The notes below the pieces were generated by a model. The model was given only the letters and a program-made list of their open reading frames with translations. It had not been told where the DNA came from and did not search any database. This document shows positions 1-64,000 of a DNA stretch of 64,000 nt, one piece after another; position 1 is the first letter of the stretch, and the number at the start of each line of letters is the position of its first letter. Source of the stretch: Membranipora membranacea (lineage: Eukaryota; Bryozoa; Gymnolaemata; Cheilostomatida; Membraniporidae); the NCBI GenBank assembly GCA_914767715.1, contig OU612066.1, forward strand, positions 25,456,283 to 25,520,282. Direction: 5' to 3'. The position numbers and the translations under genes are program-made.

Positions 1-2735
1 ATAGATAAGCCAGTTTTATCACTTCATACTGCAGCTGGCTGCTGAGGTTTCATGACTAGTAGGTGTTCATTCCCCTTTGAAGAATTTACGAATTTTTTAA
101 GTGCGTGCATCTGCCTTACATAAGTTACACAACTTCTTATCCCTTTTTTATTACGGTAAATTGTGGTTACTATAATAGGATTGTTATGGATTTTTTTTTG
201 TTTTCTAGAGAGATATACTTCGATGCATCTGTCAGGTGCATAGTATGTACTTGACAGTGGGATGTTTTGTCTGACATTGCAGAATAAGTGTAAAAAACAG
301 GGACATGATTCAGACCTTGCAATGCAAAATAACCAATAGTACATTGGAATTATCGGCTAACATGGTTCGGTCATGTTGCGAGGATGTCCATTGACATTTT
401 GTAATATCCAACTGCTTTCTTTGCAGAGGATTTCCTCACTTGTTACAACAACAAACTATTTGACCATACTGAGCTAAGGCCAAAGGGCGATGACCTGGCT
501 TTGGTTCATCTGATAACAAAATTAGCGACTGAGCAAATGAAAAAGTTAATGCTTGATTTTTCAGCTTCTACCCCTGTCTCTTTGGAAAGACAGTGGTGCC
601 CTTCTTTTGCAAACCCCCAAAGACCCGACTGACACCTGTAAACACACCTCTAACCTACATCCATACCTTACCTTAAACCCCAAACAACAACCATTCCATC
701 CCCAACAACAACCAACTCAAACCCTGACTGACCAACACTGGATTGTTAGCAGCCCTCTAATGAAGTGGTACAAGACACTTACAGATACAGTGTGGGAGGA
801 AAGTCTCTGTATTACTGGAGCTCTCTTCTTATAAATATGGAAATAACATTCTATTAGATCTTCGGTAGAGTTCACGGAACTCATGTTAAACCAGAACTGC
901 ATCCGCCTCTGTGTTTCTAAAAGAGAAAATGTGCAAAAAATTGAGATTCAAGGACCGCTAATCCAAAAAAATTAAGATTAAGATTTTAACACTTTGTTGG
1001 ACAAGCCGGATGTCCAAGATATGGGTTGGGTTGAGGCCTACTACAGCAAACTCTGTGCTGTGTACCCTTCATTTTAAAAATGATGGTGTTAATCGGATTT
1101 AGAGTTGGCAACGTCACGACCTTGAAATTCTCAAAGAAAATATAGTGTAAAAAGCACCAGCCTTTGCTTGTACGAAATTGAAAGATTTGGGTGCAAGTTT
1201 TGCCTTTTAGAGTGCAATTTATTTTGATAATGATTAAAACTTGGAAACAATAATAGCCACAGATAAAAGAACAAAACCGTTGCTTATGCAAACAAAAACA
1301 GATCACAAAATACTCAATATCAATTTTTAGGATCATAAGAATGGTCGTGATTTGTTCAGGGTCAGATAACAGTGCGTTTCCCAGGAGTTAGAGCAAACTT
1401 TGCTTCTAACACCTGAAAGGGGTCGTTTTACATTTTCAATTTGCATGCAAGCTGTATTTCAGCAATTATTCTTTTTATGCGCAATCTTATCAAACTTTTT
1501 AGTTACATTAAAATGATAAATTGTGCCTATTTTAAGACTAGTTTGATGCTAATTTTTTTTTAAATCAGCTGATGCAGCGACGGAATCACCTGTAACTTCA
1601 GGGTACTGTGCAATTTAATGAATATCACAAGTGAATTAAAATGCTAAAAATACTTGCATTGCACCCAATTAGACTTAATGACGATTATGTAATACGACCT
1701 TTCACAAAGGTGTGAACGATGCAATATCATTTGCATACTTTTTTTTTAATACAAAACTCGCTTTTAAGATTTAAAAGTTTGCCGAGTGCATCTATGGTTG
1801 GATTAAAAGCCAGGTAGGTTACCCACCTGCAGAGAAAATTGTCAATGAACAAAAGAATATTGCAATAGTTTGCAGCATTCTGGGATCAACCTATCGTTGT
1901 TAACGAAACGAAGAAATGGCTGAATCCTTGTAAAAGACCAAGCACCTCTAGGCCAAAACATTATCTTTGATGGCCTCGAACATTAATTCACTAATTTACC
2001 AAAAAGAATGTAATCAGCTAATCACTTTATCCCCACTCGCCTATCTCATTGTCCCTGGCACCACAGCTGCAGACTTGTGGGAGATGCAATAATGTATACA
2101 TATAATATATGACGTCTGCTATGGTAGTATCGCTTTTGATTTCACATTTTCCTGGTATTAGCCATGTGGTGTTGCACAGATTGTCCCACCATGGCCCGAT
2201 CCTTTATTGTGCAGGTGACAATTAAATGACTGGGATTAACGAAGATCATAATTTTTTTAATACCACAACATGACACATGCCTAGATAGTTATTGGTACTT
2301 TACGCACTTGATAACTAATAGGGTTATTATGCTACATGCAGCTAAATTATCAGACTATATACTGTGTGGTAGCAGACCAAATGCCATAATGCACCAGGTC
2401 ACTCTTAATAGTAATCTAATAATCGTTTATCATTTTATTGGTATTTTTGGAGTTCTTCAAGGTGTTGATGGGTATGGGTATGCATCTGGCAGTCCAGATG
2501 GTCAGGCTATTTGACATTTCTTGGGCTTGATAAAATACCTGACATGACAGAACAGCAGATGGAGACTGAGCAATAAATTTGTGAGAAGAAAAGATCAAAT
2601 ACCTAGTACCAGGCTAAGCTAGAAATCGACATAGCTTATGCAATGAGTCTTGGCTTATGGCATTCAAACTAAGTCTATTAAAAAAAAGATGATACAAGGG
2701 GAGACAACGACTGCAAACCAGTGTTATTCACTTAC
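1..2735. other. Non-coding, probable intron of the ligand gene at 2.7-3.1 kb
   Basis: No convincing exon was found on either strand. Open frames here are short, with AT-driven composition and no splice-flanked family match. Because the exon ending at 2736 is followed on the minus strand by a strong donor, this stretch is probably intron 1 of that gene, with later exons outside the window. Confidence 0.5.
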
Positions 2736-3087
2736 CGTAGTGATCTTCTAGACCTCTTATCATGTCCACCTCAAAGGGCGCCGATCTTTTTTCCTTTCCT
2801 GTTGATTTGTCTGCCAACAGATTGTACAGCTTATCCATAATATATGGGATTGTCTGCGTGCCAGGAGGTCCGGCCGATCCTGTAGATGGCTCGTTTGTCC
2901 TCAAAACATACTGCAATAAGTTTTGTTTGTAGGTTTCTACCTCCACCGGTAGAGAGCTTCCTTCCTCACCGAGAGATTCTACGCCCCATACCTGTGATTT
3001 GTTGTTGATGTTGCCCCCTCTTGCGTACGATTGTAAAACAGCACAGAGTGTCCACGTGAAAACAAAATGCGCCATGTTTAGCTCCAT
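2736..3087 (-). CDS. First coding exon of a probable TGF-beta-superfamily ligand (partial)
   Basis: About 117 residues are coded from the ATG at 3087 to a strong donor (G|GTAAGTG) at 2735. The N-terminus is a likely signal peptide: a second Met (MAHFVF) starts a hydrophobic stretch, followed by ARGG. The rest resembles the N-terminal prodomain of BMP/Vg1/nodal-type ligands: a helix like 'YKQNLLQYVL', then 'IPYIMDKLYNLLADKS' (compare the family pattern P-x-y-M-x-x-L-Y), a KEKR basic stretch, and 'VDMIRGLED' at the position of the usual 'aDtVRSF' segment. Family ligands commonly have an exon break in the prodomain. The cystine-knot mature domain is not in the window, so the assignment rests on prodomain resemblance, which diverges fast. 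Which of the two Met codons starts the protein is undecided. Confidence 0.5.
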
Positions 3088-4809
3088 TGCGACTCTGTGA
3101 TGATTGTCCCTTGTTGCTAAGTCAATAAATATTCAAAGATTGGCAGCAGTAGCTTTTTATGTATGTTTCCAGCCGATTTAGAAATGTTACCACTTATGTC
3201 TGGGAAATGTGACGCACTGTCCTGTTGTATAGTTATTCCCAAGAGATCCGAATCGCATTTAAACCTGGACTTCCAGGCTTCTCTGAGTGTGCAGCCCTGA
3301 CAAATATATTGACAGGGTCGAGAGCGTCAAAAAATAGAGCTTAGGAATTTGAAGAGGTCTCTTGATTAGTGTCCAGGCAAGAGAATTTGATCCTTAAGTC
3401 AATTAGATTCCGTCAAGTAAACTGTGAAGATTGTCCAACCCTGTCACACTCAGCTGTTGTGTCTCAAAGCTCCGCTCTCTTTTCGTATCACAGTGTAATG
3501 AATCAGGCTATTGTTCTATGATTTGTCAAACCTTAGATACTAGCAAGGCAAGAGTGTAAATGTGAGCTGCCGTGATTCAGTGTAGCCTTCAAGGAAGAGA
3601 TCGTCAAGCTATTCTGCTGTTCCCAGTGTTCAATCCAGTGCTTTTGTATGTCCGCATACATGAACAATCGGCACTAAAATGTTTGTCATCAATAAACTGG
3701 AAAACCAATTTCAACAGAATCGTACTAATTATTTACAATAGTCTTTATTGTACAAAAAATAATGAGATGCACCCTCAAAGCGGATTAAGACACCTGTCCA
3801 TCGAAGATCAAGCCTTCTGTAATACCTGAGCTCCGAGGGAACAAATAATACACCAGATTTCAATGGTGTAAACACTGTAAATAGCTTAGATCTTCAACTA
3901 TAAACCGGCCTATCAGGGGAGGCTATGAGCGAGAACCACAATGGTTGGCACAAGGCAGATGTTTGCACTGAGGTTTTTCACACTGGGCTGTTAATGACTT
4001 TTTAGACCAATCATCGCCTTTGTTTGGACATGAAAAATGAGCCTATTGGATTGCTATCCAAGGACGTAAACATTGAGATGTAATCTCATAAAAGCAGGCA
4101 CATGGGCAGAGCTCACAGCTGAAAGCTGCGCCCTATGCGCTAAATATTGGCAAACGCTTGCAGGTGCTCTATTCTGATATCAATCGTGATTACTATAGAG
4201 GCTGGCCATCTGCGTGTCATCGATGGCATTTCAAACTGATCACCTTTCGGGGTCTCTTAAAAACTACATGAAACAAAATCCTCAGTATTCACAGTGTGTG
4301 TTGTGAGAGCTCTGATGCCCAGCATTCGGGTATATTTCAGCTGAAAAAAGCATCAGTGAGCCACATAGGATACTAAATATTTGCCATTTGCAATAACCGG
4401 TATTTACCCATAGTCCAAATGTAGGATTTGAATTTGTTATGAAACTACCCATGCATTTAGGTCCTTTTTCGCATTCATGAGGAATGCAAAGGAATCTTGT
4501 ATCTGAGAAAGCGGTGCTGCGCTCCTGCCAGATGTGTATGGCGTCATTCAACTTAAAGTTACAACCATCAAATGAGGTATTAACTCATAAATGGTTAGAT
4601 GACTAATTATCTTTCACCGTGGCAAAGAATTATGGTTATAAATCAGGAAATAAAAGGATTTTTCACCATACTATGCACCTCACATCAGTCCGCTTATGCT
4701 TGGTTTATGCAATACAAAGATTGTAGGACATCTGGAGCAGAATCTAAGCACCATAACAACATGAGGACTAGAATAGATAGAAATTGTTTCAGCCCATATC
4801 CAAAACAAT
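3088..4809. other. Upstream region of the ligand-like exon; no gene seen
   Basis: This stretch lies 5' of the minus-strand start at 3087 and should hold its 5' UTR and promoter if transcription starts nearby. No convincing TATA box, further exon or repeat was recognised. Open frames at 3.6-3.8 and 4.3-4.55 kb have no splice support or family resemblance. Confidence 0.4.
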
Positions 4810-5250
4810 GTGGAAGTGTACAGAATGAGTCGACAGCACCCAGTGTCCCAGATGATTGAAGTAAGAAGATGGCGTTGCTTGGGGCACACTCTGAGAAGGC
4901 AGAGCTCAATCCCACACACTAGTTTGGGTTGGGCACCTGAAGGGAAAAGGAGACGTGGTAGGCCAAAGAAGATCTGGATAATGACAGCTCTTGATCAGTT
5001 GCTGACTTTTGGCATCAAGTCCCGGAGTGAAGCTGCAGAGATGGCGAAAGATCGGTCTAGATGGAGGGAGCAGGAGATGAATATACTGGAGCATTATTCC
5101 AGAAGGAATCCTGCAACCTAAGTGAAGCAGGTGAAGATATCCAAATCTGTGATACAGAATCTATGTATCACCAACTTTACAGGAGTGTTCATGTAAATAT
5201 GTATTGTATTGTCTCAGGAAGAGAAATAAAAATCTTTATGTGTTTATATG
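4810..5250 (+). mobile_element. 3' end of a non-LTR retrotransposon (LINE), ORF2 C-terminus
   Basis: A plus-strand frame ending at 5121 encodes the typical C-terminal tail of endonuclease/reverse-transcriptase ORF2 proteins. It has the 'RRWRCLGHTLRR' segment, then 'PEGKRRRGRPKKIW' (family pattern P-E-G-K-R-x-R-G-R-P-K-x-x-W), then 'EAAEMAKDRSRWRE'. The reverse-transcriptase palm is absent, so this is a strongly 5'-truncated, dead copy. About 130 nt of AT-rich 3' UTR follow, ending near an AATAAA-like stretch at 5225-5260. The exact 5' limit is uncertain. Confidence 0.8.
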
Positions 5251-5259
5251 TGTAATAAA

Positions 5260-7526
5260 GGGTAAAACTGTATTTTCTGCTGTTATCCCCACTTTCAAGG
5301 TACAAAACTTTGCATCTAAATTCTATCTAAATTCTATCTATACTATAGTCTAGTCCCAGTGTTAAAATTGGCAAATTAAAAATTTTTTCATGACTGTTTT
5401 AGACTTCTGACAATAGAATCAGAGAAACGCAGGCTTGTACCCTGCGACCTTAGACTTCTGTGCATATCAATGTTTAATTGATGCACTTGCCCACTTTTAC
5501 AGTTTTTGTTGGGGTTTTTGTAACAATTGCAATCATTTGCTCATTTCACAGATTGGGAACCTCAAAGTTCTTAATCCCGCTGCTCAACAATGCGCCTTTG
5601 ACTCGGCTATTGTTTGTTAATCAATAACCTCATGCTAAACGGATTGAAATTATTCATGTGTTTTTTTCTGACATCCCGTCAAAGAACCATTATGTAATAA
5701 CGACACCATACCACATGAACAGATGGTGAGTGATTATCTGTATTCTCTACACCAATCAACCTCTGTCCTGCCTCCATCTACCCCTCTCCACACCAGATGC
5801 CTGACCTGGAGTGCTAGTGCTAGCCTTTTGAGAAAAAATTTGGCACTTGAAGCTCTTAGCAAAAAACAAACATTGCAAGCTTGCAAAAATGAGATTATCT
5901 GAATCTAAATAAGGGATTACCAAGAAGATTTATCAAATAAAATATTTGGTGTTCTTTGCAAATGGCTTTTTTTTGCATTTGTATTTTTGCTGAGGTATCT
6001 TTTATACAACAGCCACCTGCTATGCCCTTATTCTTATCAACTCAACAAGTCAGATCTGGGTCTTAGTTCGAGGGACGAGGCATCCTCTTCTCTCATGTCG
6101 TACTACAATGTACTTGGTATCCAACGATGCAAACATATTTTTGGCTGTTTTGTAAACAAACATTTAAACAAATGGAACAATGCGCTACTGTCTATAGGGG
6201 GTCCGTTTAAGCTGTAGTACACAATGATAATAGACCCGTAGCTTTTTGACTTTGATGCCTTATTGATCTGAGGTGCTGACTTGGCGCTGACTTGGCTCGT
6301 ATCAGATTGTGGGTGGTAAGAATAATCGTTACGATTGTACTGGAGACAAAACCCACTTACCCCCAGTGATTTCTGGTCTCATTGATAATTTGGTCGAGTG
6401 CCCCAGTTTAAGACATCAGATTGTTGGTTGTCCTTGTAATGTTGAGTCTTTCCAAAATGTTGTGACCACCAGAAATTGATGCATGCAAAAAGTGTTGTGA
6501 ACATCTTAGGGCGTCCATATATAGAGGCATTCCAACATTTGCTATATTCTGGAGTTAAATTTTGAATTTTGAAACTGTGAGTGCACTGATACTAGATGGA
6601 TTTATTTCCAATTTCATTTTTCCTTTTCTTGTCACTGTCCTACTGACTAGTAGATGTGGAGGTAGGTGTAGATGCAAAAAGAATGTTAAACATCTTTCAC
6701 AATAATTTGTAAATGTACATGAATCGTTCCCAAATATTTAAATCCGTGAATTATTATTGTACACTTTTTTATTTTGGCAGACAATATCATTCTGGTAGAA
6801 TCTGAGTTTTGACTATTCTTAGCTGTGTGTTGCTAAATTGATTTTTTTATGAACATTCTTACCCTATATAGCGTATCCTTTTCTGGTTAATAAGGCCCAT
6901 TCATAAATACCGAACAACAAAATTTTCATGCAGTTTGGCAAAGATGAGAATAATGTTTTATTCAGTTCAAGCTGCCACAACTGGAACGGAAATATGTCTG
7001 ACCGACAAGTTTTTATACTTGGCTCAGAATTATAAGCAAATTCCCTAAGTGACTCCACAGGATATGCCATGCCTATGATTATATAATCATGGAATCTATG
7101 AATGATACATGAGATAGCCATCCATCCATGTGGGTGTGAAGCTAGGAGACAGCCAATTCTCGCTTATGGTTGTGGTAAAATTGGTTACTATTTACTGCTG
7201 GCAGCCTCATATAGTAAATATTTGGATGTTTGTGCTGGACCGCACTGCACCAGAGCAGTGGTGACATAACCTTGCTAACCTTAACTTGCATGTTTCTTTA
7301 AGATGCTGACAGTTAACCCCCAATGACTATTCAGCCAGTTTTTTGGTGACACTGCAGTACAAGCGTTGTAATGTACCATGATTTCCCGATAGTGTGTTTT
7401 TCTAGTGACCAAGAGTGAAGAGATAGATGTTTGCGAATGCATTTTGCAGTACAAAGGTCATGAAGGTGGCACACATGGATATCTCTTTTATAAGAATATA
7501 AATAAAAAACTTTCAATTGGGTTTAC
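5260..7526. other. No gene or clear repeat seen
   Basis: AT-rich sequence without splice-supported exons. The open frames at 5.99-6.2, 6.86-7.1 and 7.3-7.5 kb look like chance frames. Confidence 0.4.
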
Positions 7527-7575
7527 CCTAGATAACGTTTAATCCAAGTGCCTGCATTCCAGTTACTCCCTCCCA
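7527..7575. repeat. Half copy of the CCTGCATT palindromic MITE family
   Basis: This segment reads TTAATCC..GTGCCTGCATTCCAGT.ACTCCCTCC, matching the left arm of the palindromic element at 7874-7982 and the copy at 63.84-63.93 kb. No inverted right arm follows, so it is a solo arm or a truncated copy. Confidence 0.55.
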
Positions 7576-7873
7576 CCAGTTAACAACTTGAGCCTCTGTT
7601 CTTATGCTCATTTGAGTCCTCCAAGGTAAGACAACTTATATGTCTTTGCGGATTTACTAAGTTAACGAGCATGATATTCTTGACACCCGGCTGGCCTTTG
7701 TTTTAGGTCTGTGACATCGCTACCATGTTATATCATGAGGCCAGCTACACATATGATGCTGATGACAGATTTGGGTGAGAAGAGATTATGAGACTTTGTC
7801 ATACAATAGATATTGTTCTTAATTCTGTCTAACTGTGTTTTTATTTTACAAGAAAGTTTTGTCGAGGTGCGGT

Positions 7874-7982
7874 TAGAACAAGATTAATCCGATTGCCTGC
7901 ATCCCTGTTGCTCCCTTCGACTGGTCACGTCGTGACCAGTGGAAGGGAGCGACTCGGAATGCAGGCAAATGGGCCAAACTTA
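7874..7982. mobile_element. 109-bp palindromic MITE with 9-bp target duplication
   Basis: Left and right halves form a long hairpin centred near 7930: TTGCCTGCATCCC..TTGCTCCCTTC.ACTGGTCACG on the left, and the imperfect reverse complement CGTGACCAGTGGAAGGGAGC..GAATGCAGGCAA on the right. It is bracketed by the direct repeat AGGTGCGGT at 7865-7873 and 7983-7991, as expected for a target-site duplication. It has no coding capacity. Related copies occur near 7.53, 16.4-16.5 and 63.84 kb. A 9-bp duplication is unusual for common MITE superfamilies (hAT and Mutator give about 8-9 bp), so the superfamily is left open. Confidence 0.75.
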
Positions 7983-8180
7983 AGGTGCGGTCAGCATATT
8001 TACTATCATATATCTTCTGATGCAGTTTAGGCTATTGAACCATTCATCGTCCGGATTGTAAACATTCGAAATATCTTTCCCACCCCAATCCTAACTACAA
8101 CCCTACAATCTAAACATGCTCAGTTTTCGAGTGAAGTTAAAAGATTTGTCCTCATAAGCATCTCCTAGTGGTACATTTAT

Positions 8181-8530
8181 AATCTACTATGTTGTCTTTT
8201 TTGTCTAAATGTCCATTGATAGTAGTTGATACTCTAAAGTGATAGAGAAACACTAAGCTCATCAATGTGGTATGAGCATACCTGTATGTTCATACCAGAG
8301 ACTCTAGATATTATCTATAGTCTCTGTTCATACCGCATTGATGAACTTTAGTGTTTCTCTATCATACTTAGTCTAAATGCTCAGACTCCAAGGCGCAGGG
8401 AGTTACTTGCGCAAGTAGCTCCCTGCGCCTTGGAGTCTGAGCACTTAGACTATATCATACTAAATCGTATGAGTATAGTATAGGCTACTATCAATGGACA
8501 TTTAGACAAAAAAATCATTAATAGTAGATT
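8181..8530. mobile_element. About 350-bp MITE with roughly 45-bp TIRs and nested palindromes
   Basis: The ends are inverted repeats. The left end (8181-8225) has AATCTACTAT then TTGTCTAAATGTCCATTGAT; the right end (8485-8530) carries the reverse complement with a small diverged spacer. Two palindromes sit inside. The first (8241-8365) has arms TGATAGAGAAACACTAAGCT / AGTGTTTCTCTATCA around an inner CAGAGACT.TAGATA..TCTATAGTCTCTG hairpin. The second (8370-8451) is described separately. No protein is encoded. The nested structure suggests an element inserted within an element, or a multi-hairpin foldback transposon. Confidence 0.75.
8370..8451. repeat. 82-bp near-perfect palindrome, second copy at 54.94 kb
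   Basis: Arms start with AGTCTAAATGCTCAGACTCC and mirror to GGAGTCTGAGCACTTAGACT around the centre ACTTGCGCAAGT. A related copy lies at 54935-55008. Dispersed copies of a hairpin of fixed ends suggest an independent foldback element. Confidence 0.75.
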
Positions 8531-9640
8531 GAGCTAGGGGTGAACATGCCCCGTGTCAAAGAAAGACCGCAGTTTCCTACTTGGTTGATGTTGAAACTTT
8601 TGATGATGGTGCTTTACAAACATGGCTTGAGAATATGAATCATAACATCGTATTTATATTATGATCTTTTATGACAAAATATATTTGCTGATATTTACAA
8701 AATTAAAATTATTTCATCATAATAGAGTTGTGCCCCCATATTCAATCACAGGACAACTTCAAATAGAACACACAAAAATATAGAATATGGATAATTTAAT
8801 CATTTCATTGTACCAATTGAAAAGGATTGATTTGTTGGAAAAAAAACTTGCGATTTGGGTATATGACACCAGCTCATATGAGGAAACAACAGTAATGTTA
8901 TGTGAATAGGATTTAAGGTGTTGTAAGACATTTTTAAAAGCAACAATTTCCATCAAATGAAGCCGACAAAAAGATATGGCTACCGATATGGACTAGAAAA
9001 ATATAACTTAACACTTTTTTACGGCAATCTAATCTTTGCCCTGTTGAAACTTTAAAATCAATTTTAGTAAAAATAAAAAATACATTTGCCGCCCACAAAA
9101 ATAAACTTAGGTATTTCAGTTGAGTGCGCTAATAGAAAAATATTGAGCTTTGAGCAAAGAGCGTTCCATCATGAAATCGGTTCCCATTTTTAATAGTTTT
9201 AATTCTTGTAAAATAGAGGCTTCTTCAACTTGTACGATATGAATCAGTTTTTTTACACAGGAAAATACTTTGACAAATGATAATTATGTATATGGCACAA
9301 TAGAAAAATATAGGCATCATATTGGACAGCGCTGAATCATTTCATATATAGTTTTACCACACCTTGCAATAGACAGCCTGTGCTAATGACACTTTGTACT
9401 GCCTAAAATCAACCTTTATACCTTACAACATTATACCAATGTAGTCTATATGTATATTATTGGTAATAAATAGTAAATATGACTGGACATTTAGAATCCA
9501 GTCAAGACTTAGAGCCTGTTGTTGCGTTGCGCAATGGATATGCCTTTATAGAACATGCAGAGGTAGCCATCGAAATACCATTCTATAGGACCTAGCGAGT
9601 CACCATTTTTTAAAGAATTATTTTCCCGGTCCCTAAAGAA
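8531..9640. other. AT-rich, no gene seen
   Basis: Nothing recognisable; very AT-rich with short chance frames only. Confidence 0.4.
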
Positions 9641-9650
9641 AAATTCTTTT

Positions 9651-9856
9651 CCGTAGTTAGTTGTCTGTCTGTGCACTAAATATAGTTTTTTCCTCTCTCC
9701 GATAATCGCAGAATTCTTCTTCGTAGTAAGTTCTCTGTGCACTAAATAAAGTTTTTTTCCCTCCCTCCGATAAACTCAGAATTCTTCGCCGTAGTTAGTT
9801 GTCTGTCTGTGCACTAAATAAAGTTATTTTCCTCCCTCCGATAAGCTGAGAGTTCT
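9651..9856. repeat. Three-copy tandem repeat, unit about 68-70 bp
   Basis: Copies begin at 9651, about 9721 and 9789 with CGTAGTTAGTTGTCTGTCTG (or a shortened form), followed by TGCACTAAATA.AGTTTTTTCC, CTCCCTCCGATAA and CAGAATTCTTC. Copies are diverged by small indels. It lies just 3' of the terminal exon at 10.0-10.15 kb on the minus strand. Confidence 0.75.
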
Positions 9857-10008
9857 AACCAGTGCCTGGTCGAGTGCTTTGGCTGCGTGTAGTTGAGTAC
9901 AGGTTTGAGATCTGCTGTGAATCAGATGATGGATCGATATGCTTTCCAATAATTTACTACAAACTACAATACTTATTCTGTATAAGAAGTTGCTTTGCGG
10001 TAGCATCA

Positions 10009-10149
10009 TTACGATGTCGATGTGAGACATTGTAACGTGCCCACGTAACCGTTGTTAGTCCGAACTATCAGCCAATTTGGTTTGTTGTTGTCCAAATAAA
10101 ACTTTGCTCTTTCTTCTGGACCTTTTTGCGTACATATAGGATCTGGCAC
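10009..10149 (-). CDS. Candidate terminal exon of an unidentified protein
   Basis: A strong acceptor (polypyrimidine-rich, ATTCCAG|GTG) at 10150 opens a 46-codon frame ending in TAA at 10009. The peptide starts VPDPICTQKGPEERAKF and contains 'NWLIVRTNNGYVGTL'. That segment loosely recalls the C-terminal half of an SH3 fold (W-x-x-V-x-x-x-x-G-x-x-G), but it ends in QCLTSTS without the usual P-x-N-Y-V, so SH3 is only a guess. It may be the 3' exon of a gene including the exon at 14.47-14.67 kb. No intervening exon was identified. Confidence 0.4.
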   Translation of the reverse strand: MPDPICTQKGPEERAKFYLDNNKPNWLIVRTNNGYVGTLQCLTSTS

Positions 10150-13100
10150 CTGGAATATAAAAATATAAAATGTTCTAAGAATTTGCAGTGGAAAATATTG
10201 ATGACACACTGAGTTGTCTACCCCTTGCATGAAAGCTAGAAAAAATTTCCGAAAGGCTTTTAATATTTTTCCAATTTGTTTGATCCTCCCACACACATAT
10301 ATCATCATAATACAAAGTGATCCATATCATCTTTTAATAAAACATGGTTCTTTATAAAATACTAGATTTTGGACATTACCCATAGCCTAGTTGAACTTTG
10401 GTCGGTCATGATTTTATATGATGGAGACATAACATGCATGCAATATGATCACATCATGATGACAAATACTACCGATGGACTTGTTTATTGATGCTGCATT
10501 TAATTGATGTACCATCAGTTGTTAAATCTGTGCAGATCTTTGCTGTAGACTTAGTGTTCACATGATATTGTTGTGGGGTATAGGTTCATGAGCACCCTAG
10601 AAAACAGTGAATATGCTGTCTGAATACCAGCCCCAATAGTTTTTAAACATATACCGGTAGGGAGACAACTCTCATTTTAGGAAAGGTGACAAATAATACA
10701 GGAAACCTGGCTAAAGCTACTGCTGCAGTCACAGTTCTGGTGGTCTGATCTCTGACATCAGAATTAAGACGCAGACTCAGTCTACTGATATGTGGCTCTG
10801 TCTCAGGAAAGGACCAGCATGTCTACAGATATTTTGATCCACATTACCTAACATTCTGTCAGGCAGAATTGACGCGGCGGATGCCAGATCAAAGACAACA
10901 AAGACATCAGATCTTATCGATGACATAATTTATCGGCTTCTTGGCCACACGCAGTTCTTGGAATTCTAGGGAGTCTAGCCTATAAATGATGTCGATGTTT
11001 GATGATCAGTTTATGCTTTTACTCAATGTCTCACCTTTGGCGGCTGTGTTATTCTTAGCTCATGGACTGTTTATGGTCACCAGCAGAAATGCAAGGTTGT
11101 CACATCGCATGGCACTTGCATACCCCCCCCCCCCCCCCTACGGTTCATATTACAATTAACCATTTAATCAAACTTTTGCTTCCCTTTTCACCAATAAGAA
11201 AGTGACTGCGAAACTTTAGACCACAATTCTCATTTCACGCCACTGTCTACTTAGATTCATCGGTGAGACTTAGAGCTAGCAACCTATGGTAGAGACTCTT
11301 CACCTATTTCTTAACCATTTGAACATGTTCCCTATAATGTTATTGCTGACCAATTTGATTCTTTTGTGGTAATAACTGAATACCATTACTTATTTATAGT
11401 GACATAAGTTTCACCTCCTAAATGTTGTCAGTTTTTGAGAATAACCAGGTGCACTTTGTTAGTAACGGGAGCAAAAACAGCATGAGGATATGACGTACTT
11501 GAACAAAATTTATCCTATCAAGGACTACCCCTTGTGCAATAAGTAATAAATATAAATAACACCAATTTGATGGGGAACATAACCCTTGACTTAAGTGTTA
11601 TGTTAAGTTTGAACACAATCCCATCACTATAATCAGAGTGCGATTCATTTTATGGATAAGAAAATGATCAAAAGCTATTCATCGATTTGAAATTTTTAAA
11701 TTTTACAAAAAAAATAACAATGCCGGGTATTTTGGCAGCGATATAAAGGATATATATCCTGATTCCCCAAACACATAGGAATGCAATGTCCCTTGATATA
11801 TAAAGTTAGCAGGGAGATCACCTGAGTGCTAGCGGTGTGATAAGTTATGTGTCATGTATTTACGTTTGTTACTGCTGGTGCCAAAAATTAATTGCCCTTA
11901 TATTGTAAAAATACATTTCACAATAGCAAAGCGTTAGTGACTCCACCATTGTGCCCACGTATATACTTGGTAGGTATGTGTAAATGTTGCATAATCGTTT
12001 GGCCAAGAGCACAGAATAGCAATAGATCTGGACTTTGTAACAAGAACCACCATCTCTATTTCCAGCCTACAAAACTGACAACCAAAATATTTTGAGGAAA
12101 ATATGTGATCATTCTCCCTGATGTGATACAGGACTATTTTGAAGTTGTGTGATCCTGCTACATACCAAAATTGTTAATCATCAAAGTTATTGAGTTCAAA
12201 ATCTGTTGCGACAACATGAACTTAATTAAGTTATTTTATCGGTATTGTTTTTATTTCATGTAGGTTCTTTATCTCTAGTTGAAGAGTGTATTCAGCAATA
12301 CCTAAAGTGTTGATAACATGGGAAAAACGCCACCATGCCGAGTCACTGACAAGACCTTAGCAACACACACACCCAGCCGGACACACTTTTCTAGCCCGCT
12401 TACTCATGTATAATGGTTAAAACTAAGAGGGCGACTCATAAAGGACCCCGTTTGGTGGACAGGAAGTTTTGTAGGTTCATTTTATGGGAGTCACAGCTAT
12501 CTTATCAACATGTGGCTTTTATGATGACTTAATTCCCAACCAGCCTAGTTTTACGCCTGATAAGAGATACTGTTTTGCAACGCCTGCCTGACCTGAACGT
12601 CACGAAACTAGCGTGTAATTTCGAAATACTTACTACGCTACTAATGCTGTATTACTAGACGTTAATGAGTAGCTTCAACAGCCCCTAGAGATGCTATTAA
12701 GCCCTTCTTTTTTGTGTAATACCTTAGATAATGCTGCAATCAAAAACACATGCTGCCTACTCTGGCCTTGCAAGCTAGCCGGAGCTGCTGCCGCTGCCGA
12801 GGCAAGCGTGTTATTGATTTTCATAATTATGACTTTCTATTCTCATCTTGGCCGAGTTGGATGTTGTTTTGATATTACGTCAATACATCAGCTCAAAAAA
12901 AATAATCAGTTTATCCTTAGCCAACTTCCTTTTCCAAAAGCAAATAGAGTATTTTCGCAATCCGGATTTGTTGAGCCTCTCTTTTGGGTCGATGAAGAAA
13001 GTTGCAATCGTGTTTTTTGCATCACGCTACACTTTGATTTAGTAACAAATGAAGAATTAACACGAAAAGGCAATAAATGATACATATCATTGCCAGGTAA

Positions 13101-14468
13101 TAAGTTTTAGGATTTAAATTCCTTCCATCAAGAGGAAACTTTTAATTTGCTGGAATGTTTTCATTACTCATCAACTCTTTTAAATCGGTATCATTTTTTG
13201 TCTTTCTGTTGTTCACTTCCTCATTGTTCTAATGACTTCAAATCTTGTAGGGCTGGGAATCTTACGTGAAGATAAGTCCGTATTTTCAATCCTGCCATCT
13301 TCGGCTTCCTTATATGTTATACGTAGTGAGATGATTTCTTTCAAAGTTAACAAAATAGCCAGGGCAAAAATATCAGCTTACAAGGACATAAAAACTGTTG
13401 ATGCTTCTTAGTGCAATGTCTATTACCAGGGGAACCATCAGCTTAGTGCACTTGTGGATGTGACAGGCCCACTGAACGCACTGCAGGTAGAGATGTACTC
13501 AGAACTCAGGACCTCATTACACAAGGCAGCTTATATACGCCCCATTGACAAATGAATAACTTGTCTCCAAATTATTATAAATGTGCGTCTCCCCCATAGA
13601 TATCTATGGTCTCCACCCTAAAGTCAAGTTGGTAAACCCACTCATGTAACAGCAAATCTCCAATACAACCCATCTCTTTTATCGCCTGTTTGAACTCAGA
13701 GTGAAAGTCATTTTTAAGGTTTTATCTATTTTTATGGGATGCATTGCTAACATATTTCATCCAAACCCTCCAAAAATCCCTGTAGTAAATCAGCCTTATC
13801 ATACTGGATGGCATGCTTCACTTGAATTGGGAAGTCAGTGTAAGCCAAAATTGGCAGGACTTCTAAGAGCTGATATCCAATGATAGTTTAGCTCCTGGTT
13901 GTGAACAGAGCAGAGTTGATCGAATCTATTAGTCATCTGGTGGTTGTGATTGCATCCACACAGTAGGGAAGCGATTGCCGGTGGTTCAGATTCCAGCCAC
14001 ATCCTCAACCCACACGGTCCTAGCTACACCCAGCAACTGGACTTTTCAACCAGGGGTCCCATCCTAACACATCTAACGGTTATGTATCCTATTGATTGGC
14101 CTGGTCTGAAATCCAGGACTGTTTTTTTCATGTCTCCTGATAATCAGGAGTCCGACTGCTCAGGTTAATTATAAGGATCATAGGGACTTTTTTGGTGACT
14201 CACGTTCATTCCCCTATAAGTCAGGTCACACACAGGCCGATGGCCATATCATAGAAATGAGTGCTAAGAGCTGACAGAAGTAACCAATGTGTCAATGGTC
14301 TAATGTGATAATTCTCTTATCAAGGCCATCATCAACACTGTACCACGGCTAGTTAGATCCGGCCAACCGAACCCCCTTTCCTATTGGTCAAGTCCAAGTT
14401 CAACTATCATTCATTTACAGACCACTCAATATTTAGTCTTATAAAGAGTAAGTACCGATTCGACTTAC
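10150..14468. other. Non-coding, probably intronic
   Basis: Apart from a C16 tract, no exon with both splice support and protein resemblance was found. A frame at 12.69-13.08 kb is open for 129 codons, but its composition (an alanine run, no family signature) and lack of splice context argue against a gene. Confidence 0.4.
11123..11138 (+). repeat. C16 homopolymer
   Basis: Sixteen consecutive C residues; length is likely polymorphic and prone to sequencing error. Confidence 0.9.
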
Positions 14469-14673
14469 GTATGCGGTGTGGAGGGCAGGTTTTATGTCAG
14501 AGGCTTGTAACAATGCCGCGCATAGAGCGTATACATCTGTCGGTTCATTTACATATCTCCCACACGGACATTCCGGACATCCATTGTTGTTAAGGTCGTT
14601 TTTGAAATCTCTCAGAGAATCAGGCTCGTCCGAGAAGTCATTGTACCCGTGAAACAGCGGAGAACCGTCAATA
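14469..14673 (-). CDS. Internal exon of an unidentified cysteine-containing protein
   Basis: The exon is bounded by an acceptor (TTTGTAG|T) and a very good donor (CATAC|GTAAGTCG) and encodes 68 complete codons without a stop. The peptide begins SIDGSPLFHGYNDFSDEPDS and contains the Cys cluster 'NGCPECPCGRYV' and a helix-like 'VYALCAALLQAS'. The composition is that of a real exon, and the cysteines suggest a secreted or zinc-binding protein. It was not recognised. It could belong to the gene ending at 10009 (same strand, downstream), but the connecting exons were not found. It cannot continue the chain at 16.5-16.8 kb, which ends in a stop. Confidence 0.5.
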
Positions 14674-16382
14674 CTACAAAACAAATCACGGAATCAATAA
14701 AACAAATGAGGAGTTGTCCTATTCTTTTCTCAGATGAAAGAGTATAACGTATATATTAGTGGCAGAAAAAAGATAAAATTTAGTACTTTTTTTAGGATGC
14801 AACTATTTCTTGCCACCGTATATCTAAGTGGTGGACCAAAGTTGTTGTTGGAATTAGAATTCAACATAGTAAAAAAATTAATACTTCAAAGCGAACAGAT
14901 GCTAGCTAGTGAAGTTGCTGCCCAGTTAATGCCTAGACCTGGTATATGGAACACGAGAGGATGAATTTTCCAGTCTTGATTAGGCCTATCAAAACTCAAA
15001 AACTTTCTCGCTAAATGGGTGTGTCCAATCATATAACGTAGGCTACAATGATGTTGCAAGGACTTTTCCTATTTGCCCTAATTATCACGCCTTACGTCAT
15101 GATCGAACTCCCACGCCACCTTTGGTGTCCCAGGAGTCTGTTATGTCGAGACCTTAGCTGTTTGGATATGATGTGATGTTCTCAGAAACCAATTAGGCCT
15201 TCCATTACAAGTAATCTTCCTCACCCAACCCACGCAAACAAAAAATCTGTATCTAACCATTTGCTCATATGATTGGTCACAAATCATCTAGTAGTGGGAA
15301 AAATGTGAGGTCAGGTGAAAGCATTGCCTAAGGTCACATGGCAGCAGCATCATCATGCTGATTATCGATAGTGATGACATTGCCAGATGTTACCGAACTG
15401 AACAGAGATGGTTAATAACTTCTGTCAAATTAGCTGAACACAACAAAGTGACAGCTTGTACACATCCGTGACTTTCATAATCAGCGGAATGTTGCGTATT
15501 TATCAATTGAGTTTGCTCAACTAATGCCAATCAGCTAACTTTTTAAGACATCATTACAGCGGTTCTCATAATCACTAATCTAATAGCGTTTACCTAATTA
15601 GACTGACAACATGGGAGATTCTTTATGAATCAACCCAGCCTGCCACTCAGAGCTATCAACATCGGCAGCCAGCGAGGGTTTTGTTTTTCTAAGTACAAGT
15701 GCGCATCTAGGACATCTCAATAGGTATATATTGGCTTGGAAAAAACAAAGTCAGGCGCAATATGTAAGATGATTTAAAGGATGCCAATCAATAGACTGCT
15801 GTGTATTAAATCTTACTATTGATGATGTAAATGTAAAAGTACCGTAATACACAACAGTACAAAATGCATTAAAATGATTAATAAACTTTTATTTCTCCTT
15901 TCATTGATGCTAATTCCCAAGCTGCCTCACTTTTCAGGAAGGATAAACTTGATATTATACAGAATCTCATAAAAGTCTATTCATTCTAAGGACACATATG
16001 CTGCAGCAGATCTTCGGTGCTTTGCAATCATAAGAAAAATCAATTAATCTTGATGAGGTCTTCAGCATTTTCTTATTAAATAATTCTGAGGCAGAGTGCA
16101 TTTTGTACACCTATCATTGCAGACACTGCTTTGTCCTTCAGCTTCAAGATGCAAATGGTTCTGTAATAGCCTTGGCAAATGGCCACTATTTTTGTTTTAA
16201 TAGTGGCCGTGTAAGAAAAATGTGCAATGCTCGAAAATATTCTGAAAAACCACCATCACTCTACACAGTAGGAGATTTTTCCGTTGGCTTCACTTTCTGT
16301 AACATATATTCAGGGTTTTCTGTAGAAAACTAAACCCATACACTAAATAGGGCCTATTCGTTAAGCCCTTGGTTATGAGTCT

Positions 16383-16540
16383 AGATCAAGTTTGCTCCTG
16401 TTTGTCTGCATTCGGAGTTAATCCCCTATGCAGAAGAGCCGAGAATAAAAGCCTATAATGATTGGTGGCACGCAAATTCTCGCTCATATCAGTAGAGGAA
16501 AGCGACTCCGAATTCAGTTAAACAGGATCACACTTGATCT
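16383..16540. mobile_element. 158-bp MITE of the CCTGCATT family overlapping a stop codon
   Basis: The left arm 16383-16418 (AGATCAAGTTTGCTCCTGTT, then CTGCATTCGGAGT) and the right arm 16505-16540 are inverted copies, matching at about 31 of 36 positions. Ends and internal words (GATCAA.CTTG, CTGCATT, GGAG) link it to the 7.87- and 63.84-kb elements. The right arm overlaps the last codons and the TAA of the minus-strand exon at 16518-16638. Confidence 0.6.
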
Positions 16541-16802
16541 CGGCAGGAAGTTTGGGACGTGTTCCAGACTCCCTGATGTAGGCCAAACCCAAGTTGCTCA
16601 CAATGTACTCTGATGTCTTTTGTGGATTGCGGAACAATCTCACAAATAAAAGATTGCAAGAATTTTTAGACATCAATGGTTTTGTTGACATACCGGATGT
16701 TATGGCAGCTGTACATAGGCGCGTTATACTGTTTGCCTGAGGTTTCACCACTACAGCTCACTGTTCTGTTGTGCACCATAATCTTCAGTTCAAACGATGT
16801 AT
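16518..16802 (-). CDS. Two candidate 3' exons of an unidentified, probably extracellular protein
   Basis: Exon A (16694-16802) follows a TTTTTTACAG acceptor and encodes 'SFELKIMVHNRTVSCSGE' and a second Cys ('YSCHNIR'), ending at a GTATGT donor. Exon B (16518-16638) follows a weaker TTTATTTGTGAG acceptor and encodes a peptide with FRNPQKTSEYIVSNLGLAY, ending KCDPV and TAA. The 55-bp intron between them keeps phase (CG|A gives Arg). An N-glycosylation site (N-R-T) and paired Cys suggest a secreted or ectodomain protein. Upstream exons were not found and the family was not recognised. The C-terminal 'EIKCDPV' and stop lie in a MITE arm, so the end may be a recent acquisition. The short intron is the weakest point. 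Confidence 0.45.
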
Positions 16803-19800
16803 CTGTAAAAAATAAGGATAATTTTTGTGAGGGATTAAGCTTTATGTTATGTTCCACGAGTTTATGTTATCGACTGGGAGTACTACGGGCACTCTGAAAA
16901 CTTGTTATCGATTGCAGGGTGCCACAAGACATTCCACTGTAGAATAACAACACCACCAACATCATCATTTGCCTTGTTTCTCTTCTTAAAAAATGCTCTA
17001 TCATTGCCCCAGCGCTCAGATACAGTTGGAGAGTACCAACTTGCCTACATTCTACTCCCTCTTCCCTAATAGCAGACTGCCATTAGCTCTGCCCAATCTA
17101 GAGCCTGAGTCCAACACCTTAGGCCTTAGACTAGGCCCATCCTAAAATACAACAGCAGATGGGCCGACTTCTTGACACGATTGCATAATAATCATTTTGA
17201 TCAGGGTCGCGAAATCTGATCTTCCGTTTCTTAACCTCTTTATATTGAGCTGAGCCCTAAAAAACTGCCCAGTTAAGAGTGGCTGTAAATCAAATTTAGC
17301 ACTGAGTTTGTTATGGCTATAATCTTTGCTAAAAATATAAGATGGGAATGATTGAATAATCATGATAAATCAAAAACAGCTGGGCGTATGGTTATGAGTT
17401 ATGCAGAATGTACTAAATTTTACGTACACTAGATTTATTTTAGTTACAATTGCGGATATGTTTTCAACTGGAAATGGATGAGATAGGTGAGATCTATATT
17501 TCAGAGGCGAAGGGAAAATATCAAAAGAAAATATCTATAAACATGCAACTTGATACCCTGTGTTCGGTAACAAGAGTTGTTATGATCATGTATCACAAAA
17601 GGGGAACGGATGACGAAACCAAAAGAATGGGCTCATGTATTCAATTATGTAAACTCACAAAAACGTTATGAGCAAACAATACGCTGCATCAGGTTTTTTA
17701 TCAAGCCTCATCAAATCCAATAAACCTGCGTGTAAGTTTAAATGCAAATCATTCAGTGCGGCCTTACAGTCATTTACATGAGTGAATGTGTGTAGCTTAT
17801 CGGCATTTTTGCTCATTTGCATGAACAAAGCCATGGTTCGGGCTAATCCGAAAAGAAAAAAGCTTTGTCGTTAGAAATCCATGATCGGGACAGTGATTGT
17901 GTTTTTGGTGTGTTAGGTATAAATCATGCATGAGTAGCATAGCTATAGAATCTGCTTGATGACCCGTGAGTAAGTTGTAGTGTACGGCAGGGAATTAAAG
18001 AATTATAGATTATTTAACATGTAGTAAGTATTATTAGTTGCCAGTTGGGACTACTTCGTCTATGACATTTCCTTCACTGACAATGCCATATCAAGCTTGG
18101 CTAGTCAGTCCAATAACCTAAATAAAGGTTTTTTTGTAACATCTCAGACTCAGAGTCCAGACCTTAAAACTGAGTAATAAATCCCAATGATCCCCGAAAG
18201 CCGAACATAATATGGTCATTCCAAGAAAAGGCGTATTGCAAGTACCAACGACGAGTCGCACCTCCCTCTCAAGTTTTGTATTGACCAAAGTTACAGCGAT
18301 CATAGTTGCCCTGGGGCTACCTTTGGTTGCATATTTTGTCTCCCCTTGTGATAGAACTGGCTTTTAGGTATTGTATTTAAAAGTGCATCCCATGTCTGGA
18401 AGAAAGTTTTTCTTGGACTAGTTTGTGGACATAAGTAGATACATCATCTTACATGTGTATGGTACACTACTCCAAATAAAATACCATGAGTGGAGCTCAA
18501 GGTATTTCCTGTACAGGCCATCATGTATATGAATCAATAAGCTTCTGGCAGCAACCTGACTGACATATGATGTCAAGTGTGAAATCACCATGGCAGCTTT
18601 TCATTCCTAGATATTGTTCGCAGCACATTGAGAACAATATCTAGCACATTGAGAACTCCCTCTCTCAGGGGGTTAAAAAATTCCCTGCCTGTTCAACAAC
18701 TTGACATTTGGAAGTTAGATAACAACTTGGTATACCCTGCAGTGCCATTGATGAGTTGCTGTTATAATAGATTGCCAACAGCGAGTTTTATTACAAACTA
18801 TTGGTACTTTTAAATGCAGTCGATGATTTGTTTGGTTATCTCAGGAGAGCTGGCCAGGCATTCATTTCTAGGTGCAAGGTGGACATAATTCCCCAAACAA
18901 GTTAAAGGTTTACTGGCTGTTACCAGAGACAAAATGATATTACATGAGTGGCATTGGCATAACTGTAATTCCCTCCAATCCATGAGGTTATCGTATATAG
19001 CTTTTGACTGCCCCTTGATGTTATTTTTTCATTTTGAGTTATTCAGCACTTGACGACACCATGGGAACATTTATCAGGGTGGCTTTTTGAAAAATAAATT
19101 AACACAGCAGGACCTCTCCTGCCAACCAACCAACCATAGTGAATTGTGGTGTTATCCATTTACTTGTGACGGAATAGACATCATGCATACATGAAGAAGC
19201 CACCAAATAATTAATGTGAGTGGGCTATGGTCTACTTTGAGGGTAGTGTTTACCAACATGTCAAGGACCGAGATTGATGGGAAAGAGAACAGACCAAAGA
19301 TAATGCATAATATCCACCTCTAATCCTCCATAAAATGTGTGGCATGTGCACTTTAGGTTAGCATTATTTTGAAATAAAAGAAACCTTCACAGGATTAGAT
19401 ATGAAAAGAGAGGCACGGCATATGCCACACCCCGAGTTTAGCGATATGGGTATCAGTCTTTAGGCATTACCCTTTAACCAGAACCCTCAACCACCAGCTC
19501 AACGATGTGGTGGCTTTTCTTAGTTCAGATCTATCCCATCTTCCTTTTTTGTTTGTTGCTAACCAGCAGATTGTGTCTGAAGCATTTTTTTTACACCAGG
19601 GTCAACTAGTGCAGGCTAGGACCAGAATACCATGGTGGTAGTGTCAATCACTTCAGCACTAATTTATCAAAGCAATGGAATTGATTTCAGTGACATATCG
19701 CTGCAAGTGGGCTTAATTTGGCTTACTAACGGCAGTGATATTCAAGCAATATGAACATCTGTTTTTGGGCACTTGGCCTTTATGTCTATTATACAACATC

Positions 19801-21658
19801 ATGCAATGAATTGATTCTCATTAGGCCTTTTTCCGCTGTTAGTTCACAGCTATAATGACCCAAAAAATGGCTAGTGGGGATCGTTTTATTACTTAGGCAT
19901 TCCTGTAAGTTCATATTGTCAGCCTAACTATTTACAATGGGCTTTATAGCAGTTCGGCTCCTATAACATTTACTGCAATAGACCATAACAACCTAAAAAC
20001 AGACAGGCCCATTATGTTATGCAAAGGCAGGCTGCATTACAAATCAAGCCGTTTTTTTCCCTTTCAATGCTAGAGGTTCTAATCAATAAACTGTTTGAAT
20101 AAGCTAGCATTTAGCTCAGTGTTATGTTATGTATATACAATACAGCAATCTTAAAAAATAGCTCATAGTCTCAAGTGTTATGCAAACAATGCTTATGTGT
20201 GCCCTTACTCGATAATGCAGGGTGGAGGTAAAGTCTTATCAATAGACGACAATGCCCAACTTTGTTATGGGTTGTTATGAATGGTGTTTACACCAAGCTA
20301 ATTTCTTGCTTCACTACTCAGAAACCAGGAACCTGTATTCAACCCATATCTCTGAGATGTATGCCATGTTATAGTATTTGAATTTTTGGCAAACTGCGAC
20401 AGTTGTAGTTTAAAACTAATGTCATTTACATACACATTAGTAAGGGTTAAAAGTTGTTGACTTGTGTTCTTGTTAAACAATCATTGTAATTTGTGACAGG
20501 TTTGGTTGTATCTAACACAGAGGCTATGGAAAAGAGATTTAACAATCCTACCCACATTACTTCCCAATAATCCTGTCCTACAATCAACATCAGAGTCCAC
20601 CTGGATATTTCCCTAATTCACCAGACTAGACACCCTGTCCACCGCAGACGCACCAATATGCTCCCTTCCTGCATACGCTGACCGACATTGAGCAGGAACA
20701 TTTCCATAACCGTCAATTACAGTTAAATCTGTCTGCGATCTTAAATACTTCACAATACTCTAGGTCTTCCACCTCCAATGACAACTGGATTTTGAACCCA
20801 ATATGGAAATCAGATTTTAAAACATGTCATTACATCTGTTTTGGTAGCTTCATTCATTGACTTGTGTATTTATTGTGCATCAAATTTAGAACCTATATGT
20901 TTGTTTCAACAGGGTGTAGTAGATAGTATTACAGTCGTAGTAATGGAATTCTCTTCCATCACCATAATTAATTCGTTTGGGATAGTGCAATGAACTTGAA
21001 ATAGCCAAAAATCTTATAGCGGATCCCTTTTTTGACCTACTGGAACCACTTCATAAACAGAATGTGTGACAAAATAATCTCTCTTGTCAATACAACTCCC
21101 AAAGTTTTAGACCTATGGATGTTGATTATTTGGTCATTTTTGACAGGTCTTTTAACCAACCCAACCAGAAAATCACTTCACGCAGTAGTACCATGAACTT
21201 CCACACACTAGAATAAGTTACCACATCAGCTCCTGGTGGAACCAAAGTCTAATTCAACTCCTGGTCACACAAAACCACCCTTCATTTAACTCAAATCAAT
21301 GGTTTCAGTGCAATTATTCCCACAGGAAAACAAAAAATCCAACAAACGACCCATAAGCAGCTTTTTCCCACTGTACACTGTCAAACCACCAAATCTTGTC
21401 AATATCCAGGCTACAAAAGGGCTAATGTAAATGTTTGGATTTTATGCCTATAAATAAGCTATTAATAAGGATCCTACATGTACCTGAGATGCTTTGTTGT
21501 CTCAATGCCTTGTATGTTACGTAAGAGATCAGAGACCAATGGTGTTGGCACCAGTTGGTATATCAACACCTGACTTAACTGGATCCCTTATGGCCTTGGC
21601 TTGAATGGTAATTGGGATGGATTATGTAATTAGATTAATTTATGGGGAAATCAGGCTG

Positions 21659-21722
21659 GAAGGATCGACCAGGGCATGGACGGATGGATCAGGGCCTGGA
21701 CGGGTGGACCAGGGCCTGGACC
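21659..21722 (+). repeat. About 20-bp minisatellite, three copies
   Basis: Successive copies of GGA(T/C)C(G)ACCAGGGC(A/C)TGGAC with small differences. Confidence 0.75.
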
Positions 21723-23467
21723 TAATGGTAAAAAGCCAAGTCTAAGCGCCACACTATGAGAAAATGGAGGCTAAACTTCCGAAGATTTAGATTATGCATC
21801 TTTTGCCTGGACAATGGTGTCTACAGCCAGTTTGCCTGGTTAATCAATGGGGATGTGATTGATTCAGAAATAGCACTTGGACATGATTCATGACGCAGTA
21901 CCAGATGACAAGGCAGTCTACTCGGGATACTATCAAAAGACAGATTGTATTTCCCTTTCTCTGATCAATTATGTAGATAAATGGAGTGGATATTTTTCAT
22001 TCAGTGCAAATGCTACTAATGAAAGCCGAGTGGATGAATTTTTGTGATCAGCTCATTGCATAATATGGTACTTTAGAGGTGTGCAAATGTTTTTTACTGT
22101 CTACAATAAAATATTCGAATTATCTTGTTGCAAATGATGTAATACACAAAGAAGGCAGCCAGAATCAAATGCTATCCTGTCCTCAGGTTACGGCAAGGCC
22201 ATTTATTATAGTTTTATGACCAATGCAATCCCCTTTTAGCAATTATTATACACCCCACTTTTTTCCTCTGTCAATTGATACCACAGGTAAAACAACACCT
22301 ACAGTAATTCTGTGAATCAGACAAGTAACGCCACTTGAATTTGATACCAGCCTACCATAGGAGTGCTTTTCATGTAGTAAGATATTTCGCAGGCATCATA
22401 CTCCTACTCAATTTTTACAATCATTGACTGCATCCACCACACACAGTCTGTGATGACCTATTATGCTCAGTGAAAGCCTATACATAGCATAATAGGCACT
22501 GTAATTACTATTTTCAAGTAACAACATTGGATTCGCATAATAAAAAAGTAGTTTAGCATGGTATGTACACAGTTCAATGTTCATAGGGCTTGTCCAGGCT
22601 ACGTCTACATTTAGTTGAAAGGATGCTGAGAATATAGGTGGAAATCAATTTGACAGCAAATTATAAACTCTGATGGAGTGAGTACTATTTTCATGCCAAT
22701 GCAATGTAACAAATTATAGAGGCAATTAACAGAATTAGGCAGGTATGAACTTCATGAACTCATTGACTATCCAGGAAGTCCATCATCTTCCAGTCAATTT
22801 ATCCCAGAATATTTATGCGCCTCTGATACCTTCCTATTCACTACCATATTACTCTGATTGAAATGATTTAGAATCGGTCTGAAGCCTGTAAATTTCCGTT
22901 GACTTGGTGCCAGTCATTCCAAAGATCGGGCAGTCTAAAATTTCTAATGTACCAGATATTATGAATGGAACTCTTTGCAACCTGCATTTGCTTGTTAACT
23001 TATTTTGAGCAGGGAACTTCCTTACAGCCAAACTTGATGTCTGATAGCATTTCCTTCGCTATGAACACTGTGAAACATTGGATTGGAATGCTCTACGAGC
23101 AGAGCTTATCAACTGTTTTAGGTAGCAAAAACTAGAGCACCTTTGTTTAATAACATGACTGTACCGTAAAACATTGATAAGACACCATAACAGTTTTTAA
23201 GATAAAGCAAGCTCTACAAGCCTGTGTATATTTATATTTTATCAGTTAAGCTGTCAAGCGTTGGCTCGACTATGACTTAATCCCAAGTCACGCTTCAGAT
23301 GAACAATTGGCACTGTAGCTTTGCAGTTTTTTGGCAGCGGCCATCATGCATATAAAAATAATTTTCCTGCTTGTCAGAATATCTAAATGTTTACAAAACA
23401 GTGTCAGAAGAATTGGAATAATTAGTAAGCTTTGATGACCTTCTCTCATCATTTTTTGACATTGAAC

Positions 23468-23488
23468 GGGGGGGGGGGGGGGGGGGGG
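23468..23488 (+). repeat. G21 homopolymer
   Basis: Twenty-one consecutive G residues; capable of forming G-quadruplex-like structures, and length is uncertain in assemblies. Confidence 0.9.
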
Positions 23489-25402
23489 CGTTCGATAATC
23501 CGTCATTGTTCCCAAACCCAGAACTGCTTCCCTGCTTAATATTTGCACTTCTTTATTGAGGCGTTGACAGCATTTCATTTCCTTACCATTAATTCTGATT
23601 TGCATATTCTTGATATCCATTGTTGTTTTAGAATCAAAGCACTGAAACACGCAATCATTCAGGCCACATAATAACCCTTTCCCCCACTGCATAAGCAAAT
23701 GGTCGGGTTTAGTTCTTGGTTCAGATTGAGTGCAATGATTACCAGTAGTGAAATTTGCCCTAATAAAATTCAATTGCTAGGGAGGAGTGAATGATGATTA
23801 CCCCGTTGGCATCGGTTGCGTCTTTTCTTGCCAACACAGATGACGTTATGTTCTGATTTGGGACATAAAAATGATTGATTGGACTGCTGAGTGTTTCCAA
23901 AACATCGCTTTATTGACATTAACGTAAGTAATCTACTTTCACTACCCCACTCACCCTGTCAGTCCACAGGATATTTCTTAGATTTATTTCTTTTATTGTA
24001 AGAGTAATCTCTGTTGAGTAATAGGAAAATTCTTTTAATTTCACGGGTAACATCCGATGCTATCAGATATCAGCTGCCTATTTGTAGAAGTAGGACAACA
24101 TTAAGCTGTGATTGACGCAGCAATGCAGCACCATGGTCTAATCTATCTATGTCGAAATCATTCACAACTTGACTATGTATTTAGATGCCTGTTATTTCAT
24201 TGACGTTATTTTCTGTGCTTCAGGTCATTGCATTTCAGGTGTGAGCTTCGTTGTTGGCCTTCTCTTCACAGGTTTTTACAACACCTCTTATGTATTTTCA
24301 CACTTTTAGGGTCTATATTTGTGCTCAATTTTATAATACCTCCTTGTGTACTGATATTTTTATCTCTTGGTTAGAGCCAGGTAGATCCATTCCCGCGTAC
24401 AATTTAACTTTGAGGGCCTCGAATGTAAGAAATGAGTAGCATGGAAAGGGAATCTGTAGTCATGATGATGCTATGTTATGAATGAGGGGGTGTTACATAC
24501 CTTTATACACTATGGACATTCCCGGTGTGAGATCTAACAGTCCAAGTAGAGATATTATAAAGAATCCTTGTACATCCATAATAGCAGTGTGCAGTTTAGT
24601 GAGTATATCACTTTGTTGGAATAAACCTTGACTTTTATGTGTGCCGCTAGATATCAGTTTTTAGAGAGTGATCTCGTCCTTGTTTGATTCCATGTAATCG
24701 GATTGATTGACGAAACCCAAGGTCCAAATAGAATACTCCTCGAGCTCAGGAGATAAGGAGAAAGGTAGAGATTTGATGACAAGCTTCTTTAAACTTGGTT
24801 AGATCTGCTTGTCTGTTATTCAGTGCAGGCTTTGGAATGTCAAAAACACAAACATTAACAGTTGCTGAAATCAAAGTCCAGCACTTAAGTTTGCAGCAGC
24901 AATCTCTCGAAGGAGTATCCGCCTATCCGGGTATGTCAGTAATTTCGTGTGCGCTCACTAGTCACTACTTAACTGCTGTGAAATTGTAATGTACCTTATA
25001 AGTGAAGGCAGCAAGTGTGAAGGTGTTGAGTGTGTGTGTGCCAACTAGTTGGTGAAATGTCTCTCTCGGTATCAAACGACGGGAAATGAAATGTTCGCTC
25101 ACTATGGCAGAAATAAATCAATGGCAGTTTTAAGTTTTGTTGCTTGCTGTTCCTGTCCTCAGCCAAGTATCAGCAATAATGTAACTGCAATGTGCATTCT
25201 TATTACAACATAAAGCTGATCCCAGATGATCCTTATCCAATAACCAATAATATCAACACGTGCACTATTACCCTCCATTGATGTATAAGTCATGTGATCA
25301 TAATAAATGTACAATCGGATAATGTTAAACCAATCAGCTTTCTTGCTGGTATTTGAAAGAAAGAGCAGATAACACCTAAATTGGTTTGAGGCTCTACTAG
25401 TA

Positions 25403-25440
25403 TTTAATCAGGGAGTTTGGTCCCAAACTCCCTGATTTAA
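25403..25440. repeat. Short near-perfect palindrome (AATCAGGGAG family)
   Basis: TTAATCAGGGAGTTTGG mirrors to CCAAACTCCCTGATTTAA with almost no loop. A relative with the same outer arms (ATCAGGGAG..CTCCCTGAT) lies at 58108-58137. Confidence 0.75.
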
Positions 25441-26535
25441 TGTATTACACAAATAACCAGCTATTCTGTTTCAAGTTCTGACAATGACTTATCCCAGGGT
25501 TACATTGTAACATAATGTTGTAGATCAGAGGGTGGATTCATATTTCCAACAGGCATATATTACTCTGACACAAAACTAGTTTACTGAAAATCGCCAGGAT
25601 GTTCGATTACAACGGAAAACGTAGAAGATTTATTGATATTGACTTTAGGCCAAGGAATCTGCTTTAAAAGGACTTTGAACATTCTTTGTAGTCCTTTGCC
25701 CCAACATTGATAAGATGTAATGTTGTGGTCTACAACAGCTACATATTTTTTGGACGGTAGTTGTCCTTTCTCTTGTCCATAGAGAATAACTCCCTCATAC
25801 TGACGTGGATTTACCCTGATACCACCCTCCCTGCTGATACTATAATAAAGTCAAAGATTAACCGGTCACTCCTTGATAATGTGGAGAGATCAGGATCAGA
25901 TAAGAAACTTGCTTTGGTCAGACATGTCAGGCTCCTCTGCAGGTTTGATGAGCCAGTAAAGGAAAGTTGTCTGCTCAGTAGAAACATAGAACTATATTTA
26001 TCATTCTTTACCAATAGCGCCACTGTATCACAGTATTATGCAAGGATAACAAAAAGGTATCAAAATCGAAAAATTTAAATACAAAAAATCAAACGTCAAA
26101 CTTACATGTGACGTAATAGTGTTAGACATAGACTAGTTCATCAGTCATAAAACAAAAAGTTAAGGATATACTCAAAAACATATAATAGAGAAAACCTGAA
26201 GGTTAATCTCATCAATGAAAAAATATAGATAGATATGACTGGCATAAGAATAATAATTTGTATACGTCGATTTTGATTGAAGTTATTGTGAGCCATCATC
26301 AAAAAGATGAAGAAGTGAGACTTTTTGCCTGTGAGGTTAAAATCAACGAATCTAAATTGGTCAATGGATCAACTAAGATGCATCCCTACCAAAGTCTAAC
26401 ATCGTTAAGTTAAGAAGAACCATAACATATCGAATCAGCTGGATTAACATGGAAAAAACTTTAATTATGTATAACTATTGAGCTATAACATTTGGCAGAT
26501 TATGACGTGATGCCTCATCCTATGAAAGTTTTTAC

Positions 26536-29500
26536 CTACAGAGGGGTGTCGACATAGTAGGCGTCGTTACTCACACCATGTTCTTTCCTTAAGGTTTCAT
26601 ATTGATGATCATCCTGCTTGGTGTTCTCTTCTGGTACAGAAACAGCTAATTCGTAACCTGTAGATGTACGCGGGTCCAGTTTGGTGTAGTTATTAGGGTC
26701 GCCCTCTCTTGGTTCCGGAAGTACTTCATAATGGTTTTCATCATCTTGGTTGAACTCAACATAGTTATTACTTTTCTAAAAAAACAAGAAAATGTCTTGT
26801 TAGCTAATTTTCAAAATAATGCTGATAATCACAGCTGTTTATTGCAACCTTTAATGCCAAAAGTCTGAAGTACCCAACTAACAACCAGCCCAAGCACAAA
26901 ACTAAAGCCATCGCGAAGAAAATGCCATGAAGCTGTGGCTATGGTTTACATGGATTGAAAAGGTGGAATTGACAAATAAATCTTCAATCGTTATCAGCAA
27001 CCGTTTTCCCAGGTCTGCACATTAGCCCCGTACAGTACTATGATAAGATGTGGCAAAGATGAATACAACCATTGCATTGAAGACAGATGAATGAAACAAA
27101 GTACGCGAAGCATGTAGAATCAACAAAAATTCTAATTTTCCAAAACCTGTAACCTGAAAATAGAACTGGTGGTCCCAAGATAAAGTAAGTGCTTCCCGAC
27201 AAAATCGCTATTGGAGTGGTTTAGTACTTTAAACCATGCTAAGACCAGTACTACGAAAATATTTACATTTTTCATAGAGAACATGAAAAGCACGTCTGCA
27301 TTCAGATGATCAGATATCAAAACTTACAAATGAAGCTTTTGGAAGTCTCCCTGATGGCTGAAGGTAAACACCAGTTGGTGACTGTGGTATGAGGTATCCA
27401 TTCTGATCAGTCCTTCCTTCCTGTGGAGATGGACCAGCTTCAGGTATGAGGTAGCCGTTACCATCAACTTTGGAGGTTTTATTTTCCAATTGAAGAGTTT
27501 GAGGAACTTGATAACCATTCTGGTCGACATTTGGTGCCAGCGGATCTGACTTTTCATGTCGCCTCATCTCCTCTTCATTAGGAACAAAATATCCGTATTT
27601 ATCCTCCCCTGGAACTGTGTAACCATCGTCATCTACATTATTGTCTCCGGGAAGAGGCAAAGGTCGGCCTGTGATGTCTCCTCCATCCTGTTTAGCAGCT
27701 GGATTGGAGTTTTGTGGGTCGGCTTGTTTTTGGTATCTAAAGAAAACAAACGCAAACATGTTGTAACATAGCAATATATTACATTTAGGAGTAGGAGGTA
27801 GGTCAGTTGGTAAGAGCGCCTGCCGTCTGATACGCATGCATTGGAGGTCTCGGGTTCGAATCCCGCTGCAGTCTACCGACAACTGGGCTCAATCGCTGCC
27901 CAAGGTGTGCTCCGACCTGCCTGCAAACTGAGAGCAACTAGTTAGTGGATATGGTGGCCGCACCCTTAAGGCACCTTTATTTCTCAGTCTTAGGATAAAA
28001 CTTGCAATTTTAACCCACTTCCATAATATCAGTGGATGATCAGGTCTGAGATATATTTTCATCTGTTGGTAAAACCAAGTGATTATTAATGCTTACTTGT
28101 ATATGTTTTCCTTTTCTCTAGCTCGCCTCTTTCTCACAAACATGACGACGACAATGACGATGATTATAATGAGCAAACTGGCACCCGCTGCAACCTGGAT
28201 AATATAAAATACAAAATTTGTTATAATACATTGAGTCCTGAACCTCTTGAGCTACAACAGATCTTCAGATTATTGTAGTAGGTTACAACTCACAACTGAG
28301 AGGAGCGCCATGTAGTTATTATACTTCATCAAGAGCTGAGAATAAAATTTGTATAATATGAGAAACATAAGATTCTTGACCAAAATGTGATATAAACTTA
28401 GGCGCGTGAGCATAGCTTATTTTTTTATGAATGTATCAATTTTGGGGATCAACTTACTGAGATAATAATTATTGTAGTCAATGGCATTCCACCAGCTGGA
28501 CTAGTAGTTGACCACATTGTTGTTGTTGTTTGTGGAAAGGTCACAGGATTGGTCGTCCCTGATGTACTTGATGTGGCTGGACTAGTAGTTGACCACATTG
28601 TTGTTGTTGTTTGTGGAAAGGTCACAGGATTGGTCGTCCCTGATGTACTTGATGTATTGCCAGAACACGCTGAAAGAAAAAAGACGATGATTTCATTTCT
28701 AAACACATTTGAATATGAATTATAAAGGAACGGTATCTATCATACCAAAATGCAATCCTCCAACCACTGTAATGATAACTCGAAGTCTCATGATATGAAT
28801 TAGCTACCATTGTTGTGTTAGAAGTTACATATGCTGTCATTAAGCATTACCAATTTACCTAGACATTTTAATTTGAGCTTACTGTAGAAAGTCAAAATCT
28901 TTTTTTCTCATTTTGAAGTTGTTGATCGATATCATCATTTCACTAATCAAGCGAGAGGACCTTGGGATAGTTCTTGCTCTTGTGCAGATGGATTTACCCC
29001 AAAACTTATAGTTGGCTTTATGCTACCCACACAACTGAAAACACATCCTACACAACAAATCTACAAAATCCACATCAATCACAAACAGCCACAACAATCA
29101 AACTACTCCTAATCAAGCAGCACTGATTAATGGAAGGTACGACCTCACATCACTACAGGCCTGTAGTTCTAGGGGAGGCAAGGAGGCACTGCCTCCCCTA
29201 GAAAGCTAAATACAGTGGCCGAAAATCACTATAGATGGACAATCCATGTCAGAATCAGCTCCTCTGGGATTTCCACTTGCTAATTATATGCTTGGGGAGC
29301 AGCTTACAGCACCTCAAATGGTGATGCTTCTGACTCGCCTTGGACTTTTGCCTCCCCTATATGTTGTTCTAAACTACGGCCTTGCACTACCTTCTCAGCC
29401 CAAGACCAACCTTGCGGGTTAATGAATTCTGCGCAGCTTTCTAAATTTGATGGATATTTTATTTTGTCTCCATTAGCTGCATTCCATTCTTGTATCCAAG

Positions 29501-32500
29501 CTATGTGACAGCCACATGCAACAGGATTAGATAGCAAGTCAAGGTCTTCAATGGCTGGCAACTTGTCCATCACATCTTCTGACAGCGTAGTCAACAAATT
29601 TCCGTTTAGTTTGAAGTTTTTCACACTGCTGAGAAACCTGAAGAATAAACAGAAATAAATTTTTAGAGTTAATCTTATTAACATAAACTGAAGAACGGAT
29701 CAGCTTTTGGTATCTTCTAGCCTACAGAGTTTCATAAGTTTTCAGTGGTGATAGTTTTAGTGGTGTAATAAGATGTGAAAAACCACTTTGAAAAACATGA
29801 GCAGGCCGAAAATATTCATGGATCAAAATCTAGAATTTGCGAATTTTTCAACTTCTTTTTGAATAAATGTATCACTGAGCATTGGAATTAATATTTAACA
29901 AAAATATTGTTGAAATTGTGCGAAATATCAGAATTTTAAATACATGAGGGTGTTGTCTTGTTCCCTATCTATTTGCACCTATACCTATACATGTTCGAAT
30001 GAAAAATACCTACTTAATATCACCGGAGTTGATTGCACTGATTGAGTTTCTTTGAAGACGTAGATGTTGGAGGTTAGACAAACTGCTCGATCTCAAGAAG
30101 TTCACACTTTGATTTCCACATTCTCGGGCTTCAACTGTGCGAAGGTTTACTTTACCGTTGAACACGTCAGAGTCAACAGTGGTCAGTTCGTTATAGTCCA
30201 AAATCAAACGCTGCAATTAATTATAGCATGTTAAATTTTAAAATCAGCTTCACAAATTCTCTCAGCCTTTTAGAGGTGACATTGTCTACAAATACTTGCA
30301 AATACTGAATGGTGCAGCATAATGATGGTTGTGAAGTGAATAGAATATACAAATGAACAATCCCCACCTCTAGACTTGCGAGATGGCTACTGACACGATT
30401 ACCATCACGGAGGAAATCTAGATTCTTCAGCAGAGAGTTGCTCATCTCTAAGTTATTCAACTCAGTGAGATTCGAGAAATGGCTAGTTCTCACTGCAGAA
30501 TTGTTGAAACGGTTCTCATTCATTGAGAGGGTATGTAATAATGCAAATTTTGTCGATGTCAAGAACTCAGTGGAGGAGATTCTATTGCCTGACAAGTCAA
30601 GCTGCCGCACTCCAGCTATTTTGCTGCAAAAAAAGAAAGATTTTTCATGCTTGCTTTTCCAAAGCTGTGATTTGGATCAAAAAAAGTTGATTAAAATCGG
30701 ATGTCATATCACACGCCTCATCCCAAAGCATGGGCGGAGAAACATTATTTTGCCTTAATGGCAAGGCCGCAATGTCTGCGCCAGCTTTTGCTCCCAGTTT
30801 TCAGGCAGGTCAGACCAAACTCTAGTAGAAGATAGACTGCAGAGGGATTCGAACCCCTGACCTTCTTCACTTGCGTGTTGAAGACGGCGCTCTAACCAAC
30901 TGAGCTACCTCCTACTCCTAGAAACATTGATCCAACATAAGGTAAGGTACGATTTGTTTGAGCAGTTTGAGCCCCTGTACGACTACGGCCCCCAGTTACG
31001 ATTACTGCTTGTCACTCAAATAAATCTTGATTATTGTTGCAATATTCTTTTTTTTTATATGATTGAAAAAAGGAGAATTAGCGCAGTGTTAGCCATGGAA
31101 CGATAAATTCTTAAATATCACAATATGTAAGAATTTTTTCATTGACTTTATAGAGTTTTTTCAATGAATTATATGTCTCAATTGGGACTGGTAGCCAGCG
31201 CTGATGCAGTCAGAATTTTTCCTCTTATACGACATACCTTAGGTCGGAAATAGTAATTTGACTTATATTGTTGCTGTGAAGAAAGAGTCTTTTTATGATG
31301 ATATCTGTCTCTATTTGGGGGAAAGAACCGAGGTTCTTGTTAGAGCAATCTATGGACCACTCTAGGTCAGATTCTTGTTTGCACCATCCGCAGGCCTGAA
31401 ACAAATGATGAATTATGTTGTTAAGTCTGAGTGAGTTAACAGGGCTAGAATAACATGTGGTCTCCGGTAGAGAGGGATAAGTAAATAAAGGAGAGGTATA
31501 CACCCGAGGGTGCTGGGGGCTGGAACAATCAACAATGAAAGCTCCCCCAGTGGGACTCGAACCCACAACTCCTGCGGCACTAATCGCCTGGCAGTGAATA
31601 GCAAGCGCGCTAACCGATTGCGCCATCTCACCATCCCCAAAAAAGAATGGGTCGATGGCGCTAATTAGATAGCCCGCTATTCACTACTCGGAGTTGTGTT
31701 CTCTCATCCCACAGCACATTCCAATCCACCATTGCCACCCTATGAAACACAGCGTACGTGTTAGGGTTATTGGCCTTACATGGCCCATTGCTGGGACCCC
31801 TTGTAGTAGGTTTAGCTGTCTTTCCAGCTTGTCAGCATGTCTTTCCATGCTGTCACATGTCTTTCCATGAGTCAGTCAGTAGACAAGTACACAGGAGAGG
31901 TATACACCCGAGGGTGCTGGGGGCTGGAACAATCAACAATGAAAGCTCCCCCAGTGGGACTCGAACCCACAACTCCTGCGGCACTAATCGCCTGGCAGTG
32001 AATAGCAAGCGCGCTAACCGATTGCGCCATCTCACCATCCCCAAAAAAGAATGGGTCGATGGCGCTAATTAGATAGCCCGCTATTAACTACTCGGAGTTG
32101 TGTTCTCTCATCCCACAGCACATTCCAATCCACCATTGCCACCCTATGAAACACAGCGTACGTGTTAGGGTTATTGGCCTTACATGGCCCATTGCTGGGA
32201 CCCCTTGTAGTAGGTTTAGCTGTCTTTCCAGCTTGTCAGCATGTCTTTCCATGCTGTCACATGTCTTTCCATGAGTCAGTCAGTAGACAAGTACACAGGA
32301 GAGGTATACACCCGAGGGTGCTGGGGGCTGGAACAATCAACAATGAAAGCTCCCCCAGTGGGACTCGAACCCACAACTCCTGCGGCACTAATCGCCTGGC
32401 AGTGAATAGCAAGCGCGCTAACCGATTGCGCCATCTCACCATCCCCAAAAAAGAATGGGTCGATGGCGCTAATTAGATAGCCCGCTATTCACTACTCGGA

Positions 32501-33186
32501 GTTGTGTTCTCTCATCCCACAGCACATTCCAATCCACCATTGCCACCCTATGAAACACAGCGTACGTGTTAGGGTTATTGGCCTTACATGGCCCATTGCT
32601 GGGACCCCTTGTAGTAGGTTTAGCTGTCTTTCCAGCTTGTCAGCATGTCTTTCCATGCTGTCACATGTCTTTCCATGAGTCAGTCAGTAGACAAGTACAC
32701 AGGAGAGGTATACACCCGAGGGTGCTGGGGGCTGGAACAATCAACAATGAAAGCTCCCCCAGTGGGACTCGAACCCACAACTCCTGCGGCACTAATCGCC
32801 TGGCAGTGAATAGCAAGCGCGCTAACCGATTGCACCATCTCACCATCCCCAAAAAAGAATGGGTCGATGGCGCTAATTAGATAGCCCGCTATTCACTACT
32901 CGGAGTTGTGTTCTCTCATCCCACAGCACATTCCAATCCACCATTGCCACCCTATGAAACACAGCGTACGTTTTTAGGTCAAATCCCAAGACAAGCTTAT
33001 CAGTTTTAGAGCAAATCTATCCACAGGAACTATTAAAGTTACATAAGCTTCAAGCCTTTGTAGTTTGAAGATCACAAACACTTTATAACTCACCTGATTT
33101 CCAGGCAGGGTTACTGGGCAAGGTGCTATGGCCACTACTGCACTCACGTACAATAACAGAATAGCCACATGTGATATATACGACAT
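26536..33186 (-). CDS. LRR type I transmembrane receptor with YxxP-repeat and ITAM-like tail
   Basis: Nine coding exons: 33094-33186, 31238-31395, 30368-30623, 30014-30210, 29411-29637, 28458-28669, 28097-28194, 27328-27736, 26536-26775. All have GT/AG borders and all phases agree, giving 1890 nt and 629 residues. Residues 1-20 are a signal peptide, followed by an LRRNT (C-P..ACGWC..IDC). LRRs ('LDLSGNRIS', 'LILDYNELT', 'LRLQRNSIS', 'FKLNGNLLT') run to about 260, then an LRRCT ('NPVACGCHIAWIQEW'). Next come a Thr/Ser-rich stalk (two 27-residue repeats), a membrane span (about 375-401) and a stop-transfer RKRR. The tail has 'RPLPLP' (SH3-ligand-like), YxxP at Y453, Y463, Y489, Y509, Y528 and Y538, then Y566-EVL, ten residues, Y580-TKL (ITAM-like) and Y609-ETL. 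A surface receptor signalling through tyrosine kinases is inferred; the ligand is unknown. An in-frame ATG at 33237 is an alternative start. The donor ending the LRRCT exon (CAAG|GTTGGT) is the weakest junction. Confidence 0.9.
27787..27990 (+). mobile_element. tRNA-derived SINE in intron 7 of the LRR receptor gene
   Basis: The 5' head has pol III box A-like TAGGTCAGTTGG and box B GGTTCGAATCC, about 45 nt apart. It is followed by a non-tRNA body (GACCTGCCTGCAAACTGAGA) shared with the inverted copy at 30.76-30.92 kb. The head cannot form a full tRNA cloverleaf. It lies antisense to the gene, about 50 bp upstream of the 27328-27736 exon. The 3' limit is approximate. Confidence 0.8.
28494..28655 (-). 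repeat. 81-bp exact in-frame duplication in the receptor stalk exon
   Basis: Two adjacent copies of an 81-bp unit encode 27 residues each (core NPVTFPQTTTTMWSTTSP). They are identical over about 80 bp, synonymous sites included. The Thr/Ser content suggests a mucin-like O-glycosylated stalk next to the membrane. Copy number is likely variable between individuals. Confidence 0.85.
30762..30918 (-). mobile_element. tRNA-derived SINE in intron 2 of the LRR receptor gene
   Basis: The minus strand reads GGAGTAGGAGGTAGCTCAGT TGG, box A TAGCTCAGTTGG and box B GGTTCGAATCC, followed by CTGCAGTCTA and the body word GACCTGCCTGAAAACTGGGA. Head and body match the SINE at 27.79 kb, so both belong to one family, here in opposite orientation. 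Confidence 0.8.
31490..32972 (-). repeat. Tandem array of a 404-bp unit carrying a tRNA-derived SINE (about 3.7 copies)
   Basis: The word GGAGAGGTATACACCCGAGG recurs at 31490, 31894, 32298 and 32702, an exact 404-bp period; the last copy stops near 32972. Each unit holds a minus-strand tRNA-like head (about 31545-31634, repeated every 404 bp) with box A TGGCGCAATCGG and box B GGTTCGAGTCC, then a non-tRNA segment. Units differ by only a few bases (one box-A C-to-T in the last copy; CTATTCACT/CTATTAACT), so expansion is recent. The array lies in intron 1 of the LRR receptor, in the gene's orientation. The heads lack a paired acceptor stem and are not functional tRNA genes. Confidence 0.9.
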
Positions 33187-33252
33187 AATGCTTCTTCTTG
33201 AAGGGGTTACCCGTACTATCGCCCTTAATGTGACCATAGTGGTTGGACCTCT
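33187..33252 (-). other. 5' UTR part of the first coding exon of the LRR receptor
   Basis: A good acceptor (ATATTTTGTTACAG|AGG) ends at 33253, so the coding exon probably begins at 33252. A donor-like ACAG|GTATGT at 33711-33710 suggests a non-coding first exon ending at 33712. The in-frame ATG at 33237 would lengthen the protein by 17 residues. Confidence 0.45.
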
Positions 33253-34627
33253 GTAACAAAATATTACAATATATCATTCCCTGGTTCCAAAATTCGGAGA
33301 GCGATTATTGGAAAAACTTAACCAATGAGATATAGGCCCAAATTACTGCATGTATTATCACAAAAGAAGTTTAATATAGGAAACAGGCCTATTTTTTGTT
33401 TGATATTAGAAGACCATAATCATTTTTGTTGGTCTGAGTGACAAAACTCTCAAGGAAGATATTCAAATGTGAATAACAATCATTCATCTAAGTTTAGGAA
33501 CTTAGCGCTGGGTAAAAATAATGACTCAATATTGTACTGTCAATGTCAGACAGCAATGTAGCAGCATGAAGCAACGTTTGTTATGATGGATCAATAAGCC
33601 TAGCATGAAAAGTTTTTTGGCTCTGACTATCACAATCCGCTATGCGAAAATCTGCAAGAAACGTTGACAAGGTTAGAAAGGTAATCGGCCTTGAGCCATT
33701 AGTAGACATACCTGTTCAGGTCTCAAGCGAGTTCCTGTTGCTGTCTTGAATGCTATGACCACTGACGAATCATTTATTAGCCACCTTCAACAAGTATACT
33801 AAGGTGTTTAGTATAAAACCCTACTTTCTATGCGGAGAGTAAATATAATACATGATGTCACCCATTGAAAAGGCAGTTACTTAGCCTGTTTTCTTGATTT
33901 GTTTACAATCAACTCAAGAAGGAGCTGGAGCAATAATTCCCCACTTCTCATGCATCAAACTCAGTGAAAATCAGAAAATCTATATTACCTATTCAGCCTT
34001 TTCATTTATACAAAGCAATTGTGTAAACACTAACTAATGCCTTTTGTAAAGGAATAATTATGCAATATGAGCAAGGGCGTTACCACATAGTCCTATTACA
34101 GAAAAATAGTACTTAGGTGTTTCACCCTGGCCTATAATAGTTGTGTTATTATTGGAGAACACAAAAGACAGCCTGTGATGATTAGTCATGACCCATGAGG
34201 AAGAGTTTTTTCCTGTTTAAAAATAAAACCTCAGCATCATATCCATTTCACAACCCATCGCCTAACAGGTCTTCAGGTTGGAGAAATAATCAATTACCTT
34301 TCGTCTACATAGAGGATGTCTCAAGGCTGATACAGGCCTGGATAATAATATGGAGAGGTAATTCATTGATACTCCACGAATCAAAACATAGGGCTTTTTA
34401 AAGATGAACGCACATGTGTCAGAAGAAGCAAGGGCAAATCGAATGCCCGTCTGATTTACGAGGCAGTGTATCAATCTCACCTTATAGAAGAAAATGTTGT
34501 AGGTTGTCTGTAAAACTCCACATCACTTGGCTGTGTTCAGTCCTTTCTTCTTTATTAATTGTTGATCCAGCTAATTGTTGTAGTTTTTTGATAATATTAT
34601 ACTAAGGAGTTTTTACTCCGTGATTAA

Positions 34628-35004
34628 AGGGCAACCAAGGTTTCGCAGCAATGCATTAATGGGTAGCAAATAATGTGCTGGACAGCATCAGCTTTGTGCA
34701 TTACGCGATGCAAAACTCAAAGTAGTTGCTGACTCTAAGCTGGGTAACACTTCAGTTTAGGGGAGGTTCCAAGACTTTGCTGTAATAATTATAGAGCACA
34801 GGCTAAATAATAACAGGAACAGGAAACTGCTATGTGGTATTCTCTTTTAGCTGAGTTTGAGTACCTGATGGAAGAAATGTTTCACAAGAATTCTGGCTGA
34901 ATAATCATCCGAATTATATTTTGTCTTTTTCCCCATGCAGCAGGTGCAATCTGCTATTAATCAATGGCCATCAATGAGAAGTTGTTTGAAACCTTGGTTG
35001 CCCT
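34628..35004. mobile_element. 377-bp MITE with 17-bp perfect TIRs and TTAA flanks
   Basis: AGGGCAACCAAGGTTTC at 34628-34644 is the exact reverse complement of 34988-35004. Both ends abut TTAA (34624-34627 and 35005-35008). TTAA duplications are typical of piggyBac-type transposition. There is no coding capacity, so this is a non-autonomous element. The TIR does not start with the usual CCC of piggyBac ends, so the superfamily assignment is tentative. Confidence 0.8.
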
Positions 35005-35203
35005 TTAAACACACAATTACCTTATACATGAAACCAGAGTGAGGGTAAATGGAGACTGATGACCAATGCATTACTGAAACTTCAAGGATGGGAACTAAAT
35101 GTGAGGAAGTAACTATTTTTATGGATGTCTTAAGTCATCTTAAAAATACCCAGGTTTGGTTCTCGTAGTTGAAAGCCTGTCGGAAATTACGATTGTAATC
35201 AAA

Positions 35204-35221
35204 GGGGGGGGGGGGGGGGGG
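35204..35221 (+). repeat. G18 homopolymer
   Basis: Eighteen consecutive G residues; length likely variable. Confidence 0.9.
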
Positions 35222-36007
35222 TTGGGGCATTGCCATTTGATCAAATGTTTAAACAGTGATACAAGCCTTGTTATTATCATACAATGATAAGCTTCCAAAT
35301 TGAATTGGCTCATAACAGTGGTGAGATATTTTATTTCTTTTACCACCTTTATATTAATCAAAATATTAAGTCTCTTATAGATGAATTTATTGCAAAACAA
35401 ACCTCAGTTTTGAAAGACAACTCCTGCTTGTGATAGCAATATAATCATCTGATTAACATTTGAATCAGATATGCTATTCAAGACAATGAGGCCAATTTTA
35501 AGCTCATAGTCTGCATAATCTCACCAAGGAGTAAGTATTGCTCGTTGATCTCACCTTAGAAATGAAAATAGATCACTTTTATTGCCCATCTACTCCAGCT
35601 TGTTCTTGGTTGTAGCTTTTCTATATTGCACCTACAAACAAATAAACAAAACATTGATTGGTATATCAATATAAATTCTAATTTATAAACCATCAAAACT
35701 ACAATCATCTGTTGCACTGGTTGGTGAGTGGCAAGTCAAGTTATATCAAGTTTTCGCACTCATATAATCTTCACATTATTTGCGTCAGTGTCAAACAAGG
35801 AAGGCCATAGGACTGCGACATTCCCCTACGACGTTAGGCAAATTTATTCTCTCTGCGGATGGGGAGGAACATTTAAAAAGTTGTATATCAAGGCCCACAA
35901 GATTGAACCCAGCGGGCACATTGTATGCGGCAACATGTTTCCAATGTCGCAATTGGATTGTTTCTGTGTTGCATGGTACACGTTTAACATTCAATATCTT
36001 GTAGATG

Positions 36008-36518
36008 CATAAATGGTGCATACAAAGCAACACAGTTTTTTCCAATATGGTAACTGCGCAGTAACTACAGCTACTTTACTCGAGAGTAATTTGCAAGAAT
36101 ACTGGCATCATATGTGATAAAATGCTTTGCCATTTGTTTGCTAACACTCTGTGTGGCTCCAAATTGTGTGCAATTCTATTTTGCACTGTTTTATTCCATT
36201 TTCTTAAAATCAAATCTAGTCTCTAGACCGCATGGGAATGATGCGTTTATGACCACGTAGAGGCATAAATGGTGCATACAAAACAACACAGTTTTTTGCA
36301 ATATGGTAACTGCGCAGTAACTACAGCTACTTTACTAGAGAGTAATTTGCAAGAATACTGGCATCATATAGGAAATAAATGCTTTGCAATTTGTTTGTTA
36401 ACACTCTGTGTGGCTCCAAATTGTGTACAATTCTATTTTGCACTGTTGTATTCCATTTTCTCAAAATCAAATCTAGTCTCTAAACTGCATGGGAACGATG
36501 CGTTCATGACTGCGTAGC
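36008..36518 (+). repeat. Tandem duplication of a 256-bp unit
   Basis: The segment starting CATAAATGGTGCATACAAA at 36008 is repeated from 36264 with scattered substitutions (for example CTCGAG/CTAGAG, GACCACGTAG/GACTGCGTAG). No protein function is evident. Confidence 0.85.
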
Positions 36519-37532
36519 TGTTGAATTTGTATACATTACTTGCATTTATCTCCCCTGGTAAGCTGCTAACGTTTGGTAAGCCCTTGTGACAACACAACAG
36601 TGCAATATAATTATTTAAATAAACCATTATTCAATAACTTTGAAACATTAATACATGTCAGTATTTTGAAATTGGTTAATAAATAGCCAGGGTTTAGATT
36701 ACCTGCATTAAGCACCACTTAATGTTCTTTGCGAATAAAGTTGAATAAGATTGCATTTTAAATAAGTATCAAGAGTTCCACTGCGAATAACTCGATGACT
36801 TACCCTACACTAGTGGAATTCTAATGGGCCTACTACTCAACATCCACAGTGGACTGAATCACTATGAGTAAAACATCCTCCTAAATGCTAATTGATATTA
36901 AATCTAATAAATCGTAATTAAAATGAAATATATACTGAGGTATGATATTTTGTGTCTAAATTTGCTGTGTAGAAAACGCATGGTTACTATATATACAAGC
37001 TTCTAGTTAGATGTGTAGCAGAGGCAGTTTATATATCGTAACAATGTCTACTAAAATGCACCATTCCAACATATAATAGCGTGACAGATTGCCACATTAG
37101 GCAGACGTAGTTCAGCCTCTAAGGTAAACATCTTTTCAACATAGTTTAGATACAGTTGTGCCGGCTGGGAAGCGGGACGCCATGATACATGACATCATAG
37201 CTGCCCATCAGTCGTTTCTACAAAAGGTTGCCGGCTGTTTTGTGTACACTCAAACTGATAGCATAATAAGCATTAGCCTTGTCATTATGCTCAGAGCCAA
37301 AGTTTTGCTGGAGTTTCTTGCTTAGCTAAAGTGTTGATCTAATGTGTTGGGTCTCTCACTCCACCCAACCAATCATCATCACATCATGTCAGAGCCAACA
37401 CATACATCATCATACATGGACTGGTTAGTGTTGGTCTTAGTCCTTACTTACTTTTCATTCTTTTTTCTGGTCAACCTGATTATGTTATGTGGGTATTCTC
37501 CTGTGACACAACTAAACAGAGGAACGACAACA

Positions 37533-37782
37533 ATGTAAATGTAAATGTAAATGTAAATCACTTTTTATTTAGCTGCTCTCCAGCAATCTTTACATGAATA
37601 TAACACAGAAACATACATTTTCAATTTAGCGCACTCCTGTACAAGGTAGGAGTGGGCAAGCTAGGCTATTGTCCAGAGAGCTCACCTCCTTCAGCAGAAT
37701 GGGTAGTGACCGGGATTCGAACCTGCAACTCTCAGATTGAGATGCTCGAATCCTAACCACTACGCCACCCTGCCTGCCAATG
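37533..37782 (-). mobile_element. tRNA-derived SINE with a TTTACA-type tail
   Basis: The minus-strand head starts near 37780 (CAGGGTGGCGTAGTGGTTAG, box B GGTTCGAATCC). It continues through a roughly 150-nt body and ends in four copies of (CATTTA) at 37533-37557. The simple-repeat tail is typical of LINE-mobilised SINEs. It differs from the other two SINE families here. Confidence 0.8.
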
Positions 37783-38974
37783 TCAATGGCTACCCTAGTA
37801 AGGCCACAATGATAAGGGATTATAAATAAATGTCTTGCTCATAGCTGGTCAGCAATACTAAAATTGTGTTCTGCTCATACTACAGCCTCTTCTTAATCTT
37901 GATGTATTGAACATTTTGATTGGGTAGTTTGCTGTAAGCTTGTCTAATGGTTTACGCATAGCAATATAACTTTAAAGCCTGGTTTAGAGTAGACTGATTG
38001 GACAACTTAAATGTGACTTTGGATCATGAGCCAATAAGATTTTCCCGGATAAATGAGATTTTTACCAACTCCAATATTTCTTATTTCAAAACAAACCAGG
38101 AAAAAAATTGTATTCTGTTGGTAAGTTTTACGGTTTTCTTTAATGCTAAACTCCCCGAGTTTAGAGCTCCAAGTCTATCTCACATATATATCATGTGCCT
38201 TTTCATATCTCCTACATGGCCAAATAAAAAATGAAGTTGTGGGTCTATTCTGTTTGGTTATGATAAATTATGGCCAAAGCCTAACTAGTCTTCTGTTCTT
38301 GATTAGATTTAGAAATAGATTCGACTGGTCACACTTTCCCTGTCACTGGTAGAAAGATGGGCATAACCAACATAACACTTACAGCAACAAATTAAATACT
38401 GGCTAGCTTCTGGTTGAATTCGAATAGCAACACTTGTTGCTGGCTTCCCGGGGAGTGTGCGTTCACTATGTTGCAAAGTCCTTAATCTGCCAAACTCTTC
38501 AAAATTGTTGTTAAGAAATTCTATTTATTTTAAGTATTCTCTTTAAGGAGTAAAGTCAAATACAATTTATTATCTGATAATGTAAATCCTAACTGTGTTG
38601 TACAATTAACTATTCAGTGTATTGATTATTATGGCCATTACAAACCATCTCGACTCCCGTTATATGGTTTTTCTGGAAAAGCGCGTGGGTCCCCTAGCTA
38701 CTAATTGGAATGACTTAAGATGCTCTGCCCTGATAGCCGGTATAACTAAAACTCACGACTCACATCATGGTTGGATTTCCATGAGTTGAGTGACCCTGAA
38801 TCGCAAACTGTAGTGGCGTCATACAACTGTAGGGGTTTTTGAAGCTTTTATGAATACATAACTATCTTCATTCCTGTTTCGTTCCATAAGTTTTACATAG
38901 ACAACAAAGTTACATGATAATTTATTTTTCACAAATCATCAATTGTCGTTTTACACTTTTAGTTCAAGCTGAAG

Positions 38975-41900
38975 ATGACATTCAAAGTTTCATCCTGGTC
39001 AGTGCTGTTGTTTGGATTTTATCTGTGTATACACTGCCTTAAGATTAAAGTTAAACCTCCTAAAAGAAATATCTACCAACTCAGCGGAAAACCTGATGGA
39101 GGATATTATGTCAGTATTGATATAGGTAAGCTATGATACAAAAAAGACTAAAACAATCCTCGCTGAAACATATACTTAATCACTTTTCATCTATGTTTTA
39201 TCATAAGTTGATGAAGATTGTGTTTATCCAAGATTTGATAGTTGTGCTGTTCAGCTGTTCGATATGTGGTATGTAAGCTTGTGTTTCCATCATCATTCGA
39301 TGTTGTTGATGTTGATTCTCTAAATGATAAAAAAGGGAAAGGAAGAGTAACAGCTTTGTACTGCAGCTTATGGGTTTACTATGAGTTTGTGACGTGTTTT
39401 ATTGGCTAAGGATCAGTTACCTAGCTACAGAATTGTCCTCTTTAAATATACTTATTAATCTGCCTATTTTGATTAACAGGGAGTCCACCGCAGCAGCTCA
39501 ATGTTTTGATTGACACAGGCAGCAGTAATTTCGCTATAGCTGCGTATGACAATCCTAACACCACCAAATACTTCCACTATGGAGACTCTACTTCCTTTGT
39601 GGACAGCCATAAAAGTTTTCAGCTGCACTATACTCAGGGAATGTGGGGAGGGAAGCTGGGTAAGTAGATGGATTAAGTTTTTCGATAAGTTTCTTATGTT
39701 CAATATCTAATCAAGGAGATGGTATTCTCTCCCACACCTACAACTGACATGGAGACTATTACTAGACTATTAGCATGTGTATCGCTGATCGTAAGAGTCA
39801 ATTTAGTATGAGTACCTACCATATACCCGCCCCTTATTAGTAAAATTGCACTCGGGTCATCACACCAAATACCTGGTGATGGTACTCATACTAAGTGAAA
39901 TAGTTCGCTCTTTAACGATCAGAAATACACATGCAATAGTATATTACGTTATCAGTGTTATGTCTAATATCTAACCAGGGAGTTGGTGCTCTCTCCAACA
40001 CCTTGAGCTATTTGATAGCTATTTTGTACAAGTAAATGAGGCAAATTACAACAATCCGCCAATTCAATATAACCTGGAATTCCCTGAAAGAAAAGGTCAA
40101 TCTCATATGCAATGTCGTTGAAACTTCCAGAGAATTTCAGAAAGTTGCATTGTGGAGAATCTCCCTGCTAACCTGCCCTATGATGTTGGCACAAGAGACT
40201 GATGTAGTTGGGACTATCACATGTTACTGATTTGCTCGAAATCTTACATTGCCCTTATTAAAAGCTGCTCCTTCCCGGAATTATGTATTATATGCTGATG
40301 ACACATGATATCTTCTCGACCGACCATAACCTATTAAAACAAGAAATTTCAGAAGTTGAAACTTGGTGCATAGCCAATAGGCTCATTCCAAATCATTCAA
40401 AAACGTTCCAAATAATTTTTGAATCGCCAAAAAAAAACAAATTGATTTGATCTCAGGTGTAAAACACTAGAAATTAAAAACTTCACAAAATTTTTAGGCA
40501 TCATACTTGACTCTAATAAGAATCATCTTGGAGACCTCTGCCGAAAACTCAACCTAATTTTAACAATGATGAGGGCAGCTCGCCCTTATTTTGATAAAAA
40601 AGACAATGGTTGACCTGTATTACTCCTTTTTTGTACCCACATTTACTTTATGGAATTGAATTCTGGGGCCATGCCACCGACACAGATCTCAAACGAGTTT
40701 TTATTCTTCAAAAAGCGTGCATACGTGTTATTTTGAACAAAAAACCCAGAGAACATGTCACATCATTTTTTAAAACTTTAGGAATTATGCCAATCCAAAT
40801 GCTTTTCGAATTTTGTACTTTAAAACCCCTTTTAAAAGCATACTCAACTGAGTTCCTGATGAATCTAAAATGCAAAACTTTTTACAGCACTAGAAACAAT
40901 GACTTAAAGTTAAAAAAAGCCAACAACTATCGGGGTGAGAGGTCCTTGTTGTGCACTGGCGTGCCACTGTATAGCAAGTACCTAAAGGGAGTGGAGATGG
41001 GCTCTCAGACTTGCGTGCCCGCGAGCCTAGCTTCCTGTCTGTGGGGGTCTGTGGTGATTTCAGCTGGATGGGGCACTCGTCCTGGGCGGCCTTGCCGGTG
41101 TGTCTTGTACTTGACGTTTGTGCTTTACAGTTGGGCTGCCTACACTCTAGCCGCAGGCTATCAGACTGTCTCTTTGCTTTTTACATATTTCTATTGCAAT
41201 TATTTACGTTTTACGATTCGATTTCTCTTTTCCTTCTCTCACTCAATTGCACTTTATCTATTATATATTATCAATTTTATCTTTCGCAATAAACACACAT
41301 GAAGAAAAAAAACCCACGTGACAGTGTCCATTGGTTCACAACCTTATAAACATTGCAATTTTTTGCGTTCGGAATTCTGAATTTCTTATAATTATAAGAG
41401 TTCGAAAATGGTTTTACAGATCTCCGGCAAGTTTTTTCTGCCTCTGTGTTAGATATACTCTGCTACAGTCAACATACAAGCAGCTCGCAGCCGTAAAAAA
41501 TTTAACAACGGCTTAGAATTGATTTATATATTTTAATATTTAAAGATCCCGCACTGTTAAGCGAGGACAGTCAATACTCTCGATCCCAAAATACTCATTA
41601 TTATTATTATTATTACTGTTTGCCACATCCAAGGGGTTTTCATTTTAGAAGCTTGCACCTCTTTTCATCTGTTAACTTGCCTGGAGAGAGAGAGTAACAA
41701 ATTAAACAGACAAGCACTAGTAGTCAAATTCACTGTGTTTATATTTCAGGTACAGACCTCATGCAGCTTGTAAACGGTACTATAGGACAGCATAAGGTCA
41801 ATGTCACTCTCATCACTGAATCTCAAGAGTTCTTCATGAACGGATCTAACTGGCAGGGAATTCTGGGATTGGGATTCCAAGGAATAGCTCAACCGACTGA

Positions 41901-44900
41901 CAATCCACCAATTCCTTTCTTTGATACACTAGTCAGCTCAGGTATTGATAATGGCAACTCCATCTTGAATATTTTATATCTGTATATATATATTGTGAGT
42001 GTTAATGTAAGTCTATCAGTTGAGACCCTATTGAGTTCTGCTCTGATCTGTGAAAGTTGAGGTGTGATAATCTAACGAATTGGCTCATGTGGATTAGGTG
42101 TGTGTAGAATCAGAGACGATAATGTATGATATGATATCCAAACCTTTTCTGACTCCCCTATTTCCTGACATTATATCATCTCGTCCCTATGTGAGTTTTC
42201 ATATAATATGTCAAATTGTGACAAAAGGAAACCAAATCCAGATACCGAAGATTTTCAGTGTATGATTTCCTCAATGTATATTGATACCGAATGTTTCTAT
42301 TTGATCAAACATGTTAAGATTTAAGATTCTTTAAAATATATAAGAGTAAAATAGTGATGAGGCCTACATATCGCAATAGCTTTGACAATAGTTGTCTTTA
42401 AGATGGGGGCATTGATTTCACTTCAAATTTTTCAGGTTCGGTGACAAATGGCTTCTCTCTACAGCTATGCGGTCCAGGCGATGGCCCATTCTCGGATGAT
42501 ATACCCGTAGGCGGTAAGCTGACTATAGGAGAAGAAGATCCTACACAGTATACAGGGGATATGTACACTGCTAGCGTAGTGAGAGAAGACTACTACCAGT
42601 TACTGATCACCGATATAAAGGTATGCTATATATTCGAATACAAATTTTTTTATTTTGATACCAAATTGATAGGCTTTTTTCATATTGACTAGTATGGTAC
42701 ATTGCCAATTGAGGAAGACACATTACTTACTTAGCTGTGTGATACCGATCAAACATTTACCATTCCTGTGCATGTTCACTTGGAGCATTTTCGCCAGGGG
42801 AATTCGGCGTGTTGCCCCAAGAACAATTGCTTTATATTTGATTGAGCTCATGCCTTCGGTATGTTTAGTTGGTGTGAGGGGTAAAATAAGAAAAGAACAC
42901 TGTTAGGTTTTGGTGCCAATAATCAAATCCATACCACTGCAATATGGCTGGAATGAGGAACTTGATAACGTCAAGTATGTGTATTCAAGAACTCCTTGGA
43001 ACTCCTTGGTGTATTGGACAACCGACAACATTTTGACATGGTGGTATTAGGATAATTAGCCTATTGTATCAAAATTAATTCAGTTGATGGTATTGTTTAC
43101 TGATATTTCATTTTTTGTTGACATTGACACTTTTCATTTCGATCCCTTCCATATTAATTCAGGTTGACGGGAAATCTCTGGGTATGGACTGTGTCGATTA
43201 TAATACAGACAAAACGATCATTGACTGTGGAACAACAAATCTGAGATTACCCGAGAATGTCTTCGCTTTCTTTACTAGCTTCCTCAAGAATGCGGTGAGA
43301 TACTCTCTTCCACAACTTATGTTGGCAAAGATTGTCTCAAAATATACAATTGTCAAGGAGTAACAGAACAATAACTGTTACTCCTTGGTATTGTCAATGC
43401 CCTGTATTGCAAATTTGAAAGTTGAATGAAATGGTGAGAAGATTTGGACTCGTACTAATAACCTAGTTTTATTTTCCTACGTAATCTGCAACAAGATTTT
43501 CTTGGTAAAAATCAATATAACACTGGTCATCAGATTCACAATTATCAGAATTTAATTCCAAAGGAAACGCAAGTTTGTTTTTACGATTAACGCATAATCG
43601 GGCCTATAAAATTCGGAGGCATTACACTTTCATAAATAAGAATCACAATCTTGGGTGCTCCTGCACTGACCACTATTGTATTAACTTAACGTCATGCCTC
43701 GCCTAGGATACTAGCTTGAGAAAGAAGGCAGTAGCGTTCCATCATCGACCACTTTCACTAGTGGCTGATAATAAAACACGACTACCAGTTATCCCGGCAC
43801 AGTTAAAGTGCTCAATATACTATCATACTTGTTTGCCAGGAAGAGCAGCTAGTTCAATCCGTTATGCATGCATAGAAATTTAAGTCTGCCCAAGTTTTTG
43901 ACAACAGAATATTACCAAATCAAATTGCATGGATTGATTTTTTACTGGTAAATGTGATGCGATGGGTCCTTCAATAGAAACACTATTTGTTTCCTTGATA
44001 AAACCAAGGTCAAGCCGGAGAGGGCCGTTCACATTTTATCGATCATGGTGGTTATGAAGGCATAATGATTATTTTGCCCTATACTCTACCTGTCAACCCA
44101 AGTAGCACAGTGGAATATTTGACTATAAGGTTGTACATATTCGCTGCTGGAATCAAGTTGTAAATCTAAGTTTTGCCATATCACATACTACCTCCAAATT
44201 ACTTCAACCCTTCTCTTCTTTAAAGTTTTCTCCTCTCTCCATCCAGGTTGAGCCGCTATCTAACGACACGTGGTCAATGAAGTTTTGGACTGGAGTTGAC
44301 CCGATATGCATGTTTCATTCAGATGATGGCGCTCTCTCACTCTATCAAAAGTTTCCTGTCATAGAGATAGACTTATACACAGCAGACTATAAAGCCATAA
44401 CCTTGGCCATATCCCCTCAGCAGTACCTCAGACCTGTAGATCTACCTGGGGAACCTGCCAAGGACTGCTATAAAGTAGGAGTGACAAGCTCCACTCAAGG
44501 CACTAATATAGGTAATAAAATGATAATCAAGATTTCACAGAGAGGAATTGTCACAAAAATTGGCAGGCCTTTTCATATAGCTTATGTACCATAACTCTTG
44601 TTCAATGTTGTGGGAAACGTGAGAATTATAACTCAAAATTGATGTAATACCTGCTTCCATCACCAGCCATTATTCTTCAGTGTAAGAGAAGGTGTCCTAA
44701 AACCTATGATTACCTATAAAGGTCCTGTTTGTGAGGTTTTCCTAGAAGACAAATAATTACTCTCATGTCAAGTGGAAAAGTCTTTACCTCAACCGAATTT
44801 TATTGTGTTTGAACATTTTGTGGCCATTTTTCCGCTTCTCATACATACACATGTTATGGTGACAAAGTGACCAAGGTATGTAAAAGAATCTTTTTCACAC

Positions 44901-45622
44901 AACATGGTAGTAGTGATTTGTCTTTCTGGCCGACACCACATACGGGCGATTTAAGAGGGTATACCATATTATGATGAGTTTGAGCTTCCAAAGTGATCAG
45001 ACCTATGCTAACGTGTTAGCTCAAATTCTGGGCTAAATAACATTGTAGGAAGAAAATTGTAATCATGCACCCCAGCGAAAGTTCTATTCTGATCATTACT
45101 GCGCATCGGCTTTCAAGAAAATGATGATATGAAGCATAAGTTAGTCCAACATGGTGAGTTTGTCTCAAACACATGGTTAGTTTTGCCCCCAAGTCTTGTC
45201 CATTCTTGGGAAGGGTCATGTTTATAAGGTAATAAGGCAATCTTCTATCAGAACATTTTTATGTCTTAGGTGCTGTGATTATGGAAGGGTATTATATCTA
45301 CCATGACAGAGAAAATAAAACTGTGAAGTTTGCTCAGACGACCTGCCCGTCACGTATAGCAGGGGCAGCTGTGAGTACAGTGCACTCAAACAGTAACAGC
45401 ACATGGACTAAATCTCAATGTACTTTTGTACGTAAAACTAAAAAGACAGTGCCGTCGTGGGCTATTGTTCTCATCACCGTGTTTGCCTTTTTATTGACGT
45501 TACTGATAGTTGTTGGTGCAATTAAATTAGTTCGAAATCGGAGGAAAAATAAGGCAAGACAGCTGAGGAATGATATCGATATCCATGATCTCATGGACGA
45601 CACATTCGACACAGAATACTAA
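38975..45622 (+). CDS. Membrane-anchored BACE-like aspartyl protease
   Basis: Seven coding exons: 38975-39125, 39480-39659, 41750-41941, 42436-42620, 43163-43294, 44247-44511, 45270-45622. Phases join to 1458 nt, 485 residues (human BACE1 has 501). Residues 1-20 are a signal peptide, then a short basic pro-segment (KPPKR). The pepsin-type domain has first Asp D62 (IDTGSSNFA), flap Tyr Y101 (HYTQGMW), 'NGSNWQGILGLGF', and second Asp D257 in IIDCGTTNLRLP. All six BACE-type cysteines are present (LQLCG, MDC, ICMF, DCYK, TTC, SQC). A membrane span (about 431-456) and cytoplasmic tail follow; DIHDLM could act as an acidic dileucine-like sorting signal. A type I endosomal/Golgi sheddase is inferred from the family. 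Cys258 replaces the usual Ser/Thr after the second catalytic Asp, so activity needs proof. BACE1 versus BACE2 orthology cannot be assigned. Confidence 0.95.
39699..40002. mobile_element. About 180-bp MITE bracketed by 40-bp direct repeats, protease intron 2
   Basis: Inverted arms 39766-39817 (CTATTAGCATGTGTAT, CTGATCGTAAGAG, TTAGTATGAGTACC) and 39890-39945 (reverse complement) enclose about 70 bp. Diverged direct repeats (ATATCTAA(T/C)CA(A/G)GGAG, TCTCTCC.ACACCT) flank it at 39699-39742 and 39963-40002. These are too long for an ordinary target duplication; the MITE may have entered a pre-existing repeat, or the flanks belong to a composite element. Confidence 0.6.
40288..41308 (+). mobile_element. 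5'-truncated LINE fragment (reverse transcriptase) in protease intron 2
   Basis: A YADDT catalytic motif (40291-40305) is followed, after a one-base frameshift and stop, by 'ETWCIANRLIPNHSKT', the usual RT thumb entry. A later frame holds 'LLYGIEFWGHA' and 'LQKACIRVILNKKPREHV', typical of Jockey/CR1-like ORF2 C-termini. The 3' end carries AATAAA and a short A-run near 41290-41308. Frameshifts and stops show it is dead. It lies in the same orientation as the protease gene. Confidence 0.85.
41597..41614 (+). repeat. (ATT)6 microsatellite
   Basis: Six ATT units in protease intron 2, just 3' of the LINE fragment. Confidence 0.8.
43348..43399. repeat. CAAGGAGTAACAG hairpin element
   Basis: CAAGGAGTAACAG and CTGTTACTCCTTGG face each other across about 8 nt, with outer TTGTC/GACAAT arms. 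A second copy of the same hairpin lies at 47849-47901. It sits in the intron after the exon carrying the second catalytic Asp. Confidence 0.7.
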
Positions 45623-47061
45623 TATTGAAAGCTTTCAAATTTCAATCCTAGTATGGAGGCTAAGCGCGCGATTTCGTGGTTGTTAAATTTTCTCAACCCT
45701 TATTACTTTATATTGACTCCCACCTTGGCTAGTCAAAATTGGTACTAATTCCCCCCCCTCCGAACCCCCCCCCCCCCTCCGAACAACCTTGTTTATTTAT
45801 ACTCTGGTTTATATTTACTCTTTAAGAGTAATCAATATATAATAGAAAATCTGTGAAAATAAGGTCATAATAATATATATTCTATGTTATTCTTATGTCT
45901 CATGAAGTTTTTTAATTCTTGTTCTGGAGTATGTTATTCATGACACAGACAGGAACTCCGGATCGGTGTCCTGACTATACTTTATAAGTCTCCTTTCTTA
46001 GGTTTTCGTAACATATATTTTCTACCCCGTTTATGTTTTCAGTACAAGATGCTCATCATGTTGTCATCTTGATTAAATTGAAATGTAATTATATTCCGTA
46101 ATTGTACCGGCTCACGGTGATATATTTTCCATCTTACTTACTTATTTTGAACCTCAAAATTTACAGCTTTTTTCACCTGAATCAAAGTTTTATTGACAAA
46201 TTTACCTTTTGTAACTAACAATGAATAAAACAACATGATCATAGCCCAGGGCATTTGTTTATTATGTAAGGAAGGGTCTAACATCAATTCTTGGAATCAT
46301 GTGTTGAACTAACGCAGATTGAGCACCTATATTATGACCCACCAAAACATCAGATTTCTTTGTGTAACTTTTTTGTTCGCTCTATATTTTTTTTCCAGCG
46401 GATAAACTCCGCATTCTTATTCTGCACCATTAAATGCTGTCAAAAAGAAAAGTAATTAGCAGTTCGACTGAGTTTGTTAATGCATTTTTTTCCTGAACTC
46501 CCTCATTTCTGGCTGTCATTAGAAGCAACACGACTGTCATTATTGGTTTTTTAAACAACCCATAGGCTTTTTAATGGATGTGTCACTTTTCAAGATAAAT
46601 TTCAATAATAGCAGACGGCTTTCAAACAAATGTCTAATTCTGTGATATCATTGCATGTTTTGTATTTTAAAACTTGTGTTATTGATCAGTTTTTATGTTT
46701 GTTTTTGATCCATTATAAATATCTGTGTTTGCCTATCAAGCAATGCCCTCAGAAGCAGGATAGAAGCAGGATAGAATATGGTGAAAATCAATGGACCTCT
46801 ATGTCTCATATTCCAGGTCTGTTAAGTTTTATATGCTGCCTTGCGAGCTCAATCATTTAACTTGACAGCACTACGCTCGAGCGGCAGGTTGTCAATAACC
46901 TAAGGTAAGTGAACCTTCATGTTTTGGTTCCATCTTTAACCGTTAAAACGCTTTTTGTCAGGGAATTTTCAGCATATTACACACACACTATTTATGTAAA
47001 TGTATATATTCAGAACCATGTCATTGTGTTTATGAACGAAAATTCTTTGCTACTTTTTTAG
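45623..47061 (+). other. Protease 3' UTR and upstream region of the cadherin-like gene
   Basis: Interrupted C-tracts lie at 45.75-45.78 kb. A canonical AATAAA at 46224-46229 is a plausible polyadenylation signal for the protease, giving a 3' UTR near 600 nt. An acceptor (TACTTTTTTAG) directly precedes the next ATG at 47062, so the downstream gene probably has a non-coding exon in 46.2-47.0 kb. No other gene was seen. Confidence 0.45.
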
Positions 47062-50000
47062 ATGAAGAAGTCGCCAATGATGCATCAGCTTATCCTGATT
47101 GGTAAGTAGGTTTCCTCTTGACCAATACACCCATGTGATACAGAAGTGACTTAAGGACAATTTTTATATTGCGAACACCCACCAATACGATAATCATAAA
47201 TTCGGTACTGTTGTCGACCATAGCAGCAGAACATTCTTTGGTGTCAATGGACTTTGGTGTTAGATCACACCATATGTATCAAAAAGATTCTTAGTCCGGC
47301 ACCTCCCCAAAGTACAAAGATCACTCTATTTGCAATGCAAGGCAAAATGCTGTAATGTAAATCTGTAGCAGTGTCTAGGATTTATATAAGATATGGAAAT
47401 ATTGATGTGTATAGTTCTGTTCCTCACTGACGAAACTGAGTTCTAACATTTTAGATCTATTTTAGGTGTAGCTGTGATCGCTTCATGCGCTATGAATATC
47501 AGCGTTAATGAGGCTCTGTGTGGTAACTGCTTCCATGGCGAAGATTGTGAAGACTATGGTGAGACCTCACAATAGTTTTGATTATTCATCACTGCATAAA
47601 ATCTCTGTTATTGTATGCAGTTACTGTTACTGTTATTACTAAACCATAGATATAAATATCAAAGTATTTTTTAGACTCGGTTCTGTTGTGACCAATGAAC
47701 TAAACCTCTGTCATTGGTCACATATCCTCCAATCATATATCCTCCAATCATATCCTCCAATCACATATCCTCCAATCATATAGAGTGATCTTTATGATTG
47801 GAGGTTTAGTTCATTGTTGTGACATCAGTTTGGTTTGGCTGAGCCTAATATCACCAAGGAGTAACAGTAACTGTTACTGATTACTGTTGCTCCTTAGTAT
47901 CAAATGTAACATTCGTAGGAAGGGGGTGGGTGATTTTCATTAAAAAACAACTGTGCCTTCCAGGGGCTGTATTCTAAAAATTTTCACTCACTGACTTTTT
48001 AGAGATGAGCATAATGATCGGGCGCTGCCCGATCCACACGGCGTAGGCGGGGAGGGTGTGGGAGGGGCGCTTAAGCGCCCTCCCACCACGGAAATTTTTG
48101 CATATCGGTAGCAAAATAGTGCAAGCAGAGAGGTATTTCAATAGCTCACTGAGGTATTTCAATAGCTCACTGAGCTGTTGGGTACTTTCAGAAAACAACT
48201 CAATAGCAGTAGAAGATTACAGGAAAAATTTTGAAAAAAAAAAGCTGCCCTAAATGGGATTCGAACCCACAACAATCTGATAAACAGTGATTATAAAGCA
48301 GACGCTCTACACACTGAGCTATTCAGTCACTCACGGAAATCTGTGGGCCGTGAGTGCTAATATACGCCACTGGTGCCTTCCATATACTTTTTAGTATGAA
48401 TACCTCCTCTTTTCAACCCTTCATCAAGTCCCAATTATCGCTTCCATTTGATCGGTAAGCCTAGAGCGGGCTAAAAGGGAGTGCAATTTCGAATGCATCA
48501 AGTTGGAGCAAACTTTGCTTCAACCCAACCTTCCCCAGCCCCTCAAACACTGTTTATTTATTGATAGCTTATTATAGCCACTGTTGCCATTCCACAGTCA
48601 CAACTATCTCTATTGTAGGCAACAACCATGTGCCAAGGTTTGTACAAAAATCTGCTAAAGTGGTTCTCACCAAACAATCCAGCAATACTGCTGTCTACCA
48701 GGCGAAGGCTTACGACCGTGATCTCCGCTCATGTCGAGATAAGCTGGAGCCATGTCCGTGTGCTGAGCTGATCTACTTTATCGTGGAGGATGAGAGCGAG
48801 AGTATGAGAATAGATGAGAAAACTGGAGATTTAGCGGTGGACATCGATTTAGTTGATGATAATGAGTTTGGTATGTTTTTTTATTTGATGCAATGAGGTT
48901 TTGTCTTAGGTTGATTAGTGCACCCAATAATGTAAATTTGAGAATGTCTACTCACATATTTCAGACTTGTTGAATTTACCTGTAATTTTACCCTCTGATA
49001 GCTCACAATGCCAAGAAATTCAACTGTGGATCTATATGATTGGACAATTAGCAATTGCGTAGATCAACAGTTTTGTTCTTGTCTGCTTCCTAATTAAAAT
49101 CTAGACACTGACCTTACATATATAACCACCAACATGTAAAAGTAATTTCTGAACTGTTTTAAAAAAAATTCATTTTGGTTACCCTCTTCATATGCAACCT
49201 GAATTCAGAGTTACCATATGCTCTGTGATGTCACTATGATACAGCTGTGTACAATTTCTGTTGCTTCAAAAGTACCATTTTGCTGTACTTGCAGATGTGA
49301 TACTAGGTGTCCGTAATTCAGGGGAAGAAGATTACAGCACGATGACCCTGACCTTCATCGCTGTGGGCCTAGACGGACTGCAAGTAAGTATGGAACAATA
49401 TCGGGTCAGTAATTAATTTATTTACAGGAATCAGTAGTGATTAATAATAGATAAAAACCAAGTCGGTGGGATCAGCTCATCAACATCTACAGTTTTTCAC
49501 CATGAGTCTGTATCTGGAAGTTCATCAGTAATCATGTATAAGGGTTAAACCCTTTTTGATTTAACTAAAAAGCAAGTTCCACGGGTATTTTTATCGTTTA
49601 GTCTTATTCAGGAATATCTATTAAATCTATGACTAAATCTTCGTCACAGAGTGGGCAAACACCATAGGCTATATAATTATATATATAGCATATGTATATT
49701 ATCTCATAAAGAAAAACACTAGAATTCCATGCGATGAAATTCACCATGAATTATAGCACAAGATCTCTTTCTGCTTTTGTGATATGGGATTTTTTTAAAG
49801 TATTAAGATTTAATAATTTTTGACGTTGTGTTATGGTGATCATAGCCTCCCAAACACTGGGTTAGTCATTTTAATTTCGTTTGAATAAACATATACGATG
49901 AGTCTGTGATAGTATATCAACTTCTACTGCAATTTTGATACAGGCTTACTACGATCCCTTTTCAAAATTGTTATTATTATCGAATATTGGTCAAGTATAC

Positions 50001-53000
50001 GGCAACTTTTATCATTGCTGCCAGAAAATCTCACAGATTAGTAATAAGTCAAATCAGTGAAAGTTGCAACCAGGTTTGACTTGTGTTAAAATAGCCGTGT
50101 AGATACTTAATACTGATTCGGAAACACTTGTGTTACATTAATCAATAAACCTTTCATTTTTCAAGAGAATTTTATGTTAATCCGCTGTTTTCATATTATG
50201 AACTTTTGTGAATTTCTTTTTACCATAATGTCCATAACTGTATAAGAGTGAAGGTATGCCAAAATGTACATCATGCCCAGTTGACTTGATATCTCAATTA
50301 TTCTAATTATTCATTGGCAGACGAATTTGCAAGTTGTTTTGTTGGAATTGGAACAGTTCTGGCGCTGTAGTGCTTCCCCCAACCAAGCTGCAGCTTTGAA
50401 ATTCAAGCTTACGCAGTCATATATTCCAGTATTATGGTTTTGGCAGACACAGACCTAGTTGGGAAGAGATGGCCTCCCTTGTTCCATTGCATTGGTAGCC
50501 TGAGTTTCCAAGTTGTTTTGTTGGAGCAGTTCTGACTCGGTAGTGTCTCCCCCTACAAAGCAGCTTTGAAAGTTGAGCTCACGCAGATATATATATTCAT
50601 TTTTTCTGGTTATAACAGACACAAACCTTGTGGGTAAGAGATGGTCTCGCTTGTTGAAATGTTTTTGACCTTCTCTGTCCTGATGTCCATTATGGACTTT
50701 CATTTGAAGTTATTAGTATTGATTTTATTTATAAAATGATATCGCATGAATAGAGTTGAGAAAATGAGAGGACGGAGTTTGAAAGCAGCTAGACACCGTT
50801 TCAATCAGTCTCTCTGACCAAACTCATTATATGGTTTCCTGCTGCCTAATTGATATTTCAGAGCTGTGATGCAAATCCATCTCTCTTGAATAATAGTTTC
50901 ATTCCAAGCAATGATTCGCCAGACTTTTGTTGAGAGGCGTGCGATTAGTCCCTTACCAAGCCATAAGAACCTGAGCTAAGTGGAACGCAATCCCTTTTTG
51001 CTTTAATTATTTTTCCACCACCATCTTCTTTATTAATTACTTTAGAAGGAGCAAGGCTCTAAGATGGTATCAGACCTGAAGGCAGCTGATGAGACAAGAG
51101 TACCAGGTAGAGGAAATGATAATAGAAAAACTAATAACGGAGAAAAGTATGACTCGCCTTTGGAGAAACCCAAATCACGAAGGAAGAGAGTAAGTAACAT
51201 ATTATTAGGAATGAGAATTTTGTCAATGCTAAACATATTACTTCGAATTCGAGTTTGATCTTACTCTATTCTACTGATAAGTTTTTGGGTCCATATGCAG
51301 TTTTCTTGGGTGTTATTTTCTGGCACCGGAAAAATGATGGGTATCTGTGACGACCATATTTTTAAAAGACATGGGTTACAGTCTGCTGGATTAGACCAGC
51401 AGCCATGCCCAACATGAGATATTTTACCAAATGATCATTTCAACAGCCAAATGAGGCATTTTATGCCAACTAGCATATTGAAAAAAATCAAGCCCTCAGG
51501 TCAGCAGTGACATCGGAAATGTACCTGATACAGACAATGTCAATAATCCATTAGTATTTACCAATATGGCCACCACCATCACCCTATTACTCTACTTCTA
51601 CTACATCTTAATTACAAGAATTGTGTTTATTGCCACCCTAAAGCTGATAATTTTATGATGTAGTAGCGTATAGACCCAGGAAAGGTGGAGTGGCTGCAGC
51701 AAGGTAAATTGGTGTTGAAGTTGTCCTCTTACATTACGGCAACACACAACTCCAATTTGTCAATCAGGACGTTCATGTCTTCATGCAGTGCAGGGAGGTC
51801 CCACCCTCCCTGGTTCATGTGATTAGAACATTCCCAGTCGTAATATTCCAAAACCCTACACCCTATTAAAATTCTCAAAACAGTTCTTAATGACTGCAGC
51901 TTAGTGGTAAATGATGGGGTGGTCGAAGTTTGTCCAAAGAGCTTCCTCTTAAACTGGATATGTAGCCTTAGATTCAGGCCAAAAATTATATACTCTGATA
52001 TATGCAAATGATTTGTCTGAATTTCAGGCTAGTTGCTACTTCATCTGAACCTTATGTGATGGGTATTCAATTTTATACAACGGCTGCATCGTTTATTGCC
52101 AGTGATAGAAAAGCCACCGAATTGGTGTTGTCTCAAAGTTCTCATTGTGAAAAAAATTAAATCATAAGCATGAAAAATCAAATTTCACTTTTCACTCAAA
52201 GAAGGATCAGGTAACGCTTTATGACAATACCATTGCATACACAACCATTTAGGATCGAGAGTATGAAGACCTTCTCCTCTCTGAATCCATCTTCTATTTG
52301 ACCTTGAAATCTCCTGTCTTACTCGAGGATCGGAGGCTAGAAAGTGTTCAGCTAACTTGTAACTTGCTGTCTCCTCTCCACACTGATCCAACGCCTCGTC
52401 TCGTAGGAGATTGAATGCTTTGAGTCTCTTCTGAAGCTCTTTGTTGTTTGAAGTCATAGCTTCAAATTTAGGTTTGATGTGTTGATAGAATTTCTCTTCG
52501 CCTGATGTCATGGCATGTTCTTTAAGAAGTTGCAGCTCCCCCGGTGGGATATTTTTACTTTGTGTATAGCATTTGCTTGTGGACCAATCTTGATTTTTAG
52601 AGCATGGCTCGTACATGAAATCACAGACACTCATTTGCGCGTCTATCGATAAAAGCATCAAAGAAATATCCATCATTTTCTGGCTGTCAGAGGTGAGCAT
52701 AAGCAAGTGTTCTGATAGTCTCAAAGCTGTTCCGATATCCTTGGAAAGCAAGACATGAGGAGGTTGGTTTGTATCACAAAGGCCTGTGCTGCAGCGCAGA
52801 TAGGATTCTAGTGTTGCTTTTGACTTAGAGCGTTTGTAATGGTGATATCCGCTCCATAGTCTATCAATAGGGTTTCGTATGAACATAAATTCTACTGCCT
52901 CCTTGCAATAATATTCATAGCTTGATTTCAGAGAGGCATTGTGCAGTTTGTTATAGAACTCGCTGGGGGGATGATACGTACCGACAACATCTACGCATAT

Positions 53001-56000
53001 TTTAGGCTTAGATCTAATACTATCTATCCAAGTTCCGACTCTGCCAAGTTCGAGATTATACAGATATGCATACATTGAGAGGAGAGACCCAACAGTGGTG
53101 CTGCCAACTTTGCGAGGCTTCACGAAAGCTAGAGTCTTGGCATCAGGGTTTTTATAGGGCTCCGGTATCATGGATATGTCTCGCTTTGTTTGGTAGATGC
53201 TGGCTGAACCCTTTAAACTTGTTGGAGGCTTTTTTGGAAGACTCCTTTTGAGTTCTACTAACACTGTACTCATACTTGTCGTGAACGCGGAGCTGTTTGA
53301 AGAAGAGAAGACGGTCTCTGCCATGTATTTAATCCTCTCTAACCTGCCGCCCACATTGAGTTTAAGAAACTTATCAATATTCCATTGCTGTTGATTCTGC
53401 GGGACATGATGATCTATAACCTCCTCCGGAATCACTTCAAGCACTAAACTGGAGTTTGTCGAGTTTATAGTCAGTTTATCACGGCTTACATCCATAGCTG
53501 CTGTTCTTGGAGTGAGATGGAAGGAGTAAGAGTAGATGCAGACAACTACTATTTCTGTGACAACAGCAATCCAGAATAAGGTAGCCTTTGAGCACATCTG
53601 GAATAGTAAAATAATGAGTACTTGATTCTAACGTGGATACATCAGATCTCGTTTACTTGTTTACCTTTAGAAATGACGCAAAATCAATGGAGAGCAGCAT
53701 CAGTTGTATCATATATCACATGGCCGGGTGAAAAGGCTAGTATCATGGCATTTCAGACACATCATAAATATTTAGTGTCTATTATAGCCTTAGACTTCAT
53801 AATTATTACTATTATATGATTAAACCTCTAAAGTTGATCTATTTGCCAGTTGAACTTTGTCAGTGATAAGAATGCTTATTCCTAGACTTTCTTCATTCCT
53901 TGTCGAGTAAAATCTCCAACTTATTTCTTCATGATGACAAAGTTTATTAGTTTATTTTCATTTTGTCTATGCGCATTATCACTTGGTATTGAACTAAGTT
54001 CATGGCAAACAACCTGAGCCCCAGACTCTTGCCCCCTCCCCCCTCCGCCCCCCCCCTCCGCCCCCGGGAGAAGATCTGGTATTAAAAATACTGCATCAAG
54101 CCCTTGCTGCAAATCACAAATCATGTATATATGGTGTGAAATATTACCAAACCTAATATAGAATAAAAGTTACCTTTTTATAATTGCTAGTATAATTTCA
54201 GTCTTCTGAGCGTTTCACCTCTCTAATCACCTCCTGTAATTGAGTACAGAGTGCTGACTGACTGTAAATATAAATGCTCTATATTTCAAATGCCATTATA
54301 TTGTTTGGATATTTACACAATAATAATGCCCAGATCATTCACGCATTAGATTTAATATTCAATTGAAATCAATAGTTAGTTATATGGAAGGACCATTTTG
54401 GTAGCATTCATCTTAGGAATTTTTCTCTTAGCATTCATCTTAGCATTTCTCTTAGAAATTTTTACTTGGCTTGGTGCTTGGCAGTTTACCAAGTAGGCAA
54501 GAGTTTGGTTGGCTCATACTAAAGAATCTTTATCATCAACAAGAAATCAGTACAGGTTTCTAATTCCGAATTGTCACGATTTTGTATACAGTGTTAACAG
54601 GGCTACAATTAGTGAAATAACTAGTACATGGTTAAGCTGCAGTAGAAAATATTGAGAGTGAGTTGATGGTCGTGATCAATTTCATAACTGTTGTAAGACC
54701 GCAATTAAAGTGGTAAATATCACAATACAACTGTGAGCTATTAGACTTGAATCAGTCTCTCTCTGAATGACATGAAAATACACAAGGTATTGCTATCCAA
54801 TGACCAAATACAGCAAATGCAATGCAATGGCTTTACAATAGTAATACATAACAGAAATACTTACCACGTTGCTGATGTTAGACTGTGCTGTGATGGTATG
54901 ATAAATACGCCACATCTTATAGATGGTGTTGTACTAGTCTAAGTGCTCAGAAGTTTGATAGCTTGCGCAAGTAACTCCCTGCGCCTTGGAGTCTGAGCAC
55001 TTAGACTAATGTGGTACCGGCTACTAGCCTAAGTACATTATTCTCAGTTGTACTTGGTGTATAAAGCTAGCTGCAGATCATTAGACCAGCAACTACACAT
55101 AATTTGTAATCTGTACTTATAAACCTATCCTTTATCCAAATAACATATGTTAACAATAACATATTAATGTTTTGAAAAGAAATGAAAACGAAATCCTCTT
55201 GAAAATTGAAGAAATTACATAGCATTAGACCAAATATTGATAAATGAAGTGAAATTAAGTTAAGCTGAAATGACTGTGCAATAGAGCTATTATTTTATTT
55301 TATTCGTTTCACGCTTCCATTGCAATGACTGCTCTATAGAATCCGTAACTCATGCTACAAATAATAGCACCAAGAAAGCAAAATATCAAAAGAAACATAA
55401 GGGTGCTGCAATTAGTATTTATTGTATGAAAGTTATTTACCCTTGTATCAATGGTGGACAACTTCAAATAAAAAGATCTATTAAAATTGGTATACATTTA
55501 GAGAATGGTGACTTTTGACTGTTAATATTTAACTTTATATTATTGCTTTAGAACTTGAAGCCCAGTGGTACTCTTGCGTAGATGTTTATCCTGATGTTTT
55601 CTTTCACCTGTCACATCAGGTGTTGCCAATTTTGCCATGCACTTTCAAGTTTGTACCTGTTGATTTGACTCTTGACAAAACCATTGCATACAGAGCCATT
55701 TCGCATCTATATTATGAAGCTCTTCCCCTTTGAGCCGCCATCGTTTGGTTTTAGCGTCCATTGTTTGTTTGAGGCGAGGATCGAGTGTCAAGAATATTTC
55801 AGCGTATTTATATCCTGGTGATTCTTTTGAGCACTGCTCCAGCGCTTTTTCTCGCACTCGATAGTAATTCTGGAGACGATTGTTTAGCGCGACGTTATTG
55901 AATATCATTAACTGAAACCTTTTCAGAGCTTCTTTATAAAATTTGGTTTCACCAGTCTTTTGAGCATGTTGGGACAATATTTGCAACTCTGTTTCATCGA

Positions 56001-59000
56001 TGTCTTTATTGTTATTGTAAGCGCTACTACATTCACCGTTGGACCCATCTTGATTTCTAGAGCATGGCTCATATATGAAATCACAGATATTCATCCTGGC
56101 TTCAACAGATAGGAGAATAAGTGACTTATCCATCATTTCCTGGTTATCCCAGATCAGAAACAGAATGTTGGTAGATAGATTTTGAGCATCATTCACATTT
56201 CTTGCCAGCATGTGGTGAGGTGGTTGATTAGATAAACAGTTTTCTGTGTTACACGCCAAATAAGACTTGAGATCCAAGTTGTCCTCCCTTTGATAGGCCT
56301 GCTGGTAGCCACTCCAAAGTCGAACTATCGGGTCTCTTATAAGCATAAACTCTTTGACTTGTCTCCTACAGGAAAACTCATTATGTGTAAAGAGGGAAGC
56401 CATTTCAGTATTTTTATAGAGGTTAGGTGAAGGCTTGTCTAAAACTACTACGTCAAAGCACTCTCCATCAATTGATCGAGCTTTCATGCGCTGCTCCAAC
56501 TGACTCATACTCCAAAGTTCAAGGTTGTAGAGATATGTATTTAGGGCCAGCAGTGTTGCCACAGTAGTGCTTCCAACTTCGTGAGCTTTAATGAATGTTA
56601 AACCTTTTGCTTGTAGATTTAGATACGGCTTTGGGATAGTAGATAAATTACGCTTTGTATTGAAGAACAGCTTTTGTTCAGGGTTTTCATCGATGTTTAC
56701 TGTCTGGCTGCCTTGCAGCTGTTGTTTATTCTCAAATTCACGAATTATCTTCTCATGTAATGAGTCTATAGTCAGCTGCTTCTCGTCGACGACTGAAGAA
56801 GAACTCGAAGAGATCATGTACTCCACCGCTAAAAGATGTATTGAATCTAGCCCGCAGTGGATATTGTAATCTTTCAAAATCTCGCCGCTCCATTGATTAA
56901 CTGAGTTGTTCCGACATGCTGTAGTTGGAGGCTCAGTCGGAAGCACAGTTACAAAATGGAAAGGGCTGATAGACGTTCTATGTATATTTCTTATTCCTTC
57001 ATTTCGGTACTGTATGAACTCCACATTAAGAATAACTAGAACAGATACTTGACAGACTATTATAAAACCAAGTATCTTCCATCTCAAGCCTCTCTGTGAA
57101 AGAAACATTAAAGGTCAAACATCTTGGAAACTTATCAAAGTTTTATCAAAATTGGGTGGAGCGGGGATGGGAGCGATATTGAATGGGTTCATGAGTTTTG
57201 GGGCTCAAACCAAAGAGTTCTTGCTGCTCAAACTATAAATTGATGACAACCTATATAACGAAACAGCGGTCATACTGGAAATCAATATACATGACCCCGA
57301 CTTTCAAATTACACTTTAGCATCACAGAGTAATGATATAATCCTTACTCTACGATAGCCTTTGTGCATCAGATAGGTAGATTCAGTTTAGACAAATCACC
57401 TGATGATCGGTCAGAGATTCGTATACAACTTGATGTATGCCATCATAGAGTAGGGATATAGCCTTACTCTGTGGTAACATCACCGATTTGACATAAATGT
57501 TCATGATAAGCTTTAAAAGCAGCTATTTGCTAGAACAAGTTTGTTCTCTCTGTGATTGCTGAGGAATACCTTGCAGTAGCACTCCGCCACCAGGGAACGC
57601 ACTTGTCCTAGCTATTTGCTATTATCGGAATACCAGCCTTTCTCAAATTTCTCAAGGTAATACTTGGTACAGAACCTTCGCAGTTTTAACTACTGGTGAT
57701 GTTTTTAACCTTACCATTGTGGTGCATTGATGCGCTTTGGATACAAAAGTAGGAAGAATAGACTCCTGAATATCTGTGTAGACTTTTCTACGATGTAGTT
57801 AACACTTCGTTTTTTTCCATCTGATCAAACAATGAGCTCATGCAACCCTTGATCAAGTGCCTAAAAGGTTAACTCTTGCTATGTCTGCATAAATAATGCA
57901 AACTTTAAACATTTCCTTTGTCTTTCAGAAGCATGTACAAATACCATTATTGTTGGAACATTACAATAAGTTCAATAGGATCTCATTCAATATCCTATAA
58001 TACTGCTGTTAGTTAGTCAGTGGATTCCATCATGACCCAAGAGCAGATAACTTGATAGATCAATATAATTGGTTTAACTTGTGTACTACACTTTTAAGAT
58101 GTATTACATCAGGGAGAATGGATCGATTCTCCCTGATTACATGTTTAAAATAAAAGCTGGCACTTTAACATATATTGTGGAATCACCAATCCAGAGATAT
58201 TAAGTCTAATAAACCCCATGTTGAACAGCTATTCTAGACCACAGGTGTAACAGGAAATAACTGATACAATGCCAAAAAAATACCTGCAATAATCATCTCA
58301 AAATTGATGATAGACTGGTACAGCCTTGCCACGCAGCTACTTTTTTGTTTTAGTTACCCCCAAAACAAAACAAGTAGCCTTGTTACAAGGTTGACTTGTA
58401 CATTCTTATCATAACATAATGTTTCCTTTTTTATCTCTTCTTGTAGTCAGCAGTGTCTCCGCCTGTTGCGAATGTGGAGTTTAGCGTGTCACCAGGTGAT
58501 AACAACTCTATGATAGCAGTTGGAGATATAAAGCATATCTCTGTACAAATAACCTTTCCTCCTAATGGTACTGTCGTCAACGCCATCGAGGTAAACATCG
58601 CTCAATGTCGCATTAATGTAGTTGAAAAATAAATATATATATATTATATATATTTTTATATTTCAACTTTATTTGCTGATCAAAGTCATGGAGACATATA
58701 TATATATAAGACCAAGCAAGGTAGAAAAATACTCCTGCCCATTTAAAAAAAATATTTTATTACAGCTGAAAGTTGTGTGTGAAATGAGTGATATTTGTTT
58801 GATTATACTTTGGAAGCAAAATGCCAAAATAACATTTATACAGGTTTATGTTTTGATGAAAGGGACTGGGCCTGGAGGGATGGGGTATGAGCTGAAGTTC
58901 TCCAGTTATTTGGCACAACTAGAGAAATTGAGCTCTTGCTGTTTACAAAATAATATATGGATTGGTGAAAGCATCTGGCGTATGCTTTCGTCTGGTACGG

Positions 59001-61845
59001 AATTGAAATCCATTAGTTTCTACCTTAGCAATTGTCGATTTTTATAGCCACTGATAGCATGTGTAAAAAAATCTATTACATTAGCTGGGAAGTCAACAGT
59101 AGATGCAAAATGAACCTAACTATAAAACAAAGGTGCCAAAACAGAACAACGAAATGAATATTAGTTAATGTACTTAGAATTTTCTGGTGTTATTGATTTG
59201 TCTTGTATGGTACCCTGCTAGGAAACCTAGCTAGGTGACCATCCGTCTTTGACATTGTAGCTAACAGCTTAGGTGAGTTCGCGCTGGTGTCACAAGGTAA
59301 AACCAAGAAGAAGAAACGCAGCAGCTTTGTGTTCAGTAAAAAGGTCGATCAGGCAAAAAGGATTGGGCGCAAATTAGAGAGACAGTATTGTATATCTCAT
59401 TCTGAAATCAACAAAGATCGTAGTCTTGCATTAAAGCATAGAGCTCAAATCATCAGATGCAAAATCTCATCCTCCGGAAATTCTAAGGAATTGTTTGCTC
59501 ATGTTCAACAACTTAGTATGCCTACAGTGGCATGTCTGCCGCATGGCTATGGTAGTGACAAAGAGTTAGCAGAATCATTTGCTGACCTTTTCCGTACAAA
59601 GGTTGATGACATCGTGTCCCAGTTTGAGCCACTAAAAACTCCATCTACCAATAATATGCAGGCAGAAACTGGTATCACTTCACTTGAAGGGTTCAGTGAG
59701 CTGTCTCTTCAAGATCTCTGCAAGTTGCGACACCTTAAAACTTCACACCTTGATCATCTGCCCACTAAACAGAGAGTTTGGCCATCTTTGTTGCCTCTTG
59801 TCACTAAACTGGTCAATTCATCTCTGATATCGGGAGTTTTCCCTGATTTGTACGACAGTCGCACACCACACCATTCATCAAATCTTCAAACCTTGATGTA
59901 GAATCTCTGAATTCTTATCGTCCCATATCTAAACTATCTTTCATTTCTAAGGTATTAGAGACTGCTGTTGGAAATCAGCTAACAGCTCATCTTGACACAA
60001 ATTCATTACTGGATGCACACCAATCAGCTTACCGTCAAGGACATAGCGTGGAGACGGCTCTGCAGCATGTCCATCTGTCTGTATGCCAGCAGCTAGATCG
60101 TGGGCGAACAGTGTTCTTAATTCTCCTTGATTTGTCAGCAGCCTTCGATACTATTTCTCATGAACAACTCCTTTCTTTGCTCTCTTCCAAATTCATGGTA
60201 GGCGGTTCCGTTCTCAGATGGATAAAATCCTATCTCAACGATTGCTCTTTCAGAGTGTAAATCAACAGTGCGTTATCTGATCCAGTACCATGCAATGTAG
60301 GTGTGCCTCAGGGCAGCGTGCTTGGCACTATTTTGTTTAATTGTGTGATGTCCTCACTACCTAGGCTACTTGATAATATTGGGGTGAAATGTCACATGTA
60401 AGCTGATGACACACAGTTCTGGGTGAGTTTTGGTGAGAGTGAAACCATCGATAATGGAATAACAGCAAAGTCGAGAGTCAGGCAAGCTTTCTCGATCATC
60501 TCCTCCTTTATGGAAACAGCCATCTGAAACTTAAACCCTTAAAAAACTCAATTCATCCCACTTTCACGCAATAAACAATCATCCTCATTTTCATCACTAG
60601 AATTGACTGATCATGACTCTGTTCCTCCTTCAGCTACCGTTCGAAATCTTGGCGTGATCATGGACTCTATAAGTTAGATTTTCATGCCCACGTCAGTGAT
60701 GTCCGAAAATCATGTTTTTTTAAACTAAAACGACTAAAATCAATTAGAACCTTTATTCCTGAAAGCCAGTTTTCCACACTCATACATGCCTTCATAACAA
60801 GCAGGCTTGACTTCTGTAACTCTTTCTTCTACGCTTTACCTGACAATCTAGTCTCACGTCTCCAAGTCATTCAAAATTCCTGCGCTAAATGTATCACAGT
60901 TACCAACCACTATTCATCAGCCACTGAAGCCAGGGTTAAACTGCACTGGCTACCCATCAGGTCCTGATCAAAATTCAAGATATCAATCATGGCTCATAAA
61001 ACCGTCCATCATCCCCATCTCATCCCTTCCTACATGTCTCAATCTTTCACTACTACTAACCATGCACCAACCACTCGTTTCAACTTTAGCCAACACTCTT
61101 GTGAGCAATTTTAAATGTAGACTAAAAACAGTGGGCGGACGATCCATTAATTCTACTTTACCAGATGTGTGGAACTCCCTACCATCCTACCTTCGCAATC
61201 TCTCTTCCACTTCCTCATTTAAATCACAGTTAAAAACCCATCTGTTCCGTGAAGCATATGACCCATATCTGTAGGTTTTATAGTGAATTTTTAGGTCCTG
61301 GGCAGTTGCCACTTGTAGGTTTTAATTATCCTATCTTTCATCATACTTTCTCATCTCATTAATAATTTTATGATAACAAAATTTTAATCAATTTTATTAA
61401 TTTTACCAGCCACAGGCTTGTTTCATATTATATGTTTCTATTAACCTTTAATCACATGCACAACGCTTAGAAATCATTGTTTATTTTATTAAAGCGTTTC
61501 ACAAATAAACTTTATTGTTATCATTATTATCATTATTAATACCAATCCATATTCAATATGGCCAACTCAGATGAACCAAAGTTTGAGCGCAGAGGAAAAA
61601 AAATACTCACCTATTCGATAATAGGGATGGCACAACCCCTTATTCAAAAGCTACCATCCCTCTATCCACTTGATCTTCATGACATGTGCTTGCAGGTGTT
61701 TGTGATGGACAATGATACAGCACTCCTAGCTGTCGGAGATGTCAGTGTTTCCTCCATTGGTAGTTGTCTTACATTGGATCCCAACCTGACACTGTCAGAA
61801 GTCAACGACAACGCTACCAGAATAAAGTCAAACGAAACTAGTGTG
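47062..61845 (+). CDS. Cadherin-like extracellular protein, 5' part (continues beyond the window)
   Basis: Seven phase-compatible exons: 47062-47101, 47466-47558, 48619-48870, 49295-49383, 51046-51189, 58447-58590, 61696-61845 (304 codons so far). The signal peptide spans exons 1-2 (MKKSPMMHQLILIGVAVIAS), then a Cys-rich 'CGNCFHGEDC'. Exons 3-4 form a divergent cadherin repeat: 'VPRF', 'AYDRD', 'YFIVED', 'MRIDEKTGDLAV', 'DLVDDNEF'; the canonical LDRE is not conserved. Exon 5 is hydrophilic and ends SRRKR, with exon 6 starting with Ser: a furin-type R-x-K-R site. Exons 6-7 encode an Ig/DUF11-like beta-domain ('VQITFPPNGT', 'VGDVSVSSIG') with N-glycosylation sites. A secreted or membrane adhesion protein cleaved after its first module is inferred. 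The 7.3-kb intron holds two antisense genes. No membrane span has been reached. Confidence 0.65.
47686..47823. repeat. Hairpin element enclosing TCCTCCAATCATA tandem repeats
   Basis: Outer arms TGTGACCAATGAACTAAACC and GGTTTAGTTCATTGTTGTGA are inverted repeats. Between them the word TCCTCCAATCATA is repeated four times with variable spacers, then once inverted (ATGATTGGAGG). It lies in the intron before the cadherin exon. Confidence 0.7.
47849..47901. repeat. CAAGGAGTAACAG hairpin element, second copy
   Basis: TATCACCAAGGAGTAACAGT and its inverted partner (ACTGTTGCTCCTTAGTATCA) form a hairpin of the same family as 43348-43399. It lies 25 bp after the 47.69-47.82-kb hairpin element. Confidence 0.7.
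47960..48335 (-). mobile_element. tRNA-derived SINE with internal duplication
   Basis: The minus-strand head near 48325 has box A TAGCTCAGTGTG and box B GGTTCGAATCC, closing in TTTAGGGCAGC and an A/T run. The body holds a 21-bp direct duplication (GAGGTATTTCAATAGCTCAC T, 48129-48170) and a GGGCGCTTAAGCGCCC palindrome near 48065. It is a third SINE type in this window. The 3' limit is approximate. Confidence 0.65.
49384..51045. other. Intron of the cadherin-like gene
   Basis: Non-coding apart from a tandem duplication at 50.33-50.66 kb. Confidence 0.5.
50330..50655 (+). repeat. Diverged tandem duplication, unit about 178 bp
   Basis: CAAGTTGTTTTGTTGGA..AGTTCTG followed by CAGCTTTGAAA, ACGCAG, CAGACACA.ACCT and AAGAGATGG occurs from 50332 and again from about 50510. 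Confidence 0.7.
51190..52184. other. Intronic/intergenic sequence 3' of the first sulfotransferase-like gene
   Basis: No exon was supported. It holds the start of the 7.3-kb intron of the plus-strand gene and presumably the 3' UTR of the minus-strand sulfotransferase-like gene. Confidence 0.4.
52185..53597 (-). CDS. Golgi sulfotransferase-like type II membrane protein, copy 1
   Basis: A single uninterrupted frame of 470 residues. A signal anchor at about 7-24 gives type II topology. The putative PAPS 5'-phosphosulfate loop is K160-PRKVGSTTV; the 3'-phosphate motif is R241-NPIDRLWSGY. Conserved cysteines (VCDFMYEPC, KWLCMQWYC) suggest a lumenal disulfide-bonded domain. The layout best fits Golgi carbohydrate sulfotransferases of the galactose-3-O type (family loop K-x-H-K-x-[AG]-S-[ST]-T), but the donor and acceptor specificity cannot be read from the sequence. 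A splice acceptor (ACTATTCCAG) directly precedes the ATG, so a 5' UTR exon is likely; a good donor at 54864-54863 is a candidate for its end. The gene is nested antisense in the large intron of the cadherin-like gene, tandem with copy 2. Confidence 0.7.
   Translation of the reverse strand: MCSKATLFWIAVVTEIVVVCIYSYSFHLTPRTAAMDVSRDKLTINSTNSSLVLEVIPEEVIDHHVPQNQQQWNIDKFLKLNVGGRLERIKYMAETVFSSSNSSAFTTSMSTVLVELKRSLPKKPPTSLKGSASIYQTKRDISMIPEPYKNPDAKTLAFVKPRKVGSTTVGSLLSMYAYLYNLELGRVGTWIDSIRSKPKICVDVVGTYHPPSEFYNKLHNASLKSSYEYYCKEAVEFMFIRNPIDRLWSGYHHYKRSKSKATLESYLRCSTGLCDTNQPPHVLLSKDIGTALRLSEHLLMLTSDSQKMMDISLMLLSIDAQMSVCDFMYEPCSKNQDWSTSKCYTQSKNIPPGELQLLKEHAMTSGEEKFYQHIKPKFEAMTSNNKELQKRLKAFNLLRDEALDQCGEETASYKLAEHFLASDPRVRQEISRSNRRWIQRGEGLHTLDPKWLCMQWYCHKALPDPSLSEK
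53598..54934 (-). other. 5' region of sulfotransferase-like copy 1
   Basis: Mostly non-coding. A consensus donor on the minus strand (CAACGTG|GTAAGTATT) ends a possible non-coding exon at 54865, to be joined to the acceptor at 53598. A C-rich (CCCCCTCCG)n-like stretch lies at 54029-54066. Confidence 0.4.
54935..55008. repeat. Second copy of the AGTCTAAGTGCTCAG palindrome
   Basis: Ends AGTCTAAGTGCTCAGA and TCTGAGCACTTAGACT are inverted; the right arm matches the 8370-8451 copy almost exactly. The inner left arm (AGTTTGATAG) has diverged, so the stem is imperfect here. Confidence 0.75.
55009..55644. other. Spacer between the two sulfotransferase-like genes
   Basis: AT-rich, nothing else seen; includes the likely 3' UTR of copy 2. 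Confidence 0.4.
55645..57108 (-). CDS. Golgi sulfotransferase-like type II membrane protein, copy 2 (altered PAPS loop)
   Basis: A single frame of 487 residues, clearly paralogous to copy 1: shared 'TKR..S.IP.PY', 'VGSTTV', 'YLYNLEL', 'RLWSGY', 'CDF.YEPCS.NQD' and 'KWLCMQW.C'. A signal anchor lies at about 11-30. The 3'-phosphate motif is intact (R258-DPIVRLWSGY). The putative PAPS loop reads K174-AHEVGSTTV, with Glu177 where copy 1 has Lys163 and the wider family usually has Lys, so catalysis may be changed or lost. The ATG at 57108 lies inside a perfect acceptor (TTTCTTTCACAG|AG), so the real N-terminus may come from an upstream exon, the annotated first five codons being intronic. Copies 1 and 2 arose by tandem duplication, then diverged strongly. 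Confidence 0.7.
   Translation of the reverse strand: MFLSQRGLRWKILGFIIVCQVSVLVILNVEFIQYRNEGIRNIHRTSISPFHFVTVLPTEPPTTACRNNSVNQWSGEILKDYNIHCGLDSIHLLAVEYMISSSSSSVVDEKQLTIDSLHEKIIREFENKQQLQGSQTVNIDENPEQKLFFNTKRNLSTIPKPYLNLQAKGLTFIKAHEVGSTTVATLLALNTYLYNLELWSMSQLEQRMKARSIDGECFDVVVLDKPSPNLYKNTEMASLFTHNEFSCRRQVKEFMLIRDPIVRLWSGYQQAYQREDNLDLKSYLACNTENCLSNQPPHHMLARNVNDAQNLSTNILFLIWDNQEMMDKSLILLSVEARMNICDFIYEPCSRNQDGSNGECSSAYNNNKDIDETELQILSQHAQKTGETKFYKEALKRFQLMIFNNVALNNRLQNYYRVREKALEQCSKESPGYKYAEIFLTLDPRLKQTMDAKTKRWRLKGEELHNIDAKWLCMQWFCQESNQQVQT
57322..57475. repeat. Paired AGAGTA-TACTCT hairpins
   Basis: CACAGAGTAATGATATAATC..CTTACTCT (57322-57352) and ATAGAGTAGGGATATAGCC..TTACTCTGTGG (57445-57475) are each near-palindromic and relate to each other in both orientations, forming the ends of a roughly 150-bp foldback unit. 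Confidence 0.5.
58108..58137. repeat. 30-bp palindrome (ATCAGGGAG family)
   Basis: ATCAGGGAGAAT and ATTCTCCCTGAT are perfect inverted arms around 6 nt. It shares outer arms with the palindrome at 25.40 kb. Confidence 0.75.
58591..59249. other. Intron of the cadherin-like gene with an AT palindrome and a doubtful exon
   Basis: An AT-rich inverted repeat (TTGAAAAATA..TATATTTCAA) lies at 58.62-58.67 kb. A frame after TTTATACAG at 58843 starts VYVLMKG in the same phase as the next real exon (VFVMD) but has no donor and ends in a stop, so it may be a decayed duplicate of that exon or chance. Confidence 0.3.
59250..61545 (+). mobile_element. CR1/L2-type LINE, 5'-truncated and broken, in an intron of the cadherin-like gene
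   Basis: Successive frames give the pre-RT region (59.29-59.9 kb), then 'YRPISKLSFISKVLE', 'QSAYRQGHSVETAL', 'LLDLSAAFDTISHE' and 'GVPQGSVLG', the RT fingers and palm in order. The catalytic YADD is broken: a TAA stop stands in place of the Tyr codon, before ADDTQ (about 60.4 kb). The C-terminus has 'LPDVWNSLPSYLR' and 'FKSQLKTHLFREAY' (stop at 61274). The 3' end finishes in an (ATTATC)n-like tail near 61510-61545. The endonuclease domain is absent. Multiple frameshifts show it is inactive. Confidence 0.9.
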
Positions 61846-62127
61846 GTAAGTTTTATGAGTAAGTGTTGTGCAACTCTCTAGACATCAGCAGAAGGTAGGT
61901 TACTTGTTTATTATAATGGTACCTGATTTGGTAATCGAATAACCATAAGCCGTTGTGTATTATCATTTATCTAAAGATTCAACCTTAGATTTGCCTGAAC
62001 TTCTCCTGTGGGTTAGGAGCCCCTCTCCCCCTCCCTGCTCGTAACTCTTGTGGCCACAATAAACTTTTTATCGAAGAAACTTTCCAATAAATGTCAACCT
62101 TATCTTTATCTATATTTATAGCCTAAG

Positions 62128-62157
62128 CAGAGACTATAGATATATCTATAGTCTCTG
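62128..62157. repeat. 30-bp perfect palindrome
   Basis: CAGAGACTATAGATA is directly followed by its exact reverse complement. A near-identical hairpin (one mismatch and one extra base at the centre) sits inside the MITE at about 8301-8330. Confidence 0.85.
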
Positions 62158-62799
62158 GGCTAGTCTCATTCTGTGCATTATTCGTGATGTGAGTTGATCT
62201 TTATTCTTTATCATGCATGAGTAAGCATTATAGACTTAACATGTAAAGCATATTGCTTCGGTGGATCTAACAGATTCCTATCATGATAGAGAATAGTTTT
62301 AATGATAAATTTATATTTGGATTTATCTCCCCCAACTTGAGTAAATATTAAATACATAGTGGCAATTATCCAATGAATATTTATTTATCCAGTCAGAAAG
62401 GCACATAAAATCATTGATTGATCATACATCTTTATATTAAAGTTCATAAAATTAATGAAAAAGTAGTGAGAGCTGCTTTGTTTTGGCTTTGAATATATAG
62501 CACACTAGGTTTAAACTGATATTGAATAGTCTGGACTAAAATGAAGTACAGTAACAGGTCAAGTGTTTATTATTCTAATAAGCATCAAAGTAACGCACTA
62601 CGGAGCCGTTGACATCAGATTCATAGGTATATTTCACATCTATACTTATGTCAGCAGCTGTGCAGTGAGTTGTACTTGGTGTCTACACCATTCCCTCTGG
62701 CCTGCGGTCCAGTTCAGTGTTTTACACTGCTGGTACTGTTATAATACAAACTAGAAACGGTAAAAATATTTGCAAGCAAATATAAAGGAATACAACCAT

Positions 62800-63330
62800 T
62801 AATTTTGAATATCGAGGTCAAATGACATCATAAGTGATGATGTAATAAGATTCGGTATATGCCAAAACCCCCTTATCCCAAGTTTTAACACAATCGCATG
62901 ATAAGAACTGCTAGTCGGCAGCAATTTACTGTTTGCGGCGGCCATATTGAATATCGGGTCATGTGACATTAAAATTGATGATGTCATAACACTTGGTATA
63001 GGTCAAAACCTCAATATCCCATGTTTTAACTCAATCGCATGATAAGAACTGATAATCGGCAGCAATAAACTATCTATGGCAGCCATATTGGATATCGGGT
63101 CATGTGACATTAAAATTGATGATATCATAAGACTCGGTATAGGTCAAAACCCCCATATCCCAAGTTTGAATTCAATCGCATGATAAGAACTATTAATTGG
63201 CAGCAGTTTACTGTCTATGGCAGCCATTTTGTATATTGGGTCATGTGACATCATAATTGATGATGTCATAAGATTCGGTATATGTCAAAGCCCCCATATC
63301 CCAAGTTTTAACTCAATCGCATGATTTGTG
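62800..63330 (+). repeat. Diverged tandem repeat, unit about 142 bp, nearly four copies
   Basis: The word ATAT(C/T)G(G/A)GTCA..TGACAT recurs near 62808, 62949, 63092 and 63233, each followed by GATGATGT.ATAA, TCGGTATA.G.CAAA, CCCAAGTTT.AA and TCAATCGCATGATAAGAACT. Confidence 0.85.
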
Positions 63331-63354
63331 CTCAAGATATCACCAAAAGAAAAA

Positions 63355-63700
63355 CGAAAAACATCCTCCACTAATTAGTGTAATTAGCAAATGAATTGCA
63401 TAACAATTCAAAAATTGTCCAAGCATTTTTTCATCTTGACCTATAGGACTATGTTGTGACCAAGTATCATTAGAACCTGCCAAGTAGTTCTTCAGTTATA
63501 GGAGACTTAATTATGGTATGATCAAGGTATAATTGATTAAAACGGCAAAACCTCCTTCACTAATTAGTGTAAATAGCAAGTATTACATAACATTACAAAA
63601 AGTCATTTTGCAATTTCTCATCTAGACATGTTGAACTATGTTGTGACCAAGTTGCATCCAATTCCGCCTGGTGGTTCTTGACTTATAGAAGGCTAAAAAG
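63355..63700 (+). repeat. Two diverged copies of a roughly 190-bp unit
   Basis: CTCC.(C/T)CACTAATTAGTGTAA followed by TAGCAA and, later, CTATGTTGTGACCAAGT and AGTTCTT/GGTTCTT occurs at about 63366 and 63550. It directly follows the 142-bp array, so both may belong to one larger repeat. Confidence 0.6.
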
Positions 63701-63839
63701 TGTTGCAAGAATAATAATAAAAAGAACTTACAAAAACAATAGGAATACAACTTTGTTGTATTCCTAATAAAAGAACTATCCATCTGAACCTGTGGAGAGA
63801 TGAACGGTGCAGTTAACCTGTGCATGGGCTGATCCAGAA

Positions 63840-63931
63840 TAAATCTAATCCGAATACCTGCATTTCAGTTGCTCCCCTTCTGCTGGATCGGGAGCAGCTC
63901 CAAATGCAGGCATACGGATCAAACTTGGTCT
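63840..63931. mobile_element. CCTGCATT-family palindromic MITE, third copy
   Basis: Left arm AATCCGAATACCTGCATTTC, then GTTGCTCCCC; right arm GGGAGCAGCTCCAAATGCAG, then GCATACGGATCAAACTTGGT. The arms are imperfect inverted repeats closely matching the 7.87-kb element. Confidence 0.7.
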
Positions 63932-64000
63932 AGGGCTGGTGGCTACTCCCTCCAACAGGGAGTTTATTGAGGTCTTTGAACTAGTGAACAATAATCAACT

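Follow-up and report, generated by a model that had tools for sequence, protein, structure and literature searches.

A leucine-rich repeat receptor of the bryozoan Membranipora membranacea with a YxxP array and an ITAM-type tyrosine pair in its predicted cytoplasmic tail

Intracellular YxxP arrays and ITAM-type tyrosine pairs are each known from transmembrane proteins. The vertebrate receptors DCBLD1 and DCBLD2 (ESDN) carry 7–8 intracellular YxxP sites and bind the CRKL SH2 domain after phosphorylation by Src-family kinases or Abl, according to excerpts of PMC6029619. Choanoflagellate transmembrane proteins (PTSG_05573 and others) contain cytosolic YxxP repeats that were proposed to be Crk ligands, and the PTSG_05573 peptides tested were pYDVP (excerpts of PMC5043372). 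The motif pYxxP is given as the Crk/CrkL SH2 consensus, multiple sites being thought to raise association (excerpts of PMC5043372 and PMC2689226), and the excerpted review states that at least three YxxP sites are rare among intracellular proteins (PMC2689226). In the Draper–Src42a–Shark system, an ITAM tail is phosphorylated by a Src-family kinase and then read by a Syk-family kinase (excerpts of PMC8092387). Stimulation of Fc-gamma receptors in macrophages leads to CBL phosphorylation, recruitment of CRKL to a YxxP site of CBL and Rac activation (excerpts of PMC4017086).

The gene described here encodes a putative receptor that can be compared with each of these systems. It shares with DCBLD1/2 a membrane-spanning architecture with an intracellular YxxP array, but its ectodomain consists of leucine-rich repeats (LRR) instead of CUB, LCCL and FV/FVIII domains, and the term ITAM is absent from the main text of PMC6029619. 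Cytosolic YxxP repeats are likewise common to it and the choanoflagellate proteins, whose ectodomains contain DUF5011, C2, EGF and TSP1 domains rather than LRR, and for which the excerpts of PMC5043372 mention no ITAM pair. MEGF10/Draper resembles it in bearing an ITAM-containing tail on a single-pass receptor; however, MEGF10/Draper has an EMI/EGF-type ectodomain and an NPxY motif, whereas the bryozoan tail has no NPxY and a YxxP array instead. The Fc-gamma receptor module couples an ITAM with YxxP–CRKL–Rac signalling in phagocytosis, matching the two motif types found here, although its motifs reside on separate proteins and those of the bryozoan receptor in one chain. YxxP receptors are already known in vertebrates and YxxP transmembrane proteins in choanoflagellates, and ITAM receptors occur in vertebrates as well as in flies.

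The window, i.e. the whole stretch of 64,000 nucleotides that was analysed (C2:25456283-25520282), contains the gene on its minus strand at positions 33186–26536 (chromosome 2). Its nine exons span 6.7 kb, with AG acceptors at exons 2–9 and GT donors at exons 1–8, and when joined they encode an LRR receptor of 629 residues, for which the residue numbers of the preliminary description are kept. Exon 1 (33094–33186, donor GTGAGT, matched by the protein P0001 described below) encodes residues 1–31, comprising the signal peptide, which was judged by eye, and the start of the LRR N-terminal cap. The Cys-rich remainder of this cap and the first repeat follow in exon 2 (31238–31395), and further leucine-rich repeats in exons 3 (30368–30623) and 4 (30014–30210); exons 2 and 3 are delimited by AG/GT borders, exons 3 and 4 match Pfam LRR families in the spliced protein (LRR_8/LRR_4 for exon 3), and all three agree with P0001. 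Exon 5 (29411–29637), placed by the spliced model, Pfam, P0001 and an AlphaFold model, holds the last repeats and the C-terminal cap with Cys 276, 278 and 303, the fourth Cys of which, Cys 312, is encoded by exon 6 (28458–28669). The latter exon otherwise contributes a Thr/Ser-rich stalk, delineated by the spliced model and tandem-repeat analysis, and the start of the transmembrane region. Exon 7 (28097–28194) encodes the transmembrane helix, which AlphaFold also predicts, and a basic stop-transfer segment. The tail is completed by exon 8 (27328–27736), which contains six YxxP sites in a region predicted by AlphaFold to be disordered, and by exon 9 (26536–26775), in which the motif scan placed an ITAM-type pair, YVEF at 555, YETL at 609, the C-terminal residues -TPL and the stop codon.

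P0001, a protein of 646 residues, is encoded on a JGI contig whose length is 2,514 bases. It is identical to the spliced model across all 629 residues with the single exception G575D, and has 17 additional N-terminal residues, contributed by translation from an in-frame ATG further upstream at position 33237. Since the contig is much shorter than the 6.7-kb gene, a spliced product exists, and the contig itself is best explained as a cDNA. The nine-exon model, the 629-residue product, its 228-residue tail and all tyrosine positions listed in the preliminary description were reproduced, and the joining of the LRR exons to both tail exons, the absence of which would have refuted that description, finds independent support in P0001 on this short, transcript-like contig.

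Two repeats were observed within the gene. An exact 81-bp tandem duplication (28495–28655) in coding exon 6 doubles a segment of the Thr/Ser-rich stalk and is also present in P0001. Intron 1 contains a tandem array of a 404-bp unit (31489–32971; 3.7 copies, 99% matches), three copies of which score as tRNA in Rfam, so that the unit is perhaps a tRNA-derived, SINE-like repeat.

In the Pfam analysis, the receptor matched LRR_8 (4.1e-17) and LRR_4 (1.3e-7), and no further family exceeded the cut-off. Its Cys-capped LRR block and one transmembrane helix are those of an LRR single-pass transmembrane receptor. The AlphaFold model, built on a 21-row alignment, shows an LRR solenoid, with pLDDT blocks mostly of 83–98 over the LRR block, and a helix in the transmembrane region (residues 391–436 in P0001 numbering). 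The tail starts at R402, and its pLDDT is below 50 nearly throughout. The Pfam scan of the 629-residue protein (E ≤ 1) detected no TIR domain, the mark of Toll-like receptors, and none of the Ig/FN3 domains of FLRT, LRIG and NGL, the CUB-LCCL-FV/FVIII ectodomain of DCBLD or the EMI/EGF-type ectodomain of Draper, MEGF10 and CED-1.

The six YxxP tyrosines are Y453, Y463, Y489, Y509, Y528 and Y538. The preliminary description had placed most of them in repeats of the form D-x-(N/Y)-G-Y-x-[VI]-P; five of six are indeed framed by D-x-x-G-Y-x-[VI]-P, but the N/Y position did not hold in the first repeat, which reads DDDG. Chance expectation was estimated with 100,000 composition shuffles of residues 409–629 (221 residues). 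At least six YxxP sites arose in 241 of 100,000 shuffles (mean, 1.65 sites), while five GYxxP and, likewise, five Yx[VI]P each arose in 0 of 100,000, the G and V/I positions having been picked post hoc, after the sequence had been viewed. These counts place the YxxP array far outside chance expectation. Compared pairwise, the five repeats are equal at 4 to 7 of 8 residues and at 13 to 18 of 24 bases, and their tyrosines are spaced by 10, 26, 20 and 19 residues. Because synonymous sites differ and the spacing is unequal, they lack the appearance of recent duplicates, and we read them as old repeats that were preserved at the motif.

In exon 9, YEVL (Y566) is followed after ten residues by YTKL (Y580), with YETL at 609 as a third YxxL. 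Commonly used definitions exist for ITAM, ITIM, YxN, YxxM, NPxY, PDZ-ligand and YxxPhi motifs. In the motif scan, residues 563–583 (ENHYEVL-x10-YTKL) fit the ITAM pattern [DE]xxYxx[LI]-x(6-12)-Yxx[LI], and the C-terminal residues -TPL have the form of a class I PDZ ligand, whereas the tail contained zero sites for the ITIM, Grb2 YxN, p85 YxxM and NPxY patterns. A pair of the form YxxL/I-x(6-12)-YxxL/I appeared in 4,187 of 100,000 tail shuffles (4.2%), in 776 (0.8%) when an acidic residue at −3 was included, and in 959 of 100,000 when exon 9 was shuffled on its own. Three or more YxxL/I occurred in 12,634 of 100,000 tail shuffles (12.6%), and six YxxP jointly with an ITAM-spaced pair in 8 of 100,000. 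Since 4.2% of shuffles hold such a pair, the ITAM pair is just suggestive and constitutes weaker evidence than the YxxP array.

Relatives were sought in protein sets, in the literature and in the genome. The tail search covered a set of 5.8 billion proteins, in which Bugula and Watersipora are represented by some proteins at least, and relied on shared 5-residue words; among its 1,562 candidates, P0001 was the only match at E ≤ 10. A search with the LRR part retrieved P0001 and 48 distant proteins of 20–33% identity, and no ortholog besides P0001 was found among its 4,203 candidates. By a crude hydropathy rule, a transmembrane segment was called in 33 of the 48 and none in 15, one call (P0024) being flagged as near the N-terminus. 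None of the 33 carried four or more YxxP sites or an ITAM pair after this segment, the maximum being three YxxP (P0006). The assertion that no standard LRR receptor has such a tail held among these 33 homologues, and the tail search turned up no second protein with the tail among its 1,562 candidates. Among the matches listed from titles and abstract starts of open-licence PMC papers, none described an LRR receptor in which a YxxP array is combined with an ITAM. In viral_contigs, 5 pattern matches were obtained and 0 confirmed as relatives of the receptor.

The M. membranacea genome used for searches comprised 339,339,785 bases in 18 contigs. The full receptor gave 51 rows at E ≤ 1 among the best candidates scored, nine of which were its own exons. 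The remaining 42 align to the LRR or the stalk and transmembrane region, and none spans the tyrosine array; a match at C3:17488414 (31%) extends to P0001 residue 469, just before the first YxxP tyrosine. Eleven loci with further LRR matches were inspected, two of which represent one gene. Exon 9 alone matched only itself in the genome at E ≤ 0.001.

Scanning the genome for SH2 domains yielded 50 exon matches (E ≤ 0.01). One locus (L053) is Crk, with SH2-SH3-SH3 order and CrkL as its best PDB match (E 3.3e-68); among the best 120 of 909 protein matches, its closest relatives were the Crk proteins of the bryozoans Bugula neritina, at 78% identity, and Watersipora subatra, at 75%. At another locus (L052), Pfam identified a pair of SH2 domains together with a tyrosine kinase, and the best match was ZAP-70 (E 1.9e-107), followed by SYK. 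Shark carries ankyrin repeats (excerpts of PMC10253181), and no ankyrin-like frame was seen by eye between the SH2 exons of L052, which is therefore likely to be Syk and not Shark. Both readers proposed for the tail, Crk and a tandem-SH2 kinase of the Syk/ZAP-70 type, are hence present in the same genome. Single SH2 exons match Abl, Src-family kinases, SHP2 and Csk, making Src- and Abl-type kinases candidate writers of the receptor tail.

These observations led us to hypothesize a single-pass receptor that is activated by clustering and docks Crk-class adaptors and Syk within one chain, a reading we hold tentatively, at just under an even chance. The protein would consist of a short LRR ectodomain, a mucin-like stalk, a transmembrane helix and a disordered phosphotyrosine docking strip of ~220 residues, with the YxxP array of exon 8 near the membrane and the ITAM-type pair of exon 9 more distal. 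Binding of a ligand would cluster the receptor, and kinases of the Src/Abl type would phosphorylate the clustered tail. The pYxxP array could then collect several Crk molecules and, through exchange factors of the DOCK/C3G type, act on Rac or Rap and actin, while the doubly phosphorylated YEVL/YTKL pair would engage the tandem SH2 domains of a Syk-type kinase; SHP2 would be a candidate eraser. One chain would thereby perform the job of two proteins in Fc-gamma-receptor phagocytosis, namely the ITAM/Syk receptor and CBL with CRKL on its YxxP site. The spliced open reading frame, the layout of LRR, transmembrane helix and disordered tail, the motif enrichment, the motif kept across diverged and unevenly spaced repeats, the fit of the pair to the ITAM pattern with zero ITIM sites, the partner genes and the precedents of DCBLD1/2, the choanoflagellate proteins, FcgR-CBL-CRKL-Rac and Draper-Src42a-Shark count for docking, whereas the lack of Asp at +1, the Gly at −1, the presence of the pair in 4.2% and of three YxxL/I in 12.6% of shuffles and the lack of an ortholog among the candidates searched count against it.

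The residues around the tyrosines bear on which SH2 domains would read the array. The preliminary description had called it Cas-like, and the tail does carry the YxxP repeats that mark the Cas (BCAR1) family. M. membranacea has a Cas gene of its own, separate from the receptor, on C4 (L055), with an SH3 domain, a YxxP region, a Ser-rich region and CAS_C. In the exon-sized open reading frame holding its substrate region, six of six YxxP sites are YDxP, compared with 0 of 6 in the receptor, where Gly precedes Tyr at five of six sites and Asp follows it at none. BLASTP similarity between this frame and the receptor tail exon was not significant (best E 0.55). While p130Cas/BCAR1 resembles the tail in the YxxP array of its substrate domain, it is a scaffold of the cytosol that contains SH3, Ser-rich and CAS_C domains, and the Pfam scan detected none of these in the transmembrane receptor. 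Homology of the tail to Cas was rejected on the absent Cas domains and the BLASTP result; the likeness stands as functional analogy and fails as kinship, the site grammar also being different. The three loci for the Syk-type kinase, Crk and Cas would be of use for binding tests.

Because of the different grammar, Crk is one candidate reader and others are possible. If Crk reads both the receptor and Cas, it would read two grammars; another SH2 domain of the pYxxP class may be the partner. SH2 domains of PLC-gamma, RasGAP and Nck also accept pYxxP-type ligands, and YLIP-type sites are assigned to PLC-gamma. To our knowledge, Gly at −1 is an untypical context for Src/Abl substrates. The GYx[VI]P array might accordingly be read chiefly by other SH2 domains that prefer Pro at pY+3 (PLC-gamma, RasGAP, Nck or Vav type), with the YxxL sites acting singly, an alternative to which we assign roughly one part in four of our belief. 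Besides the contrast in YDxP usage, the majority of the 50 SH2 exon matches being unclassified speaks for it, whereas the stated Crk/CrkL consensus and the presumed benefit of multiple sites favour Crk.

A somewhat less probable alternative is a scaffold for adhesion or guidance, comparable to DCBLD, FLRT or NGL, in which cell contact would cluster the receptor and Crk would act on actin, the YxxL sites being incidental or tuning Src-family binding, with no immune role. The solved folds nearest to the receptor are FLRT2, the Nogo receptor and NGL, DCBLD1/2 offer a CRKL-binding precedent with their 7–8 sites (excerpts of PMC6029619), and of the two motif statistics that of the ITAM pair is the weaker. 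However, the fold matches have about 19–24% identity and are generic for LRR, so they show an LRR ectodomain and nothing finer; moreover, the genome has a Syk-type kinase, and the pair bears the acidic −3 residue seen in only 0.8% of shuffles. We regard it as improbable that the YxxL sites, instead of forming an ITAM, serve AP-2/AP-1 endocytosis as YxxPhi sorting signals and that the tail governs mainly trafficking. YEVL, YTKL and YETL each fit YxxPhi, but a single sorting signal is usually enough, and the Pro-anchored array, the acidic −3 residue and the ITAM spacing would be left unexplained. Low-complexity drift, which would leave motifs devoid of docking function in a tail that is predicted to be disordered and whose ortholog was not found among the candidates searched, is scarcely credible, given that five GYxxP arose in none of 100,000 shuffles and that the motif was kept across repeats despite differing synonymous positions.

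Returning to the receptor as a dual docking site for Crk and Syk, its role may be immune or phagocytic. It is conceivable, albeit doubtful, that it is a lineage-restricted bryozoan recognition receptor fusing a Crk-gathering YxxP array for actin with a Syk-type ITAM for activation, arms that in vertebrate phagocytes are divided between CBL and an ITAM receptor; colonial animals might use it for engulfment or self/non-self recognition. If true, Syk activation and Crk-driven actin remodelling would be coupled in a single natural receptor, an invertebrate case would be added to the YxxP-bearing receptors of vertebrates and choanoflagellates, and a concrete candidate recognition receptor would be available for a bryozoan. 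A literature search was directed at bryozoans, immune receptors and allorecognition, and none of the matches listed contained the word bryozoan.

Other features were observed elsewhere in the window. Aspartyl protease exons on the plus strand (39473–45622) include one piece matching Pfam Asp at 3.1e-9 and two more at 0.001–0.002, below the cut-off; they are followed by a frame with a transmembrane segment and a short tail, an arrangement that is BACE-like by layout only. A tRNA on the minus strand (48246–48328) scored 41.5 bits in Rfam and was unreported by ARAGORN with bacterial settings. Two long open reading frames on the minus strand (52185–53627 and 55645–57114), mutually similar by eye, matched Sulfotransfer_2 at 2e-6 and 7.4e-4, the second value being below the Pfam cut-off. 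Within a series of reverse-transcriptase frames on the plus strand (59239–61274), the frames at 59239–59898 and 60617–60964 had no Pfam match, and RVT_1 was matched at 59847–60257 (1.8e-14), the element being of the non-LTR type by its appearance.
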